A stretch of DNA of 64,000 bases, taken from Corynebacterium glucuronolyticum DSM 44120. Lineage in GTDB: Bacteria; Actinomycetota; Actinomycetes; Mycobacteriales; Mycobacteriaceae. The translations under genes and the position numbers were made by a program. The stretch spans positions 620,001-684,000 of the forward strand of contig NZ_CP047452.1 of assembly GCF_030440595.1 (NCBI RefSeq). Direction: 5' to 3'. This document shows positions 1 to 64,000 of this stretch, piece after piece. Below the pieces are notes generated by a model. It was not told the DNA's origin, made no database searches, and saw nothing but the letters and a program-made list of their open reading frames with translations. How positions within the stretch are numbered: position 1 is the stretch's first letter; every line of letters begins with the position of its first letter.

Positions 1-1073
1 CGCGCCCAGTCCGCGGTGTCGGCGAAGAGTTCGACTGCGCGACCCATTTGCTTGACGTCGACGGAGTCCGGCCCCTTGGCGATGTCCTCCTTGATGCCGG
101 TGAGCACGTAGGTGTTGTCGTCGTGGACAAGGACATCGAGGTTGCCCACGGAGGCCTCGTCCTTGATGATCTGCCACGTCGACAGCTTGGCAATATCGTG
201 ATCGTCGTGGTCCATAAGCCAGCGGGCGAGCGACTTACGGTTGTTGAACGTGAAGATCTTTCCAAAGCTGCCGAGGAAGACCGGTTGGTTCTCGACGAAG
301 CTGCGGAGTGTGTACACCGTCTTGCCGTCCACAGTGATCTGAATGGGATCGATGCCGGCGTGCGCCCACACGGAGGCATCGTACGGATCAATGTTTTCCG
401 CTTCCTGCGCAGTCGCGACAGACCCTTCTTCCTTTGCAGCAGCTGCTGCAGTCGCTGCGGCCACGGCGGCATCCACCCGTGACTGCGCGGATGCTACAGC
501 GTCAGCGTCGCTGTCCGGGATGACGACAGCCTCGTCAATTGCGTCCAGAACTTTTTCCCAGTTATCGAGGACTACCGCACCGATGCCCGTCCACTCGCCA
601 GCGGTTTCCTCCGAGGCGTAGTGCTCGTGGCCACGCCGCAAGTTGCCCAAAATAGAGTGGGAAGCGAAGAAGGTATTAACAGGTGCCAGCGAGCCGACGT
701 TGCCGAGCGCCTTAGCTACCTCCATGCAGCGCTGCGTGGCGGTGACGTTTTCATAGGAGGCGCGATCTGCCAGGTATGCGGGCACCTCGATGAGGCTGTA
801 GATGTGCCGCTCGTCGGGAACTACGCGATCGTCTCCGCGCGCGGAGAAGCGTGGCCACGCGGGGTGCTCAGTGAGCTCATTTTCCGGGTTCGCTTCCAGC
901 CAGGCGAGGATTTCGGCGGGAGACCTAAAGACGAAGATGTGGGCATCGTCGCCGGCGAACGCCTCCCACTGCGCGCCGTGCTGTTTCCACGCCGGCGCGT
1001 ACAGGGTGTAGACATCGCCCTCAGTGAGCCGGAGCTTGATGGGGACAATAGCGGAATTCTTTGTAGCTGCCAT
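1..1073 (-). CDS. Conserved hypothetical protein (3' end beyond window)
   Basis: An open minus-strand frame runs from an ATG at 1073 off the left edge of the window, so about 357 N-terminal residues are visible and the C-terminus is missing. The protein begins MAATKNSAIVPIKLRLTEGD and has no signal peptide or membrane segment. Two similar-looking soluble parts, around residues 15-120 and 240-350, each resemble a 'value / length / VYTL' type fold. They are separated by an alanine-rich, probably flexible stretch near residues 190-215. I do not recognise a family. It is followed upstream on the same strand by open sequence up to the NlpC-like gene that ends at 1099, so the two could be co-transcribed. 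The coding call rests on the long open frame and biased codon use; function is unknown. Confidence 0.7.
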   Translation of the reverse strand, partial: MAATKNSAIVPIKLRLTEGDVYTLYAPAWKQHGAQWEAFAGDDAHIFVFRSPAEILAWLEANPENELTEHPAWPRFSARGDDRVVPDERHIYSLIEVPAYLADRASYENVTATQRCMEVAKALGNVGSLAPVNTFFASHSILGNLRRGHEHYASEETAGEWTGIGAVVLDNWEKVLDAIDEAVVIPDSDADAVASAQSRVDAAVAAATAAAAAKEEGSVATAQEAENIDPYDASVWAHAGIDPIQITVDGKTVYTLRSFVENQPVFLGSFGKIFTFNNRKSLARWLMDHDDHDIAKLSTWQIIKDEASVGNLDVLVHDDNTYVLTGIKEDIAKGPDSVDVKQMGRAVELFADTADWA

Positions 1074-1098
1074 GCCTACAGATGATAACGCACCTGCC

Positions 1099-1980
1099 CT
1101 AGGCAGTAGGCCTAAAGAACCCCTTAAACGGCATCCCCATGTTTGTCGTGCGAACTGGGTTGATCTGAACAGGGTCGCCGGCTTCGATCATCTTGCCATC
1201 CCCGATGCACATTGCCACGTGGCCGGACCACACTGCGAGGTCACCTGGTTGGAGCGCGCTTTGAGGCACGCTCGAGCCCATAGCCATAGCGGCAGCTGTG
1301 CGTGGAAGTTCCACGCCAGACTCCCTGTAAGCCCACTGGACGAGGCCGGAGCAGTCGAAGCCACGGCCAGGCGCTTGTCCGCCCCACACATAGGGGGTAC
1401 CGAGCTGTGATTTGGCCTTTTCGACGGCTTGGAGGGCCTTCGGTGCAGCGGCAGTGGAGGAGGAGAGTTCCATAGCGACCGTGCGCGGTTTCTCAGCCGT
1501 CGTCGCGTCACCATCATGAACTGGGGTTCCATGGAACTCCAGCGGAGTCGTGCCCACGGTACGCAGGAGCGCAGTGGCTGGTGCGAGCTCGGTTTCTAGC
1601 TGTGCAGCCCGGGCGAGCGCAGCTGAGATGTACTTTCCCGGCAGTGCCGCCAGCTGTGCAAGGGCGGCCGCGGCTGTCGCCGGGTTGGGGACGAGCGCTT
1701 GCGCGATGAGCCGCGCGGCCTCAGCGATGAAGCGCTGGACAAGGGCAATGAGGTCTTTCAACGCGGAGGCGAGGAGCGGTGTAGCCATCTGCACGGCTTT
1801 GGCTATCGTGCCCACATCCTTAGCGATAACTTTCCCCAAGGTGAGGAGGGGGCCAGCGTCCGCGCCAAAGATCTTTGCCAGCTGCGGCGCAGCAGAGAAA
1901 TCAGGGGGCGTACCCGCGCCGGTAAGAACGTTCTGTGGTGGGGCGAGGCTGGAGATGCGCTCGGCGGTTTCGGCAATCAT
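1099..1980 (-). CDS. NlpC/P60 family cell-wall peptidase-like protein
   Basis: This 293-residue protein ends in an NlpC/P60 domain (about residues 185-290), a papain-like fold that cleaves peptidoglycan stem peptides. The catalytic Cys sits in the motif FDCSGLVQWAY and the His in SGHVAMCIGDG. The first 180 residues are Ala/Leu-rich and helical, with no obvious secretion signal and no transmembrane segment. Secreted NlpC enzymes normally carry a signal peptide, so export would need another route. Its ATG overlaps the stop codon of the upstream small helical gene by four bases, which implies translational coupling. A pairing of a WXG100-sized protein with a helical-N-terminus hydrolase resembles type VII substrates, but no secretion genes are in view; that link is inference. 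Confidence 0.8.
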   Translation of the reverse strand: MIAETAERISSLAPPQNVLTGAGTPPDFSAAPQLAKIFGADAGPLLTLGKVIAKDVGTIAKAVQMATPLLASALKDLIALVQRFIAEAARLIAQALVPNPATAAAALAQLAALPGKYISAALARAAQLETELAPATALLRTVGTTPLEFHGTPVHDGDATTAEKPRTVAMELSSSTAAAPKALQAVEKAKSQLGTPYVWGGQAPGRGFDCSGLVQWAYRESGVELPRTAAAMAMGSSVPQSALQPGDLAVWSGHVAMCIGDGKMIEAGDPVQINPVRTTNMGMPFKGFFRPTA

Positions 1981-2267
1981 AGTGCCACCTCTAGTGCGTG
2001 GGCGAGATCCTCATCGTGGTGTTCTATATCCTCAAGGCTGCGCCGCGAGGAGGCGGCGATGTCGAGCGCAATGTTGCACACGGAGGCCATCTCCTTTCCT
2101 GTCTTCTCTGCGGCGGATATCAGGGCCATTCCGAACCCCCCGACACCGGGGGTGGCTGCGATTTGGGATGTGATGTTGACGGCGGGTGGGACACATGCCT
2201 CCGCGCCAGCGACGAGCTTATTTACCAGGTCACGGGCGGCAAGCGGATCAAACTGTAATGGCTGCAT
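1977..2267 (-). CDS. Small helical WXG100-like protein
   Basis: A 96-residue acidic, mostly helical protein (starts [15 protein letters not shown], ends HALEVAL). Its length and the predicted two-helix organisation match ESX/WXG100-type proteins, but I do not see a clear W-x-G turn, so the family assignment is by size and context only. It is immediately upstream of, and overlaps by four bases, the NlpC/P60 gene on the same strand, suggesting the two products act or are exported together. It is divergent from upp, with only about 70 bases between the starts. Confidence 0.6.
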
Positions 2268-2335
2268 ATTCGTTAGACGTGTTTGCGACCCGGTTTGGTT
2301 CCCGCCAATTTGTCGGGTTGTTTTACCATGAGGTT

Positions 2336-2971
2336 ATGCAGATCACCATCATCGACCACCCCCTGGCGCAGTCGCGCTTGTCCATCATGCGCGACAAACG
2401 AACCAACAACTCTGGGTTCCGCGCGGCCCTTGCCGATCTCGGCGCCATGCTGATTTATGAGGCATCCCGCGATCTGGAAATCGAAGAGTTCCTCATGGAT
2501 ACGCCGGTTTCCTCTACGACGGGCAAGCAGCTGAAGAAGCCTCCGATCATTGTCCCCATTATTCGTGCCGGATTGGGCATGATCGACCCCGCTCTTTCCA
2601 TGATTCCTGATGCGCAGGTCGGATTCATCGGCCTCGCCCGCGACGAGGAGACGCACCAGCCAGTGCCGTATTTGGAGGCGCTCCCTCACGACATGAGTGA
2701 CGAGACGGTGTTCCTCGTGGACCCGATGCTCGCCACGGGCGGTTCCCTTCTGCACGCCATCAAACTCCTCGTTGAACGCGGGGCACGGGACATCACCGCG
2801 GTGTGTATGGTGAGCGCCGAGCAGGGCGTGAATGCGCTGAAGGAGTCCGGCTACCCGGTGCGGTTGGTGACCGCCGCGATCGACCCGTCGCTCAACGAAG
2901 ACGCGTATATCGTCCCCGGTCTTGGTGATGCCGGAGACCGCCTTTACGGTCCGCGCAATATCGATTTGTAG
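2336..2971 (+). CDS. upp: Uracil phosphoribosyltransferase
   Basis: Upp condenses uracil with PRPP to give UMP in pyrimidine salvage. The 211-residue protein begins [15 protein letters not shown], the usual N-terminus of the family, and has the normal length. The PRPP-binding loop is seen as [13 protein letters not shown] (about residues 125-137), and the conserved C-terminal GDAGDRLYG closes the uracil pocket. An open frame extends 50 codons further upstream, but the family alignment supports the ATG at 2336. The only Shine-Dalgarno-like sequence is a GAGG three bases before the start, so initiation may be leaderless or weak. A strong terminator follows at 2983. Confidence 0.97.
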
Positions 2972-2982
2972 CCGATCCCCAC

Positions 2983-3014
2983 GAGTCCCCGCAATTATGC
3001 GGGGACTCATTTTT
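2983..3014 (+). terminator. Rho-independent terminator after upp
   Basis: A perfect 10-bp stem (GAGTCCCCGC / GCGGGGACTC) with a short AT loop is followed by a T-rich run, 12 bases after the upp stop codon. Confidence 0.85.
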
Positions 3015-3149
3015 ATGATTTATGGGAAAAATACAGAATTTGTACTGATTTCCCTGTGTTTTTAAGTTCGTAACAAATAAGTAAGAAATTTTTATCCGTA
3101 CACAACCAGTTTGGCAGACGGTGCACAACATAGCGTGCATCATGAATGT

Positions 3150-3686
3150 GTGGATGTTAATTCAGATCTTTTTTACTGGCCGAGCTACGGCCTAGAGTTA
3201 GGTAAACGTCTTCGTATTTTGCGAAATATGCGAGGGTTGACACAAGAGCGTCTTGGAGAACTTTCCGGCTATACCCGCAACCAGGTATCGAACTTGGAAA
3301 GAAACCAGAACCGCGCGCAGCACCCGTCGAATCCGAGCATGAAGATGATCTATTCGTTGGCGCTTGCGCTTCACGTCCCGCCGGCAGTTCTTCTTCCGCG
3401 CGCGAATCAGCAGGTGCAGCAGCGCTGTGAGCAGGACGACTATCCGTCCCTTTCCGTCAATTTGACCTGGCCTCAGACCGCGCAGGATGTTGCTCGTTTC
3501 TCAGTGTCGCACCTGACAAGTGGCGCGCCGGGAGCAGGTACAGCTGATGACCCCTCCTATGATGTTCAGCTCATCCGGCCGAAGGGGCTCAGCGACGAGG
3601 AGTGGCGCACGCTTTCCGATGCCGTCGACACGTTGAGTGCGGCGGAGAAGAAGCTTCTCGACGTTCTCCGGGGTCTGGACGACTAA
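3150..3686 (+). CDS. XRE-family helix-turn-helix regulator
   Basis: A cytoplasmic DNA-binding protein with an N-terminal XRE (Cro/C1) HTH domain: LELGKRLRILRNMRGLTQER is helix 1-2 and LGELSGYTRNQVSNLERN is the recognition region. The C-terminal ~100 residues are acidic and of unknown function. The start is uncertain. The frame is open from a TTG at 3111, with GTG codons at 3135 and 3150; I chose 3150 because it leaves the shortest leader before the HTH domain, and no Shine-Dalgarno decides it. The gene stands alone after the upp terminator and its end overlaps the convergent pmmB end by four bases. Target genes cannot be read from the sequence. Confidence 0.75.
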   Translation: MDVNSDLFYWPSYGLELGKRLRILRNMRGLTQERLGELSGYTRNQVSNLERNQNRAQHPSNPSMKMIYSLALALHVPPAVLLPRANQQVQQRCEQDDYPSLSVNLTWPQTAQDVARFSVSHLTSGAPGAGTADDPSYDVQLIRPKGLSDEEWRTLSDAVDTLSAAEKKLLDVLRGLDD

Positions 3687-5254
3687 AGCTTCCGCATCCA
3701 AGCCCTCGTCTCCTCCGCAACGGCAGCGCAGATCTCGTCGGCGTGCTCGGGGGTGTCAGTATCGGACACCTCGATGTAGACCTTGGTCTTGTTTTCCGTG
3801 CCGGAGGAGCGCGCTACGATCCTGATGCTGGCCACCTGTGAATGGCCGGTCATGAGCACGCCGCGTGCGGCGGGCAAAGGGGTCGTGGTGAACGGAATTC
3901 CCGCGACCTCGCTAGGGGCGTGGGTAGCGATCATGCTGACAATTTCCTGCGGATCCGACGAGCGCAGGGATACCTGGGTACCCGTAAAGTACCCGTATTT
4001 TCTGTGGAGCGCGTGAAGCTCGTCGATGAGCGTCGTACCCCGGCTTTTGAGCTCGGCGCCCCAGCAGCAGGCGATAAGTGCCGTGGAGATGCCGTCTTTG
4101 TCTGCCGCAAGCTGTGGGTACGGGCACGTGCCGATTGCCTCCTCGTAAGCAAAGCTGAGCTGATCCGGTGAACCGGCAGCACGAGTGAGATTTTTGAAAC
4201 CGGTCGGTGTTTCGCGGTACTCCCAGCCCCTGTCCTCGGCGATCCGTTTGAGCAGGCGGGAAGAGACGACGGACGTAGCCACTGTGGGCGTGCCATCGGG
4301 GGTGGAGAGGAGCCGTGTGGCCAGCAGGGGGCCAAGCTCATCCCCGCGCAACATGCGGTAGTGTCCGTTGCCGGTTGCCACACCGATAGCGCAGCGATCG
4401 GCATCGGGGTCAAGGGCGACGACAATGTCGGCGTCCACCTCGCGCGCTGTCGCGATGACGCGCTCGACAGCCTCGGGCTCCTCGGGATTGGGGAAACGAA
4501 CGGTGGGGAATGTCGGATCGGGGTGCTGCTGTTCCGGCACCGGCCATGTCTGGGCGAAACCCGCAGCCTGCAAGGCCTGTGTGAGGGCGCGGCCGCCAAC
4601 CCCGTGCATGGCGGTGTAACACACACGGATGGCGGCGCGGTCGTTGTTCACCCGCAGGCGGTCGCCCTCCTCCGGGTCGACGAGGGCGACGACCTTGTCA
4701 ACGTAGCGACGTAACTGGTCGGAGGTGGGGCGGACGGTGACCCGGGGGACGTCGAAAGGCGAGCCGACGGCCGCAATTTTGGTAAGGATCTCGGCTTCCA
4801 GCTCGACGGGGAGTTGGGCACCGTCTTCGAGGTAGACCTTGTACCCGTTGTCGCTGGCCGGGTTCTGTGAGGCGGTGATCTGGATGCCACCATCCAGATT
4901 GCGCTCGCGGATCAGCCAGCTCACCACGGGTGTAGGGGTGGGGCTCGGCAGGAGCATGACGTCAAAGCCGGCCCCGGCGAGGACCTCGGCGGCCGTGGTG
5001 GCGAAGATAGATGAGCCGTAGCGGGCATCGTGTCCGACGACGAACTGCATGGGGCCTTCGTCGCCGTACAGTGCGCGCCCGATTCCGGATTCGAGTGAGC
5101 TGGGTGCCTCGTGGTGGCGGTTGAGCTCTGCGGAGCGCTCGGCAAACCAGCTGGCCAAGCCCGCAGTGACGCGGGTGACCTGCTTGACGTTCATTTGGCC
5201 ATCGCCGGGCCCGACAGGGGCGCGGAGGCCTGCAGTGCCGAATGTAAGTGTCAT
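3683..5254 (-). CDS. pmmB: Phosphomannomutase/phosphoglucomutase family protein (PmmB-like)
   Basis: This alpha-D-phosphohexomutase (about 523 residues) interconverts hexose 1- and 6-phosphates. In this setting it probably acts on mannose or glucose phosphates for envelope sugars. The active-site serine loop is TASQNPASDNGYK, where the normal family motif is TASHNP, so the His after the phosphoserine is Gln here. The metal loop is DPDADR, and the C-terminal phosphate-binding loop is SSGTENKTK. The start at 5254 (MTLTFGTAGLRAPVG) fits the family; an ATG at 5263 is a near alternative and the frame is open further upstream. It is divergent from the amidohydrolase gene at 5351. A second hexomutase, manB, is at 39910. 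Confidence 0.88.
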   Translation of the reverse strand: MTLTFGTAGLRAPVGPGDGQMNVKQVTRVTAGLASWFAERSAELNRHHEAPSSLESGIGRALYGDEGPMQFVVGHDARYGSSIFATTAAEVLAGAGFDVMLLPSPTPTPVVSWLIRERNLDGGIQITASQNPASDNGYKVYLEDGAQLPVELEAEILTKIAAVGSPFDVPRVTVRPTSDQLRRYVDKVVALVDPEEGDRLRVNNDRAAIRVCYTAMHGVGGRALTQALQAAGFAQTWPVPEQQHPDPTFPTVRFPNPEEPEAVERVIATAREVDADIVVALDPDADRCAIGVATGNGHYRMLRGDELGPLLATRLLSTPDGTPTVATSVVSSRLLKRIAEDRGWEYRETPTGFKNLTRAAGSPDQLSFAYEEAIGTCPYPQLAADKDGISTALIACCWGAELKSRGTTLIDELHALHRKYGYFTGTQVSLRSSDPQEIVSMIATHAPSEVAGIPFTTTPLPAARGVLMTGHSQVASIRIVARSSGTENKTKVYIEVSDTDTPEHADEICAAVAEETRAWMRKL

Positions 5255-5350
5255 ATGCCCCATGTTAGGTGCCCAGCGGATTAGCGGTAGGCTTTCAGCA
5301 GTGACAGCGCCACGTCGGGCGGTGTCAGGGTATGAAAGGGGAGCAACCTG

Positions 5351-6523
5351 ATGACCAGTGAGCTCATCTCCGCCACCGCAGAGGAGTGGCTGCGGCAACA
5401 CGAGTCCGAGGCGATCGGGTGGCGACGCCACCTCCACGAGCATCCTGAGCTTAGTCATGAGGAGTTCGCTACCACCGACTTCATCGTCGAAAAGCTAGAA
5501 GCGGTGGGGCTGCAGCCGGTGCGACTCGAGCCTACCGGCCTCTACGTGGACATCGGTGAGCCCGATACCGACGGTAACCGGCTGGCCATCCGGGCAGACA
5601 TGGACGCGCTGCCGATTACGGAGGCGACGGGGCTGCCGTACTCGTCTGTCGTTCCCGGCGTTTCCCACGCGTGTGGGCACGACCTGCACGTCACGGTTGC
5701 GTTGTCCACTGCCTGCGCGTTGGCGGGGTGTGCCTCGGACCTCAACCCAGGTATGCGGTTTATTTTTCAACCGGCCGAGGAGGTCATGGACGGTGGCGCG
5801 CCGGAGGTCATTGAGCAGGGTGTTCTCGATAGTGTGGCGGCAATCTATGCCATCCACGCAGAACCGAAGCTCAAGGTCGGTTCCATCGGCGTGCGTACGG
5901 GGGCAATTACCTCTGCGGGTGATGTTGTGGAGATCACGGTCACGGGCCCGGGTGGGCACACGTCCCGCCCGCAGCAGACTGCCGACGTTGTGTTCGCGAT
6001 GAGTCAGCTGGTGACGCAGCTGCCTGCGCTTTTGAGTAGGCGCGTTGATCCGCGCACCGGTACGGTCCTCGTGTTCGGCTCAATCCATGCAGGTCACGCT
6101 GCTAACGCGATCCCTAAGGAGGGGACACTTATGGGGACGATTCGTACGGCGGATATCCGCGTGTGGCGGACGATTCAGCCGCTCATGGAGGAGCTCATCG
6201 GCCAGGTGCTTGCGCCGACGGGGTGCACGTATGAGATTAACTACATTCGTGGGGTGCCGCCGGTGGTTAACGACGAGGTTGCAACTGCGATCCTGGCGGC
6301 CGCCGCTGGGACGTCGGCCGTTCAGGCACCGCAGAGCTCCGGCGGGGAAGATTTCTCGTGGTATCTCGAGCATGTTCCCGGTTCTATGGCCAGGCTCGGC
6401 TGTTGGTCCGGCGAGGGTGATAAGAAGGACCTCCACTGCGACGATATGCTTGTCGACGATCGCGCCATTGCTGTTGGTGTACGTCTCTTCGCGTCTATCG
6501 CTTCCCGGTTCACCCTCGATTAG
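5351..6523 (+). CDS. amiA: M20-family amidohydrolase (N-acyl-amino acid / IAA-type)
   Basis: A 390-residue cytosolic metallopeptidase of the M20D group, which hydrolyses N-acyl or amide bonds of amino acids. The dinuclear metal ligands are visible in order: HPELSHEEF, ADMDALPI, ACGHDLHV (His-Asp), PAEEVMDGG (the catalytic Glu pair), and the dimerisation-domain His in GGHTSRP. A late metal His/Glu region is EDFSWYLEHV. It starts just after an AAGGGGAGC ribosome-binding site and lies in a run of plus-strand genes leading to pyc. The substrate is not readable from the sequence. The gene symbol follows the corynebacterial name and is tentative. Confidence 0.88.
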   Translation: MTSELISATAEEWLRQHESEAIGWRRHLHEHPELSHEEFATTDFIVEKLEAVGLQPVRLEPTGLYVDIGEPDTDGNRLAIRADMDALPITEATGLPYSSVVPGVSHACGHDLHVTVALSTACALAGCASDLNPGMRFIFQPAEEVMDGGAPEVIEQGVLDSVAAIYAIHAEPKLKVGSIGVRTGAITSAGDVVEITVTGPGGHTSRPQQTADVVFAMSQLVTQLPALLSRRVDPRTGTVLVFGSIHAGHAANAIPKEGTLMGTIRTADIRVWRTIQPLMEELIGQVLAPTGCTYEINYIRGVPPVVNDEVATAILAAAAGTSAVQAPQSSGGEDFSWYLEHVPGSMARLGCWSGEGDKKDLHCDDMLVDDRAIAVGVRLFASIASRFTLD

Positions 6524-6689
6524 GGCAGCAAAAACAACGATGTGTTTCCCCGGTCGCAATAACCGGGGGTGAGAAGGGGGAGTGCTGGCATGCCCGTGCG
6601 GACCGGCCGGACATTAGACTACACAGTGACGTTTGTGTGACGTTGTGTACACGCGAAATCCAACGATACTCAAGGAACTGTGACGAAAC

Positions 6690-8099
6690 ATGTCTAAGCG
6701 AGTTGTCATTATTGGCGGTGGCCCTGCGGGCTACGAGGCTGCTTTCGCCGGAACGAAATACGGCGCAGAGGTCACCCTCGTAGAGGATCAGGGTTCCGGT
6801 GGCTCTGCCGTACTTTACGATTGTGTCCCCTCTAAGTCGCTGATTGCGGCGACGGGTATTCGTACCGACCTGCGCCGCGCAGATGACATGGGGTTCGACT
6901 ACCAGAAAAACGGAAAATTCCTCGAGATCGGTTCGGTCAACGCGCGTGTGCGGGAACTGGCCCGCGCACAGTCGGCTGACGTGCGTGCCCAGCTGGAGTT
7001 CAATGGTACACGCCTCATTGCCGGTCGCGCCTACTTCAAGGAATCACCGACAAGCAAGAACGTCCACGCCGTGCACGTGGACCACGCCGACGGTACGGAG
7101 GAAGTTATTGAGTGCGAGCTCGTCCTCATCGCCACGGGTGCGCATCCCCGAGTTCTGCCTGGTGCGGAGCCGGATGGTGAGCGCATCCTTTCCTGGCGCC
7201 AGGTTTACGACCTCACCGAGCTCCCTGATCACCTCATCGTCGTCGGTTCCGGTGTCACCGGTGCAGAGTTCGTCTCCGCCTTCGCGGAGCTCGGAGTGAA
7301 GGTGACGATGTGCGCGTCCCGCGACCGCATCCTGCCGCACGACGATGCCGACGCAGCCGACACCCTTGAGGCTGTTCTCTCTGAGCGCGGCGTCCACCTG
7401 GAAAAGAACTGCCGCGTCTCCTCCGTCTCCCGCACCGAAGACGGTGGGGTCAAGGTGACCACGCAGGACGGGCGCGAGATCTTCGGTTCCCATGCACTCC
7501 TCACTGTTGGCTCCGTCCCCAACACCGACGGCCTTGGCCTGGATAAGGTCGGTGTGGAGATGACGAAGTCGGGCCATGTGCACGTGGATCGCGTGTCCCG
7601 TACGAACATCTCCGGCATCTACGCGGCCGGCGACTGCACGGATCTCTTCCCGCTGGCATCCGTCGCCGCTATGCAGGGGCGCATTGCCATGTACCACGCG
7701 CTGGGGGAGGGTGTCGATCCGATCCGCCTGAAGACAGTGGCCACGGCCGTGTTTACTCGACCAGAGATCGCCGCTGTCGGCGTGACTGAGAAGGAAATCG
7801 AGGAGCAGAAGGTGACGGCCCGCATCGTCACGCTGCCGCTGAACACCAACGCGCGTGCGAAGATGCGCTCCATTCGCTACGGCTTTGTCAAGCTGTTTTG
7901 CCGTCGCAACTCCGGCCAGATCATCGGCGGTGTCATCGTTGCCCCGAACGCGTCGGAGCTCATCACCACCGTCGCTGTCGCCGTGTCTAACCGTTTGACG
8001 GTGGCCGATATTGCGGACTCCTTTGCCGTGTACCCGACGCTGTCCGGGTCCATCGCGGAGGCCGCGCGCCAGCTGGTGAAGCACGATGATCTTGACTAG
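6690..8099 (+). CDS. lpdA: LpdA-like flavoprotein, NAD(P)H:quinone reductase type
   Basis: This 469-residue protein has the fold of class-I pyridine nucleotide-disulfide oxidoreductases. The FAD-binding GGGPAGYEAA is at residues 8-17, the NAD(P) fold GSGVTGAEF around 187, and the second FAD motif IYAAGDCTD near 312. The redox-active disulfide is broken: where lipoamide dehydrogenases have CxxxxC, this protein has SAVLYDCVPSK, keeping only the second Cys. The catalytic His-Glu end is also absent. The mycobacterial LpdA quinone reductase has the same kind of loss, so a quinone reductase role is more likely than a dehydrogenase-complex E3. It precedes pyc on the same strand but is separated by 216 bases containing a hairpin. 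Confidence 0.85.
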   Translation: MSKRVVIIGGGPAGYEAAFAGTKYGAEVTLVEDQGSGGSAVLYDCVPSKSLIAATGIRTDLRRADDMGFDYQKNGKFLEIGSVNARVRELARAQSADVRAQLEFNGTRLIAGRAYFKESPTSKNVHAVHVDHADGTEEVIECELVLIATGAHPRVLPGAEPDGERILSWRQVYDLTELPDHLIVVGSGVTGAEFVSAFAELGVKVTMCASRDRILPHDDADAADTLEAVLSERGVHLEKNCRVSSVSRTEDGGVKVTTQDGREIFGSHALLTVGSVPNTDGLGLDKVGVEMTKSGHVHVDRVSRTNISGIYAAGDCTDLFPLASVAAMQGRIAMYHALGEGVDPIRLKTVATAVFTRPEIAAVGVTEKEIEEQKVTARIVTLPLNTNARAKMRSIRYGFVKLFCRRNSGQIIGGVIVAPNASELITTVAVAVSNRLTVADIADSFAVYPTLSGSIAEAARQLVKHDDLD

Positions 8100-8135
8100 C
8101 TCTTGACTAGCTCCCACCGCTAGGTGAGAAGGGGG

Positions 8136-8182
8136 TGGTCCCCGTGTGAGAATGCTTTCCTATTTCGCTCACGCGGGGGCCG
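8136..8182 (+). terminator. Hairpin between lpdA-like gene and pyc
   Basis: CCCCGTGTGAG pairs with CTCACGCGGGG around a 17-base loop, 35 bases past the flavoprotein stop. There is no downstream T-run, so it may be a weak terminator or an mRNA stabiliser rather than a strong stop. Confidence 0.45.
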
Positions 8183-8315
8183 TTCTACGTGCTCTGGGGC
8201 GAAAATAATGGGGGTGAAAAATAAAGCATGAGAAATCAGACCATTTTAAGTGGTGACCTAGTATTCTGTAATAGCTACGTGTGACGTGCTACATACTTTT
8301 ATGAAAGGTCGCTTC

Positions 8316-11300
8316 ATGCTACTTAATCCGCAGGAGCTCGAGGGTGCCATGGCAGCGGGGCACCTGCTCCCCTCATTTTCCAAAATTCTCGTGGCCAACA
8401 GAGGTGAAATCGCTGTTCGTGCCTTCCGTGCCGCGTATGAGACGGGTGCGGAAACCGTGGCGATCTTCCCCATCGAGGACCGCAGTTCTTTCCACCGTTC
8501 ACTAGCCTCGGAGGCATATCTCATTGGCGAGGAGGGCGCGCCCGTCCGCGCCTATCTCGACATCGACGAGATTATGCGCGTGGCCAAGGAATCCGGTGCC
8601 GATGCCGTATATCCCGGCTACGGCTTCCTTTCTGAAAACCCGCAGCTGGCCCGCGAATGTGCGGAAAATGGGCTCACCTTCATCGGCCCGACCCCCGAAG
8701 TTTTGGATCTGACTGGTGACAAGGCTGCTGCTGTACACGCCGCCAAAGAGGCGGGCCTGCCCATCCTCGAGGATTCCGAGGCCACCGACGATATCGATAC
8801 GCTCGTGTCCTACGCCGAGGGCCGGGAATTCCCACTGTTTGTTAAGGCTGTTGCGGGCGGCGGCGGACGTGGCATGCGCTTCGTCCCGGATGCCGAGCAC
8901 CTGCGGGAGCTGGCCGCCGAGGCATCCCGCGAGGCGAATTCCGCCTTCGGTGACCCGAGCGTGTACCTCGAGCAGGCTGTTATCAATCCGCAGCACATCG
9001 AGGTGCAGATCCTCGCTGACGCGACAGGCGACGTCATCCACCTGTTCGAGCGTGACTGTTCCGTGCAGCGTCGCCACCAGAAGGTCGTGGAGATCGCGCC
9101 CAGCCCCAACCTTGATCCGGAACTCCGCGACCAGATCTGTGCAGACGCCGTCAAGTTCTGTAAACACATCGGTTACCAGGGCGCTGGCACCGTCGAGTTC
9201 CTCGTTGATGAGCACGGCAACCATGTGTTCATTGAGATGAACCCCCGCATCCAGGTGGAGCACACAGTCACCGAGGAGGTCACCCAGGTAGACATTGTCA
9301 AGGCTCAGATGCGCATTGCCGCCGGCGCCACGCTGAAGGACCTGGGGCTGAGTCAAGAGTCCGTAGCGCTGCATGGCTTTGCGCTGCAGACCCGCATCAC
9401 TACCGAGGATCCGTCCAACGGGTTCCGCCCGGACACCGGTGTCATCACGGCCTACCACTCGCCTGGTGGTGGTGGCGTGCGCCTCGATGGGTCCGCTGCC
9501 CTCGGTGGCGAGATCACGGCCCACTTCGATTCCATGCTGGTGAAGCTCACCTGCCGGGGTAACTCCTTCTCCGGTGCCGTTGCTCGCGCTCAGCGCGCAC
9601 TGGCTGAGTTCGAGGTTAGCGGTGTGGCAACGAACATCGGCTTCCTGCGTGCCCTCCTGCGTGAGCCGGACTTCACCCACAAGCGCATCTCTACCAGCTT
9701 CATCCCGGATCACCCGCATCTTCTGCAGGCACCGCCTGCCGACGACGAACCGGGCCGCCTGCTCAGCTACCTCGGCACGATCACCGTCAACCAACCGAAC
9801 GGGCCCCTGCCTGCGGGCGCGATCGATGCCTCGGCGAAGCTCCCCTGTGTGAAGGGGCGCGAGGTACTCCCCGGTTCCCGCGATGAATTGCACGAGCTGG
9901 GGCCGGAGAAATTTGCCCGCAAGCTGCGCGAAACGGAGGCTCTTGCGGTTACGGATACGTCCTTCCGTGACGCGCACCAGTCCCTGTTTGCCACCCGATT
10001 CCGTTCCAACCCGCTGGAGGATGCGGCACGTGTCACCTCGGTGCTCACGCCGATTCTGTGGTCTGCGGAGGCATGGGGCGGTGCCACCTACGACGTTGCG
10101 CTGCGCTTCCTCAACGAGGATCCGTGGTGCCGTCTCGATCGCCTGCGCGAGGCGATGCCGAATATCAATATCCAGATGCTGCTTCGCGGCCGCAACACGG
10201 TGGGCTACACGCCCTACCCGGACAGCGTCTGCCAGGCGTTTGTGAAGGAGGCCGAGCGTTCGGGTGTCTCCGTCTTCCGTATCTTTGATGCGCTTAACGA
10301 CGTGTCCCAGATGCGTCCGGCCATCGATGCCGTTTTGGACACCGGCACTGCGGTGGCTGAGGTGGCCATGGCGTACTCCGGTAACCTTTCGGATCCAGGG
10401 GAGAAGCTTTACACCCTCGACTACTACCTCCACCTCGCCGAGGAGATCGTGAACACCGGAGCCCACGTCCTGGCGATTAAGGACATGGCAGGACTCCTGC
10501 GTCCCTCGGCTGCCCGCACCCTCGTGTCTGCGCTCCGCGAACGTTTCGACGTCCCCATCCACGTCCACACCCACGACACCGCGGGCGGTGGCCTCGCCAC
10601 CTACCTGGCGGCTGCAGAGGCCGGTGCGGACTGCGTGGATGTGGCTTCCGCACCGCTATCCGGAACGACGAGCCAGCCGTCGCTGTCGGCACTTGTCGCA
10701 GCCGTGGCTAATACCTCCCGCGATACAGGCCTTGACCTGGACGCGATCATGGAAATGGAGCCCTACTGGGAGGCTGTGCGCAGTATGTACACGCCGTTCC
10801 AGTCCGGAGTCAATGCACCGACCGGGCGCGTGTACCACCACGAGATTCCTGGTGGCCAGCTCACCAACCTGCGTGCCCAGGCGACAGCGCTTGGACTAGC
10901 AGACCGCTTCGAGATCATCGAGGATACCTATGCTGCTGTGTCTGACATGCTCGGGCGCCCCACGAAGGTGACTCCCTCGTCCAAGGTTGTCGGCGATTTA
11001 GCGTTGCACCTGGTGGGCGCTGGCGTGGATCCGGCGGACTTCGCCGCTGACCCGCAGAAGTACGACATCCCGGATTCCGTCATCTCCTTCCTCCGTGGTG
11101 AGCTGGGTACCCCGCCCGGTGGCTGGCCAGAGCCGCTGCGCACGAAGATCCTCGAAGGGCGCGGCGAGGGGCACAAGCCGTTCGTCGAGGTGGAGCCCGC
11201 CGATGCAGAGCTCCTCAATTCCGAGGACGCTGAGGTGCGTCGCGACACGCTGAACCGCCTTCTGTTCCCCGGCCCCACAGCCGATTACAAGGAGTCTCGT

Positions 11301-11765
11301 CGACTCTACGGGCACACGGCCAACCTGTCCGACCGCCAGTTCTTCTACGGCCTGAGGGAGGGCGAGGAGACGGCGATTCCGCTGGAAGAGTCCAACACCC
11401 CGATGCTTGTGCGGCTTGACGCGATCGGCGAACCAGATCAGAAGGGCATGCGAAAGGTCGTATTCAACGTGAACGGCCAGATTCGCCCGACAGCCGTGCG
11501 CGACGAATCGGCGGAGAACCTCACCCCGGCAGCTGAAAAGGCCGATCCGAACAATGAGGGTCACGTGGCCGCGCCATTTGCCGGTGCCGTGACTGCGTCC
11601 GTCTCTGCGGGGGACGAGGTCAGGGCCGGTGACCCGGTGGCCATTATCGAGGCGATGAAGATGGAAGCCTCCATCACCGCCACCATCGATGGTGTCATCG
11701 ACCGCGTCGTTGTCCCGGGCCCGACGAAGGTGGAGGGTGGCGACCTCCTCGTCGTGATTAAGTAG
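8316..11765 (+). CDS. pyc: Pyruvate carboxylase
   Basis: Pyc is the biotin-dependent anaplerotic enzyme that makes oxaloacetate from pyruvate, ATP and bicarbonate. The roughly 1149-residue chain shows all domains in order. They are the biotin carboxylase ([15 protein letters not shown] near residue 23; ATP loop VKAVAGGGGRGMRF; catalytic EMNPRIQVEHTVTE), the carboxyltransferase (TDTSFRDAHQSLFATR; metal site HVHTHDTAGG), the allosteric linker, and the C-terminal BCCP with the biotinyl lysine in IEAMKMEASIT. Three in-frame ATGs lie near the start; 8316 is preferred because a GAAAGG sits 7-8 bases upstream, and ATG 8349 is also possible. Biotin would be attached by BirA at 23043. Confidence 0.97.
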   Translation: MLLNPQELEGAMAAGHLLPSFSKILVANRGEIAVRAFRAAYETGAETVAIFPIEDRSSFHRSLASEAYLIGEEGAPVRAYLDIDEIMRVAKESGADAVYPGYGFLSENPQLARECAENGLTFIGPTPEVLDLTGDKAAAVHAAKEAGLPILEDSEATDDIDTLVSYAEGREFPLFVKAVAGGGGRGMRFVPDAEHLRELAAEASREANSAFGDPSVYLEQAVINPQHIEVQILADATGDVIHLFERDCSVQRRHQKVVEIAPSPNLDPELRDQICADAVKFCKHIGYQGAGTVEFLVDEHGNHVFIEMNPRIQVEHTVTEEVTQVDIVKAQMRIAAGATLKDLGLSQESVALHGFALQTRITTEDPSNGFRPDTGVITAYHSPGGGGVRLDGSAALGGEITAHFDSMLVKLTCRGNSFSGAVARAQRALAEFEVSGVATNIGFLRALLREPDFTHKRISTSFIPDHPHLLQAPPADDEPGRLLSYLGTITVNQPNGPLPAGAIDASAKLPCVKGREVLPGSRDELHELGPEKFARKLRETEALAVTDTSFRDAHQSLFATRFRSNPLEDAARVTSVLTPILWSAEAWGGATYDVALRFLNEDPWCRLDRLREAMPNINIQMLLRGRNTVGYTPYPDSVCQAFVKEAERSGVSVFRIFDALNDVSQMRPAIDAVLDTGTAVAEVAMAYSGNLSDPGEKLYTLDYYLHLAEEIVNTGAHVLAIKDMAGLLRPSAARTLVSALRERFDVPIHVHTHDTAGGGLATYLAAAEAGADCVDVASAPLSGTTSQPSLSALVAAVANTSRDTGLDLDAIMEMEPYWEAVRSMYTPFQSGVNAPTGRVYHHEIPGGQLTNLRAQATALGLADRFEIIEDTYAAVSDMLGRPTKVTPSSKVVGDLALHLVGAGVDPADFAADPQKYDIPDSVISFLRGELGTPPGGWPEPLRTKILEGRGEGHKPFVEVEPADAELLNSEDAEVRRDTLNRLLFPGPTADYKESRRLYGHTANLSDRQFFYGLREGEETAIPLEESNTPMLVRLDAIGEPDQKGMRKVVFNVNGQIRPTAVRDESAENLTPAAEKADPNNEGHVAAPFAGAVTASVSAGDEVRAGDPVAIIEAMKMEASITATIDGVIDRVVVPGPTKVEGGDLLVVIK

Positions 11766-11776
11766 CCAACAAAGAA

Positions 11777-11817
11777 GTGGGCCATCGGGTGTACGCACCC
11801 GGTGGCCCTCCTTTTTA
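11777..11817 (+). terminator. Rho-independent terminator after pyc
   Basis: GGGCCATCGGGTG pairs with CACCCGGTGGCCC over a TACG loop, followed by a T5 run. Confidence 0.9.
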
Positions 11818-11833
11818 CCTAGAAACGCAAATA

Positions 11834-12017
11834 CCCCGGCCGAAGCCGGGGCATTGCGTATTCCCTAAACCCTTTATCGAAAGGGATCTTTAGTATATCA
11901 CGGATTCCGAAGCTGTCCAATTGTTAGAAGGACAGATAAAAGTCCGGATACGCGAGTGCCCCGGCCGAAGCCGGGGCACTGCGTATTCCCTAAACCCTTT
12001 ATCGAAAGGGACCTTTA
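11834..12017. repeat. Duplicated ~58-bp double-hairpin element
   Basis: Two nearly identical copies lie at 11834-11892 and 11959-12017 in the convergent gap between pyc and accBC. Each copy holds a first hairpin CCCCGGCCGAAGCCGGGG (7-bp stem, CGAA tetraloop), then a spacer with GCGTATTCCCTAAA, then a second hairpin CCCTTTATCGAAAGGG. Only two positions differ between copies. Both hairpins are symmetrical enough to act on either strand, so they may be paired bidirectional terminators. A small RNA is an alternative I cannot exclude. Confidence 0.75.
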
Positions 12018-12049
12018 TCGTAACATGATCTTCTCAGATCGTGCAACCC

Positions 12050-13831
12050 TTACTCGGCATCCTTGATTTCGAGGAGCACGTCGCCCTTCTTCACGGTGGA
12101 ACCTGCCTCAGCTGCCAGGCCTGTGACCTTACCAGCCTTGTGAGCCTTGACCGGGTTCTCCATCTTCATGGCCTCGAGGACAAGGACGGTTTCGCCTTCA
12201 GCAACCTCCTGGCCTTCCTCGACGTTCACCTTGATGATGGTTCCCTGCATCGGCGCGGTAACTGCATCGCCGGAGACATTGGACTTGCCACCACTGCCGC
12301 GACGGCGCTTGGGGTGCTTCTTGGTGCCGGAGGCACCGCCAGTGAGGGCGAGGCTTGCAGGCAGCGCCACCTCGACGCGGCGTCCGTTGACCTCCACGAC
12401 GATCTTCTTGGACGGCTGCTCATCCTCGTCCACCTCGGTGTCATCCGTGTAGGGCTCGAGCGGATTCTCCCACTCTTCCTCGATCCACTTCGTGTACACA
12501 TCGAAGCCGTCTTCGGTGCCGACGAAAGCGGGATTATCCACGATGTGACGGTGGAACGGCAGGACCGTGGGCAGCCCCTCGATCACGTACTCGGCCAGCG
12601 CACGGCGGGAGCGCTCGAGCGCTTCGAGACGGGTCTCGCCGTAGACGATGAGTTTGGCTAGCATGGAGTCGAACTGACCACCGATGACGGATCCCTCGGT
12701 GATGCCGGAGTCAACACGAACACCGGGGCCCGTGGGCTCCTTGTACGTGGTAACGGTGCCGGGGGAGGGGATGAAGCCGGAACCCGGATCCTCGCCATTG
12801 ATGCGGAATTCGAACGCGTGGCCGCGGGGTGTCGGGTCCTCCTTGATGTGGAGCTCCTTGCCCTCGGCGATGCGGAACTGCTCGCGAACGAGGTCGAGGC
12901 CAGTGGTCAACTCGGTGACGGGGTGCTCCACCTGGAGGCGAGTGTTGACCTCGAGGAAGGAAATGAGACCGTCGGAGCCGACGAGGTACTCGACGGTACC
13001 TGCGCCGTAGTAGCCTGCTTCCTTGCAGATTGCCTTGGCGGATTCGTGTAGGCGGGTGCGCTGCTCGTCGGTGAGATAGGGGGCAGGAGCCTCCTCAACA
13101 ACCTTCTGGAAACGACGCTGCAGGGAGCAGTCGCGGGTACCTACGACCACGACGTTTCCGTGCTGGTCACCGAGAACCTGGCACTCGACGTGGCGGGCGC
13201 GGTCGAGGTAGCGCTCTACGAAGCACTCGCCACGACCGAATGCGGTGGTGGCCTCGCGGGTGGCGGACTCGAACTGATCCTTCACCTCGTCCATGGTGTA
13301 GGCGACCTTCATGCCACGTCCGCCACCGCCGAAGGCGGCCTTGATAGCGATGGGCAGGCCGTGCTCTTCTGCGAACTTCACAACCTCGTCGGCATCCTTG
13401 ACGGGATCCTTGGTGCCGGGAGCCATCGGGGCATTGGCGCGCTCGGCGATGTGCCGTGCGGTCACCTTGTCACCAAGGTCGCGAATGGACTGCGGTGACG
13501 GTCCGATCCAGATAAGGCCGGCGTTGATGACTGCCTCGGCGAAATCGCCGTTCTCTGAGAGGAAGCCGTAGCCGGGGTGAATGGCGTTGGCGCCGGACTT
13601 CTGTGCGGCATCCAGAATCTTGTCAAAGTTAAGGTACGAGTCTGCGGAGGTCTGGCCTCCTAATGCGAAAGCTTCATCCGCCAACGAGACAAATGGTGCG
13701 TTTGCGTCTGGTTCCGCATACACCGCAACGCTGGGGATACCCGCATCCTTGGCGGCCCGAATAATGCGCACCGCGATCTCTCCACGGTTTGCTACGAGGA
13801 CCTTCTTAATCTCGCGTTGCTCTACTGTCAT
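12050..13831 (-). CDS. accBC: Acyl-CoA carboxylase alpha subunit (biotin carboxylase-BCCP)
   Basis: A 593-residue fused biotin carboxylase/biotin carboxyl carrier subunit of acetyl-/propionyl-CoA carboxylases. It charges biotin with CO2 for transfer by AccD-type subunits to make malonyl-CoA and the carboxylated acyl-CoA used in mycolate synthesis. The N-terminus [16 protein letters not shown], the glycine-rich ATP loop [13 protein letters not shown] and the [14 protein letters not shown] catalytic stretch define the carboxylase. A linker near residue 500-520 is Lys/Arg-rich, and the C-terminal [10 protein letters not shown] carries the biotinyl Lys. The frame is open upstream to 14008, but the ATG at 13831 has an AAGGAG eight bases upstream and matches the family. 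Its partners accD1 and accE are 7 kb away. Confidence 0.96.
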
Positions 13832-14236
13832 GGCGCTCCTTCTTTGCATCATGTCTTCTCCTACTGTGGAGGTACTCGCCTTCACAAAAGGATGTGATTT
13901 TGTTTCAATTGTGGCACAGCTTTCAACCTCCGCGGTGGAAAATTGGTTAAGCAATGGGGTAAATGCGTCGTCTAGTACCCCCTTTTTAAGGCATAGATGT
14001 GATGTCATAAGACCTTCGTGTGGGGGTGAAAATTACCCTAACCGGATACAGTTTCTGGCGCAAAACAATAGGATTGACCAGCTTTTTAGAGCAAACTTCC
14101 GAGGCGAAGAGGGTCCATTTAGGGGGTGTAAGGAGCAATTACGTCCGGTTCTGTGGTCTTTGTCGGTGGATTATTAACCGAAAGTGAACAGACCCTGGTT
14201 GCCAGAAGTTGCCTACGTAGGGAGGGGGTTTGTCCC
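13832..14236. other. Intergenic region upstream of accBC
   Basis: This 405-base gap holds the accBC leader and presumably its promoter, followed by the 3' flank of the rhodanese gene. It is AT-richer than its surroundings near 13890-14080. I see no credible ORF, no palindromic operator I can name and no clear terminator. Confidence 0.5.
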
Positions 14237-15082
14237 TTAGGCACGGTCGATGGGCATGCCAATCATGTTGCCCCATTCGGTCCATGACCCGTCGTAGACG
14301 GTTACGTCGGTGAAGCCGAGGAGGCTTTCGAGAATGAAGGCGGTGTGGGATGCTTGCGCTCCGCCGTTGCAATACACCACAGTCGGCGCGTGCGGGTCGA
14401 GGTTGGCATAGGGCTGCCGGGTGGTTTCCGCGTCGGAGAAGCGCCCCGAAGGCTGCAATGTGGACTTCCAGGGGATGTTTTGGGCGCCGGGGATGTGCCC
14501 GTCGCGCGCTGCGCCAGAGGCCTCCGAGCCGTCGAAAAGACCGGGAGACCGGACGTCGACTAGCTGCAGGGACCCAAGGCGATCGTGAAGTTCACCGACG
14601 AGCATCCGGGAGGATAGAGACGTGACCTCGGGAGTAGGGTAGGACACCCGCGCGGGGATGGGGAACGAAAAGACGAGCTCGCGCTCCTCGCCTGCCCACG
14701 CATCGCGGCCACCGTCAAGAATACGGACATCCTCGTGCCCGTACTGGCGCATGATCCATGCTGTGTAGCAGGCCCACACGTTGGCGGAATCGCCGTAAAT
14801 CACCACCGTATCGGAGGGCGAAATCCCCTTGTCCTCCATGAGTTGTGCGAAGGGCTCGGCGCTGAGAATATCCCGGCGGAGGGGGTCAGATAACTCTGCC
14901 TGCGGGTGAATGCGGATCGCGGTGGGAATGTGTCCAAGATCGTACTGATACCCGTCCGCATCGCTTTCCACAATAACGAGCCCACGCATTCCTGCGTGGG
15001 CGGCAAGCCATGAGGCGCTCACAACGTGCTCGGGGTGCGCGTACTCCTGTTGGTGTGTATCCGGGTCGATCTCCAAAGCCAC
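14237..15082 (-). CDS. thtR: Thiosulfate/3-mercaptopyruvate sulfurtransferase (rhodanese)
   Basis: A 281-residue tandem-rhodanese protein that moves sulfane sulfur from a donor such as thiosulfate to an acceptor. The N-terminal domain (about residues 20-145) is the inactive one. The C-terminal domain carries the catalytic Cys in VVYCNGGAQASHTAF, and the CH2-type motif GHIPGAQNIPW precedes it. The active-site loop CNGGAQ differs from the classical CRIGER loop of thiosulfate sulfurtransferases, so the preferred donor is uncertain. It is a single gene on the minus strand, and its start is supported by the conserved beginning (MALEIDPDTHQQEYAHPEHV). Confidence 0.88.
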   Translation of the reverse strand: MALEIDPDTHQQEYAHPEHVVSASWLAAHAGMRGLVIVESDADGYQYDLGHIPTAIRIHPQAELSDPLRRDILSAEPFAQLMEDKGISPSDTVVIYGDSANVWACYTAWIMRQYGHEDVRILDGGRDAWAGEERELVFSFPIPARVSYPTPEVTSLSSRMLVGELHDRLGSLQLVDVRSPGLFDGSEASGAARDGHIPGAQNIPWKSTLQPSGRFSDAETTRQPYANLDPHAPTVVYCNGGAQASHTAFILESLLGFTDVTVYDGSWTEWGNMIGMPIDRA

Positions 15083-15329
15083 GGTCTTCCTCTTTCTGGA
15101 CTACAAACAAACACTTGCAGACCATTCTAGAGGTGTCGGTCATATTGTGCGTTAGGGTATGCATTAAATCACATTGCGGACGGCATTTATGCTGGCCGAT
15201 CCAGCCCCAGGGGTAGTTGCACTGCGAACCTTGTTGATCCGGGTTACAAATAATACACACACCCTGGACGCACTCCCCTGAGCGCGAGATGACGGTGTGT
15301 ACTAATCCACATATTTCAGGAGCAAGATC

Positions 15330-17384
15330 ATGTCAAACATCACACGTGCCATTGCCTGTATCACCGCAGCTACCGTCAGCGCTGCCATCCTCACCAGCCC
15401 TGCATTCGCGCAGGAAGCCACTATTTCCAAAATCAATATCGCCGCCATCACCGACTTTCACGGCCACATCGAGACCGTGACCAACAAGGACGGATCACTC
15501 AAGGAACCCGGTGCCGCCATCCTCGCCTGTCACATGCCGAAGCTTGCCGACGAAGGCGCCGCACAGATCCGCGTCTCCGCAGGAGACAACATCGGCGGTT
15601 CCACCTTCGTGTCTTCTGTAGACAAGGACGTGCCGACGATTGAGGCACTCAACGCCATGGGCTTCGTCGCGTCCGCCGTCGGCAACCACGAATTCGACCA
15701 AGGCTGGAAAGATCTCTCGGAGCGCATCGGAATCAACGGTGACAAGCTCGCAAAGTACACGCACCTTGGTGCCAACGTCGAGGGTGAGACTCCGGAGCTT
15801 GCCCCCTCCTATGTCGAGGAGGTCAACGGCGTAAAAGTCGGTTTCGTCGGTGCCATCACAGATAAGCTTCCCTCGCTCGTCAGCCCCTCCGGAATCGAGG
15901 GAATCACCGCCACCGCCCCCATCCCTGCCATCAACGCAGAGGCCGATCGCCTGGTCAAGGATGGCGAGGCGGATATCGTCATTGCCCTCATGCACGAGGA
16001 TGTTGCACTGCAATCCGATAGCGTTCTCGGTTCCTTCTCCGATAACGTCGCAGCCGTCGTTGGCGGGCACTCTCACCAGTTCGCACAGAAGACCGTAGAG
16101 CGCGAGGGGGCACTCCCACTCGTCATTGTGCAGGCAGAAAACTATGGCACCGCTGTCGGAGACATCGACATCGAGTACGACACTACCAAGCGCGCCCTCA
16201 CATCCATCACGGGATCCGTCCAGACCGTCGATGAGATTGCCAAGGACACCGACTGCGTCATCAATCCAGATGCAGAACTCACCGCATTGGTGAAGAAGGC
16301 CCACAATAAGTCCGAGGTACTCGGTCAGGAAATCGTCGCCCAAAACGCGCCCGAGATGCGGCGCGCCTCTGATGACCTCACCGCTGCCGGCGCCGGATCC
16401 TCCCGTGGCAGCGAATCAGTCCTGGGCAACTTCATCGGCGAGGCTTCCAAGAATTACCTCGCAGCCAACTCTCCCGTTAAGCCAGATCTCGGTGTTATCA
16501 ACGCCGGCGGAATCCGTGCAGACATTGAGGGCGGCGATGTTACCTATTCTGAAGCCTTCCTCGTTCAGCCCTTCGGCAACGAGATCGGTTACGTCGAAAT
16601 CACCGGCGCTGCTCTCAAGGACGTGCTGGAACAGCAGTGGCAGGCTGACGGTTCCTCCCGGGCCGTGCTCATGCTCGGTTGGTCCAAGAATTTCAGCTAC
16701 ACCTACGATCCCGCTAAGCCGCGCGGTGAAAAGATCACCTCGATGAGCATCAACGGTGCACCCGTTGACCTCAACAAGACTTACACCATCGCCGGTAACA
16801 CCTTCCTTCTAGCAGGCGGCGACAACTTCAAGGGATTCACCACCGGTGAGGTCAAGACTCTTGGACTCATGGATCTCGATGCTTTCATCTACGGCCTCAA
16901 GGACAAGGAGACCACTGCTAACCCCGCACAGATTGGCGTTGGGGCATCGATCAGCGGAAAGGTCAAGCCGGGCGAAACCATCACCCTTGATCTCAGCTCC
17001 CTCGACTACACGGTGGGCGGCACTGCGACGACCGTGAAGGCAACGCTGGGAGATGCCAGCGCCGAGGCACAGATTGACAAGACCACCAAGCCGGAACCTG
17101 GCCAAGACACCTTCGGCACCGCGAAGCTCACCCTCACCGTTCCCGAGGGGCTCAGCGGCGACCAGCGCATCACCATCACCACCGATGCTGGTACGGAGGC
17201 GACCATCCCCGTGACTATCAGTGCCGGTGACGATAACAACGCTGGCTCCGGTGATGATAGCCACGCTGATGCAACCGGCAGCTCCGATCTTGCCGATGTT
17301 CTCATCGGCCTCAGCGGTGCCATCATGGGCCTCATCGCAGCGATCGCTGCGGCTATCGGCCTGCAGACTATCTTCAATCAATAA
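15330..17384 (+). CDS. Secreted/anchored 5'-nucleotidase (UshA/NucH family)
   Basis: A 684-residue exported metallophosphoesterase that dephosphorylates extracellular nucleotides. A signal peptide (to about residue 28, cleavage near AFA-QEA) leads into the calcineurin-like catalytic domain. Metal ligands are visible in TDFHGHIE, GDNIGGS, VGNHEFDQ and GGHSHQF. The 5'-nucleotidase C-terminal domain (about residues 340-510) has the substrate-binding INAGGIRAD and QPFGNEIG. After a Gly/Asp-rich linker a hydrophobic segment near residues 655-680 probably anchors the protein in the membrane. An AGGAGC ribosome-binding site precedes the ATG. Within the gene, at 16183, is one stray copy of the 9-base word clustered at 23-36 kb. 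Confidence 0.92.
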   Translation: MSNITRAIACITAATVSAAILTSPAFAQEATISKINIAAITDFHGHIETVTNKDGSLKEPGAAILACHMPKLADEGAAQIRVSAGDNIGGSTFVSSVDKDVPTIEALNAMGFVASAVGNHEFDQGWKDLSERIGINGDKLAKYTHLGANVEGETPELAPSYVEEVNGVKVGFVGAITDKLPSLVSPSGIEGITATAPIPAINAEADRLVKDGEADIVIALMHEDVALQSDSVLGSFSDNVAAVVGGHSHQFAQKTVEREGALPLVIVQAENYGTAVGDIDIEYDTTKRALTSITGSVQTVDEIAKDTDCVINPDAELTALVKKAHNKSEVLGQEIVAQNAPEMRRASDDLTAAGAGSSRGSESVLGNFIGEASKNYLAANSPVKPDLGVINAGGIRADIEGGDVTYSEAFLVQPFGNEIGYVEITGAALKDVLEQQWQADGSSRAVLMLGWSKNFSYTYDPAKPRGEKITSMSINGAPVDLNKTYTIAGNTFLLAGGDNFKGFTTGEVKTLGLMDLDAFIYGLKDKETTANPAQIGVGASISGKVKPGETITLDLSSLDYTVGGTATTVKATLGDASAEAQIDKTTKPEPGQDTFGTAKLTLTVPEGLSGDQRITITTDAGTEATIPVTISAGDDNNAGSGDDSHADATGSSDLADVLIGLSGAIMGLIAAIAAAIGLQTIFNQ

Positions 17385-17398
17385 CGCCAGATGATAAT

Positions 17399-17424
17399 GC
17401 CCTCCTCACGCAGGTGAGGAGGGC
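17399..17424. terminator. Terminator hairpin after 5'-nucleotidase gene
   Basis: A perfect 11-bp stem, GCCCTCCTCAC / GTGAGGAGGGC with loop GCAG, lies between the convergent 5'-nucleotidase and DUF3151 genes and could serve both. Confidence 0.75.
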
Positions 17425-17455
17425 ATAAGCATGTGTGCTACGTCATGCTCGCGAC

Positions 17456-17854
17456 TTAGGAAAGCAGGTCCTGGACAACGGTCGGATCGGCATCCTCAAG
17501 CATCTTCTGCAAGCGGTCGTACTCGTCATTCTCGCCGATGAGCTTGGCAGCCTTGGCTAGCGCGGCGATAGCGCGCAGAACCCCACGGTTCGGCTCGTGT
17601 GAAAACGGCACGGGACCCCACCCCTTCCAGCCGTTCTTGCGCAGCAGATCGAGACCTCGGTGGTAGCCTGTGCGCGCGTACGCATAGGCGATGGTGGGGG
17701 CGTCGTGGCGCTCGAGAGCAAGCTCGGCAAGTTCCGCCCATACAGTGGGAGAGGCTGGGTGCGCGACGGCGGCATCCTCCGGGGTGGCGGCGGTGAGGTC
17801 GGGCTCTGCCGGGAGCATGATGGGCGGTGGTGCTAGTAAATCTTTCTTCTCCAT
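17456..17854 (-). CDS. DUF3151 family protein
   Basis: A 132-residue soluble protein typical of the actinobacterial DUF3151 family: it has a helical repeat-like core, with WAELAELAL, AYAYARTGYHRGLDLLRKNGWKG and the downstream PVPFSHEPNRGVLRA characteristic of the family. No function is known. The frame stays open upstream into maf, but the ATG at 17854 (MEKKDLLAPPP) lies 10 bases after the maf stop and is the family start. It is the downstream gene of a probable maf-DUF3151 operon. Confidence 0.8.
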   Translation of the reverse strand: MEKKDLLAPPPIMLPAEPDLTAATPEDAAVAHPASPTVWAELAELALERHDAPTIAYAYARTGYHRGLDLLRKNGWKGWGPVPFSHEPNRGVLRAIAALAKAAKLIGENDEYDRLQKMLEDADPTVVQDLLS

Positions 17855-17864
17855 GGCACCCAGA

Positions 17865-18488
17865 CTAGCGATTCCACAGGCTCGATGCGTCGATCCCCAG
17901 TGAATACAGTGCCCGGCGCAGCGTGGGAATAGACAAGCCAATAACTCCGCTGGGATCCCCCTCGATCCGGTCGATGAACCAACTCCCCAGCGCCTCCAGT
18001 GTGAACGCGCCGGCGCAGGGGAGCGGTTCGCCACTGGCCGCATATGCCTCGATGTCGCGCCGGGTGGGGGAGGCGAAGTAGACCCGTGTCTCGGAGACGT
18101 CGGCAAAAGTCTTGCGTGAGGGGGAACCATCGCATTGGGGACCCGTGATGTAGTGGGCGGTGAGAAGCGTGCCTACCTTGCCGCTCTGGTTCTCCCACCG
18201 GCGGATAGCCTCCGCTTGCGTGTGGGGCTTGCCGGTCAACTGGCCGTCGATAAGCAGCATTGAATCGCAGCCGACCGTCACGTCTGCGGGGTAAACCGGA
18301 GCCACTGTCTCGCACTTCGCCTGAGCCAACGCCGCCACCCGCTCGCGTGGCGGAGCGGTCTCCAACCGGGCGAGGATCGTCTCCTCATCCACATCGGCGG
18401 GATGGACAATAGGTTCCACCCCCGCGTTGTGGAGCAGCATGAGACGGGAAGCAGAACCGGAAGCCAAAACCAAGCGCATGCCCGCCAT
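17865..18488 (-). CDS. maf: Maf-family nucleotide pyrophosphatase
   Basis: A 207-residue Maf/YhdE protein: these enzymes hydrolyse non-canonical nucleoside triphosphates to monophosphates and are linked to septum control. The signature LVLASGSASRLMLL is at the N-terminus, the phosphate/metal-binding TVGCDSMLLIDGQLTGKP in the middle, and GAFTLEALGSWFIDRIEGD near the end. An inner ATG at 18479 (MRLVLASGS) is as likely as 18488. The usual ASxSxxR appears intact as ASGSASR. It is followed closely by the DUF3151 gene. Confidence 0.9.
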   Translation of the reverse strand: MAGMRLVLASGSASRLMLLHNAGVEPIVHPADVDEETILARLETAPPRERVAALAQAKCETVAPVYPADVTVGCDSMLLIDGQLTGKPHTQAEAIRRWENQSGKVGTLLTAHYITGPQCDGSPSRKTFADVSETRVYFASPTRRDIEAYAASGEPLPCAGAFTLEALGSWFIDRIEGDPSGVIGLSIPTLRRALYSLGIDASSLWNR

Positions 18489-18555
18489 TATCGCATAGAA
18501 AACCGCCCCGGTTGCGACCGGTTCACGGACGCGCGGGACGGTAGGGCGAGAGGAA

Positions 18556-20580
18556 TTATTCCGTTACCTCTTTGGTGTCCGGGGTAGTAGTGGCTTTCGC
18601 CGCCTTGCCCATGTTGAAGACCCACTTGTAGGAGCCGTACAGCAGGGCAACGAAGACGATGAGTCCGACCCAGTTGGCCGCACCCTCGAAGGAATCCGGC
18701 ACAACTTGCAGCGGGCTGGACACGCCAGACCCCGCGATGATGCCGGCGTTCAGCACACCGAACAGGGACTCGCCGACGATGAGGCCCGTAGCCATGAGCA
18801 CGCCGAGGCGCTTCATCTGGCCCGCAATCGAGCCGTGCTTATCTGCCCACTTATCGTAGAAGTAGCCGATGAATGCACCGATCGGGACGGTGCAGGTCAC
18901 GGTGATAGGCAGGTACATGCCCATGCCGACAGCGAGCGGCGGAAGGTGGAACTTGCCCTTGGTAGAGCGGCCAAGCAGCTCGTCGATGGCGACAATAGCG
19001 CAGCCGATCAGCGCGCCGGTGCCGATGAGACCCCAATCGAGGGAACCACCAAAGATACCGGTGGCCAACGATGTCATGAGGGCCGCCTGCGGAGCAGCGA
19101 GGGCATCGGGGCCTGCGCCCTCCATGCCGGCGAAACCGAAGCCGGTCAGCATGAGCTGCAGCACCGGCGGGATGACAGCAGCACCGAAGATCACGCCGAT
19201 GATGAGCGCGACCTGCTGGCGCCACGGGGTTGCGGCAACGAGCTGGCCTGTCTTCAAATCCTGCAGGTTGTCGTTCGAAATCGTAGCGATGCCGAAGACG
19301 ATCGATGCCGTGAACAGCGTGTACGCAACGAGGTCGTCCGTCTGGCTGGCATCGCCGGTCGCGACCACCTTGATGAGCAGCGCGGCGGTGATGACGATGA
19401 TCACGCCGACACCGGAAATCGGCGAGTTGCTGGCACCGATAAGTCCTGCCATGTAGCCACAGATGCCGGCCACAACCAGTCCGATGAGGAGCGTGAAGAT
19501 GATGGACACGGTGATGAGGGAACCCACGTGGTGGGAAATGTCCGTGTCCTTCACAAACAGCCACAGCAGTAGGCCGATGGGCAGCATGGAAACCAAGGTG
19601 ACAATGACGACCACGCTCATGGGCATATCACGCTCAGTGATGGGCAGCACGTCGCCGGCCTTGCGGTGGCGGGACGATGCAAGCGAATCCTTGATGCCGC
19701 GGACGATGGGGCCGATGATTTTCAGCAGCGTCCACAGGGCGGCGACGGTCATTGCGCCGGCACCGGCCATACGCACGTCTCCGTTGAAGGTGGACTGCAC
19801 GAACTCGGAGAAGGTATCGCCTTCCTCTGGCTCCAGGCCGGAAGAAATGATGGGGAGCAACACGCCGTGGGAGATTGCCACGCCGACGAGCATGGCGATG
19901 GACACGCCCACACCGACGAGGTGGCCGACACCGACGAGGGCCATGGAGATGGAGAAGCCGAACATGGAGCCGCCACCGCCGATGTGGAAGAAGCTCTTCA
20001 GAGAACCTGCGGCCACCTTCATTGCGGTCAGCAGGGACATACCGGCGGATACCAAGCCGCCGACGATGATGACCTTGAGACCCCGCTTGTTTTCTTCTGC
20101 TGAACCGTGGGTGTCGCCCACTTTCAGCACCTCTGCGGCAGCGACGCCCTCAGGGTACGGGAGGTCGGACCCCGTTACCAGGGCGCGTCGCAACGGGATG
20201 GAATATGTCACGCCGAGGATGCCACCGACGGCGACAACGCAGGCCGTCTCCCAGTAGGAGAAGCCTGTCCACCAGCCGATCATGACGAGGCCAGGGAGGA
20301 CGAAGATGATGGCCGAGAGTGTGCCTGCGGCCGATGCAATCGTCTGAACAATGTTGTTTTCCTGCACTGTGTGGTCAGCGAAACGGCGCAAAATAGCCAT
20401 CGAGATAACAGCTGCAGGAATAGAGGTGGCAAAGGTCAAACCCACTTTGAGGCCGAGGTAGACGTTCGCCGCCGTGAATACCAAAGTAATGAGTCCACCG
20501 ATGATGACGGCGCGGATCGTCAGCTCCTTGATGGGGCTCGACTCCGTCCGCTCGCCGGCGGCGGGTGTTGAGGTAGTCAT
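18556..20580 (-). CDS. OPT-family oligopeptide transporter
   Basis: A 674-residue polytopic membrane protein of the oligopeptide transporter (OPT/YSL) family, which takes up peptides or metal chelates with protons. There are about 14-16 hydrophobic segments, beginning with RAVIIGGLITLVFTAANVYLGLKVGLTFA and including the family stretch DLPYPEGVAAAEVLKVGD. The last residues are cytoplasmic and charged (KEVTE). The gene is single and its mRNA shows no Shine-Dalgarno before the ATG. A 7-bp perfect inverted repeat (20715-20733) lies upstream and is a candidate operator. A chance-level copy of CCTTGGTAG is at 18958. Confidence 0.88.
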   Translation of the reverse strand: MTTSTPAAGERTESSPIKELTIRAVIIGGLITLVFTAANVYLGLKVGLTFATSIPAAVISMAILRRFADHTVQENNIVQTIASAAGTLSAIIFVLPGLVMIGWWTGFSYWETACVVAVGGILGVTYSIPLRRALVTGSDLPYPEGVAAAEVLKVGDTHGSAEENKRGLKVIIVGGLVSAGMSLLTAMKVAAGSLKSFFHIGGGGSMFGFSISMALVGVGHLVGVGVSIAMLVGVAISHGVLLPIISSGLEPEEGDTFSEFVQSTFNGDVRMAGAGAMTVAALWTLLKIIGPIVRGIKDSLASSRHRKAGDVLPITERDMPMSVVVIVTLVSMLPIGLLLWLFVKDTDISHHVGSLITVSIIFTLLIGLVVAGICGYMAGLIGASNSPISGVGVIIVITAALLIKVVATGDASQTDDLVAYTLFTASIVFGIATISNDNLQDLKTGQLVAATPWRQQVALIIGVIFGAAVIPPVLQLMLTGFGFAGMEGAGPDALAAPQAALMTSLATGIFGGSLDWGLIGTGALIGCAIVAIDELLGRSTKGKFHLPPLAVGMGMYLPITVTCTVPIGAFIGYFYDKWADKHGSIAGQMKRLGVLMATGLIVGESLFGVLNAGIIAGSGVSSPLQVVPDSFEGAANWVGLIVFVALLYGSYKWVFNMGKAAKATTTPDTKEVTE

Positions 20581-20714
20581 GGGAGGTTGGAACTCTTTTC
20601 AAAAATATGTGATTATGTGAGCGCTCGCAATTATGCGCGCGTCGTGATGCACAAGGCCCCAGTGGTCTGATGATTATCGCACGTGCCCTGTGCATATTAT
20701 TGTTCCACTATGCG

Positions 20715-20733
20715 GTATGTTTGCACAACATAC
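20715..20733. promoter_or_regulatory. Inverted repeat upstream of OPT gene
   Basis: GTATGTT-tgcac-AACATAC forms a perfect 7-bp dyad, 135 bases upstream of the transporter start, which is a plausible operator. The cognate regulator is not known. Confidence 0.4.
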
Positions 20734-20774
20734 TGACAGGATTCAGATATCGGACGTTGACCCCCATGGCACGC

Positions 20775-20806
20775 AAAAACCCCCGCACCGTTGTCGGTGC
20801 AGGGGG
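20775..20806 (-). terminator. Terminator after accE
   Basis: Read on the minus strand, a GC stem (CCCCCTGCACCG / CGGTGCGGGGG with one bulge) is followed by TTTTT, 60 bases past the accE stop. Confidence 0.85.
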
Positions 20807-20864
20807 AAGGCATCTCGCGTCTAGCCGGGCATAGCGCCTAGTCAAGGCTTATCGTTGTGCCGTG

Positions 20865-21146
20865 TTAGAAGTAACGGCTATTGCGAAAGGCGTTCGGGTT
20901 GTACGTCTGCGGCCGGTCGAGCCGATCGCCGAGGTTACCCCAATTGTTGACGGGCTTGTACCGCTCATCCGTAGCGGCCTTCTGGGCCTCTGCTTCCAGC
21001 GTAGACAGCACCGCCGTAAGCGCACCCAGTTCCTCCTCCGTCGGGTTGCCACCAACTACGTGGAAGAGGGGCTTGTCCTTGGTGCGACCGGAATCGTCGG
21101 TTCCCTCGCCGTCAATGACGGTGAGTTCCGTTTGTTTTTCACTCAT
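20865..21146 (-). CDS. accE: Acyl-CoA carboxylase epsilon subunit
   Basis: A 93-residue protein of the AccE/PCC epsilon type, a small subunit needed for full activity of actinobacterial acyl-CoA carboxylases. The C-terminal half contains the family core GNPTEEELGALTAVLSTLEA, and the protein ends with NAFRNSRYF, similar to other AccE proteins. The N-terminal part is acidic and disordered. It lies 33 bases downstream of accD1 in the same operon and just before a strong terminator, which supports the assignment. Confidence 0.9.
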   Translation of the reverse strand: MSEKQTELTVIDGEGTDDSGRTKDKPLFHVVGGNPTEEELGALTAVLSTLEAEAQKAATDERYKPVNNWGNLGDRLDRPQTYNPNAFRNSRYF

Positions 21147-21179
21147 ATTTACCCCTATCGGATCACGCAGTTCGTTTTG

Positions 21180-22808
21180 TTACAGCGGAATGTTGCCGTG
21201 CTTCTTAGCAGGAACATTAACCACCTTACGGTCGAGGAGGCGCAGACCCTCAATGAGGTGGCCACGAGTCTCGCTCGGCGGGATGACCGCGTCCACGAAG
21301 CCCCGCTCTGCTGCCATGTAGGGGTTCACCAGAGTGCGCTCGTATTCGGCTTCGTATTCCTTCATCAGCTTCTGCATGTCCTGATTCGGGTCCTCGGCTG
21401 CCTTCTTCAGCTCCTTGCGGTAGATGAAGCCGACAGCTCCGGAAGCACCCATGACGGCGATCTCTGCCGTGGGCCATGCGTAGACGAGGTCCGCGCCCAT
21501 TTCCTTGCCGCCCATGACGCAGTATGCGCCACCGTAGGCCTTGCGAGTGATGACCGTAATCTTGCCCACGGTCGCCTCACAGTAGGCGTAGAGGAGCTTC
21601 GCGCCACGGCGAATGATGCCCTCGTATTCCTGGTTGGTGCCGGGGAGGAAGCCGGGCACGTCGACGAACTCCACGATCGGAATGTTGAACGCGTCGCACG
21701 TACGGACGAAGCGCGCACCCTTCTCTGCGGACTTGATGTCGAGGCAGCCTGCGAACTGCATCGGCTGGTTTGCGACAATGCCCACGGCGCGACCCTCGAT
21801 GCGGGCGAAGCCCACGATGAGGTTTTCGGCGTATGCCTCCTGAATCTCCAAGAACTCGCCGTCATCGACGATGGCGGAGATGACCTCCTTCATGTCGTAC
21901 GGGGAGTTGGTGGAATCCGGGATGATGGTGTCCAGGGTCAGGTCATCCTCGGTGAGGTTGTCCTGGATCGACCCCTCCATAATGGCCGTCTGCACACGTG
22001 GCGTTTCTGCGCGGTTGTTGGATGGCAGGTAGCTCAAGAGGTCGCGGACGAAGTCAAGGGCATCGGCATCGTCAGCGGCGGTGTAGTGGGAGGTGCCCGA
22101 CATGGTCATGTGGGTCTCGGCACCGCCGAGTTCCTCCTGGGTAACTTCTTCGCCGGTCACCGTCTTGATCACGGCCGGTCCGGTGATGAACATCTTGGAG
22201 GTTTTATCCACCATGACGATGAAGTCTGTCAGAGCCGGGGAGTACACGTGGCCACCGGCGCAGGCACCCATAATGAGGGAAATCTGCGGGATAACGCCAC
22301 TGGCCTGCGTGTTGCGGAGGAAGATCTGGGAGTACAGGCCCAGGGAGACCACGCCCTCCTGGATGCGGGCGCCGGCACCCTCGTTGATGCCAATGATGGG
22401 GCACCCCGTTTTGATGGCCATGTCCATGATCTTGACGATCTTCTCGCCGTACACCTCGCCGAGCGCGCCACCGAAGACGGTCGCGTCCTGGGAGAATACG
22501 CACACCTTCCGGCCGTCGACTGTGCCGTAACCGGTGACAACACCGTCGGTGACGGGACGCTTGGCATCGAGACCGAAGTTGGTGGAACGGTGACGGGCGA
22601 GCGCATCGATCTCCACGAACGACCCTTCGTCGAGAAGATACTCGACGCGTTCACGCGCCGTCTTCTTGCCCTTGGCGTGTACTTTCTCTACGCGGGCCTC
22701 GCCCATGGGGAAGCGTGCTTCCGCGATCCTGTTACGCAGATCCGCAAGCTTGCCGGCCGTCGTTGTGAGGTCCGGCTTCTCGTCGGTGGTTTTAATTGAA
22801 GCTGTCAT
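21180..22808 (-). CDS. accD1: Acetyl-/propionyl-CoA carboxylase beta subunit
   Basis: A 542-residue carboxyltransferase (DtsR1/AccD1 type) that transfers CO2 from biotinylated AccBC to acetyl-CoA, giving malonyl-CoA for fatty acid synthesis. Two crotonase-like halves are visible. The oxyanion-forming [14 protein letters not shown] and [15 protein letters not shown] lie in the N-half, and [23 protein letters not shown] and [13 protein letters not shown] in the C-half. The length and N-terminus ([14 protein letters not shown]) match the family. It forms an operon with accE and is divergent from birA, the enzyme that biotinylates its partner. Only one accD-type gene is in this window, whereas C. 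glutamicum has two dtsR genes here. Confidence 0.95.
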
Positions 22809-23042
22809 ATCGCCAGTCTAGCGTGTACGTGAAACGCAAAAGTGATGTTTCCCACTTCGAATTTTCGCGGGTTTGCTCCGCGCCCCTTGTCTTTGGTGTC
22901 ACCATTTCCTGTGGTTAAGGCAAAAACCGCAGCGACAAGGGGTGATGGCCACTATGTCCGGTTCGATGTATGATGTCCGATTTGCGTCCGATTGCTACAC
23001 CCATAGGGGGTAGACGGCGGGAGGGCGATTAAGATTTCTGCC

Positions 23043-23834
23043 ATGACTAACCGCGAGCCCCTCAACCGCGACGAACTCCAGCGGCGCTTGGTAGACACGA
23101 ACTTGTACCAGCAGCTCACCGTCTTGGATCACACCGGCTCCACCAACGCCGACCTCCTCCAAGCCGCTGCGGACGGTGCCCCCACCTTCACCGCAGAGAT
23201 CGCCGAGTTCCAGGACGCCGGCCGCGGTCGCCGTGGCCGCGCCTGGGTCACACCTGCCCATTCCCAGGTCACCTTCTCCGTTCTCGTTCGTCCGCGCACC
23301 CTCGACCACTTCGGCTCACTGTCTCTTATGGCTGGGCTTGCGCTTATCGACGCTCTGTCGCCACTGCTCGGCTCTCGTGTCGCCCTCAAGTGGCCGAACG
23401 ACGTCCTCGTCAGTGGCAACAAGATCTGTGGCATCCTCGGCGAAGCACAAGCGCTTGCCACCAACCACCCCGAGGTTGTCCTCGGTTGTGGGCTGAACCA
23501 TTCGCTGACGCGCGAGGAACTGCCCGTCGACAACGCCACCTCCCTCGCGCTGGAAGACATCGATGTCGACCGCACCGAACTGACCATCTCCGTCCTCACC
23601 GCCATGCGCAACCGGCTCGGCGCCTGGGCCACCGGTGATGTCCACATGGACGACTACCGCGCCGTCTGTTCCACCATCGGCAAGGACATCCGCGTCATGC
23701 GCCCCGGCACCGACGATCTGCTTGGTAGGGGAGAAGACGTCACCGATGAAGGCTTCCTCGTCGTCCGCGATCGCTCCGGCGAGCGCCACGAACTGTCTGC
23801 CGGCGAGGTCCACCACGTCCGCCCACTGGAGTAA
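23043..23834 (+). CDS. birA: Biotin--[acetyl-CoA-carboxylase] ligase
   Basis: A 263-residue monofunctional biotin protein ligase that activates biotin with ATP and attaches it to BCCP lysines of Pyc and AccBC. The biotinyl-AMP loop is AGRGRRGRAW (about residues 60-69). The KWPNDVLVSGNKICGILGEA stretch (about 117-136) is the biotin/ATP core, and GCGLNHS follows. No N-terminal helix-turn-helix is present, so it is not the repressor type. It is divergent from accD1, as expected for a functional link. Two copies of the GCTTGGTAG word lie in it (23086, 23720), coded as R-L-V-D and L-L-G-R. Confidence 0.95.
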   Translation: MTNREPLNRDELQRRLVDTNLYQQLTVLDHTGSTNADLLQAAADGAPTFTAEIAEFQDAGRGRRGRAWVTPAHSQVTFSVLVRPRTLDHFGSLSLMAGLALIDALSPLLGSRVALKWPNDVLVSGNKICGILGEAQALATNHPEVVLGCGLNHSLTREELPVDNATSLALEDIDVDRTELTISVLTAMRNRLGAWATGDVHMDDYRAVCSTIGKDIRVMRPGTDDLLGRGEDVTDEGFLVVRDRSGERHELSAGEVHHVRPLE

Positions 23835-23837
23835 TTC

Positions 23838-24296
23838 GTGCAGCTGGAGCCCAACGAGCTGATCCTCGCCGACGTCACCACCACCTTCCGACACCTCACC
23901 ATGCCAGCCATCCGGCTGCTGCTGGCCACCGGCGTGTGTTCCATCGGAGTGGGAGTTTTCGACCGTCCTGCAGGCGCAGAACTCGCCGGTGTTGCCCTCC
24001 CACCCGAGTGGCGGTCACTCGTCCTCGCCATCTGGGCGGTGTGGGTGCTCATTGGATTTGTGTGGCCCGTGCTTATGTCGCGGACCGCCCGCACGACAAT
24101 CACTACCAAGCGGATCATCACCCGCAAGCCGGGGCTCTTCGTTCGCCCGCAGTCGATTTTCTACGAGGAAATCGACGCTATCCACCGCCGCTCCTCCTCC
24201 CTCGTCATTTCCACCTACACATCCCGACGCCCCGTCGTCATCGACAACGTGCCCAAAACCAAGCAGCTTGTCCAGCTCATCGAGGACACCTACTAG
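23838..24296 (+). CDS. PH-domain membrane protein
   Basis: A 152-residue protein with two transmembrane segments (about residues 22-42 and 60-85) followed by a bacterial PH (YdbT/YdbS-like) domain, seen in TARTTITTKRIITRKPGLF and the basic turn that follows. The GTG at 23838 is three bases after the birA stop, so the two genes are likely co-transcribed, with purK immediately after. The function is unknown, and PH-domain membrane proteins are often linked to envelope stress. It contains one copy of the clustered word (24103), encoded as ACC-AAG-CGG. Confidence 0.75.
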   Translation: MQLEPNELILADVTTTFRHLTMPAIRLLLATGVCSIGVGVFDRPAGAELAGVALPPEWRSLVLAIWAVWVLIGFVWPVLMSRTARTTITTKRIITRKPGLFVRPQSIFYEEIDAIHRRSSSLVISTYTSRRPVVIDNVPKTKQLVQLIEDTY

Positions 24297-24306
24297 GCTT
24301 AAATGG

Positions 24307-25455
24307 GTGAGCACTAACGATCCCCACGCACCAGGCATGCCGATCGTCACCGTAATCGGCGACGGTCAGCTCGCCCGCATGATGCAAACAGAAGCAACAG
24401 AACTCGGCCTTACAATACGGCTGCTGGCAGGTGCCACCGACTCCTCAGCGGCCCAGGTCACCCCCGACGTCACCATCGGCGACTATACCGTCCTTGAGGA
24501 CGTCCAGGCCGTAACCACAGGTGCCGATGCCGTCACCTTCGACCACGAGCACGTCCCAGGCGACATCCTCCACACGCTCATCGACGCCGGCATCAACGTC
24601 CAACCCCAGCCCGACGCCCTCCTCTACGCCCAGGACAAACTGGAAATGCGCAAGAAGATGCAGGAATTGGGGCTGCCGGTGCCGTGGTTCACGGATGTCA
24701 CCGACCCCTCCCGCCTACCAAGCGGAAAACCGATCTGCCTGAAGGCGATCCGCGGCGGCTACGACGGCCACGGTGTCTGGTTCACCGACGATGCCCCCAC
24801 CCTCGCCGCCGAGCTGATGGACAAGGGTGTCAGCCTCATGGCAGAGGACAAGGTAGAGCTCAAGCGCGAACTATCGATCCTCTCCGCCCGCCGCCCCTCC
24901 GGGGACATCGCCCAGTGGGACATCACCGAAACCATCCAGACCGACGGCATCTGCGTGGAGGCTCTCGCCCCCGCGCCGGGGCTCACGGAAGAACAGGCAG
25001 AGACGATTCGCCACATTGGACGCACCGTCGCAGAAAAGCTCGGTGTCACCGGTGTCCTCGCCGTCGAATTGTTCGAGACCACCGACGGAGAGATCCTCAT
25101 CAACGAGCTCGCCATGCGCCCCCACAACACCGGCCACTGGACGCAAGACGGCTCGGTCACCAGCCAATTTGAGCAGCACCTCCGCGCCGTCCTCGACCTC
25201 CCCCTCGGCTCCACAGCCCTCACCGCCCCCGCCACCTGCATGGTTAACACCCTCGGAGGCGAGTCCGGGCAGGACATTCCCGCCGCCATGGCGCAGGTGT
25301 GGAAAGACTACCCCGAGGCCAAGGTCCACTGGTACGGCAAGTCCTACCGCGCCGGCCGGAAACTCGGCCACGTCAACGTCTCCGGCGCCGATGCCGACAC
25401 CGTACGTGACCGCGCCCGCGCCGCCGCCCGGATTATAGTGGGGAGCCATGAATAA
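24307..25455 (+). CDS. purK: N5-carboxyaminoimidazole ribonucleotide synthase
   Basis: PurK uses ATP and bicarbonate to carboxylate aminoimidazole ribonucleotide in purine synthesis. The approximately 382-residue ATP-grasp protein has the AIR-binding N-terminus [21 protein letters not shown], the ATP loop [11 protein letters not shown] and the metal/ATP motif [15 protein letters not shown]. The GTG at 24307 ([15 protein letters not shown]) matches the start of corynebacterial PurK; an inner ATG at 24337 is possible. It overlaps purE by eight bases. A copy of the clustered word at 24715 is encoded as CGC-CTA-CCA-AGC, which uses the rare CTA codon. Confidence 0.94.
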
Positions 25456-25945
25456 CTGCTTGGTAGGAATCATCATGGGGTCCGACTCCGACTGGGATAC
25501 CGTCAAACCCGCCGCCGACATCCTTGACGAGTTCAATGTCGCGTACGAAGTAGGCGTCGTCTCGGCCCACCGCACCCCCGACAAGATGCTCGACTACGCC
25601 CGCACGGCCCACACTCGTGGCATCAAGGTGATCATCGCCTGCGCTGGAGGTGCCGCCCACCTGCCGGGCATGACGGCCGCCGCTACGCCGCTCCCTGTCA
25701 TTGGCATTCCCCGTGCGCTGAAGGATCTCGACGGCCTGGATTCGCTCCTCTCGATCGTCCAGATGCCCTCCGGTGTCCCCACCGCCACCGTTTCCATCGG
25801 CGGGGCCAAGAATGCTGGTCTGCTCGCCGTGCGGATGCTGGGGACCGGTGACCCACAACTCGTCGAAAAGATGTCCGCCTACCAAGCGCAGATGGCTGCC
25901 GAGGTGGAGGAGAAGGACCGCCGGCTCCAGGAGCGTCTCTCCTAG
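25448..25945 (+). CDS. purE: N5-carboxyaminoimidazole ribonucleotide mutase
   Basis: A 165-residue class-I PurE that moves the carboxyl group of N5-CAIR to C4, completing the purine step started by PurK. The N-terminal [16 protein letters not shown] and the central [15 protein letters not shown] are the CAIR-binding site, and [16 protein letters not shown] completes the active site. It overlaps purK by eight bases, so translation is coupled. Two copies of the clustered word are inside: at 25458, right after the start (encoding Cys-Leu-Val with TTG and GTA), and at 25879. Confidence 0.96.
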
Positions 25946-25946
25946 C

Positions 25947-26399
25947 GTGCGCCCGCTCGTCGTCCTCGGCTCCAGGCTTATCGACGGCCTACCAGGCGCC
26001 ACCCTCACCCGCCGCCTGGCAGCTGCCCGTGAGCACATCACCCCCGCCACCACCGTTGTCGTCACCGGCCACAACGGCGAAGCCGAGGCCATGCGCGATT
26101 GGCTCGTAGACCACGGTGTCGACGCGTCCCACATCATCGTGGAACCTGAAGCCCGTTCCACCAACGAGAATTTGGAGAACGCCTACCATGCGCTTGGTAG
26201 GGCTACGCGTTTCGACGTGGTGACAAGTGACTTCCATGCACCCCGCGTCCGCATGTGGGCCTGGCACCACCAGTTCGATGTGAGTGTCATCACTGCGCCG
26301 ACCCCTGCCGATCGGCGTTTGTTTATCTACCTACGCGAGCTAGCTGCGATTCCGCACTCGGCGCTCCGAATCCTGTGGCGCAGAATCCACAGGCCGTAG
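25947..26399 (+). CDS. DUF218/YdcF-family protein
   Basis: A 150-residue protein of the DUF218 (YdcF/SanA/ElyC) family, an alpha/beta fold associated with envelope functions. Family motifs are VVLGSRLIDG at the N-terminus, EARSTNENLENAYHAL in the middle and VVTSDFHAPRVRMW near the end. No transmembrane segment is predicted. The GTG at 25947 follows the purE stop at once; the longer upstream open frame is not supported. It contains a near-perfect 18-bp dyad of the clustered word (26183-26200). Confidence 0.8.
   Translation: MRPLVVLGSRLIDGLPGATLTRRLAAAREHITPATTVVVTGHNGEAEAMRDWLVDHGVDASHIIVEPEARSTNENLENAYHALGRATRFDVVTSDFHAPRVRMWAWHHQFDVSVITAPTPADRRLFIYLRELAAIPHSALRILWRRIHRP
26183..26200. repeat. 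Head-to-head dyad of the clustered word
   Basis: CTACCATGC immediately abuts GCTTGGTAG. The reverse complement of the second is CTACCAAGC, so the pair forms an 18-bp dyad with one mismatch, inside the DUF218 coding sequence. Confidence 0.7.
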
Positions 26400-26415
26400 C
26401 TAACCTGCTGCTGAG

Positions 26416-26424
26416 TTATCCACA
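26416..26424 (+). promoter_or_regulatory. Perfect DnaA-box match
   Basis: TTATCCACA occurs between the DUF218 stop and the HNH gene, within the word cluster. A single nonamer can occur by chance and no box cluster is seen, so no origin is claimed. Confidence 0.3.
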
Positions 26425-26434
26425 GATCGTGCGC

Positions 26435-26463
26435 CTACCATGCGCGGAGCGTGCGCGTGGTAG
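26435..26463. promoter_or_regulatory. Inverted repeat of word variants upstream of the HNH gene
   Basis: CTACCATGCGC and GCGCGTGGTAG form an 11-bp dyad with one mismatch and a 7-base spacer, ending 14 bases before the HNH start codon. Both arms are single-base variants of the clustered 9-base word. It could be an operator or an RNA hairpin in the HNH leader. Confidence 0.55.
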
Positions 26464-26477
26464 TTAGAGTTCGAGGC

Positions 26478-27632
26478 ATGACACACGCACTCGACTCCCT
26501 CGCCTCCGCGCTGACGGGCCCGGGCATACTCATGGAGGCCCTGGCTCTCGGCTCGTCGGTCGCCCAACGGGTCGAGAAGCTTGTCGACGATTATCATCTT
26601 TCCCCTTCTTTCGCTCGCCGGCTCTGTAACGGTGCCACCAACTGGGTCGACTACGACCTTGTCGCCGACCCACGCCCCAACGAGCTCCCCACCGAGTACC
26701 TCATTCTCATCTCCAAGGGGATGAACAACCTGGAACCGGAAGAGCGGGAAACTTACCGCAAGGAAATGCTCAGCTACGCCGTCGACAAGCAACCAAACGT
26801 GCTCGAGATGAAAAACGCGTGCGCGGAGCGGGGGCGCGCCCACCTACCACGCAACACCCAGCCGTCACTGACCGTCGGCCCGCGTGCGGACGCAACCGGG
26901 CTCAAGCACGCCCGACTTGCGCTCAAAGCCCAGCAAATGGACGAATTCATCAGCGTCTGCAACTACCTCGCGCCCGACGATTCGTCGATGTCGACGTCTG
27001 CTCGGTGGGCGCAGGGCCTCCGCAAGCTCGTTGCGTTGTGGAAGGAAGGCACCTACGACGACGTCACCCTCACCCGCATCTGGGACCGCACCCTTACCCC
27101 CTGCTTCATCATCAACGCCGACGACGCCACCTACCAAGGAGACGGCAAGTTCGCGACCACCGACGGTAACCTCATCGATGGCGATGACCTCGCTAACTCC
27201 CGGCTCGCACCCTTCGGCTTCGTCTCGATCTACGACAAGAACGGCAACATCGGTGTCCACTACCAACTAGAAAACGAGCGCTTCGCCAGCAAAGAGCTCC
27301 GCTCCGCCCTCGCCTGCGACCAGATCTTCTGTGCACACCCCGGCTGCTACCGGCCGGCAGTCTACAGCCAAATGCACCACAGCAAGGCCCACTACCTCGG
27401 CGGACTCACCGACGCGATCACCCTCCTGCCCCTGTGCAAGTACCACAACGGGCGAAACGACGATGACCCCGGAAAACCCAAAAACGGCCGCCACGAGCGC
27501 GACCCCGTCACCGGCGAGGCCGGATTCAAACCACCCGGATCCGACGAACTCCACTTCAACCGCAGTGAACTCCGCGACCGCTGTGGCCGCGGCATCAACA
27601 TCCGCCAACGCGGTATCTTCCGCGAGCACTAA
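26478..27632 (+). CDS. HNH endonuclease domain protein (13E12/DUF222-like)
   Basis: A 384-residue protein with a long helical N-terminal part and a C-terminal HNH nuclease domain. The zinc-type module reads CAHPGCYRPAVYSQMHHSKA, followed by HYLGGLTDAITLLPLCKYHN, which contains the HH pair and the final His-Asn. The tail RDRCGRGINIRQRG is basic. Such proteins are abundant in actinobacteria, often in multiple copies, and most are uncharacterised. The ATG at 26478 has a GAGG upstream; the frame is open to 26451. It lies in the middle of the word cluster, directly after an inverted repeat of that word, and carries the variants at 26844 and 27131. Confidence 0.85.
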   Translation: MTHALDSLASALTGPGILMEALALGSSVAQRVEKLVDDYHLSPSFARRLCNGATNWVDYDLVADPRPNELPTEYLILISKGMNNLEPEERETYRKEMLSYAVDKQPNVLEMKNACAERGRAHLPRNTQPSLTVGPRADATGLKHARLALKAQQMDEFISVCNYLAPDDSSMSTSARWAQGLRKLVALWKEGTYDDVTLTRIWDRTLTPCFIINADDATYQGDGKFATTDGNLIDGDDLANSRLAPFGFVSIYDKNGNIGVHYQLENERFASKELRSALACDQIFCAHPGCYRPAVYSQMHHSKAHYLGGLTDAITLLPLCKYHNGRNDDDPGKPKNGRHERDPVTGEAGFKPPGSDELHFNRSELRDRCGRGINIRQRGIFREH

Positions 27633-27639
27633 ACCGAAA

Positions 27640-27667
27640 AGCCCACCAGGAGCACTCCTGATGGGCT
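27640..27667. terminator. Bidirectional terminator between HNH gene and tusG
   Basis: AGCCCACCAGGAG pairs with CTCCTGATGGGCT (one mismatch). T/A-rich flanks on both sides fit termination of both convergent genes. Confidence 0.75.
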
Positions 27668-27683
27668 ATTCGACGTGCCTCCG

Positions 27684-28505
27684 TCAGCCCTTCACACCGC
27701 CTGCGGTCAGTCCCGCCACGATGCGACGCTGGAAGACGAGCACCATCACTACCAAGGGGACCGTCACCAACGTGCCAGCAGCCATCACGGCGGCGTAGGG
27801 GTACTCAAAGGCGCTCGGACCCGAGAACCTGGCGATCGCCACCGTCACAGGTTCCGTCGCTGTTGTCGATAACTGCTTCGCCAACATGAACTCATTCCAC
27901 GTCGCAATGAACGCCAAGATAGCCGTGGTAAATAGCGCTGGTGCCGCCAAAGGCAGCAGCACTTTCCGGAAGGCCGTAAAGCGGCTCGCACCGTCCACAC
28001 GAGCTGCCTCCTCCAACTCCCACGGAAGCTGCTTAAAGAAGCTAATTAACGTATACACCGTCAGTGGCAGCGCAAACGAAATATTCGGCACAATGAGCGC
28101 CTGGTAGGTGCCAATCCACCCAATGTTTGAAAACAGCTGAAACAGCGGTGTCACAAGAGCGATACCAGGGAACATCGAGGCCGCCAGAATGATGGCCGTA
28201 ACGATTCCCTTGCCCCTAAAATTCAGTCGGGCAAGTGCGTAGCCAGCCAACACCCCTACCAAGACTGCTAACGCAGTGGTGGCGAGGGAAATCAAGAGCG
28301 AGTTGCCGATGGCTCGAAGGAAGTTATTCCCCTTGTCCGTTGCCAGAGCATCTTGAAAATTCTCTAGCGTGACGTGAGTGAAGAATGGCGTTGTGTCGAA
28401 TGTGTGCTTGGAGTCGCGAAACGCGGTGACAACCATCCAATAAAACGGTGCCAGAGTCCACAATATGATGACGGCAAATCCGAAATAAGTGCGTGCTGCT
28501 TTCAT
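27684..28505 (-). CDS. tusG: ABC sugar importer permease (TusG-like)
   Basis: A 273-residue inner-membrane permease of the MalG class with six predicted transmembrane segments, the first at about residues 7-30. The EAA loop that docks the ATPase is WELEEAARVDGASRFTAFRK. The gene overlaps tusF by four bases, and together with tusE and tusK it forms a complete sugar importer. By gene order this matches the trehalose uptake system (tus) of C. glutamicum, so trehalose is the likely substrate; that is inferred from synteny. Two 8-base cores of the clustered word (27749, 28256) fall in it. Confidence 0.88.
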   Translation of the reverse strand: MKAARTYFGFAVIILWTLAPFYWMVVTAFRDSKHTFDTTPFFTHVTLENFQDALATDKGNNFLRAIGNSLLISLATTALAVLVGVLAGYALARLNFRGKGIVTAIILAASMFPGIALVTPLFQLFSNIGWIGTYQALIVPNISFALPLTVYTLISFFKQLPWELEEAARVDGASRFTAFRKVLLPLAAPALFTTAILAFIATWNEFMLAKQLSTTATEPVTVAIARFSGPSAFEYPYAAVMAAGTLVTVPLVVMVLVFQRRIVAGLTAGGVKG

Positions 28506-29530
28506 CGTTGGGTCTCCTTGGTAGTGATCATGTTCGCATCGATATGAATCGGTTTACCAGGCACGGGCTTATCACTGCTTGGTAGGGGGGTTGTCTTTTC
28601 CCTCTTCGGCGCCACATCCGCCCCCAAGAACCGAATCATGATAAAGGCGACGGCGAAGATGAGCAGGAAGATGAGTGTGGATAGGGCGCTTGCTGAGTTG
28701 AAGTGGCCCTGTCGGAGGTCTTCGACGACGAGTTGTGAGATGGTGGCGGTGGGGGAGTTGGAGCTGGAGGAGATCATGATGACTGGTAGGTCGTACATGC
28801 GTAGTGCGTCGAGGGTGCGGAAGAGGATGGCGACCATGAGCGCGGGTTTGACCAGTGGGAGGGTGATGTTGGTGAAGATTTGGAAGCGTCCGGCTCCGTC
28901 GACGCGTGCGGCTTCGTAGATTTCTTTGTCGATCATTTGTAGGCCGGCGAGGATGAGGAGTGCCATGAAAGGGGTTGTTTTCCAGACGTCGGCGATGATG
29001 ACGGCGGTGCGGGCAGCCCAGGGGTCGGTGGTCCATGATGTTTCCCTACCAAGCAGGGAGTTGATGAGGCCGTTGTCGGAGAAGAGGAATTGCCAGAGTT
29101 TGGCGGTGACGGCGGTGGGGATGGCCCAGGGGACGAGCACGGCGGCACGGAGGAGGCCGCGGCCGGGGAATTCTTTGTTCATGACGGTCGCCATCCATAG
29201 TCCGAGGAGGGTTTCGAGGGCGACGGTGACGACGGCGAAGAAGAGGGTGATGCGGACGGCGGGCCAGAAGTCGGTGGCGATGGTGCCTGGTGGGCATGTT
29301 GTCACGACGCCGGAAGGCGACATGCATCGTTGTTGGAGCCAGTAAAGGTAGTGATCGGCGCCGGCGAAGCCGCCTTCGACGAAGAGTCCGGTCTCGGGGT
29401 CGAGGTGCTTGTCTTGTTGGAAGGACAGGTAGATGGCCCGGAGGATGGGGTAGCCGATGACGATGCCGAGGACGATGAGGGTGGGAGCGATGAGCGCCCA
29501 CGCTGTCCGGGTTTGTTTGGCTTGTTGCAC
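28502..29530 (-). CDS. tusF: ABC sugar importer permease (TusF-like)
   Basis: A 342-residue MalF-class permease with about six transmembrane segments; the N-terminal one is WALIAPTLIVLGIVIGYPIL. The EAA loop is EIYEAARVDGAGRFQIFTN. The insertion around residues 40-70 with Cys residues is probably periplasm-facing. The GTG at 29530 has a purine-rich AAAGGGAAA ribosome-binding site directly next to a copy of the clustered word (29543). It is translationally coupled to tusG. Two further exact-word copies (28577, 29046) are inside the gene. Confidence 0.88.
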   Translation of the reverse strand: MQQAKQTRTAWALIAPTLIVLGIVIGYPILRAIYLSFQQDKHLDPETGLFVEGGFAGADHYLYWLQQRCMSPSGVVTTCPPGTIATDFWPAVRITLFFAVVTVALETLLGLWMATVMNKEFPGRGLLRAAVLVPWAIPTAVTAKLWQFLFSDNGLINSLLGRETSWTTDPWAARTAVIIADVWKTTPFMALLILAGLQMIDKEIYEAARVDGAGRFQIFTNITLPLVKPALMVAILFRTLDALRMYDLPVIMISSSSNSPTATISQLVVEDLRQGHFNSASALSTLIFLLIFAVAFIMIRFLGADVAPKREKTTPLPSSDKPVPGKPIHIDANMITTKETQR

Positions 29531-29583
29531 GCGTTTCCCTTTCCTTGGTAGGGGTTTGGTTGTTAGTTTAGGGGACTACGGTT

Positions 29584-30453
29584 GTGGGTATGTGCAAGTC
29601 TGTAGCTCTTGTTGTTGAAGGTGGTGGCATGCGGGCGAGTTACACGGCCCGCTTTTTCGAGCGTCTCATTTCCAGTGGCATTGAGGTGGGCTGGGCTGGC
29701 GGCATTTCTGCTGGTGCGTCCCAGGTTCTCAACTATCTCTCGGGCGACGAGTTCCGCGCTCGTGTGAGCTTTTCGACGCTCCTTTCCTCCCGTCGCGTCG
29801 GTGGTCTGTCTCCCCTCCTGCGTGGTAGGGGGCTTTTCGACGGCCAGTACATCTACCAAGACATCGCCCAGCCCGACGGCGCCCTCCCCTTCGACTTCGA
29901 GGCCTTTTTCGCCCATCCCGCCGAGGTGTGCATCCAGGCGGTGCGCGCGGATACCGGGGAGACGGTGACGTGGAATCGCGCCGATCTGTCTACCAAGCAT
30001 TCGGTCATGCTCGCAGCCCGTGCTTCGGCGACAATGCCTGGTGTGATGAAGATTCCGTTCATCGATGGAATTCCCTATGTCGACGGTGCTGTCGGCGATA
30101 CCGGTGGCATTCCTATTGAGCCGGCGCTTGGTAGGGGAAGGTTTGCCATCGTCCTCACCCGCCCCCGTGGCTTCCGTCGCACGCCTCCCGAGCACCCGGA
30201 GGTGTTGCGGGCGTTGTTGCGGAAGTATCCGGCGGTGGTGGATTTGATGATGACGCGGCATGAGCGGTACAACGCGTCGCTAGAGCTCGTCGACAAGCTT
30301 GAGCAAGAGGGGAAGGCGAAGGTTTTTTATCCCGAGGGGCCGTTGGTGAGTAATAAGGAGCGCGATGGTGCGAAGATCATGGCCTCCTACCAAGCGGGTC
30401 GGGAGCAGGTCGATCGGGAGTGGCCGGAATGGCTCGATTTCTTTTATAGCTAA
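29584..30453 (+). CDS. Patatin-like phospholipase
   Basis: A 289-residue patatin-family lipid acyl hydrolase of the cytosolic RssA/YjjU type. The oxyanion loop is EGGGMRASYTA, the nucleophile serine elbow is GISAGASQ, and the catalytic Asp is in YVDGAVGDTGG. The GTG at 29584 fits a purine-rich stretch at 29569-29575; an ATG at 29590 is the alternative. It is inserted, on the opposite strand, between tusE and tusF, splitting the transporter into two minus-strand units. The clustered word is densest here: 29853, 29990, 30126 and 30387 all fall in this gene. Confidence 0.85.
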   Translation: MGMCKSVALVVEGGGMRASYTARFFERLISSGIEVGWAGGISAGASQVLNYLSGDEFRARVSFSTLLSSRRVGGLSPLLRGRGLFDGQYIYQDIAQPDGALPFDFEAFFAHPAEVCIQAVRADTGETVTWNRADLSTKHSVMLAARASATMPGVMKIPFIDGIPYVDGAVGDTGGIPIEPALGRGRFAIVLTRPRGFRRTPPEHPEVLRALLRKYPAVVDLMMTRHERYNASLELVDKLEQEGKAKVFYPEGPLVSNKERDGAKIMASYQAGREQVDREWPEWLDFFYS

Positions 30454-30458
30454 AAAAT

Positions 30459-30489
30459 ACCGCTGCTTGGTAGGCAGCGGTTTTTTTTA
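30459..30489. terminator. Terminator with clustered word in its loop
   Basis: ACCGCTGC pairs with GCAGCGGT, and the loop plus the stem edge spell GCTTGGTAG (30465-30473). A T8 run follows on the plus strand and A6 precedes it, so it can stop both the patatin gene and tusE. Confidence 0.9.
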
Positions 30490-30496
30490 GTTCGCC

Positions 30497-31759
30497 TTAC
30501 TTCGCAGCCTGCGAAATTGCGGCTGCCATGTCCTTGGTGGTGTCATCGACGGACTTGCCTGCGGTGATGGCTGCGTAGGTGTTGTCCTGGATGGCCTTGG
30601 AGATGGCGGTGTAGAAGGGGCTGACGGGTCGCGGCTTGGCGTTTTCGAGGGATTCCTTCAGCGCGGGGAGGTAGGGGTACTTCTCCACGAGTGTGGCGTC
30701 TTCGTAGATGGATGCGAGGACGGGTGGGAAGGAGTTGTCGGCAAAGGAGGCCTGGTTGTCTTCGTTGATGATGAATTCGATGAAGTCGCGGGCGGTTGCC
30801 TTGTGCTTGGAGTTGACGTTGATGCCGTTGTTGTATCCGCCGAGGGTGGATACGCCGGTGCCGTCCTTGGCTACCAAGGGGGTGACTTCGAAGTTGATGC
30901 CGGCTTCCTTGGCGTTGGTGTACATGTAGGGCCAGTTGACGGCGTAGGCGGTCTTGCCTTCGGTGAAGGCGAGGTTGGTTTCTTCCTCGGTGGCGGAGGT
31001 GGAGCCCTTGGCGATGGTGCCGTCGGCGTAGCCGTCGACGAGTGCCTGGATGCCTTCCTTGGCTTGGTCGGTTTCGACGGCGGGTGCTTCGGAGTCGTCG
31101 AGGACGCTGCCACCCCAGCCGTTAATGAAGTTGGTGGTGTTTACGGTGAGGCCCTCGTACTGCTTGAGTTGGAGGGTGAGGCAGTCTTCGGACAGTCCCT
31201 GGCAACTGTCGGCGAGTTCTTTCCAGTTGGCCGGTGCATCGGTGACGAGGTCGGTGTTGCGGAAAAGGAGCTGGCCGTTGGTGTTTTGTGGCAGGGCGTA
31301 GAGGGTTCCTTGGTAGGTGGCGGATTCGACGGTGGCGGGCAGGAGGCCGCTGGTGTCGACGGCGAGGTCGCCTTCCAGGGGCGCGAGGTACTGGTTGGCG
31401 GCGAAGTCGGCCGTCCAGATGACGTCGAGGGCCATGACGTCGTAGTCGCTGGAGCCTGCTTGGAGGGATTGGACGAGGGTTTCGCGCTGGGCGTCGGCCT
31501 CGCCGGCGAGTTCCTTGAGCGTTACCTGCTCATCGGGGTGGTCTGCGTTCCACTTTTCGATGACAGGCTGGAGCTTGTCGGTGTCGTTCTTGCCCATCGC
31601 GAAGGTGATCGGCCCGCGGTCGGCGGCACCTGCGGTTGCTTCGCTCGTCGACGAACTGTCGGCACTGGAGGGTGTCGATGTTTCGGAAGAGCAGCCTGCT
31701 AGTGCCAGTGCTGCTGCGGTGCACACAGCACCGATGACGGTCAAACGCTTGGTAGTCAC
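30497..31759 (-). CDS. tusE: Sugar-binding lipoprotein of the ABC importer (TusE-like)
   Basis: A 420-residue solute-binding protein exported with a lipobox, LALAGCSSE (Cys at about residue 23), followed by a Ser/Thr-rich linker. The family-1 sugar-binding fold starts around PITFAMGKNDTD, and later segments such as NNGINVNSKHKATARDFIEF and FPPVLASIYED are typical. It delivers the sugar, likely trehalose by synteny, to TusF/TusG. The GTG start at 31759 has an AAGGAAGG ribosome-binding site. Codons 2-5 contain the clustered word (31747). An inverted repeat (31785-31798) lies just upstream. Confidence 0.9.
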   Translation of the reverse strand: MTTKRLTVIGAVCTAAALALAGCSSETSTPSSADSSSTSEATAGAADRGPITFAMGKNDTDKLQPVIEKWNADHPDEQVTLKELAGEADAQRETLVQSLQAGSSDYDVMALDVIWTADFAANQYLAPLEGDLAVDTSGLLPATVESATYQGTLYALPQNTNGQLLFRNTDLVTDAPANWKELADSCQGLSEDCLTLQLKQYEGLTVNTTNFINGWGGSVLDDSEAPAVETDQAKEGIQALVDGYADGTIAKGSTSATEEETNLAFTEGKTAYAVNWPYMYTNAKEAGINFEVTPLVAKDGTGVSTLGGYNNGINVNSKHKATARDFIEFIINEDNQASFADNSFPPVLASIYEDATLVEKYPYLPALKESLENAKPRPVSPFYTAISKAIQDNTYAAITAGKSVDDTTKDMAAAISQAAK

Positions 31760-31784
31760 GTGAACCTTCCTTTTTGATTAACAA

Positions 31785-31798
31785 CTGGTTAGAACCAG
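31785..31798. promoter_or_regulatory. Palindrome upstream of tusE
   Basis: CTGGTT-AG-AACCAG lies 26 bases before the tusE start, flanked by GATTAAC direct repeats and by oppositely oriented copies of the clustered word at 31747 and 31804. It is a candidate repressor operator for sugar control. Confidence 0.45.
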
Positions 31799-31835
31799 AT
31801 TAACTACCAAGCAACCGAAAATACAGGAAGTTGCC

Positions 31836-32879
<1,044 letters not shown>

Positions 32880-32888
32880 ACGTTTACC

Positions 32889-33488
32889 CTACCAAGCGGT
32901 GGCGCGTTCCACGTCCGCAATGTGGGCGAATCGTTCCTCGCTTGCCTCGCCGCGGACGATGACGATGGAACCGCCGGTGGCCAGCTGTTCGAGCGCCTGC
33001 GCGCAGCTGTTCTCCGATGCCCGGACGATGCGCTTGGTAGGGGAGCCCTCGCGGGTCAGTGAAGGCGTTGGCTCGGGGAAATCGTCAGGGTACATGCGCA
33101 CGGTGGTGGCGAAGTCGAGCGCGCCGGGTGGCAGGGCAGAATCGGGGAGCGGGGCTCCCAGCGGGTCGTCTCCCACGATGATCTGGGTGGGGGCATCTGA
33201 TTGCTTGTCGACGCCCAGGAGCGCGACCTCCTCGTCTCCGCGGGGCTCACCGTAGGTGATGCCGGCGGCGATGGCGCCGAGTGCGATGACAATTTCCTGC
33301 CAGTCGTGGGGAACATCGAGGGCGATGGCATCGCCGGGGGCAAGGTCGCATTCGTCGCGGAGCATCCCGGCCACTTTCGCGGCCCAGTTGGAGAGGGTGA
33401 CGGCGGAAAACTCCACTCGACTACCACGCGCCTCGTTGTAGACGGTGACGCGGGGCTCGGTCGGGGTGAGGTGAGAAAGTAACTCCAT
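32889..33488 (-). CDS. TIGR03089 family protein
   Basis: A 199-residue soluble protein of the actinobacterial TIGR03089 family, which resembles a truncated acyl/AMP-ligase N-domain: YNEARGSRVEFSAVTLSNWA and DAIALDVPHDWQEIVIALGAI fit the first subdomain of such enzymes. The later catalytic part is missing, so an enzymatic role is doubtful. The ATG at 33488 follows the lcpA stop by five bases; a GTG at 33506 would overlap it. The stop codon is supplied by the clustered word, GCT-TGG-TAG (32889-32897), and another copy is at 33032. Confidence 0.8.
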   Translation of the reverse strand: MELLSHLTPTEPRVTVYNEARGSRVEFSAVTLSNWAAKVAGMLRDECDLAPGDAIALDVPHDWQEIVIALGAIAAGITYGEPRGDEEVALLGVDKQSDAPTQIIVGDDPLGAPLPDSALPPGALDFATTVRMYPDDFPEPTPSLTREGSPTKRIVRASENSCAQALEQLATGGSIVIVRGEASEERFAHIADVERATAW

Positions 33489-33493
33489 TGGCG

Positions 33494-35053
33494 CTAGTTT
33501 ACGCACTGCGGACGGTTGCCCTCCGCGGTGATTGTCGGTGATAAGGAATCCTCGACGGCTTCACCAGGTTGGCCCACAACATCGGTACCCGTGTCCTGTT
33601 CCTCGAAAGCATTGGTTGACTGCGGGCCGACGTAATCACCTGCGGTGACAACGACGACGGAGCCTGCATCGAGGGTGGGGGAGGTCGTAATCGGCAGGTT
33701 GCCCAGCTTTTCGGCGATCTCCTTGGCTGCCGGATCGTCGGCAGTAGGAGCGACAACCTGCGACGTAAAGTACAAGCCTTCTTGCGCGTTGGTGACTGTA
33801 GTGACGTGGTAGTTTTCGTCGCGAAGCCACCCGCCGACGGCGCCGGCAAGCCCGGCGACCTGGGAGGCATTGAGGACAGTTACGTTCACATCGGAGGTCA
33901 CGGGGGCGGCGTTTTCCCCGGCGTGCGGGTTCGGGTTGTCCTTCGTACCGAGAAGGGATTCGAAGAACCGCTTCACCTCATCCGGATCCACCGTGATGAT
34001 GGATTCGCCGTAGTCGCCGACACCGTCGACGGAGGTGACGGGAATCGTATCGAAGCGAACGTTGCCGCCAGCGAGGTTTTGCAACTGGGTGGCGAAGCTG
34101 ATGATGTCCCAGTCCTTATCGATGATCACCGAACGACGAGCGGCCTCCGCAAGCTCCGTCAGCTTCGACGGATTGGTCAGCGTGTTGGAGGAGAGAACCT
34201 TCTGCACGAGAGAGGCCATGAACGCCTGCTGGCGCACAATTCGGTCGAGGTCACCGCGGGGCAGTCCGTGGCGCTGGCGAACGAAAGCGAGGGCCTGTGG
34301 GCCACCGAGAGTTTGGTACCCGGCGGTGAAATCAGCCCCGGAGTACTCGTCGTAGGTGGCCTCGTTGAGACACACGTCGACGCCGCCGACGGCATCGGTG
34401 AACAGGACGAAGCCCAACAGGCCGATCTCTGCATAGTGATCGACGGTGATCCCCGTAAGGTTGGAAACCGCCTGGATAAGCCCGCGACGCCCAGCGTCCT
34501 TGCCCTCCGATTCGATGTATGTTTCATCGGTACGACCCTCCCCGCGCAGCTCCATCTCTCGCTCGTCCTTGTGCGCCTTGTACACGCCATTGATCTTCAT
34601 ATTCCCGTGTTCGGGATCGTGGATGTACGTATCGCGAGGCAAGGAGATTGCCGTGGCAGAGGATCCGTCGTTGGGGACACGGATGAGCATGATCGTGTCC
34701 GTGTTGTCGTTTTCTTCGTCACCGGCGTGGAGCATGTCGATCTCCTCCGGTGTCAGCCGGTTGCCCTGCGCATCGGAGCGGGAGTCGGATCCGACCAGGA
34801 GGATATCCGTCGCGCCGTCCTTGGCATCGCCGTGCTTAATTCCTCCGCCACCGCCGAGCTCTAGGTTGCCGGTTCCTGTAACCTCTGCGCCGATCCTGCC
34901 CACGGAGGCGTATCCCAATCCGGAAAATGTTAGGGCGAGTGCGCTCACGCCGGCGACGACGCCCTTCACCAGACGGGAACCTTTCTGCTGCGTGCGGGGG
35001 GTCGACCGTGGCGCGGGCTGGATATTTCGGACCAGTCGGGAGCGATTAGACAC
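33494..35053 (-). CDS. lcpA: LytR-CpsA-Psr family cell-wall glycopolymer ligase
   Basis: A 519-residue LCP protein that attaches arabinogalactan to peptidoglycan in mycolate-containing actinobacteria. An N-terminal cytoplasmic basic part is followed by one transmembrane helix (about residues 30-52). The LCP core contains VGSDSRSDAQGNRL, RVPNDGSSATAISLPRDTYI and FVRQRHGLPRGDLDRIVRQQ. The C-terminal LytR_C domain (VNVTVLNASQVAGLAGAVG) follows. It is divergent from rmlD, 69 bases apart. The word cluster has no copy in this 1.56-kb gene although it flanks it on both sides. Confidence 0.92.
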   Translation of the reverse strand: MSNRSRLVRNIQPAPRSTPRTQQKGSRLVKGVVAGVSALALTFSGLGYASVGRIGAEVTGTGNLELGGGGGIKHGDAKDGATDILLVGSDSRSDAQGNRLTPEEIDMLHAGDEENDNTDTIMLIRVPNDGSSATAISLPRDTYIHDPEHGNMKINGVYKAHKDEREMELRGEGRTDETYIESEGKDAGRRGLIQAVSNLTGITVDHYAEIGLLGFVLFTDAVGGVDVCLNEATYDEYSGADFTAGYQTLGGPQALAFVRQRHGLPRGDLDRIVRQQAFMASLVQKVLSSNTLTNPSKLTELAEAARRSVIIDKDWDIISFATQLQNLAGGNVRFDTIPVTSVDGVGDYGESIITVDPDEVKRFFESLLGTKDNPNPHAGENAAPVTSDVNVTVLNASQVAGLAGAVGGWLRDENYHVTTVTNAQEGLYFTSQVVAPTADDPAAKEIAEKLGNLPITTSPTLDAGSVVVVTAGDYVGPQSTNAFEEQDTGTDVVGQPGEAVEDSLSPTITAEGNRPQCVN

Positions 35054-35122
35054 GGCCTTCGCGAACCTCCAATAAAGTGGGCAGTAATAATAGAACCTAA
35101 ATTTTACAACGGGAAAGGTCTC

Positions 35123-35986
35123 ATGGAAATTGCAGTCCTGGGTGAGGGTGGCCAGTTAGGCACCGCGATGCAGCTCACCAACCCCGGTTTCACCCTCCGC
35201 AAGCTTGGTAGGCGAGATGTGGACCTCGTCCAGCTTGCCGCAGGTGACCGCGCAGCTACCCGCGCCGCGAAAGACGCCGTGAGCGGGATTGGGTGCGTGG
35301 TGAACTGTGCGGCACGAACGGACGTGGACAAGCAAGAAACCGATCCCGAGGGGGCAGATGCCGTCAACCACCGTGGGGTGGCGCGGCTGGCAGAACTCAC
35401 CCGCGCCCGTTTCATTCACGTTTCCACCGACTACGTCTTCGGTTCGGGAGCACCCCGCCGGCCACTGACTCCCGCAGATGCCACCGATCCAGACACCGTC
35501 TATGGTGCCAGTAAACTGGCAGGAGAAAAGGAGCTCATCGGCAGGAAAGATACGCTGATTGCGCGGACGGCGTGGCTGTTTAGTGGCGACCGCCTACCAA
35601 GCAAAAAAGACTTCGTCTCTACGATGCTGCGGCTTGCGCGGGCGGGGAAACCCGCGCGTGTTGTCGACGACCAGGCGGGGAGCCCCACCTTTGCCTTTGA
35701 CCTGGCTACAGGGCTGTGGGAAGCCGTGAATTTGGAGGCGACGGGCATCGTGCACGCGGTGGGGCGGGGGCAGGCGACGTGGTACGAGGTAGCCTGCGCC
35801 ACCTACCAAGCGGCCGGGGCGGATCCGGACCTTGTTCAGCCCTGTACGAGCGAGGAATTTCCGCAGGTTGCCAGGCGGCCGTCGTGGAGCGTCATGGATA
35901 CCTCATCCTGGGAACTTGCTGGGTTTACGCCATTTCCGGAGTGGCGAAGCGGTGTCGAGCGGGCGGTAACAGGTAGGATTCTGTGA
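35123..35986 (+). CDS. rmlD: dTDP-4-dehydrorhamnose reductase
   Basis: A 287-residue short-chain dehydrogenase that makes dTDP-L-rhamnose, the donor for the arabinogalactan linker. The Rossmann motif is GEGGQLGTAM at the N-terminus, and the catalytic Tyr-Lys pair is in YGASKLAGEKELI, after TDYVFGSG. It overlaps wbbL, the rhamnosyltransferase that uses the product, by four bases, which makes a functional operon. Three copies of the clustered word lie in the gene (35203, 35594, 35803). Confidence 0.92.
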   Translation: MEIAVLGEGGQLGTAMQLTNPGFTLRKLGRRDVDLVQLAAGDRAATRAAKDAVSGIGCVVNCAARTDVDKQETDPEGADAVNHRGVARLAELTRARFIHVSTDYVFGSGAPRRPLTPADATDPDTVYGASKLAGEKELIGRKDTLIARTAWLFSGDRLPSKKDFVSTMLRLARAGKPARVVDDQAGSPTFAFDLATGLWEAVNLEATGIVHAVGRGQATWYEVACATYQAAGADPDLVQPCTSEEFPQVARRPSWSVMDTSSWELAGFTPFPEWRSGVERAVTGRIL

Positions 35987-36870
35987 CCGTGAAGCCAATT
36001 GCCGTCATTACTGTTACCTACTCCCCAGGCGAGTACCTGGGGAGGTTTGTTGATTCGTTGGCGCGCGCAACCACACGCGGGACGTACACCGTGCTTGCGG
36101 ATAACGGCTCGACAGACGGGGTCCCGGAGGACACCGCAGCAACCCATCCGGCAGTGGAATTCCTCCCTACCGGTGGAAATGTGGGTTATGGAACCGCCAT
36201 TAATATTGCCGTCACCTGCTTGGTAGATAAGCGGGAAAAAGGCGAGGTCGACGACGAATATTTCATCATCTCCAATCCGGACGTAGAGTTTGGCGAGGGG
36301 TCCATCGATACGCTCATCGAGTGCGCGTCGCGCTGGCCCGATGCAGCCTGCGTCGGCCCGCTCATCTTGGAGGCCGACGGCAGCCCGTACCCGTCGGCCC
36401 GCGCAGTACCGACGATTACCAATGGCATTGGGCACGCACTCTTCAGTGCAATATGGCCTTCCAACCCGTGGACGACCGCCTACCGCCATGCTTCCGATAT
36501 GTCGACGGAACGTCCAGCTGGCTGGCTGTCCGGGTCATGTCTGCTGGTTCGTTGGGATGCATTCGAGGCCATCGGTGGGTTTGACGAGCGCTACTTCATG
36601 TACATGGAGGATGTGGATCTGGGTGACCGGTTCACTCGCGCGGGTTATAAGAACGTACTGTGCCCCGAGGCAAAGATTAGCCACGCGGTTGGGCACGCGG
36701 CAGGCAAACATCCGGAGAAGATGCTGCCTGCTCACCATGACTCGGCGTACCGGTTCCAAGCGGATCGTCATCCCGGGGTGGCTGCGCTGCCTCTGCGGGT
36801 TGGTCTGTGGCTTGGACTCAAGGTTCGCTCGGCGGTTGCTGTGGCGTGTTCGCGCCTGAAGCGGAAATAA
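35983..36870 (+). CDS. wbbL: Rhamnosyltransferase of the arabinogalactan linker (WbbL-like)
   Basis: A 295-residue GT2 glycosyltransferase. It should transfer rhamnose from dTDP-rhamnose to the GlcNAc-lipid carrier, the linker step between peptidoglycan and arabinogalactan. The donor-binding VTYSPGEYL lies at the N-terminus, NPDVEF fills the DxD role, and DERYFMYMEDVDLGDRFTRA is the conserved C-terminal family motif. The GTG start is 3 bases before the rmlD stop. It is followed after 22 bases by manC. The last copy of the word cluster is at 36218. Confidence 0.9.
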   Translation: MTVKPIAVITVTYSPGEYLGRFVDSLARATTRGTYTVLADNGSTDGVPEDTAATHPAVEFLPTGGNVGYGTAINIAVTCLVDKREKGEVDDEYFIISNPDVEFGEGSIDTLIECASRWPDAACVGPLILEADGSPYPSARAVPTITNGIGHALFSAIWPSNPWTTAYRHASDMSTERPAGWLSGSCLLVRWDAFEAIGGFDERYFMYMEDVDLGDRFTRAGYKNVLCPEAKISHAVGHAAGKHPEKMLPAHHDSAYRFQADRHPGVAALPLRVGLWLGLKVRSAVAVACSRLKRK

Positions 36871-36892
36871 GAAGGACGTAAAGGAAAAGATC

Positions 36893-37981
36893 ATGACTGA
36901 CAACAATCCGATGCAGGGCGTCGATGCTGTGATCCTCGTCGGAGGCAAGGGCACCCGCCTGCGCCCGCTGACGGTAAACACTCCGAAGCCGATGCTGCCC
37001 ACGGCGGGTGTGCCGTTTCTGAGCCATCTGCTTGCACGCGTAAAAGCTGCGGGAATCGACCACGTTGTGTTGGGGACATCGTTTAAAGCGGAGGTCTTTG
37101 AGGAATACTTCGGCTCGGGGGAGGGGTTCGGGTTGGAGATTGACTACGTGGTGGAGGAGGAGCCGCTGGGCACTGGTGGCGGAATCCGCAACGTATTCTC
37201 CAAGCTGAAAAACGACACGGTCATGGTCTTCAACGGGGACGTGCTCAGCGGTTCGGATCTGACTGGGATCGTGAACACACACCGCATGCACGATGCCGAT
37301 GTCACTCTGCATCTCGTTCGGGTGGCGGATCCGAGCGCGTTCGGGTGTGTGCCGACGGATGCTGACGGCCGGGTAATCGCCTTTTTGGAAAAGACGGAGG
37401 ATCCGCCGACCAACCAGATCAACGCGGGTTGTTACGTGTTCAAACGTGAGGTTATCGAGGCGATTCCGGCTGGACGCCCGGTATCTGTTGAGCGTGAGAC
37501 GTTCCCCGGCTTGCTGTCTGCAGGTAAACGCGTCTACGGGCATGTGGATCACGCCTACTGGCGTGATATGGGGACGCCCCAGGACTTCGTTCGCGGTTCG
37601 TCCGACTTGGTTCGTGGTATCGCCCCCTCTCCGCTTCTCGACGGGCGACACGGCGAGGCGATCGTCGATCCTACGGCGGGCGTCAAAGATGGCGTGCTGC
37701 TCCTCGGAGGCACGGTTGTCGGGCGCGGCGTGGAAATTGCCGCAGGGTGTCGTCTCGACTCCACTGCGGTATTTGACGGAGCGCAGATCGAGGCGGGAGC
37801 GACAATCGAAGATTCAATCATCGGTGAGGGCGTTCATATCGGCGCGAACGCACGGATTAGTGGCTGCATCATCGGCGATGGCGTGCGCATCGGTGCGCGC
37901 TGTGAGCTGCGGCAGGGGATGCGCGTGTGGCCTGGGGTGGAAATCCCGGATAACGGCGTGCGCTTTTCTTCTGACGCGTAG
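36893..37981 (+). CDS. manC: Mannose-1-phosphate guanylyltransferase family protein
   Basis: A 362-residue nucleotidyltransferase that makes a sugar nucleotide, most likely GDP-mannose for lipomannan and glycolipids. The nucleotide-binding signature VGGKGTRLRPLTVNTPKPML is at the N-terminus, MVFNGDVLSG supplies the metal Asp, and a C-terminal left-handed beta-helix is suggested by repeated hexapeptide-like runs (EAGATIEDSIIGEGVHIGAN). The protein could instead use dTTP with glucose-1-phosphate, and corynebacterial annotation has used rmlA2 for this locus. manA and manB nearby support the mannose assignment. Confidence 0.85.
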   Translation: MTDNNPMQGVDAVILVGGKGTRLRPLTVNTPKPMLPTAGVPFLSHLLARVKAAGIDHVVLGTSFKAEVFEEYFGSGEGFGLEIDYVVEEEPLGTGGGIRNVFSKLKNDTVMVFNGDVLSGSDLTGIVNTHRMHDADVTLHLVRVADPSAFGCVPTDADGRVIAFLEKTEDPPTNQINAGCYVFKREVIEAIPAGRPVSVERETFPGLLSAGKRVYGHVDHAYWRDMGTPQDFVRGSSDLVRGIAPSPLLDGRHGEAIVDPTAGVKDGVLLLGGTVVGRGVEIAAGCRLDSTAVFDGAQIEAGATIEDSIIGEGVHIGANARISGCIIGDGVRIGARCELRQGMRVWPGVEIPDNGVRFSSDA

Positions 37982-38421
37982 CGATATAACACGCTTGGTG
38001 AGGTTTTCGTTTTAGCGACACGCCCTGGCGTTCCGATGTGTGTCGCTGGCGAAGGGCTACCACAATATGTGCTACCCCCGGTATTTACCCCTGAGGTGCT
38101 CTAGTTGTGACTGGTGTGACTTGTGGGGTTAAAGTCCAGGGGTTTCGATTCTTGGAGGAAAAAATCCCGGGCGGCGGGTTGACTACATTTTGTGATTCGC
38201 GGAATAATTACAGACGTGTAACAGAGATGCATGGATACAGGTGTCCCCCCCGTTCGGGCCGATGGCCACATCCGGTCACCGCGCGACGTGATGTCGCGGA
38301 AACGAGTAGGGTAGCTGTAAGGTTTCATCACCTCGGTTCACACGCGAGTGCCACCCTGGAATAGGGTGTGGTGCTTACCGTTCGATGTCAGTAGCCCACC
38401 GAGAATAGAAAGGTAGAACCC
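37982..38421. other. 440-base leader before whiB2
   Basis: A hairpin AGCGACAC / GTGTCGCT (38014-38047) follows manC and may be its terminator, though it has no T-run. The rest is AT-richer and probably carries the whiB2 promoter and a long untranslated leader; there is no credible ORF. A weak near-copy of the clustered word (GCTTGGTGA) sits at 37993. Confidence 0.45.
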
Positions 38422-38748
38422 GTGGAAGACTCCTCCTTACCTCGCGGAGTAGATACGTCGCGTGACGACGATCGCCAGCGGGATGCCTTTGTAGAAGGGC
38501 TGAGCTTTGACAACCTGTTCACCGCTGTGGAACAGGAATGGCAGGATCAGGCACTGTGTGCCCAGACAGATCCGGACGCGTTCTTCCCAGAAAAGGGTGG
38601 ATCTACCCGAGAAGCGAAGCGCATTTGCAAGGCCTGCTCGGTTCGCGATGAATGCCTTGAGTACGCGCTCGAGCACGACGAGCGCTTCGGCATTTGGGGT
38701 GGCCTCTCCGAGCGTGAACGCCGTCGCCTCAAGAAGAAGATGGGCTAG
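38422..38748 (+). CDS. whcD: WhiB2-type iron-sulfur regulator
   Basis: A 108-residue Wbl protein, a 4Fe-4S cluster-binding partner of the primary sigma factor controlling cell division in actinobacteria. The four cluster Cys are visible as ALCAQTD, CKACSVRDEC with the spacing C-x(n)-C-x2-C-x5-C, and the beta-turn GIWGGLSERERRRLKKKMG carries the basic DNA-contacting tail. Its length and position between manC and manB match whcD/whiB2. The GTG at 38422 has AAAGG eight bases upstream. A stable hairpin follows. Confidence 0.93.
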   Translation: MEDSSLPRGVDTSRDDDRQRDAFVEGLSFDNLFTAVEQEWQDQALCAQTDPDAFFPEKGGSTREAKRICKACSVRDECLEYALEHDERFGIWGGLSERERRRLKKKMG

Positions 38749-38768
38749 ACCTTTCAAAACGTTAGTGA

Positions 38769-38797
38769 TAGAGCCACGCGGTTTCCGCGTGGCTCTA
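38769..38797. terminator. Hairpin after whiB2
   Basis: TAGAGCCACGCGG pairs with CCGCGTGGCTCTA over a TTT loop. It is a strong stem with no long T-run, placed between convergent whiB2 and the metallopeptidase-like gene. Confidence 0.7.
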
Positions 38798-38826
38798 TGT
38801 GTATCTGTGTACCCTGCAGGCCGGTG

Positions 38827-39276
38827 TCATGAACCGGGGTTGATGTCCTCCGGGTCCAGTCCCAAGTAGCTTGCAACAAGGTCGGTGAGTATGGAGGTAA
38901 TGAGTTCTTGTTCCTCGAGCATCCCCGTGGCACGCTCCTGCACGGGGCCACGGAAGATGACGATACGGGGCCGTGTGGGGCGCCCCGCCGCGTCGAGCCC
39001 AGTAGGAACGATGCGGCCGAGGGGCACGGGGCCGTCGGCGACGATGTCACCGTCGAGGGCTGCGGCGTCGGGGTTGAGCTGCATGCGGGGGACGGTGTCC
39101 ACGGCGACATCGACAGTGGATAGCTGGTCGTAGTAGGCGTGGAGGAATGGGGCATATGCTTCGACAACGTTGGCATCGAAAAGCTGGCTCCGTGTGCGTG
39201 CGCGGGGCACGTCGTGGGGGAGGATGGGGCCGCGTGGCCCGCGTCCGTGTCGTCCGTGTCGTGATTTCGCCACCAT
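38827..39276 (-). CDS. Zincin-family-like protein lacking HExxH
   Basis: A 149-residue protein related to the bacterial 'metallopeptidase family' (DUF1025-type zincins), identified from the overall layout and position between whiB2 and DUF3499 as in mycobacteria. Where such enzymes have a HExxH zinc motif before GxD, this protein has LTDLVASYLGLDPEDIN, so the catalytic Glu and His residues are gone. A peptidase activity is therefore unlikely. The N-terminus is very basic (SRHGRHGRGPRGP). I chose the ATG at 39276; a GTG at 39297 is open. It is divergent from the DUF3499 gene, 42 bases away. Confidence 0.65.
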   Translation of the reverse strand: MVAKSRHGRHGRGPRGPILPHDVPRARTRSQLFDANVVEAYAPFLHAYYDQLSTVDVAVDTVPRMQLNPDAAALDGDIVADGPVPLGRIVPTGLDAAGRPTRPRIVIFRGPVQERATGMLEEQELITSILTDLVASYLGLDPEDINPGS

Positions 39277-39318
39277 GGTCCCCAAGTCTAGTTGCACCGT
39301 GGTCTACACTGATAAACC

Positions 39319-39813
39319 GTGAATACTTTTCGACGCTGCTGTCGCCCCGGATGCGGAAGGCCTGCTGTCGCCACGCTGTCTTACGCGTACTCGGAATCCA
39401 CCGCGTACCTGGGACCCCTGGCGCCCACGCCGAACCCGCACATGTGGGATCTTTGTGAGAAGCACGCCGAATCTATTCGCCCGCCCGTCGGCTGGGAACT
39501 CCTCAAATATGAGGACCTCGGATTCGACTACGAGGAGGATGATGATCTCACCGCGCTGGCCGAAGCCGTGCGAGAGGCGGGGCGGACCAACACGGGGCTT
39601 GTCGATCACTCGGTAGGAAAACACCGTAAGCAAGAGGATGACGATCATTTTCGGCATCCCTCGAAGCACAACCTCACGTTCGCAGCCCCCGAGAACACCC
39701 CGCCCACTGTGGTGCGGGAGAAACCGACAAGCGGTCCACCGGAACGTCGACAAGCGAAAAAGGGACCGACACGGCGCGGTCACCTGCGTGTTGTACCGGA
39801 CGCTACCGATTAA
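39319..39813 (+). CDS. DUF3499 family protein
   Basis: A 164-residue actinobacterial protein. The N-terminus holds a likely zinc-binding site (RRCCRPGCGRPAVATLSYAY then MWDLCEKHAE) typical of DUF3499. The C-terminal half is charged and disordered (KHRKQEDDDHFRHPSKHN). No function is known. The GTG start at 39319 is the natural beginning of the conserved domain. It precedes manB by about 100 bases on the same strand, a position conserved in mycobacteria. Confidence 0.82.
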   Translation: MNTFRRCCRPGCGRPAVATLSYAYSESTAYLGPLAPTPNPHMWDLCEKHAESIRPPVGWELLKYEDLGFDYEEDDDLTALAEAVREAGRTNTGLVDHSVGKHRKQEDDDHFRHPSKHNLTFAAPENTPPTVVREKPTSGPPERRQAKKGPTRRGHLRVVPDATD

Positions 39814-39909
39814 CGTCCTCCACCGCCCGAGCCTGTAGGAATACCTATGGGCACTTTTTGCACGCGTGAAACGTTGAGAGGGCAAGGAACACTTCAAAAG
39901 GAGTAAATC

Positions 39910-41292
39910 ATGCGCAGCCGAGAACTGATTGACAGTGTGATCAAGGCCTACGACGTCCGAGGCGTGGTAGGAGAAACACTCGACGCGGAGCTCGCACACG
40001 ATATTGGCGCGGCGTTCGCTATCCTCATCCGCCGGGACGGGGAGCACACGATCGCCATCGCCCACGACATGCGTGATAGCGGGCCGGAGCTCGCCCGTGC
40101 TTTTAGCGACGGCGCGCGGTCCCAGGGTATCGATGTCACGTACATCGGCCTGAGCTCCACCGATGAGCTGTACTACGCTGCCGGAGCCCTGAACACCTCC
40201 GGCGCAATGTTCACAGCGAGCCACAACCCGGCCAAGTACAACGGCATCAAGCTGTGTCGGCCCGGTGCCCGGCCGGTGAGCCGCGACACGGGGCTCGGGG
40301 AGATCGCGGACATGGTGTGCGGTCAGATTCCCGCCTATGACGGCCCACAGGGTAGCTACGAGGAAAGAGATGTGCTCGGTGGCTACGTTTCCCACCTGCG
40401 CGGGCTCGTGGATCTCTCCGGTATGCGCCCGCTGACCGTTGCCGTGGACGCCGGCAACGGTATGGCCGGGCACACCGTCCCCGCAGCCTTCGAAGGGCTA
40501 CCGATCACGCTGGAGCCTCTCTACTTTGAGCTCGACGGCACTTTCCCCAACCACGAGGCGAACCCGCTTGACCCGAAGAACCTTGTTGATCTGCAGAAGT
40601 TCACCCCGGAAAAGAAGGCGGATATAGGGCTCGCCTTCGACGGAGATGCCGATCGCCTGTTCGTCGTGGATGAGAACGGCGATCCCGTGAGCCCGTCTGC
40701 GATCTGCGCGCTCGTAGCCACGCGCTACCTGGAGCAGTTCCCCGGCGCCACGATCATTCACAACCTCATTACGTCGAAGACCGTGCCGGAAATGATCACC
40801 GAGCACGGTGGTCACCCGGTGCGCAGCCGTGTCGGCCACAGCTTCATCAAAGCCCTCATGGCGGAGAAGAAGGCTGTCTTCGGCGGTGAGCACTCGGCCC
40901 ACTACTACTTCCAGGAATTCTTCAACGCAGACTCGGGCCTCCTCACTGCCCTGCACGTGCTGGCCGCGCTGGGAGAGGCCGATAAGCCACTGTCTGAGCT
41001 CATGGCGGAGTACTCCCGCTATGCCGCTTCGGGTGAGATCAACACGCGGCTTTCCGGCACGCAGGAGCAGGCCGAAAAGACCCAGGCCGTGCTCGATGCC
41101 TTCGCCTCTCGCACGGAGTCCACGGACGACCTCGACGGAGTCACCGTCCAGCTGAAGGACACCCCCGCGTGGTTCAATCTCCGCGCATCCAACACTGAGC
41201 CGCTTCTGCGCCTCAATGTCGAGGCCCCGACTGCGGAGGAAGTGGATGCCATCGTCGAGGAGGTTCTCTCCATTGTCCGGAACGACCAGTGA
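39910..41292 (+). CDS. manB: Phosphomannomutase
   Basis: A 460-residue alpha-phosphohexomutase converting mannose-6-phosphate to mannose-1-phosphate for GDP-mannose. The active-site phosphoserine loop is the canonical FTASHNPAKYNGIKLC, the metal loop is FDGDADRLF, the sugar-binding loop is GGEHSAHYYF and the C-terminal phosphate loop is RASNTEPLLRLN. An AAAAGGAG ribosome-binding site precedes the ATG. It leads an operon manB-tobH-manA that links this step to the isomerase. Confidence 0.93.
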   Translation: MRSRELIDSVIKAYDVRGVVGETLDAELAHDIGAAFAILIRRDGEHTIAIAHDMRDSGPELARAFSDGARSQGIDVTYIGLSSTDELYYAAGALNTSGAMFTASHNPAKYNGIKLCRPGARPVSRDTGLGEIADMVCGQIPAYDGPQGSYEERDVLGGYVSHLRGLVDLSGMRPLTVAVDAGNGMAGHTVPAAFEGLPITLEPLYFELDGTFPNHEANPLDPKNLVDLQKFTPEKKADIGLAFDGDADRLFVVDENGDPVSPSAICALVATRYLEQFPGATIIHNLITSKTVPEMITEHGGHPVRSRVGHSFIKALMAEKKAVFGGEHSAHYYFQEFFNADSGLLTALHVLAALGEADKPLSELMAEYSRYAASGEINTRLSGTQEQAEKTQAVLDAFASRTESTDDLDGVTVQLKDTPAWFNLRASNTEPLLRLNVEAPTAEEVDAIVEEVLSIVRNDQ

Positions 41293-42121
41293 GCTCGCCC
41301 GTTTTTTCCCCATCGCCAACGAAGGGGCGGAGGTTCGTTCCGTAGCCGGTTGGGTGCGCGACGGAGGCACACGCCAGCTCTCCGGCTTCCGCCCCCGCGC
41401 TCACATCGTGGTGACGTGGGACGAGGTCAGTAGGGCGATTGCTGAAGCCGTTGCCGGCGAATGTGTGGTGACGGATCACCTGCCTACCAGTGCCGGTGCG
41501 CTGGACCAGGTCACGATCATTGGGGACGATCCGCGCGCGCTGGAGATCATGTTTGCTGCCCAGCAGCGCGGGTGCGCCGTCACTGTCATCGCTGCCCCGG
41601 ACTCGCCGCTGGTGAGCGAGCATGCGCGTACCACGATGGTGCCGCCACACATCCCGTTTGCGGAGGATATGTCCGTCGCTCGGACGCTCGCGACTCTCGT
41701 CGCGGTGACCTCTCCGGTGGCCACGGTGGCTGAGGAACTTACGGTTTTATCCACGCTTGTCGACGAAGAGGTCGTCGCCTGCCACCCAGATCGCGAGGAA
41801 GTGACCAACCCCGCGCGGACGTTGGCGCGCACCTGTACCCAGGGCATTCCCGTGCACGTCGGTCCAGCACGACTGACCCGGCTGCTGGCGGAAATCAGCA
41901 TCGCCCGCGGTGTGCCGGCACTGTCGGCCACCGCACGTCAAGCGTCGGCCTTTCAAACTAATGATGTAGCCTTAAGCATCGTTGATTGGTCGGATGGAGA
42001 CGCGGGCAACGACCCGGAGGTAGAGGATCTGCCGGCAGCAGGCTCCCCGGCTGTGGACATAGTGACAACGCTGCGATGCGCGACCCGCGTCGCGGCGGCA
42101 ACTGTAATGGAAGTGTTGTAA
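41273..42121 (+). CDS. TobH-like SIS-fold protein of unknown function
   Basis: A protein of about 280 residues positioned between manB and manA, like mycobacterial Rv3256c ('TobH'). Its middle part (DQVTIIGDDPRALEIMFAAQ and VTVIAAPDSPLV) suggests a sugar-isomerase or nucleotide-binding fold. It could act in mannose-phosphate metabolism, but no catalytic residues can be named. The start is uncertain: the frame overlaps the end of manB, a TTG at 41273 gives SGTTSELARFFPIANEGAEV, and no Shine-Dalgarno is visible. The conserved region begins at about FPIANEGAEVRSVAGWV. Confidence 0.7.
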   Translation: MSGTTSELARFFPIANEGAEVRSVAGWVRDGGTRQLSGFRPRAHIVVTWDEVSRAIAEAVAGECVVTDHLPTSAGALDQVTIIGDDPRALEIMFAAQQRGCAVTVIAAPDSPLVSEHARTTMVPPHIPFAEDMSVARTLATLVAVTSPVATVAEELTVLSTLVDEEVVACHPDREEVTNPARTLARTCTQGIPVHVGPARLTRLLAEISIARGVPALSATARQASAFQTNDVALSIVDWSDGDAGNDPEVEDLPAAGSPAVDIVTTLRCATRVAAATVMEVL

Positions 42122-42124
42122 AAC

Positions 42125-43267
42125 GTGGAGAAACTTACCGGTGCGCTGCGCACATACCCATGGGGTTCGCACACTCTGCTGGCGGATTTGCGCGGAACAA
42201 CGTCACCTTCGCCCGCTCCCGAAGCTGAGCTATGGTTCGGGGCGCATCCGGGTGGATCATCGCTGATCGGCGATCGCCCGCTGACGGAGATTATCGCCGA
42301 GGACCCGGAGGGACAACTCGGCTCCAACAGCACGAGCCTGCCGTTTTTGGTTAAGATCCTCGCCGCAGGTGAGCCACTGAGCCTCCAGGCACACCCGACC
42401 AAGGAGCAGGCAGTAAAGGGATTCGCCCGCGAAAACGAGGAAGGCATTGACATCTCCGCCCCGGAACGCAACTACCGGGACGATAATCACAAGCCGGAAC
42501 TCCTCATCGCGCTCAGCCCCTTCCGGGCGCTCGCCGGGTTTCGGCCGCTGGCTTTGACCGCGGAGCTGTTCGCCGCCTTTTCCTGCCCCACCCTCGATCG
42601 CTACCGCCTCATGGTGGATTGCGAAGATGAGGGAGAGGGGCTGCGAGCTCTCCTGACTACGTGGGTATCTATTCCCCGTACGGCACGGGAGACACTCATC
42701 GGCGAGCTTGTTGAGTCCATTGACGGTTACATCGCACGTGCAGACACGAAAAAATGGATCGTGGCCGTGGGCGAGGAGATTAAAGCTCTCCAGGAGCGCT
42801 ACCCATTCGATGTCGGTGTCCTCGTCGCGCTCCTGCTCAATCTCGTGGAGCTCGCCCCGGGCGAAGCCCTCTACCTGGATGCCGGGCAGCTGCACTCCTA
42901 CCTCGGTGGCTTAGCGGTGGAAGTGCAAGCAAATTCGGACAATGTGCTCCGCGGTGGCCTCACCTCTAAGCACGTTGACGTTCCGGAGCTCGTCCACGTA
43001 CTGTCGTTTGCCTCACTTGATGATCCCCGTGTCCACGCTGACGCGGATGGGCGCTACAGCGTGCCCGTGGACGAATTCGCTGTTCGCCACGTCGCTGACA
43101 CGGATCTCAACCTTGCCCACGGCACCCCTCGTATCGTCGTGTGCGTCAGTGGGACGGTGGATGCCAGCGATGGGACGACGCTTGCCCCCGGTGAGGCTGG
43201 GTGGATCGCTGCCGGCGACCCCGACACACAGCTCACCGTGTCTGGGAAGGCGATGATCGTCTCCTGA
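42125..43267 (+). CDS. manA: Mannose-6-phosphate isomerase
   Basis: A 380-residue type-I phosphomannose isomerase that links fructose-6-phosphate to mannose metabolism. Zinc ligands and active-site motifs are seen in LQAHPTKEQA, DDNHKPELLIAL, LDAGQLHSYLGGLAVEVQAN (family signature) and SDNVLRGGLTSKHVDVPEL. The GTG at 42125 follows the TobH-like stop by three bases. With manB and manC the cell can make GDP-mannose from glycolysis. Confidence 0.93.
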   Translation: MEKLTGALRTYPWGSHTLLADLRGTTSPSPAPEAELWFGAHPGGSSLIGDRPLTEIIAEDPEGQLGSNSTSLPFLVKILAAGEPLSLQAHPTKEQAVKGFARENEEGIDISAPERNYRDDNHKPELLIALSPFRALAGFRPLALTAELFAAFSCPTLDRYRLMVDCEDEGEGLRALLTTWVSIPRTARETLIGELVESIDGYIARADTKKWIVAVGEEIKALQERYPFDVGVLVALLLNLVELAPGEALYLDAGQLHSYLGGLAVEVQANSDNVLRGGLTSKHVDVPELVHVLSFASLDDPRVHADADGRYSVPVDEFAVRHVADTDLNLAHGTPRIVVCVSGTVDASDGTTLAPGEAGWIAAGDPDTQLTVSGKAMIVS

Positions 43268-43657
43268 GGGCGGAGCCCGGTCTTCCTTCCCGGCACTGGT
43301 GTGCCGACAGGGGCATGGGACGGCACGCCCTTTACCTACCAGGCGTGAGGAGCGAGCCACAGGCGGCGCGGGCGGAAGGCCGGGCTCAGTGTGGTTCGCA
43401 GCTGTGGGGGCGTGGCGCTTCGCAAGGGCAACGACGCTCGTGGAAGGGGGCTCATGGGGGACGGTGCTCGCGGGGGACAGCGCCCACGGGGGACGGTGCT
43501 CGCGGGGGACAGTGCTCGCGGGGGACAGTGCTCACAGGGAATAGTGGCCTGCACTCAGATCACGATGGGCATGGGCAACGTCGCAAGCGGGATGCCCTTA
43601 GGAAGCGTCGCACGTGGGATGTCCAGAGGGCGCGTCGCACTGTAGGGGGGGTGCCAG
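43268..43657. other. Repeat-bearing intergenic region
   Basis: The 390 bases between manA and the convergent wall-protein gene hold no credible gene. The GC-rich middle contains the 16-bp tandem repeat listed separately. A near-copy of the clustered word (CTACCAGGC) is at 43336. Confidence 0.6.
43456..43535. repeat. Tandem repeat, 5 x 16 bp
   Basis: Five contiguous 16-bp units (GGGGGACGGTGCTCGC, GGGGGACAGCGCCCAC, GGGGGACGGTGCTCGC, GGGGGACAGTGCTCGC, GGGGGACAGTGCTCAC) form a G-rich minisatellite between manA and the wall-protein gene. The unit length is not a multiple of three and no ORF spans it. Confidence 0.9.
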
Positions 43658-44515
43658 CTACGAATCCTGGAGGACCCCGGAGGAATCCTCTGCAGGGGAG
43701 TGAGACCGGGCGATCTCCTGCACTCCTGGTGACAACGGTGTGACGGGAGAATTGCCCGAACTGCGGTGAGCAGGATCGGTGGGTCCCTTTTCGGTAGCCA
43801 TGGTGTTCGGCGTGGGCTCCGGTGATGCGGATTCCTTGCCGTCTGTGGGCACGGGCTTACCCTCTGCCGAGGGATCGACGAGTGGCGGATCCGCTGGCTG
43901 CAGCGATGGTTCCTCGATTGTTGTGGTCGCCGGGGCGGGAGTTGGTGGTGTCGTAGGCTCGACCTGTGGGGTCGTGCTTGGCGCCGGTTGAGTAGAAGTA
44001 TCGTCGGGCATCTCCTCGGTTCGCGACGGACGCGAGTTCGACTCACTATGTCGTGAATCCGACGGTTTGGTCTGCGGAACAGGATCGCCCTTCTCCTCGA
44101 GCGGTTGATTGGGCTCCTGCTGGGGCACGCCACCCTCCTCTGCGCCCTCGTGCGCAGTGGTCGGTGCACTCTGGGTGCCGGATTTCGGCACCTGAGCGCG
44201 TTCCGAGCCGGGCCGTGTTCCTCCAATGCCAGGGCCGGAGTTCGGCGCCAGGAAGGGATCCCTGGGCGAAACGGCCACTGTGGGAGTCTTTACCGGGAGT
44301 TGGGGTGCAGTGGATTCGTCTTCAAAAAAACGCTCCGACGTGGTGGTTTGCGATGGAACAGGATCCTCAGTGGAAACTAGGCTACTGCTAATGGCAGTAT
44401 CAGTAGTTGTGGTCGACGATGGCATCGACAAACGCCATACGCCGAAGCCGAGACCAGAGGCGACCACCATGCCAGTAGCCACGAAGAGGCCAAGGCTGCG
44501 CGTTGAGTTTCTCAT
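43658..44515 (-). CDS. Membrane-anchored Pro/Thr/Ser-rich extracellular protein
   Basis: A 285-residue protein with a single N-terminal transmembrane/signal-anchor segment (LFVATGMVVASGLGFGVW) followed by more than 240 residues rich in Pro, Thr, Ser, Glu and Gln. There is no recognisable domain and no cell-wall sorting signal. Such low-complexity stalks usually span the cell wall or are O-mannosylated, which would fit the GDP-mannose genes nearby. This is composition-based inference. The start is the ATG at 44515 (MRNSTRSLGLF), divergent from the DUF4259 gene. Confidence 0.65.
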   Translation of the reverse strand: MRNSTRSLGLFVATGMVVASGLGFGVWRLSMPSSTTTTDTAISSSLVSTEDPVPSQTTTSERFFEDESTAPQLPVKTPTVAVSPRDPFLAPNSGPGIGGTRPGSERAQVPKSGTQSAPTTAHEGAEEGGVPQQEPNQPLEEKGDPVPQTKPSDSRHSESNSRPSRTEEMPDDTSTQPAPSTTPQVEPTTPPTPAPATTTIEEPSLQPADPPLVDPSAEGKPVPTDGKESASPEPTPNTMATEKGPTDPAHRSSGNSPVTPLSPGVQEIARSHSPAEDSSGVLQDS

Positions 44516-44647
44516 TGCCCTTTGACCTCCAATTCGCTAAACCTGGTTTATAACAATTTCATAACCTCGCGCCTACCTTAACACAAGAGGTAGGGTGCGG
44601 GAAGTGCTTGAAGTTTGTTTCCCATTTGAAAGAGAAGGAAAAGACCA

Positions 44648-45013
44648 ATGGGTGCATGGGATGCTGAAGTTCTAAATGCTGATATCAACGAGGATTTTCT
44701 CGACGAACTCAGTTCTCTCGAAGGCGAGGATCTGGTGGAGGGCGTCGTCGACGCCATCATGCTGGTGGCCAAGGGTAATGCCACCTCCGATGAGGAGGAG
44801 GCTAACGGAATTTGCGCGGCAACAATCGCCTCGATTTGGGCAGGTGCGCCTTACTCCGCCTCTGACGCTATCGACACCTATCCCTTCATCGTCGATCCTG
44901 ATACCGATGTCACGGAGGCCGTGTTCGAATCCATTGCTGAGCCAGCCGCCGACATTCTGGAAAATGCCGATACTGAGCAGGATCTTGAGGTCTACATCGA
45001 GGCGCTGAACTAG
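44648..45013 (+). CDS. DUF4259 family protein
   Basis: A 121-residue acidic protein of the DUF4259 family: the start GAWDAEVLNADINEDFLDEL is diagnostic. The family is widespread in bacteria and of unknown function, and sometimes appears with immunity or toxin-related genes. A strong GAAGGAAAAG ribosome-binding site precedes the ATG. A short perfect 7-bp inverted repeat (CCTACCT/AGGTAGG, 44572-44594) is in the leader. Downstream lies the remnant of a ychJ-like gene on the other strand. Confidence 0.8.
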   Translation: MGAWDAEVLNADINEDFLDELSSLEGEDLVEGVVDAIMLVAKGNATSDEEEANGICAATIASIWAGAPYSASDAIDTYPFIVDPDTDVTEAVFESIAEPAADILENADTEQDLEVYIEALN

Positions 45014-45019
45014 CGTCAC

Positions 45020-45328
45020 GGTCGCACGCGCAGCCGGCTCTTTGTGCAGTGCCCTGGCGGGATCCCTGTGGCGCTGGGCGCGCATGTGTACTCGTGCGGA
45101 GAAAGTGCTTCCTGGGGTGGGAAGCTGGGGGAGTGCCCAGTGGTAGCTCCTGTGAAGTCTGCCACTGGGAAGATGAAGCACGGCCAAAACTGCTAGCGAG
45201 CTGTACCATGGAACGGTGTGCTGGTGGCACAGAAATGTGCCTTTCACCCGGTGCATCGGCAACGGGATGAAGCCGTAGTGGTTGGCCCCGGAGCCACAAG
45301 GACAACCTAGATGGAAACGGTGACACAT
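45020..45328 (-). pseudogene. Decayed YchJ-like (SEC-C motif) gene
   Basis: On the minus strand, fragments of a YchJ-family protein can be read in order but in different frames. The SEC-C start GCPCGSGANHYG comes first. It is followed, after a one-base shift near 45245, by PMHRGER-like and HRSMVQLASSFGRA sequence where YchJ has PLHxG and LMRSRYSAF. After another shift comes TGHSPSFPPQEAL in place of TWHPSTRPEAL. The original frame then gives RAQRHRDPARALHKE in place of AxYRDxxGxLHE. The central segment is shortened. The start at 45328 overlaps the divergent tmk start. A broken gene is the best explanation, but it rests on partial matches by eye. Confidence 0.5.
45136..45169. other. Short hairpin in the DUF4259-tmk gap
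   Basis: CCCAGTGG pairs with CCACTGGG around an 18-base spacer, inside the ychJ-like remnant. No function is proposed. Confidence 0.25.
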
Positions 45329-45944
45329 GATCCTGGCTGTAGAGGGAATTGACGGGGCAGGGAAAAACACTCTCGTCAGAGACCTTTTGAAGCATATCGA
45401 CGCAGAAACCCTCTCCTTCCCTCGGTACTCCACATCAGATGCCGCCAAACTTGCGCGGAAGGCTCTCTATGGCCGAATGGGGGACATGACCGAGTCTCCA
45501 TATGCCATGGCTGCCCTTTTTGCTCTGGATCGTGCGGGGGCACGGGAATATCTACAAAAATATGCAGCTTCGCAAGATTCCATCTTGATCCTTGACAGGT
45601 ATGTAGCGTCAAATGCTGCATATACGGCTGCACGCTTGGAAGACATGGATGCTGCGCAATGGGTATACGACCTGGAATATGGGGAGTTGGGGCTTCCTAA
45701 ACCAGCGCTGCAAATCCTTCTTGAAACTCCCGCCTCGGTGGCACAGGAGCGGGCAGAATCGCGCGCCCGCGCGGAGCGTGATCGGGCGAAAGATACGTAT
45801 GAGCAGGATAGTAGCCTGCAGGTGCGGACATCTGTGGCCTATCGGAGGCTCGCCCGTGGCCAGTGGGCATCGCCCTGGCTCATCGTCCCGCATACGACGA
45901 CTCCGCAGGAGGCTACCGAGGAGATCCTTAACCGGTTGCTTTAG
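45327..45944 (+). CDS. tmk: Thymidylate kinase
   Basis: A 205-residue enzyme phosphorylating dTMP to dTDP. The P-loop is EGIDGAGKNTLVRDL (residues 6-20), the DR(Y/H) motif is LDRYVASNAAY, and the lid region is RAERDRAKDTYEQD. It lies upstream of mtrA as in C. glutamicum. Here ahcY, which usually sits before tmk in that genome, is absent from the window. A large hairpin (45944-45992) follows the stop. Confidence 0.93.
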   Translation: MILAVEGIDGAGKNTLVRDLLKHIDAETLSFPRYSTSDAAKLARKALYGRMGDMTESPYAMAALFALDRAGAREYLQKYAASQDSILILDRYVASNAAYTAARLEDMDAAQWVYDLEYGELGLPKPALQILLETPASVAQERAESRARAERDRAKDTYEQDSSLQVRTSVAYRRLARGQWASPWLIVPHTTTPQEATEEILNRLL

Positions 45945-46192
45945 CCTGGTGGGGCGCTGCCGTGACTTTGTGCACGGCAGCCAGGCTCATCCATTTATCG
46001 CTGCCGGTCAGGTGCAAGATTTTGCACCTCTGTTTTCGCACCTCTATTTTCGCGAAGATCATTTCGTCCAGACGTTTTCTTTGGGACGTTGGCAAACCGT
46101 GGCTGCTCAACGCTAGTCACCCGTAGTTGTTCACATACATGGTGCGAAAAGTTCCTGTGGCCTTTTGCGGGCGAGTGACGACAGGGCTCGGA

Positions 46193-46235
46193 TGTATATA
46201 TCCCTCAGTGGAGATGTCTGAGCAGGGGATATACA
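46193..46235. promoter_or_regulatory. Long imperfect hairpin upstream of mtrA
   Basis: TGTATATATCCCTCAG and CTGAGCAGGGGATATACA face each other around a 9-base loop, with small bulges. The AT-rich base contains TATA steps, so it could be an operator or an RNA stem in the mtrA leader. Confidence 0.5.
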
Positions 46236-46303
46236 GGTGTTTTCCACATTTGGGGGGAGATAGTGAAAAGGGTTGCGTGTGTGACAGGTGATGATGTACC
46301 ATC

Positions 46304-46315
46304 TGGTTATAACCA
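46304..46315. promoter_or_regulatory. 12-bp perfect palindrome upstream of mtrA
   Basis: TGGTTATAACCA is self-complementary over its full 12 bases and lies 382 bases before the mtrA start. It is a candidate binding site for a dimeric regulator. Confidence 0.4.
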
Positions 46316-46696
46316 AACATCCCCGGCGGAGTGACCCACAGTAATTCCAGCCCCACGTCCTACGGACGGGGCACATTGATCACTTGATCGCAGGGATGTT
46401 TTGGTATGTCTGGGGTCTTTCTTTCACCAACTTTTAACGTGCGTGATTGGAGAAAAGCTGCGGTGATTGTCACTGCTGCTGCGGTGAGTGTCATTGTTAC
46501 TGCGGTGGCTGTGACTAGTAGTGCGGAGGGCACAGTATCGGAATTGGCACCAGGCAGCCGTGGGGTGGAAAGCGTGCGTGGTAGGCGGGGCGGAACAGAT
46601 TCGCGCAAGACAGGGTGCGCAGAGCGGGCGTTTTTGGGGGGAGGGTACGGCGGGCGTTTTAATGCGCTCGCGCGGAGTGTGGAAATATGGAGAGGT

Positions 46697-47377
46697 ATGA
46701 AGGCGAAAATTTTAGTGGTTGATGATGATCCCGCGATCTCTGAGATGCTTTCCATCGTCTTGGAGGCCGAGGGGTTTGACACAGTGGTTGTGACTGACGG
46801 CGCAGAGGCCGTTGCCACTTTTGAGCGTGAACAACCAGATCTCATCCTGCTTGACCTCATGCTCCCCGGCATGAACGGAATCGATATCTGCAAGACGATA
46901 CGGCGGAGTTCTCCAGTTCCGATCGTCATGCTAACCGCCAAGACGGACACAATCGATATCGTCCTTGGCCTCGAGTCGGGCGCTGATGATTATGTCACCA
47001 AGCCCTTTAAGCCGAAGGAACTTGTTGCACGCGTCCGAGCGCGCCTACGCAGGTCTTCCTCCGATGACAACGAGATCATGCAAATCTCGAATCTCACCAT
47101 CGACGTGCCCAGCCACACAGTTCGCCGCGGTAATGAAGAACTGCAGTTGACCCCCCTCGAGTTTGATCTGCTTGTGGAGCTGGGGCGGAAGCCCGGTCAG
47201 GTATTCACCCGCGAAGAGCTGCTGGAGAAAGTGTGGGGCTACAAGCACGCCTCGGACACGCGTCTCGTCAATGTGCACGTGCAGCGGCTGCGCTCCAAAA
47301 TCGAAACGGATCCAGAAAATCCGACAATCGTCCTCACCGTACGAGGAGTGGGCTACAAAGTATCCACGGAGCTGTAG
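46697..47377 (+). CDS. mtrA: Response regulator MtrA
   Basis: A 226-residue OmpR-family response regulator, essential in many actinobacteria, that controls cell-wall and osmotic-stress genes. The receiver domain begins KILVVDDDPAISEML; the phosphoacceptor Asp is in LILLDLMLPGMNG and the switch Lys in DDYVTKPFKP. The winged-helix DNA-binding domain ends with HASDTRLVNVHVQRLRSKIE. The ATG at 46697 has a GGAGAG ribosome-binding site; an open upstream extension is rejected. It is followed by mtrB six bases downstream. Confidence 0.96.
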   Translation: MKAKILVVDDDPAISEMLSIVLEAEGFDTVVVTDGAEAVATFEREQPDLILLDLMLPGMNGIDICKTIRRSSPVPIVMLTAKTDTIDIVLGLESGADDYVTKPFKPKELVARVRARLRRSSSDDNEIMQISNLTIDVPSHTVRRGNEELQLTPLEFDLLVELGRKPGQVFTREELLEKVWGYKHASDTRLVNVHVQRLRSKIETDPENPTIVLTVRGVGYKVSTEL

Positions 47378-47383
47378 CCACCT

Positions 47384-49189
47384 GTGCGTACGAAGCTCCT
47401 CGCTATCCGGGATACCCTAGCCAAGAAATGGCGCACGTCCCTGCAGGTCCGAGTGGTGGGATCCATCCTCGTGATGTCCATTCTCGTTGTCGCTCTCCTC
47501 GCTTTCGGAATGACAACGGTTGTGGCCGATCGTTTGCTAGCCGCCAAAGTAGCGGCGGCTTCCAACGAGATCACCCAAGCTGCAGCGACGGTAGAAACTC
47601 AGATTTCGGCTACGGATGCCTCTAGCTCGATCCAGACGCGCTTGAACTCCGCGCGTGCCTCGGTGAATTCGGCGCGCTCGTCTGGCCAGAACAACAGCGA
47701 GAGCTCCGGCGGGGACAAGTCGGGTGTCTATGATGTGGTGTTGCTAGCGCCGAATCCCGACGGGTCGTTGGTATCGGCCCCCGAAGTGAATGGTCCGGAA
47801 ATTTCCGATTCTTTGCAGGCCATGGTGCGTGATGGGCAGGGGAACGTCGCCTATGAGTATGACACGTTCCGGCGTAGCGATGACAGCTCCTACAAAGCCC
47901 TCGTCATTGGTACCCCCACAGATACCGACCTGCAGGGGGTGGAACTGTACCTCGTCATGCCACTGACAGCGGAGGAGTCCACTCTGGCCCTCATGCGTGG
48001 TATCGCCGCATTTGGCGGAGTGGTGCTCGTTGTCCTCCTCGTCGGTATCATGTGGCTTCTGACGCAGCAGGTCACCATGCCGGTACGATCCGCGAGTCGG
48101 ATCGCCGAGCGGTTCGCCTCCGGTCACCTGCGTGAACGCATGGTCGTCGAAGGCGAGGACGAGATGGCACGGCTAGCCAATAGCTTCAACTCGATGGCGG
48201 AATCTCTCTCGAAGCAGATCTACCAGCTGCAGGAATACGGAAGTTTGCAGCGGCAGTTTACCTCCGATGTGTCGCATGAGCTGCGGACACCACTCACTAC
48301 GGTGCGAATGGCTGCGGACATGATCTACGACCATTCTGATTCTTTGGATGCCTACACCAAGCGAGCCGCAGAGCTCATGGTGAGGGAGCTTGACCGCTTT
48401 GAAGCACTCCTCAATGACCTGCTGGAAATCTCTCGGCATGATGCTGGTGTTGCTGAGCTTTCGGAGGAACGCATCGACGTTCGCTCGATTATCAACTCCG
48501 CATGGAGTCAGGTGGAGCACCTATCGGAGGAAGTCGGCGCGCCAGTCACCTTGGAGGTGCCAGACGAGCCGGTGTTTGCCCACGTTGACGCCCGCCGTAT
48601 CGAGCGAATCTTGCGCAACCTCCTTGCGAACGCGATCGACCATTCGGAGTCTAACCCCATCACCTTGACGCTGACGGAATCCGATGACCACTTCACTATC
48701 GCGGTGCGCGACCATGGCGTAGGTCTTAAGCCAGGACAGGAAGAACTCGTGTTCAACCGCTTCTGGCGAGCCGACCCCTCCCGTAAACGGCACTCCGGCG
48801 GTACCGGACTCGGCTTGGCTATCTCTCGCGAGGATGCGCTGCTCCACGGTGGCACGATCACCGCTGAAGGCGAAATCGGAGAGGGGTCCACCTTCACTGT
48901 CACCATACCCAAGCACCCGCCGCACACATCACAGGACAGTGACCTGGTTCTTCGTGGAGTAACCCAGGATGATGACTTTGCGGTGGTGGAGAACGAGCCT
49001 GAACCGTACGAGGACGAGTCAGATGAGACCGCGCCACTTCCGTCGAAAAGCTCAGAGGAGCTACCAGCGGGAGGTCCGATTCCTTCCGTGATGCTGCATG
49101 CCAGGGATCAGGAGCAGATGGAAAAGGAGCAGGCGAAACAAGAGCTGGTGGATAAAGACCTCGAGGACAAAGGAGAGTTTGATGAATAA
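47384..49189 (+). CDS. mtrB: Sensor histidine kinase MtrB
   Basis: A 601-residue membrane kinase. Transmembrane helices are near residues 25-47 and 207-230, enclosing an extracellular sensor domain rich in Ser/Ala at its start. A HAMP linker (SASRIAERFASGHLRERM) leads to the HisKA motif DVSHELRTPLTTVRM with the phosphorylated His, then the N-box NLLANAIDHSE and GTGLGLAIS of the ATPase domain. The acidic C-terminal tail (about 80 residues) is disordered. Its stop overlaps the lpqB start, so mtrA-mtrB-lpqB are co-translated. Confidence 0.95.
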   Translation: MRTKLLAIRDTLAKKWRTSLQVRVVGSILVMSILVVALLAFGMTTVVADRLLAAKVAAASNEITQAAATVETQISATDASSSIQTRLNSARASVNSARSSGQNNSESSGGDKSGVYDVVLLAPNPDGSLVSAPEVNGPEISDSLQAMVRDGQGNVAYEYDTFRRSDDSSYKALVIGTPTDTDLQGVELYLVMPLTAEESTLALMRGIAAFGGVVLVVLLVGIMWLLTQQVTMPVRSASRIAERFASGHLRERMVVEGEDEMARLANSFNSMAESLSKQIYQLQEYGSLQRQFTSDVSHELRTPLTTVRMAADMIYDHSDSLDAYTKRAAELMVRELDRFEALLNDLLEISRHDAGVAELSEERIDVRSIINSAWSQVEHLSEEVGAPVTLEVPDEPVFAHVDARRIERILRNLLANAIDHSESNPITLTLTESDDHFTIAVRDHGVGLKPGQEELVFNRFWRADPSRKRHSGGTGLGLAISREDALLHGGTITAEGEIGEGSTFTVTIPKHPPHTSQDSDLVLRGVTQDDDFAVVENEPEPYEDESDETAPLPSKSSEELPAGGPIPSVMLHARDQEQMEKEQAKQELVDKDLEDKGEFDE

Positions 49190-50885
49190 ACGCGTGCGGG
49201 TCCTCGGCGTACTCAGCGTCACCGCCCTCATCGTCTCCGGATGTGCGACACTTCCCGGGGATTCAGAGCCGCAGGTGTTGCGCCAATACGAGCGATCGCG
49301 GGTAGCAGAAAATCCCGTTGGGCCTGAGAAAGGTCAGGAGGCGGATCTCCTGTTGAAGAGTTTTTTTGCCCAATCCGCCAATCCCACCCAGACGCACCAA
49401 GCCGCGCGCATGTACCTCGCCCCCGAGGCGGCAGCGACATGGGATGACTCGCAGGGAACGACGATTCTCCGCTCCATCGAAGATTTCTCCTCCACTGTCT
49501 CCAATGACCCCAACCGGATCATTTTCACCGTGCGTGGCGAGAAGGTTGGCAGACTCACCGGTGGCGGGGTGTATGAGCTCGAAGAGGGCCACTTCGAAGA
49601 GGAATACAAGATGACGAAGGTGGACGGCGAGTGGCGGATCGAGCAGCTTCCCCCCGGCGTTGTTCTGGAGCGGGCGACATTCCGCAACAGTTACCAGCCC
49701 TATGACCTGTATTTCTTTGAGCCCACAGGGCGGATGCTTGTGGGCGACAGACGTTGGGTGTACAACCAGCAGACGGCTGTCGACACTACCCTCATCCGGA
49801 TGCTTAACGACGGCCCACGAGAGGCATTAAAGCCGGGTGTCATTACAGATCTGAAGCCGGAGACCGTATATTCGGGCACACGCGATGGAGTGCACGTGTT
49901 CACCGGTGTGGATGCCGTTGATGATAAGCAGCTCAACCGCATCGCGGCCCAGGTCGTGTGGACGCTGGAGTCGGCCAAAGTCCAAGGCCCCTACAAACTG
50001 GAAATCGATGGCGTCACACTCGAAGGGGACGGCTCAGGTCTGACGACGGAAGATTTCATGGAGTACAACCCACAGGGATCGCTCGGATCCGTCAACAGCC
50101 TCTATGCACTCACTGATGGGAAGTTGCACCTCGTCACCGCTGATTCCGCGACACCCGTGAACAACGGTTTGACGGGTATTGAATCCGCCTCCATCGCCAC
50201 GTCTTCCGGTGTCATTGCTGCTGTGACAAAGGAACAGGAAGACAAGTCTGTGCTGCGCATGGGACCCCTTGACGGCCCCTTCTCTAAGGTGCTGGAGGCC
50301 AAGACGCTCTCACGCCCGAGCTTTGAGTACGGTGGCTCCGCGATGTGGACCGTCGTTGACGGAAAGCAGATCGTTCGAGTCACCCGTTCGTCTGATTCGG
50401 GCGAACTCTCTCAGGCGATCGTTCAGGCCGCGCCGTTCGACGAGCTGGATAAACCAATTTCCGTTCTCCGCATCTCTACCTCGGGTGTTCGTGTCGCTGC
50501 TATCGTGGACAACCACGTCTATGTGGGCACAGTTGCGCGCCCGACGCCGGGAGAGCGGCGCATTGCCAACATGCGGGAAATTGCCCCGGGAATTAGTGGT
50601 GCCGCGCTGAGCCTCGATTGGCAGCACGATGGGAGTCTGCTCGTGGGCACGAATTCGCCGGACAGTCCGGTGGTTCGCGTTGAGCCAGATGGGGCTGCGG
50701 TCAAGATCGAGCCGTCGGTTAACCTCACTGCCCCTGTGGTCGCCGTGGCTTCCACCAGCTCCACCATGTTTGTTACGGATGCTCGCTCCATGCGTCAGCT
50801 GCCGAACAACAGCGGTAGTAGTTCGTTCTGGCGCGAAGTGCCGGGACTTCAATCTCGGCGCGCTGCCCCGATCATTCCCGAATAA
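49182..50885 (+). CDS. lpqB: Lipoprotein LpqB
   Basis: A 567-residue exported lipoprotein that modulates MtrB signalling in actinobacteria. The signal peptide ends in the lipobox LIVSGCATL (Cys at about residue 22). The N-terminal GerMN-like domain is followed by a C-terminal beta-propeller with repeated strands such as LSLDWQHDGSLLVGTNSPDS. The ATG at 49182 has an AAAGGAGAG ribosome-binding site and lies within the last codons of mtrB; the longer upstream frame is not supported. comF follows after 297 bases. Confidence 0.94.
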   Translation: MNKRVRVLGVLSVTALIVSGCATLPGDSEPQVLRQYERSRVAENPVGPEKGQEADLLLKSFFAQSANPTQTHQAARMYLAPEAAATWDDSQGTTILRSIEDFSSTVSNDPNRIIFTVRGEKVGRLTGGGVYELEEGHFEEEYKMTKVDGEWRIEQLPPGVVLERATFRNSYQPYDLYFFEPTGRMLVGDRRWVYNQQTAVDTTLIRMLNDGPREALKPGVITDLKPETVYSGTRDGVHVFTGVDAVDDKQLNRIAAQVVWTLESAKVQGPYKLEIDGVTLEGDGSGLTTEDFMEYNPQGSLGSVNSLYALTDGKLHLVTADSATPVNNGLTGIESASIATSSGVIAAVTKEQEDKSVLRMGPLDGPFSKVLEAKTLSRPSFEYGGSAMWTVVDGKQIVRVTRSSDSGELSQAIVQAAPFDELDKPISVLRISTSGVRVAAIVDNHVYVGTVARPTPGERRIANMREIAPGISGAALSLDWQHDGSLLVGTNSPDSPVVRVEPDGAAVKIEPSVNLTAPVVAVASTSSTMFVTDARSMRQLPNNSGSSSFWREVPGLQSRRAAPIIPE

Positions 50886-51182
50886 GGGAGGCCCCACGCG
50901 GTGAGCACTGCGAGGATTCGCGAACCGTAGTAGTGAATAAGAGACTCGCCTTGGTGCATGACTCTCCTTTGTGAATCGCCCTCTTCGTATGTGAATGGCC
51001 CTCCTTGGTGGGGTGCCCTTATGGTGAGCGACCCACTGTCGTGAGCAGAAGTCTTCGTGGTGTGCTGACGCTCCGTTTTAGTCGGCTTCGTGGGTGGTGA
51101 CTGCCACGAGGTCTTTCCCGGTTGGGCGCACTACCTCTCCGTTCGAGTGGCGAGATGGAGCGGAGTGTGGGACTGTCTGTAC
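50886..51182. other. Gap between lpqB and comF with degenerate repeats
   Basis: No gene is seen. Between 50933 and 51060 the sequence is built from imperfect 16-20-base units beginning GTGAAT or GTGAGC, such as GTGAATCGCCCTCTTCGTAT and GTGAATGGCCCTCCTTG. Confidence 0.55.
50933..51060. repeat. Degenerate direct repeat array (~17-20 bp units)
   Basis: At least seven imperfect units, each starting with GTG and containing a CCCTC-type core, fill the gap downstream of lpqB. They are too diverged to be a recent tandem expansion. Confidence 0.6.
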
Positions 51183-51788
51183 ATGCTGTTTGAGCTTCTC
51201 CTACCGCGCCGTTGCGCGGGGTGCAACGCGCCGGGGGAAAGTCTGTGCGAGGCATGCCGGTGCGAATGGGAGCGCGTTCCCTACCAGGTGTCACCGCAGT
51301 TCGGAGAACGCCCAGTGTGGGCACTTGGCCCCTATTCGGGGTGTCGCAGGCGCACGCTCATCCATGCGAAAGAACGGGGCCGGAGGGATGTGCTGCCCCT
51401 TCTCGGTGCGGTGGTGGGAGCCGCGACACGGTATCTACAGGCGGTGGGGGAGCTTCCCGAGGAGCTCACGCTGGTACCTGCCCCCACTCGCCCGTCTTCG
51501 GCGAGGCGTCGCGGGGGCGACCCAGTCACCGCGATCTGTCGGACATCGGGGGTGCCCTGGCTCTCCTGCGTCCACCACGGGTCCGGTGTGCGGGATTCGG
51601 TGGGGTTGGATCCACATGAGCGCCACCGCAATCTTGTGGGAAAAGTCGTGGTTGAGGCGGTTCCGGCAGGCCCGATATTGCTTGTCGACGACATCGTCAC
51701 CACCGGTTCAACAATCGAGGCCACCGCCCTGGCTCTCACCGCCCGTGGGGGGACGGTTGTGGGAGCACTCACCCTCGCTGCCGCCTAG
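51183..51788 (+). CDS. comF: ComF-family phosphoribosyltransferase-like protein
   Basis: A 201-residue ComF-type protein. The N-terminal zinc-finger segment RRCAGCNAPGESLCEACRCEW has four Cys in CxxC pairs. The C-terminal part carries the PRPP loop ILLVDDIVTTGSTIEATALAL of the PRTase fold. In competent bacteria ComF helps DNA uptake, but in non-competent actinobacteria its role is unknown. The ATG at 51183 starts right at the conserved domain; the frame is open further upstream. It follows lpqB, as in C. glutamicum. Confidence 0.85.
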   Translation: MLFELLLPRRCAGCNAPGESLCEACRCEWERVPYQVSPQFGERPVWALGPYSGCRRRTLIHAKERGRRDVLPLLGAVVGAATRYLQAVGELPEELTLVPAPTRPSSARRRGGDPVTAICRTSGVPWLSCVHHGSGVRDSVGLDPHERHRNLVGKVVVEAVPAGPILLVDDIVTTGSTIEATALALTARGGTVVGALTLAAA

Positions 51789-51987
51789 GCTTGTCGACGG
51801 TCGGGGTGACCTGGGAAAAGTTGGTTGAACCTGCGTCCGACTTCAGGCGCGTTCGCTCACAGCGTTTCGAAAAATAAGAAAAACTCTACCCAATGGTTAT
51901 GACCGGATGTAAACTAAAGGTGTACGTTTTGTTAGTCACCGTTAACCTACGAGGTGGCGGTGCCCCAATTTGGCCGGGAGGTTTCTC

Positions 51988-52665
51988 ATGACAAAGCCAG
52001 AAAACAACGAAACCCAGCGCGACGAACTGCGCCCCGACATCCAAGTGGTCATCACTGGTAGAAATGTGGAGGTTCCAGAACACTTCAAAGAGCGCGTAAA
52101 CACGAAGCTCGCCAAAATCTCGGTTCTTGATCCGACGCTCAACTACTTCCATGTGGAGCTGAAGCACGAGCCGAACCCACGGCGCGCCGATCGCGCTGAC
52201 AAGATCCAAATCACGGCAACAGGCAAGGGCCACATCGCCCGTGCCGAGGCGAAGGAGGATTCCTTCTACGCTGCGCTGGAAGTTGCCCTGGCAAAGATGG
52301 AGCGCAGCCTGCGCAAGGTCAAGGTTCGCCGGTCCATCAGCCACCAGGGGCACCGCGCACCGCTTGGTGCCGGTCAGCAGGCCGCCAAGCTCGTTCAGGA
52401 GGCCGAGGAGGCGCGGAGCAAGCAGGAGCAGTACGACACGGATCCCTACGAGGGGCTTGTCGACGATGTCCTGCCGGGCCAGATCGTGCGCCGCAAGGAG
52501 CACCCGGCCAAGCCGATGAGTGTCGATGATGCTCTCAGCGAGATGGAGCTCGTCGGGCACGACTTCTATCTGTTCATCAACGAAGAGACTGGTCGTCCTT
52601 CTGTTGTCTACCGTCGTCGCGCTTTTGATTACGGTCTCATTGCGCTTGTCGAAGAAGAGAAGTAG
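51988..52665 (+). CDS. hpf: Long-form ribosome hibernation promoting factor
   Basis: A 225-residue long HPF that dimerises 70S ribosomes in stationary phase. The N-terminal RaiA domain (VVITGRNVEVPEHFKERVNT; KIQITATGKGHIARAEAKED) binds the decoding site. A flexible linker (about residues 115-165) leads to the C-terminal dimerisation domain, MSVDDALSEMELVGHDFYLF. The ATG at 51988 has GGGAGG seven bases upstream. A strong terminator follows. Confidence 0.93.
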   Translation: MTKPENNETQRDELRPDIQVVITGRNVEVPEHFKERVNTKLAKISVLDPTLNYFHVELKHEPNPRRADRADKIQITATGKGHIARAEAKEDSFYAALEVALAKMERSLRKVKVRRSISHQGHRAPLGAGQQAAKLVQEAEEARSKQEQYDTDPYEGLVDDVLPGQIVRRKEHPAKPMSVDDALSEMELVGHDFYLFINEETGRPSVVYRRRAFDYGLIALVEEEK

Positions 52666-52688
52666 TCACATACTTTTCTCATGCATTT

Positions 52689-52712
52689 GGCCCCGGTTTT
52701 CCGGGGCCTTTG
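52689..52712 (+). terminator. Terminator after hpf
   Basis: GGCCCCGG pairs with CCGGGGCC over TTTT, followed by a T-containing run. Confidence 0.9.
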
Positions 52713-52756
52713 TATTGGTTTACCCACCATCTATAAGGCTGTATTGTGTGTAGGGC

Positions 52757-52815
52757 GGTACAGTACCCCGTACAAAGCGGTCGTGAAAACGATCGTAAAA
52801 CGGTCGTAGTGAAAA
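52757..52815. promoter_or_regulatory. Repeated leader elements upstream of secA
   Basis: The palindrome GGTACAGTACC (52757-52767) is followed by three near-repeats, CGGTCGTGAAAA, CGATCGTAAAA and CGGTCGTAGTGAAAA (52778-52815). This could be a regulatory site for secA, but no known corynebacterial box matches. Confidence 0.4.
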
Positions 52816-52901
52816 GTTCGTGTAGGTGTGTGCGTACAATACACAACGAGTACTAACTTTGAACCATTAGACATTTTTAGCGAAAAGGATATAAAGAGCA
52901 C

Positions 52902-55493
52902 GTGTTCGGACTGTCCAAAATCTTGCGTGCCGGCGAAGGCCGGGTTGTAAAGCGACTCTCCAAGCTGGCAGACCAGGTAGTTGCCCTCGAGCCGGAATAT
53001 GCCAAGCTCACCGACGATGAGCTCAAGGCCAAGACGGAAGAATTCAAGGAGCGAATTGCAAACGGGGAGACGGTAGACGATATCCTCCTGGATGCTTTCG
53101 CCACCGCCCGTGAGGCCGCATGGCGTGTCCTTGGTCAGAAGCACTACCACGTGCAGATTATGGGTGGCCTGGCGCTCCATTACGGCAACGTAGCGGAGAT
53201 GAAAACTGGTGAAGGTAAAACCCTGACCTGTGTGCTTCCCGCATACCTCAACGCCCTCGAAGGTAAGGGCGTCCACGTGGTGACGGTGAACGATTACCTC
53301 GCCAAGCGAGACTCCGAGTGGATGGGTCGTGTTCACCGTTTCCTCGGCCTTACCACGGACGTGATTTTGTCCAACATGCGTCCCCCGGAGCGTAAGAAGG
53401 CCTATCAGGCGGATATTACTTACGGCACGAATAACGAACTCGGATTTGACTACCTGCGTGACAATATGGCACGCAGCCTCGATGACCTCGTTCAACGCGG
53501 CCACCACTACGCCATCGTCGATGAGGTCGACTCCATCCTCATTGATGAGGCGCGTACACCTCTGATTATTTCCGGTCCCGTCGATGCCACGAGTGAGTGG
53601 TACACGGCATTCGCGAGGATCGTCCCCAAGCTGAAGCGCGACATCCACTACGAAGTGGACGATCGCAAGCGCACCATCGGTGTGAAGGAAGAGGGCATCG
53701 CCGCTGTTGAGGACGAGCTCGGCGTCGACAACCTGTACGCACCAGAGCACTCCCAGCTCGTTGGCTACCTGAACAACGCCATTAAGGCGAAGGAGCTGTT
53801 CACCCGCGATAAGGACTACATCGTTCGCGATGGCGAGGTCATGATCGTGGATGAGTTCACCGGCCGTGTTCTGGACGGCCGTCGTTACAACGAGGGCATG
53901 CACCAGGCTATCGAGGCCAAAGAGGGCGTGGAGATCAAGAAGGAAAACCAGACCCTCGCCACAATTACGCTGCAGAACTACTTCCGCCTCTACGACAAGC
54001 TCGCCGGCATGACCGGTACCGCCGAGACGGAGGCCGCTGAGCTGCACCAGATTTACAAGCTGAACGTGGTGCCGATCCCGACTAACCGCCCGAACCAGCG
54101 TGAGGATCTTGTCGACCTCGTTTACAAGACCCAAGAGGCGAAGTTCGCTGCGGTCGCCGATGACATTGCAGAGTGCGTTCAACGTGGCCAGCCGGTACTT
54201 GTTGGTACCACCTCCGTGGAGCGCTCGGAGTATCTGTCTCGCTTGCTGCAGTCCCGTGGCATCCGCCACAACGTGCTGAACGCTAAGTACCACGAGAAGG
54301 AAGCCGAAATCGTCGCTCAGGCAGGCCTGCCCGGCAACATCACTGTAGCTACCAACATGGCCGGCCGTGGTACCGATATCGTGCTGGGTGGTAACCCCGA
54401 TATTCTTGCGGATATCAACCTGCGTAACCGTGGCTTTGACCCGGTTGCTAACCCGGATGAGTACCAAGCCGCTTGGGAGCCCGAGATCGAGCGCATGAAG
54501 AAGCGCACCGAGAAGTACGCGGAGAAGGTTCGCGCCGCAGGTGGCTTGTACGTGCTGGGCACCGAGCGCCACGATTCCCGCCGTATTGATAACCAGCTTC
54601 GTGGTCGTTCCGCTCGCCAGGGAGACCCGGGCAAGACCCGTTTCTACCTGTCCTTGCGCGATGACCTCATGACGCGGTTCGTCGGCCCGACCCTGGAGAA
54701 CCTCCTCAACCGTCTTAACGTTCCGGACGATGTTCCGATCGAGGATAAGATGGTCACCCGCTCGATCAAGAACGCTCAGACGCAGGTGGAGTCCCAGAAC
54801 TTCGAAATGCGTAAGAACGTGCTCAAGTACGACGAGGTGATGAACGAGCAGCGCAAGGTGATCTACCGCGAGCGCCGCGATATTCTTGAGGGCCGCGATC
54901 TGGAAGAGCAGATTCGCGAGTTCATGAACGAAACCATCTCCGCGTACGTCCACGGCGCTACCCGCGAAGGCTACCTGGAAGACTGGGACCTGGACGAGCT
55001 GTGGACTGCCCTTTCTCGCCTCTACGGGCCGACTTTCAGCTGGAAGGATCTCGTTGAGGGGTCCCAGTACGGTGCACCAGGCGAGCTGTCTGCGAAGGAT
55101 TTGGAGAAAGCCCTTATCGCTGACGCAAGCGCACAGTACGACAATCTTGAGGAAGCAGTCTCCATCATCGGTGGGGAAGAGCAGATGCGCAGCATTGAGC
55201 GCATGGTTATCCTCGGTGTGATCGACCAGAAGTGGCGTGAACATCTCTATGAGATGGACTACCTCAAGGAAGGCATTGGACTCCGTGCTATGGCTCAGCG
55301 CGACCCGCTGGTGGAGTACCAGAAGGAAGGTGGCGACATGTTCCGCGCCATGAAGGATGCCATCAAGGAGGAGACCGTCCGCCAGCTGTTCCTGCTCCGT
55401 GCGCAGATCATGCCGCAGGTGCGTGCAGCCCAGGAAGCCGCAGCCGCTGCAGAGCAACAGCAGTCAGAGGCTAACGGTCAGGTCACCGACTAG
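52902..55493 (+). CDS. secA: Preprotein translocase ATPase SecA1
   Basis: An 863-residue SecA motor that drives Sec export. The N-terminal DEAD motor has [14 protein letters not shown] (Walker A) and [16 protein letters not shown] (Walker B). The second motor domain has [15 protein letters not shown], and the C-terminal scaffold region HSD is [18 protein letters not shown]. The extreme C-terminal zinc module is absent, and the tail is a Gln/Ala-rich [13 protein letters not shown]. The GTG at 52902 has an AAAGG about 15 bases upstream. It is near hpf as usual in this group. Confidence 0.97.
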
Positions 55494-55509
55494 TTCTAGC
55501 TGAATACAC

Positions 55510-55543
55510 AAGTCCTCGTGGTTGATGCCACGAGGACTTTTTC
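55510..55543 (+). terminator. Terminator after secA
   Basis: A 12-bp stem AAGTCCTCGTGG / CCACGAGGACTT with loop TTGATG is followed by T residues. Confidence 0.92.
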
Positions 55544-55590
55544 ACTTGGCTTGCATGCCTCTGATTCGATGCGGGTGGGGGGCGAAAAGC

Positions 55591-55656
55591 GAGCAATAAA
55601 GGGGAGATTGCCGAGCAATAAAGGGGAGATTGCCGAGCAATAAAGGGGAGATTGCG
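55591..55656. repeat. Tandem repeat, 3 x 22 bp
   Basis: Three head-to-tail copies of a 22-bp unit, GAGCAATAAAGGGGAGATTG plus CC/CG, lie between secA and the next gene; the three differ only at the last base. Confidence 0.95.
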
Positions 55657-55684
55657 ATTTACGCTGCAGAACCGGTGTTTGTCC

Positions 55685-56272
55685 TTAGAAAAGCCGGAAC
55701 GTGTGCAGTTCGCAGGGTCCGTTCGGGATGAGCTCTCGCACCGCTGCGATGAAGCTGTAGTTCACCCCGGAAGCGCGGATGCTGCCGTGGGCGAAACCCG
55801 TGCTGCATAGCGCTGTGCGTTGCGCGTGCGTCAATGTGGCCGCGGAGGTGCTTCCCGCTGTTTGAACCTGCAGGCACACACTCCCCGTAGGTGAGGCATC
55901 CTTTGCCTCCGGGGTCGCTCGTGTGGTGGCAAAAACGTGTTCATCCATCCGGGTAGCGCACCATTCCTCTTCTGTGTACGGGATCTGTGGGCCTGCGGTG
56001 AAGTGAAGGGCATCTATTGAAACGTGGTATGCCCGTGGCAGCGACTGGCGCAGTGAGGCGAGCGAACGTCGTGCTGCTGCTGAGAATTTGCTGTCATTAC
56101 TAGGCGGCAATGCGTATTTTTCTAGCGCGATTTGGATCCCCCGTGTGATAAAGAAACGGGCTGCCTTTTCGCAGTTACCCTGTGTTTTTTTCGCTTCTTC
56201 ACGGTGGCGTGGTTGAGGATCCCGTGCGTAGGTTTGTAGGATTCGGTACCCTGCCATTGGTGTTAGTGTCAT
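55685..56272 (-). CDS. Hypothetical protein
   Basis: A 195-residue minus-strand frame beginning MTLTPMAGYRILQTYARDPQ. It has no transmembrane segment, signal or recognised domain. The Ala/Thr/Arg-rich middle and the last part (FAHGSIRASGVNYSFIAAVR) do not resemble any family I know. The frame continues upstream to 56344, but the ATG at 56272 gives the natural start. Weak ribosome-binding evidence and composition different from its neighbours make this a low-confidence gene, possibly recently acquired or spurious. Confidence 0.45.
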   Translation of the reverse strand: MTLTPMAGYRILQTYARDPQPRHREEAKKTQGNCEKAARFFITRGIQIALEKYALPPSNDSKFSAAARRSLASLRQSLPRAYHVSIDALHFTAGPQIPYTEEEWCATRMDEHVFATTRATPEAKDASPTGSVCLQVQTAGSTSAATLTHAQRTALCSTGFAHGSIRASGVNYSFIAAVRELIPNGPCELHTFRLF

Positions 56273-56422
56273 GTTTGCCCTCCCGAGGAATGTGTAAACT
56301 ACTATCGCACGAAGGAACTGCCCTCGCTGGGTAACTACCCCCATGGGGGCGGATGCCTCGTTACGGGCGTGTAACTTTTATAGGACCAACATAAATCACA
56401 GTGAAAGAGAGATGATTGCACC

Positions 56423-56833
56423 GTGCGTGGAATGATCGTGGACTACGTCGGCGTTCTTGATGAGGACGCTGAGACCCAGCGTCGCTGGCGCCAGCTCTTC
56501 GAGGCAGCGCGCAAGGAGGGCGTAGCCCTCGGCATCCTGTCGAACGATCCGGGCGGCCCCGGTGCGGAGGCTATCCGCGAGTGGGAGTACAAGGGCATCG
56601 TCGATGCCGTTATCCTGTCTGGCGAGGTTGGCGCGGAGAAGCCGACTCAGGAAGCATTCCAGGCTGCTGCAGATGCCCTTGATCTGCCGATCAATGATTG
56701 CGTCCTTGTCGATGATTCAATCATCAATGTTCGCGGTGCTGTGGAAGCTGGCATGGTTGGTGTGTACTACCAGCAGTTCGATCGCGCAGTGGTGGAGATC
56801 ACCGGGCTGTTTGATATTGACGGTGAATTTTAA
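56423..56833 (+). CDS. HAD-superfamily protein with altered motif I
   Basis: A 136-residue HAD-like protein. Motif I reads VDYVGVLDED, where phosphatases have DxDGT/V, so the nucleophile Asp is kept but the second, acid-base Asp is Val. Motif II/III appear as ILSNDPGG and EKPTQEAFQAAADAL, and the motif IV Asp pair as VLVDDSIINVRGA. Without the second Asp ordinary phosphatase activity is unlikely, so it may bind a ligand or use another chemistry. The start (GTG at 56423) follows directly from the conserved beginning, and its end overlaps the next ATG by one base. Confidence 0.75.
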   Translation: MRGMIVDYVGVLDEDAETQRRWRQLFEAARKEGVALGILSNDPGGPGAEAIREWEYKGIVDAVILSGEVGAEKPTQEAFQAAADALDLPINDCVLVDDSIINVRGAVEAGMVGVYYQQFDRAVVEITGLFDIDGEF

Positions 56834-57339
56834 TGCGCGTCTATATCCCCGCAACCTTCTCCATGCTGCAGAACCTGTCCGAGACGGGTGTCCTCTCTGC
56901 GCGGGCGGGGTGGGGCTTCGCTGTCACGCCGGCTTTGACGGAATTTTTCACCTCTGGTGACGAGGAAGAGATTGCGGACGTGGCCTTTACTGAGGCTTCC
57001 CGTGCCTCCATCCGTCTTCTTGCCATCGGTGATCAGGAGCGTTTCCCGCACCGGCGTGTTGTCGTCTCTGTGGACCTGCCGGATGAACAGGTGACGTCCA
57101 CACCCGACAATGGCGAGGCCGTGGTGAAACTGTCACCCGCTCAGGTGAGCCTCGACCAGGTTGCCGCTGTACATGTGGATACGGAGGCAAACGAGGAGGC
57201 GACCGCGAAGGCTGTTGAGCTTATCGACGCTGCCGACCTAGGAGACGAGGACGCAGAGCTTGCTGTGGGAGACGCAGAAGATAACTTCCTCGCTTGGTAC
57301 GATCCCTCGGAACTCAACGCCTTAACGCAGCTGTTGTAG
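56833..57339 (+). CDS. DUF6912 family protein
   Basis: A 168-residue cytosolic protein, MRVYIPATFSMLQNL at the start, of the actinobacterial DUF6912 family, which is found beside this HAD protein in other corynebacteria and mycobacteria. The core has alpha/beta segments (RVVVSVDLPDEQV, QVAAVHVDTEANEEA), but no catalytic residues can be named. Its ATG overlaps the stop of the HAD gene, so the two are co-translated. It ends 26 bases inside the convergent ABC permease gene. Confidence 0.8.
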   Translation: MRVYIPATFSMLQNLSETGVLSARAGWGFAVTPALTEFFTSGDEEEIADVAFTEASRASIRLLAIGDQERFPHRRVVVSVDLPDEQVTSTPDNGEAVVKLSPAQVSLDQVAAVHVDTEANEEATAKAVELIDAADLGDEDAELAVGDAEDNFLAWYDPSELNALTQLL

Positions 57340-58162
57340 CTAGTACGGTGACGAACACCAGACCACTCACCACGGCGAGCGTGGGTGCAGTCGCAAGGTC
57401 GCAGAGATAGGACAGCGCAAATCCGATAGTGGCGTTCAGCGCTGCGATGAAAGCCGTCCATGTGAATGTGGAGGTAAGAGTCGGCGCAAAAAGGATAGCC
57501 GTGGCCGCCGGACAGATCATAAAAGCGACAACGAGGATAGATCCTGCGACTGAGAACGCCGTCACGACAGTGGCTGCAATGAGCACCATGAACGCTATCT
57601 CCGTCCGGTGCACGGGAAAACCGATGGACATGGTGTGAGCCCGGTCAAACGTAGCCGCCGCGAGGATGCGGCCCGCAACCGCGAGAAAAATACAGAAAAT
57701 TCCTAACATCCCCAGCTGGATCCACATGTCACAGGGCCCGAGGTCGATTGTCCGCATGATGAGATGGTTGGTGCTCAGGGCGAGCAAGTTAAGATCGCCG
57801 GCGAGAACCGTTTCTCCAGACACCCCGACTCCGGAAAACACAGTGGATAACAAGAGCACACCGATGGCAAAAATGGCGGGGAAGATGATGCCCTGATCGG
57901 CATCACCGAGGAGAAATCCACGAGAGCGGAGCTCGTGAGAAACCCAGACAACGATGAGTCCGAGTCCCGTTGCCGTGAGTGTCATGACGGGGCTGTGAAG
58001 TGAGCCTGTCAGCGCGACACCGATGACGATTCCGGGGAGGACGGCGTGTGACAAAGCGTCGATAAGCATGGACTGGCCGCGTAACACGATGAAGACACCG
58101 GGGATGGCGCAGGCCTCCGCAGTGACGAGACTGAGCAGGAAAAGGGAAACAGCGAAGCTCAT
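57314..58162 (-). CDS. Metal ABC transporter permease 2
   Basis: A 282-residue ABC-3-family permease with about eight transmembrane segments, part of a zinc/manganese-type importer. The start is the ATG at 58162 (MSFAVSLFLLSL); the frame is open much further upstream through the other permease, but those residues are not coding. The family motif is ALSHAVLPGIVIGVALTG. It is the last gene of the SBP-ATPase-permease-permease operon and overlaps the previous permease by four bases. Confidence 0.88.
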   Translation of the reverse strand: MSFAVSLFLLSLVTAEACAIPGVFIVLRGQSMLIDALSHAVLPGIVIGVALTGSLHSPVMTLTATGLGLIVVWVSHELRSRGFLLGDADQGIIFPAIFAIGVLLLSTVFSGVGVSGETVLAGDLNLLALSTNHLIMRTIDLGPCDMWIQLGMLGIFCIFLAVAGRILAAATFDRAHTMSIGFPVHRTEIAFMVLIAATVVTAFSVAGSILVVAFMICPAATAILFAPTLTSTFTWTAFIAALNATIGFALSYLCDLATAPTLAVVSGLVFVTVLATTAALRR

Positions 58163-59037
58163 GCCAGCGCCCCTCTCCGACGGAGAGCCACACGGGCGCT
58201 CAGCGATGCGAGGAAGCACAGGAACAGGATGAGGACGACGACGGGTCCTGTCGGCACCTTGCCTAGACAGATGGAAATGTAGGCTCCGGCTGCGCCAGAG
58301 ACCGCTCCGACGAGGGCAGAGCGGATGACCATCGAGGACAGCGTCTGCGAGAACCACCCTACCGTTGCTGATGGAAGAATCGTGAAAGCAACCATCAGGA
58401 TCATTCCTACAGCCTTGATGCCACTGACAATGGCGACTGCGGGGATGGCGAACAAGAGTGGCTCGAGGAGCGCAGGGCTGAAACCCATTGCGCGGGCGGC
58501 TGCGGGGTCGAAAATGAGGAGAGAAAACTCCTTCCACAGCGCCGTCACAAGGACAAGAAGGATGCCCGCAATGACCGCGATGACGGTGATATCTGACATC
58601 CGCGCCGTTGCTGCATTGCCCAGAATGTACTGCCCGAGAGATGCTCTGCCGGCCAGGGGAGTGGAATTGAGGAGGTTGAGGATCACCATTGCTCCTCCGT
58701 AGAAGAGGGAGAGTGTGACCGCCATAGCTGCATCCCCGCCGAGCCTTGTCGAGCGAGTAATGAGGCCTGTTAGACCGACAGCAAGGACACCGGAAATCGC
58801 GGCACCTACGATGAGGAGAGGGGTAGCAGGCGTGCCGGAGAAAACTGCGACTATGACGAAGGTAATCACGATCCCAAGCAAGCAGGAATGCCCAACCACA
58901 TCGGAGATAAGCGACTGCCCGCGGAGGTAGAGGAAGCAGCCGAATGCACCTGTCAGCCCACCCACGAGTACGCAAACCGTAAATGTGGTGAAAAAACCGT
59001 ACGTGCCGAGGAATTCCCCGGGAGAAAGAATACTCAC
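58159..59037 (-). CDS. Metal ABC transporter permease 1
   Basis: A 292-residue ABC-3-family membrane permease with about eight hydrophobic segments. The ATPase-docking loop includes SLISDVVGHSCLLGI and AAARAMGF. It overlaps both neighbours by four bases, so the permeases and the ATPase are co-translated. Two different permeases in one operon suggest a heterodimeric channel, like manganese importers. The metal cannot be set from the permease alone. Confidence 0.88.
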   Translation of the reverse strand: MSILSPGEFLGTYGFFTTFTVCVLVGGLTGAFGCFLYLRGQSLISDVVGHSCLLGIVITFVIVAVFSGTPATPLLIVGAAISGVLAVGLTGLITRSTRLGGDAAMAVTLSLFYGGAMVILNLLNSTPLAGRASLGQYILGNAATARMSDITVIAVIAGILLVLVTALWKEFSLLIFDPAAARAMGFSPALLEPLLFAIPAVAIVSGIKAVGMILMVAFTILPSATVGWFSQTLSSMVIRSALVGAVSGAAGAYISICLGKVPTGPVVVLILFLCFLASLSARVALRRRGALA

Positions 59038-59876
59038 GGGTGCACCCCCTTATCGGCGACTCCCAGGGGGATTTCGCAGGCTCGAGGAGTGGTCGACTGG
59101 GCCGGCTGCCTGTGTGTGTCGGCCAGGAGCGAAGGCGCATCGAGTGCATCGCCGCGCAGAGCGTATGCGCGCGCAATATTGTCGACGGTGACAACGTCAT
59201 CGATGGGGCCCGAACACATCACATGCCCCTGAGAAAGCAGCGTCGCTGTGTCGCAGAACGAGGAAATGGAGGCGAGGTCGTGGTGAACGACGAGGACAGT
59301 TGTCCCGGCTGCAGCAAGGCTCTGTAGCGCCTGCCGAATGATCTGCTCGCTGTGGATATCTACGCCGGCAAATGGTTCATCCATGAGCGCAACTGTTGGT
59401 TGCGCAGCGAGGAGCCGGGCGACAAATACGCGCTGCTTTTGGCCACCGGATAGTGCAGATATGTGACGGTCAGAAAGGTCGGATAGGCCAACTGTGGCAA
59501 GGCACGCTTGGGCGCGTGACTTCTCCCTCTTGCCAGGGCGACGTAGCCATCCCAGGCGCCCGTAGGTGCCCATGAGGGCGACATCTTTGACGCGGGCTGG
59601 GAAATTCCAATCAACTCCAGCCGCTTGGGGCATGTATGCTACGCATTCCCGGACTGCTGACAGTGACGTGCCGAGGAATCGGATCTCGCCCTGCGTCACA
59701 GAAACATGCCCCATGAGAGCCTTGAGAAGTGTTGATTTTCCGGAACCGTTCGGTCCGATGATGGCATGGATGGCTCCCGATTGGACGCTCATATCGGCGT
59801 TGATGAGAGCCTGGACGGGACCGTATGTCGCGGTGACGGCGGTTGCCTGAACTGCAGGATGGCTAGAGCATTTCAC
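59034..59876 (-). CDS. Metal ABC transporter ATPase
   Basis: A 280-residue ATP-binding subunit of a zinc/manganese importer. Walker A is GPNGSGKSTLLKAL, the signature is LSGGQKQRVFVARLL, Walker B is VALMDEPFAGVD, and the switch His is in VVHHDLASI. The GTG at 59876 has an AAAAAGGAAAAG ribosome-binding site; the longer frame to 59993 runs through intergenic repeats. It is separated from the binding-protein gene by a 173-base gap with a 17-bp repeat. Confidence 0.9.
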   Translation of the reverse strand: MKCSSHPAVQATAVTATYGPVQALINADMSVQSGAIHAIIGPNGSGKSTLLKALMGHVSVTQGEIRFLGTSLSAVRECVAYMPQAAGVDWNFPARVKDVALMGTYGRLGWLRRPGKREKSRAQACLATVGLSDLSDRHISALSGGQKQRVFVARLLAAQPTVALMDEPFAGVDIHSEQIIRQALQSLAAAGTTVLVVHHDLASISSFCDTATLLSQGHVMCSGPIDDVVTVDNIARAYALRGDALDAPSLLADTHRQPAQSTTPRACEIPLGVADKGVHP

Positions 59877-59956
59877 GTGCTTTTCCTTTTTCGTAACCTC
59901 CGAACCCCTCTCCTCACAAAGCTGTACGTCGCTACCTCTCTGGAGGCGGAGGTAGC

Positions 59957-60017
59957 CACCCGGGTGGAGATAGCACCCGGGTGGAGATAGCACCCGGGTG
60001 GAGATAGCACCCGGGCA
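59957..60017. repeat. 17-bp repeat with palindromic core inside the metal-transport operon
   Basis: Three full units of CACCCGGGTGGAGATAG, then a partial fourth (CACCCGGGCA), lie between the binding-protein gene and the ATPase gene. Each unit contains the palindrome CACCCGGGTG. Confidence 0.9.
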
Positions 60018-60049
60018 GGGGTAGAACGGGGGAGGAGAATGTGGGGCTG

Positions 60050-60991
60050 TTAGGACAGTGCGGACGCTATGGCATCAATGTTGTGCCTGAAGGCTCCTAT
60101 GTAGGTATCGACCGGTGCCTGTTCGCCGAGGGTGTCCGCGTAAAGAACATCATCAGAGATTGTGACGTCACCACCCTTTGCGCGGACGGAATCCTGGAGG
60201 TGGCGGATCACCTCGGGGTTCTTGAGGTTGTCCTGGAAGACCACTTTGACCTTGTGGTCGACGATCGTTTGGGCGAGCTCGTCCATCGCTTGCGCGGACA
60301 TTTCCGATTCAGACGAGACGAAATCTGTGGCTAGAACTTCTAGGTTAAAGGTGGCCCCGAGGTAGTTGAATGCATCGTGCCCGGTAATGAGGAACCGCTT
60401 ATCGGCGGGAACGTCCTTGAGCTTTTCCTTTCCGTACTGCTCAAGCTGGGCAATCTGCTCGGTGTAGGTCTTGGCGTTGGCGGCATATTCATCCGCGTGT
60501 GGTGCATCGATGGTTGCGAGCTTGTCGGCGATTGCGTTGACCGTGGTGATCCAGTTGTCGGGGGAGTTCCATACGTGCGGATCGTGGCCTTCGATTTTTC
60601 CGTCCTCCTCCCAGGGGAGGAGGTTTTCCTCGCTAATTGCTTCCGCAGCAGGCAGGGATCGGGCCCCCAATTTGTCGAACTGGTCCATCATCTTGTGCTC
60701 CATATCGTGGCTGGTCCATACCATGAGGTCGGCCTTCTCGATTTTCTGAACATCGGTGCTTGTCAGCGCTTGCGTGTGGGGATCGCCGCCAGGTTTGACG
60801 AGGGTGGTTACCTGTGCTTCGGGCGCGATGTTGCGGACTGCGTCGGCGAGGTAGCCAGTGGATGCAACGACTGTGAGTGCATCGGTGGAAGCCTGTGCCT
60901 GTGTGTCGGTGCTTTCAACGCTGCACGCGGTCAGGTTGGCAACGGTTGCCAGGGCGACACCGGCGGCTACCAGCTTGTGAATGAGTGACAT
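60050..60991 (-). CDS. Metal-binding lipoprotein of the ABC importer
   Basis: A 313-residue cluster A-I solute-binding protein (ZnuA/MntA/PsaA class) anchored by a lipobox, VANLTACSV (Cys near residue 23). Metal ligands are suggested by GGDPHT, EGHDPHVWNSPDN, TGHDAFNYLG and the late DDVLYADTLG. The His-rich loop expected of zinc-specific ZnuA is absent, which hints at manganese or a broader metal. It is the first gene of the operon. The upstream region (61074-61212) has a DtxR-like box and a 13-bp inverted repeat. Confidence 0.88.
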   Translation of the reverse strand: MSLIHKLVAAGVALATVANLTACSVESTDTQAQASTDALTVVASTGYLADAVRNIAPEAQVTTLVKPGGDPHTQALTSTDVQKIEKADLMVWTSHDMEHKMMDQFDKLGARSLPAAEAISEENLLPWEEDGKIEGHDPHVWNSPDNWITTVNAIADKLATIDAPHADEYAANAKTYTEQIAQLEQYGKEKLKDVPADKRFLITGHDAFNYLGATFNLEVLATDFVSSESEMSAQAMDELAQTIVDHKVKVVFQDNLKNPEVIRHLQDSVRAKGGDVTISDDVLYADTLGEQAPVDTYIGAFRHNIDAIASALS

Positions 60992-61073
60992 GTCCCTACC
61001 TCTCTGGTGAAGGCTCTGCCGGGAAAAGCAGAGTTAAAAGTTGCGAAACTGAAAGTTCAATACATCGAATAGG

Positions 61074-61092
61074 GTAGGGTGGGCTAACTTCC
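61074..61092. promoter_or_regulatory. DtxR/IdeR-like box upstream of metal importer
   Basis: GTAGGGTGGGCTAACTTCC matches 13 of 19 positions of the DtxR consensus TTAGGTTAGGCTAACCTAA, including the core GGCTAAC. The importer may thus be regulated by iron or manganese, but 13/19 is only moderate. Confidence 0.4.
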
Positions 61093-61104
61093 TAATGCGA
61101 GTAC

Positions 61105-61212
61105 ATTTTCATTAAGGACTGCCCCTAAGGGGGTACTCTTGCGTCTTCTGCGTGGGTAGGTGGACGTTATCTAAAAATTTCTAAAAGCCATTTTCGGATC
61201 CTTAATGAAAAT
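61105..61212. promoter_or_regulatory. 13-bp perfect inverted repeat pair upstream of metal importer
   Basis: ATTTTCATTAAGG (61105-61117) and CCTTAATGAAAAT (61200-61212) are exact reverse complements 82 bases apart. Between them is a GAGTAC/GTACTC pair (starting 61100 and ending about 61138). Spaced operators for a metal-responsive regulator are possible. Confidence 0.55.
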
Positions 61213-61345
61213 AAATCCTGTTAAATGAGGGTTGAATCCGGCGACCGTGCAGGCAGACGTGTGGCGACCAGGACGCCGGAGAAGCCACCAACACACTCTC
61301 CCCGCCAACGGGTGTGGCTCACAGAGAAGGACTCACAAGTGCTGC

Positions 61346-61457
61346 GAAAGGGGCACGCAGCGAATGAGAAAGTGGCACACAGGGGGATATGAAATTGGCG
61401 CACAAGGGGAAGGGCCAGGGGCACGCAGAGAATAGGAAAGGGGCACGCAAAAGATGG
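61346..61457. repeat. Tandem repeat, 5 units of 22-23 bp (degenerate)
   Basis: Units start at 61346, 61368, 61391, 61413 and 61436 and share the form GAAAGGGGCACGCAxxxAATG, with substitutions. The region is between the metal importer and rsgA. Confidence 0.85.
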
Positions 61458-61692
61458 GACAGAGGCCTGAGGGTAACCACCGTAGAGAGAAAAGATCGAA
61501 GCCAGGAGCGGGAAAAGAAAACAAAGGTCGGTGTTAGGGAGGCCGAAGTGCTATTGCGGGCCGCGACCAGTGAACCGGGCGCCGAGAGTGGGGCGTGGGC
61601 ATGGCAAGCAACGCGCGAAGGGGAAGAAGGAAAGCACCGTCGCCATTGGCTCCGGCAACTGCCTGCCACGAACGCTTGAATCGAGGGGCTGC

Positions 61693-62694
61693 CTACATCT
61701 CCCAATCGACGTTGCTGCGCAGGGCCTCGAGAAGGGAACGGACGGCTACGACACGACGAGCGGAGGCACCTTCCAGGGCATCGAGGGCGCACTCGGGGTC
61801 GGCGGGCGGGCCCATGTGTGTACAGCCACGGGGGCAGTCTTCTGCAGCAGATGCGAGATCGGGGAACACCTGCACGACAGTATCTGCGTCAACGTGCGCC
61901 AGCCCGAACGAGCGAATGCCGGGGGTATCAATGATCCAGCCACCCTGCGGCAACGGTAGCGCGACGGATTGCGTGGAGGTGTGGCGACCCTTGCCCACCG
62001 CACTGACCTCGCCGGTGACCCGGTCAGCATCGGGGACGAGGCGGTTGACGAGGGTGGACTTGCCCACACCGCTGTGGCCGATCAGCGCCGTAGTGTGGCC
62101 AGCGACCACGCGTTCTACGTCGGCAAGGTCATCCTCCACCCCGGCAAGAATCACTTTCACGTCGAGATCGGCGAACTCCTCCGCAAACGGGGTGGGATCC
62201 GTGAGGTCGGATTTAGTCAGGCACAGGATCGGCGTGATGTTTCCCACGAAGGCCGCGATGAGCGCCCGCGCCACAAACCCCGCGCGCGGCGGGGGATCAG
62301 CGACGGCAGTGACGATGAGCAGTTGCTCCGCATTGGCAACGACGATCCGCTCGTACGGGTCGGTGTCATCGGCAGTGCGCCGGAGCACGGACGTACGGTC
62401 CTCCAGTTTGACGATGCGCGCCAGGGTGTCCTTCTTACCACTCGTGTCGCCTACGAGCCCCACGCGGTCGCCTACGACGATAGTCGTGCGCCCTAGTTCG
62501 CGCGCACGCATAGCGGTGACGGGTGCCTCCTGGCCATCGAGGATGACTCCCCACCGGCCACGATCCTTGGTGATGACCGTGCCGAATTTCGCGTCCTTGT
62601 GGCTGGGGCGCTTCTTCGTCCGCGGACGGGAACCCTTGCCCGGGCGAATTTTGACATCCGACTCGTCGTAGCTGGAGTAGCTTCTACGCGGCAA
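61693..62694 (-). CDS. rsgA: Small ribosomal subunit biogenesis GTPase RsgA
   Basis: A 333-residue circularly permuted GTPase acting in late 30S assembly. The order G4 (LTKSD), G1 (GHSGVGKSTLVN), G3 (DTPGIRSFG) is diagnostic, and the C-terminal zinc knuckle has CPRGCTHMGPPADPEC. The N-terminus is a basic OB-like region (PGKGSRPRTKKRPSHKD). The TTG at 62694 (SLPRRSYSSYDESDV) has GGGAGG about eight bases upstream and overlaps the aroA stop; TTG 62718 is the alternative. It follows aroA, as in C. glutamicum. Confidence 0.93.
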   Translation of the reverse strand: MPRRSYSSYDESDVKIRPGKGSRPRTKKRPSHKDAKFGTVITKDRGRWGVILDGQEAPVTAMRARELGRTTIVVGDRVGLVGDTSGKKDTLARIVKLEDRTSVLRRTADDTDPYERIVVANAEQLLIVTAVADPPPRAGFVARALIAAFVGNITPILCLTKSDLTDPTPFAEEFADLDVKVILAGVEDDLADVERVVAGHTTALIGHSGVGKSTLVNRLVPDADRVTGEVSAVGKGRHTSTQSVALPLPQGGWIIDTPGIRSFGLAHVDADTVVQVFPDLASAAEDCPRGCTHMGPPADPECALDALEGASARRVVAVRSLLEALRSNVDWEM

Positions 62695-63967
62695 GGAGCG
62701 CCTCCCACATTCGGGCAAAGTCGGGCATCGTCTTGGAGGTTGTTTCGATATTCTCCACGAACGTGTCCTTCACTTTCAGTCCAACGATGGCACCGGCAGT
62801 GGCCATGCGGTGGTCCTCGTAGGAGCGCCACAGTCCACCCGTCATGGGGGCGGGCGTGATTGCGAGGCCATCAGCTAGTTCTTCGCAGCCACAGCCGAGG
62901 TTTGTCAGTTCTGCAGTGAGGGCCTGCAGTCGGTCGGTCTCATGTCCGCGCAGGTGGGCGATGCCGGTCAGCCTCGACGGGGAATCGGCGAAGGCGCACA
63001 CAGCGGCGACGGTGGGGGTCAGTTCCCCCACAGCCGATAGGTCGGCATCGATCCCGTGGAGGACGCCAACGGCGGGCCCGGACACAGTGAGGGTGCCGTC
63101 GCTAGAAAGTTCGTGGGTACACCCCATCGCGTCGAAGATATGGCGGATATCGTCGCCGGGCTGCGTGGTCGTCGCAGGCCAGCCAGGCACACTCACGTGG
63201 CCGCCGGTAACGGCAGCTGCGGCCAGGAAGGCGGCCGCGTTGGAGAGATCGGGCTCGATGGTCACTTCGCCGCCGGCGTACTCCTGGTGAGGTACCGTCC
63301 ATGAATACGTGCCGGTTTCCTCATCGTGGTGCTGCGTGCCTACCACGCCGGCTGTGTGCAACATGTCGAGGGTCATCTCAATGTGGGGCAGCGAGGGCAC
63401 GGAGTCACCCGTGTGGATGACGGTGACACCGGCAGGAAAGCGTGCGCCGGAAAGCAACAAGCCGGAGACGAACTGCGAGGAGGCCGAGGCATCGATGCGG
63501 GCCGTGCCGCCTGTAATGGGGCCGGAGACCGTCATCGGCAGCGTCTCGCCCTCGACGTGTGCCCCGAGCTGTACCAGCGCATCGGTCATCGTGGACATGG
63601 GGCGGCGACGTGCTGCCTGGTCGCCGCCGATAAGCGTGGGGGTGGCGGACAAAGCCGCAACCGGCGGGACGAACCGCATGACCGTGCCTGCCAGTCCGCA
63701 GTCGACCCGTCCACCTCCTGTGACGGGGCCGGGGCGGACGGTGACCGTCGAGCCGTCGACGTCTACCTCGCAGCCGAGGGTGCGCAGTGCGTCGGCCATG
63801 AGGTCGCTGTCGCGGGAGGCGAGAGCGCCACGGATGACGGACGGCGAGGTCGCACCGGCGGCGATGATCAACGCGCGGTTGGTCATCGACTTGGATCCAG
63901 GGACGGTAACGGTGCCGTCGACGGGGGACGGATGATACGGGGCAGACCAAGAAGTGCTCACAACCAC
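62684..63967 (-). CDS. aroA: 3-phosphoshikimate 1-carboxyvinyltransferase
   Basis: EPSP synthase makes 5-enolpyruvylshikimate-3-phosphate in aromatic amino acid synthesis. The approximately 427-residue protein has the N-terminal substrate loop VPGSKSMTNRALIIAA, GLAGTVMRFVPPVAAL and the C-terminal YEDHRMATAGAIVGLK. The sequence around LAGTVMRF lacks the usual Gly-Asn-Ala-Gly-Thr arrangement but is normal for actinobacteria. GTG 63967 and GTG 63961 are both possible starts; the latter gives VSTSWSAPYHPSP. It overlaps the rsgA start and is divergent from the next gene. Confidence 0.94.
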   Translation of the reverse strand: MVVSTSWSAPYHPSPVDGTVTVPGSKSMTNRALIIAAGATSPSVIRGALASRDSDLMADALRTLGCEVDVDGSTVTVRPGPVTGGGRVDCGLAGTVMRFVPPVAALSATPTLIGGDQAARRRPMSTMTDALVQLGAHVEGETLPMTVSGPITGGTARIDASASSQFVSGLLLSGARFPAGVTVIHTGDSVPSLPHIEMTLDMLHTAGVVGTQHHDEETGTYSWTVPHQEYAGGEVTIEPDLSNAAAFLAAAAVTGGHVSVPGWPATTTQPGDDIRHIFDAMGCTHELSSDGTLTVSGPAVGVLHGIDADLSAVGELTPTVAAVCAFADSPSRLTGIAHLRGHETDRLQALTAELTNLGCGCEELADGLAITPAPMTGGLWRSYEDHRMATAGAIVGLKVKDTFVENIETTSKTMPDFARMWEALLAA

Positions 63968-63980
63968 TAATCTTAAACGT

Positions 63981-64000
63981 ATGTGTGGTCGATTCGTGCT
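63981..64000 (+). CDS. SRAP/YedK (HMCES-like) protein, first codons only
   Basis: Only 20 bases are in the window, but the ATG is followed by codons for CGRFV. MCGRF is the diagnostic start of SRAP proteins, in which Cys2 becomes the catalytic nucleophile that crosslinks to abasic sites in single-stranded DNA. It is divergent from aroA, 13 bases away. Confidence 0.6.

Follow-up and report, generated by a model that had tools for sequence, protein, structure and literature searches.

Copies of a short DNA word surround an HNH-endonuclease-family gene in Corynebacterium glucuronolyticum, and several related genes are surrounded by words of their own

DNA enzymes read Chi and KOPS, which are short, asymmetric words, and Chi tames RecBCD. 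The DNA uptake sequences of Neisseria and Haemophilus are spread genome-wide, and their receptor is unlinked to them. ParB and Noc carry a CTPase domain. Phage free-standing homing endonucleases act on gene-less DNA at one or a few sites. One report (PMC12724721) describes such free-standing (intronless) genes, namely the HNH genes of lactococcal Skunavirus, and has T4 SegF and SegG in its reference list, and DUF222/REP13E12 (PF02720) is named as a repeat family in another (PMC10589994). Word clusters are not described in the DUF222/REP13E12 literature among the matches listed, and HNH genes ringed by their own words are not described in the titles and abstracts among the matches listed.

A window of 64,000 nt (positions 620001-684000 of the single contig of 2,866,769 bp) was analysed. 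Its HNH gene is, like the phage homing endonucleases, a free-standing nuclease gene (of the same family in the lactococcal case), and in the logic proposed below it would likewise be mobile and take flanking DNA along; unlike them, genes of the present kind have 5 to 44 short words around them, on their own chromosome and mostly conserved with the gene. The HNH domain and many copies per genome are shared with the DUF222/REP13E12 HNH family of Actinobacteria, but the window protein had no PF02720 match (and no PF01844 match) at E 0.01 or better. As with DNA uptake sequences, the word is short, occurs in both orientations inside and outside genes and is maintained copy by copy, but it is local to one gene. 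It is short and asymmetric as Chi and KOPS are, but lacks polarity and is local rather than genome-wide. The N-terminal domain of the HNH protein may weakly resemble in structure the DNA-binding domains of ParB/parS and Noc/NBS, whereas an HNH domain replaces the CTPase domain, and the words are about half the size of a parS or NBS site, number in the tens and lie around the HNH gene itself.

A recount gave 21 GCTTGGTAG and 30 CTTGGTAG within 13.1 kb, the same figures as the original prediction. The window totals were 22 for GCTTGGTAG and 32 for CTTGGTAG, and the only two 8-mers outside the cluster, as had been claimed, were located at 16183 and 18958. The proposed chromosome-wide count of the 9-mer yielded 35 exact copies, 21 of them in the 13-kb cluster; the reversed-word control has 36 copies genome-wide. 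At the outside rate, the Poisson probability of at least 21 GCTTGGTAG in 13.15 kb is 2e-45. GCTTGGTAG was absent 20 to 100 kb from the HNH gene, and genome-wide dispersal was not found. The features of the cluster are:

23086..36226, no strand, word cluster, 30 CTTGGTAG including 21 GCTTGGTAG, counted
26451..27632, plus, HNH-endonuclease-family gene P0001, 393 aa, proposed word owner (homology, conserved Cys/His)
29584..30453, plus, patatin-like gene, in 1 of 80 loci (sister)
23087..23094, plus, word CTTGGTAG, CCTGGTAG in L071
23721..23728, plus, word, shared with L071
24103..24110, minus, word, shared with L071
24715..24722, minus, word, shared with L071
25459..25466, plus, word, shared with L071
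25879..25886, minus, word, shared with L071
26193..26200, plus, word, shared with L071
27131..27138, minus, word within the HNH gene, not shared with L071
27749..27756, minus, word, shared with L071
28256..28263, minus, word, shared with L071
28517..28524, plus, word, shared with L071
28578..28585, plus, word, L071 word offset by 3 alignment columns
29046..29053, minus, word, shared with L071
29544..29551, plus, intergenic word, shared with L071
29853..29860, minus, word, CCTGGTAG in L071
29990..29997, minus, word, shared with L071
30127..30134, plus, word, shared with L071
30387..30394, minus, word, shared with L071
30466..30473, plus, word inside a terminator-like hairpin loop (hairpin read by eye), shared with L071
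30871..30878, minus, word, not shared with L071
31309..31316, plus, word, shared with L071
31748..31755, plus, word, shared with L071
31804..31811, minus, intergenic word, not shared with L071
32024..32031, minus, word, CCTGGTAG in L071
32889..32896, minus, word spanning the TIGR03089 gene's stop codon, shared with L071
33033..33040, plus, word, shared with L071
35204..35211, plus, word, shared with L071
35594..35601, minus, word, shared with L071
35803..35810, minus, word, shared with L071
36219..36226, plus, word, shared with L071

The words are spaced at random across the cluster (CV 0.89, P 0.32). With ORF calls covering 97% of the stretch, 27 of the 30 words lay in ORFs, 13 of them read in the sense and 14 in the antisense direction; every one of the six phases was represented, and one word crossed a stop codon. 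That most words are inside ORFs agrees with the earlier view that this is not a promoter motif. The site exceeds the word, with the consensus Y-S-C-T-T-G-G-T-A-G-G-n-R: a purine was found at +3 in 28/30 copies and a pyrimidine at -2 in 27/30. Position 2 of the 8-mer is degenerate, since 9 extra sites were found where 1.6 were expected, and this tolerance brings the total to about 39 sites. The balanced orientation of the 9-mers (11 plus, 10 minus) was as predicted, and no bias by side of the HNH gene was seen, so that the orientation bias of Chi and KOPS is missing and the word is rightly not considered strand-biased. A transposon had likewise been set aside, and the copies do have distinct flanks: 23 of the 24 word copies in the best 10-kb window lay in distinct contexts, and beyond the word the preference is limited to single bases (at -2, -1, +1 and +3), which does not fit an insertion element or MITE.

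The HNH gene was the sole ORF common to the six HNH regions compared (ORFs of at least 80 aa). The patatin-like gene was considered as word owner and rejected, because nothing in the other clusters compared matches it; it is therefore unlikely to take part in the system. The window gave no matches to Rfam at gathering scores and none in a tRNA search, and in a plasmid search with the window 113 records matched, the 20 listed matches all lying inside the ATPase gene. At E 0.001 the genome contains 22 matches to the HNH protein, and two homologs carry the name "HNH endonuclease signature motif containing protein". An HNH motif and a Cys/His metal knuckle are present; among 20 sequences C294 is invariant and C299, H309-H310, C329, H332 and N333 are nearly so. 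PF01844 was matched by 8/20 family members at E 0.01 or better and PF02720 by one of 20 aligned relatives. The ParB/Noc-like structural match of the N-terminal domain was under the tool's safe level, and the first structure model of the protein was poor (pLDDT 56). From this weak match and the HNH domain, the protein is predicted to bind its word, with the N-terminal helical domain as the predicted word-binding part and the C-terminal HNH domain predicted to cut or nick DNA.

The same locus was compared in 80 relatives. A full-length HNH match was present in one of them, which bears the same word cluster; in the other 79 no full-length match was found and CTTGGTAG numbered 0-3 copies, so the idea of the same word at the same locus across other species was dropped. 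Loss of the word in relatives with the same genes, named beforehand as evidence against a protein-marked domain, thus does occur, and it occurs at loci without a full-length HNH match. Clustering of the same word elsewhere in other genomes was also rejected, because the 25-36 copies in each of G004, G005 and G007, among the genomes listed, are scattered. With the sister genome, 23/30 cluster words are shared, against a background of 0.34. Where both genes are intact, the shared fractions of sister words were 23/26, 5/10, 7/11 and 5/7 in four clusters, and where the HNH copy of this genome is a remnant the fraction was 3/17. At the remnant locus itself 5 words are left, 3 of them shared (P 0.17), and the shorter CTTC(A/G)GG is shared in 8/12 (P 0.025), indicating that decay is incomplete. 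Conservation in cluster 2 was weak (P 0.035 and 0.097). These P values use a binomial background that is unmatched for codon context.

Close HNH paralogs in this genome and the sister have other local words, namely TCTTGGTA, TCTTATTGGG, GCTTCATGAT and CCTTC(A/G)GG. A local-word scan of 877 kb, picked partly around HNH genes, gave three strong dispersed-word clusters besides a CRISPR-like array. All three sit at close HNH paralogs and scored 78.0, 20.3 and 29.0, versus 15.0 for the best of 60 partly overlapping control windows. The sister orthologs of these three genes have the same words. A fourth cluster, CTTCATGA, became visible on pooling both species (12 vs 1.2); CCTTCGGG alone scored 14.6, not above the best control. 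HNH paralog 2351704 and its ortholog had no local word above controls, and no local word was common to the genome's 15 more distant HNH copies, around which only GC-rich words were prominent. Protein similarity and word similarity were correlated (r 0.74 (16); 0.53, P 1e-4, without three rows). A downstream shift of the words by 2.5-3 kb was noticed in three of the own clusters and was not upheld in other species.

At distant HNH loci in other species, a word above all 56 control loci was found in 9/20, about five of the nine being independent (L198, L200 and L203 are orthologous and were counted as one, as were L205, L206 and largely L204), and 11/20 were not above those controls. Background stretches that do not adjoin HNH stretches reached scores as high as 17.5, the word centre lies 4 kb away from the HNH gene in L205 and L206, and in G213 an adjoining stretch matches the HNH stretch in word count. 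In L198, CTCCTAACT occurs frequently as pairs in inverted orientation at a distance of 19 bp, possibly a hairpin repeat. The HNH stretch of G066 has 24 word copies, where seven other stretches of that genome have 0-2 each, counted per 20 kb; the density drops with distance from the gene, from 2.8 per kb in the nearest 2.5 kb to 0.02 per kb at more than 100 kb. G135 has four HNH copies whose 83-93% DNA identity is limited to about 1.15-1.26 kb with unrelated flanks, as is characteristic of a free-standing mobile gene. GTCTGGG was raised at all four (14, 14, 11 and 21 vs 3, 3, 4 and 6 per 20 kb), and their stretches hold 27 of the 130 genome copies of GTCTGGGC, where 4.6 are expected. The longer AGTCTGGG was raised at one of these loci only (8 copies; 0-3 at the others and 0-3 in the background). 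In each cluster found the HNH gene is encircled by its word, in 5 to 44 copies.

Word and HNH gene go together. Because the word crowds its HNH gene and several related nuclease genes are ringed by other words, the nuclease likely recognizes its word. The reading of the words as protein-binding sites is supported by their conservation as DNA (23/30) and by the flank base preferences. The other part of the original prediction, a remote protein marking a chromosomal domain, gave way to the finding that the word tracks the HNH gene inside the cluster: several related HNH genes have different words, the same word surrounds similar copies at unrelated loci, and the broken-gene cluster is mostly unshared. 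On balance we lean towards the following explanation: the GCTTGGTAG cluster rings an HNH gene, several relatives of which have their own words, and the predicted word recognition by the HNH protein likely favors inheritance of word-bearing DNA. On transfer of DNA from cell to cell, or between copies of the chromosome, word-bearing alleles would win in recombination through the action of the HNH protein, so that each new word arising inside the recombination tract of the gene would be retained, with the gene carried along. On this view the local drive of a selfish gene would have left the cluster as its footprint, built by point substitution after the gene had arrived, and we infer a gene-linked drive of recombination or transfer. 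Among the points against this, a nuclease cutting its own words would harm the host. Transfer driven by nicks might also be expected to give the words a polarity with respect to the gene, and they have none.

Alternatively, the host could profit from a local nucleoprotein domain made up of the HNH protein and the words (in silencing, looping, segregation or sensing of DNA entry), and ordinary selection would keep the words. This appears unlikely, as tens of redundant sites would be hard to keep by weak host selection, gene and words are missing at 79 of the 80 relatives' loci, the same word accompanies similar genes at unrelated loci, and most words of one broken gene are unshared. If the protein were a classical free-standing homing endonuclease with the words as cleavage targets, gene-less chromosomes bearing words would be cut and repaired from gene-bearing DNA. 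The HNH domain, the similar gene copies at unrelated loci and the phage free-standing homing genes known to transfer flanking genes (PMC12724721) agree with such a role; however, the gene's own chromosome bears all the words and would be cut, and targets should vanish, yet the words accumulate and persist with the gene, which leaves this a still less likely account.

Protection by the words was considered as well: the HNH nuclease might degrade or nick DNA near its gene and be stopped by the word in a Chi-like manner. The words do lie near the gene and are better kept where it is intact, but no reason is known why the action of a nuclease should be confined mainly to the surroundings of its own gene, and Chi-like words would be polar, whereas those of the cluster are not, so we hold this to be improbable. 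Even more doubtful is that the protein writes the words, by targeted mutation or microhomology-templated copying near the gene, without selection. The identical word around similar gene copies at unrelated loci would fit; the flanks show no templated extension past a few preferred bases, and the 23/30 shared words against 0.34 point to maintenance. That the cluster is unrelated to the HNH gene, by chance or composition, gains something from the 11 distant loci without a word above controls, and is hardly credible given the paralog words, sister orthologs, conservation, the nine other distant loci, G066 and the four G135 copies combined.

The favored recombination or transfer drive leads to a broader proposal, which we make tentatively, as a possibility rather than an expectation: mobile Corynebacterium HNH genes may be a new class of selfish gene that accumulates and keeps tens of its own 8-13 bp words around the landing site as a private platform for recombination or transfer, and GCTTATCGACG and its dialects may reflect the same process unlinked from one locus. 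If true, one gene would reshape ten or more kb, housekeeping genes included, substitution by substitution, and a readable code would pair each protein with a DNA word, offering many natural protein-word pairs from which DNA recognition could be learned. It would also allow molecular drive to be tested in bacteria and would provide a possible origin for genome-wide dispersed words and a testable function for a numerous family annotated only as HNH endonuclease.

GCTTATCGACG was tried as a second local cluster and rejected, because its distribution is genome-wide. It showed no closer association with the 15 more distant HNH genes than expected (9 within 10 kb vs 9.3), and its count was weakly correlated with the number of HNH candidates (Spearman 0.22, P 0.049, 81 listed of 242 genomes), a value that is not relied on. 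GCTTATCGACG and its dialects are genome-wide dispersed words of the genus, with up to 782 copies per genome.

The original prediction of a densely clustered word was borne out, with 21 copies of the 9-mer GCTTGGTAG and 30 of its 8-mer core CTTGGTAG counted in 23086-36226 in balanced orientation. The core was likewise rare elsewhere in the window (2 copies in the remaining 50.7 kb), and 400 kb of other stretches held 7 copies, 4 of them within a second cluster. In the whole-genome count proposed with the prediction, 21 of 35 copies of the 9-mer fell inside the cluster, and the reversed 9-mer, used as a control, had 36 copies genome-wide. The recognition-like site exceeds the 8-mer and reads Y-S-C-T-T-G-G-T-A-G-G-n-R; position 2 of the 8-mer is relaxed, which brings the total to about 39 sites in the cluster. 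Words were found in each of the six reading phases, both sense and antisense; one spans a stop codon and one lies in the loop of a terminator-like hairpin.

The genes of this stretch were compared with 80 relatives' loci, some of them short. The gene order is birA, purK, purE, DUF218, a gene of the HNH endonuclease family (26451..27632, forward strand), two ABC permeases, patatin, binding protein, ATPase, TIGR03089, LCP, rmlD and glycosyltransferase. The core genes are long-standing neighbours: birA, purK and purE were present in 56-59 of the fetched loci, the ABC permeases in 78-80 and LCP in 28. Dense CTTGGTAG was found at one locus only, L071, from a sister genome labelled C. glucuronolyticum (95% identity in the binding protein, 85.6% in DNA). 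This locus was also the only one where the HNH gene had a full-length match and where patatin was present. Partial HNH matches of 84-139 aa were seen in L019, L026, L027 and L028, the last near the same position as the window HNH gene. The patatin-like gene (29584-30453) lies between two sugar ABC transporter genes and occurs in 1 of the 80 loci.

The window HNH protein has 22 matches in its genome: five close and full-length, one intermediate, one fragment and 15 more distant. Across the 242 genomes of the genus, matches as close as these five (E 1e-40 or better) were found in only two. Local words in distinct contexts were scanned for in 877 kb, a sample partly picked around HNH genes, with about 70% of the genome lying outside it. 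A CRISPR-like array aside, the top of the scan consisted of three dispersed clusters, each at a close HNH paralog.

Local words and their HNH genes in this genome (genome coordinates)
CTTGGTAG, at HNH gene 646451, the window gene
TCTTGGTA, at HNH paralog 1814889
TCTTATTGGG, at HNH paralog 1836901

A distance of 20 kb separates the genes at 1814889 and 1836901, and their words are unmixed. All five close HNH genes have orthologs in the sister genome, which carries a sixth HNH gene as well; in the window's genome this sixth gene is a broken remnant. CTTGGTAG was present again at the sister's ortholog of the window gene, as were TCTTGGTA and TCTTATTGG at their respective orthologs, and GCTTCATGAT was detected at 2076810 and its ortholog upon pooling both genomes. 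At the sister's sixth gene, CCTTC(A/G)GG had 17 copies in 11.6 kb, and the remaining 46.8 kb of the contig had 7. No local word was found at 2351704 and its ortholog, nor at the 15 distant copies of this genome. The HNH gene was the sole ORF (>=80 aa) common to six HNH regions compared; the word accompanies the HNH gene. Among the matches listed, the distant copies (e.g., 217337-218476 and 2580144-2581274) are closely alike with similar C-termini, and a 150-aa HNH fragment at 2037943-2038395 is possibly another remnant. The CRISPR-like array, at about 197-212 kb, has about 75 near-identical repeats and was detected as k-mers alone.

Words are better kept where the HNH gene is intact. Between the window cluster and L071, 23 of 30 words were common at the aligned position (24 with a small shift allowed), against a background of 0.335 for any 8-mer to be identical (P 1.6e-6). 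Of the six words that L071 has lost, three are CCTGGTAG there, a change that the site tolerates, and the counterparts of words present in one sister only mostly differ via substitutions, not gaps. In clusters with both genes intact, 23/26, 5/10, 7/11 and 5/7 of the sister's words were common to both genomes; at the sixth gene, broken in the window's genome, 3/17 were (background 0.306). Word decay at the remnant is incomplete, because 5 words are still present there and 8 of 12 copies of the shorter CTTC(A/G)GG in the window's genome are common to the sister (P 0.025).

A family profile (E 1e-25) detected relatives in 61 of the 242 Corynebacterium genomes. Twenty distant HNH loci from 13 genomes, mostly the best-scoring of those listed, were compared with 56 control loci. 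Nine scored above the best control (14.6), with words such as TCTGCACA (24 copies), CTAGGAGG (44), GTGGGGAA (16), CTCCTAAC (12-23), CTAGGAGA (15-20) and CATGGGGA (12); about five of the nine are independent, since two sets of three orthologous loci carry one word each (pairs compared). The other 11 had no score above the best control, L193 (14.1) and L196 (14.0) being under this maximum yet above the background of their own genomes. Orientation was balanced (12 + 12 in L195, 22 + 22 in L204), and the words were few in stretches taken from elsewhere in these genomes, away from the loci compared. All four background stretches scoring >18 adjoin an HNH locus; the remaining ones reach 17.5. The word centre lies about 4 kb off the HNH gene in L205 and L206, and in one genome (G213) the adjoining stretch equals the HNH stretch in copy number. 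In L219, L240 and L241, either clusters run on past some HNH loci into the neighbouring stretch or more HNH copies lie there; within this set, CTAGGAGG has 24 copies in 20 kb of adjoining stretch. In L198, CTCCTAAC often occurs as hairpin-like inverted pairs 19 bp apart.

Similar HNH copies at unrelated loci are ringed by the same word. Genome G135 has four copies with 83-93% DNA identity over the gene alone and unrelated flanks. GTCTGGG, chosen at the fourth locus (L193) so that the other three serve as the test, occurs 14, 14, 11 and 21 times around them versus 3, 3, 4 and 6 times in four other stretches, and 27 of 130 GTCTGGGC fall in the four HNH stretches (79.6 kb; expected 4.6). Genome G053 has two HNH genes at non-orthologous loci, with the words CGTGCGGA and CGTGGGGA. 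Word similarity correlates with protein identity, for words that we chose ourselves and a reduced set that keeps one orthologous pair (L204, L205).

We predict that the HNH protein reads its word. A biased process acting copy by copy and tied to the HNH gene by distance appears to fit the pattern better than a benefit to the host, given that each of many redundant words is retained; word-bearing DNA would be favoured in biased recombination or transfer. Among the matches listed for titles and abstracts of the open literature, with subscription literature mostly outside, none described an HNH gene with its own word clustered around it.

In genome G066, TGTGCAGAA has 72 copies (reversed control 1). 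The HNH gene has 14 of them within 2.5 kb and 22 within 10 kb, and a thin tail extends across the genome. It is above chance far from the gene, 31 copies lying >100 kb away (reversed control 1). These far-off copies are possibly a bridge between local and genome-wide words. A dispersed, strand-balanced word, GCTTATCGACG, occurs in 234 of 242 Corynebacterium genomes. This genome has 84 copies and others as many as 782, and among the matches listed the reversed control has 0-6. In the window it lies at 18245, 23342, 25976, 57219 and 58057, and GCTTGTCGATGCC and CTnACGATGCCACC are dialect-like variants of it in a few loci.
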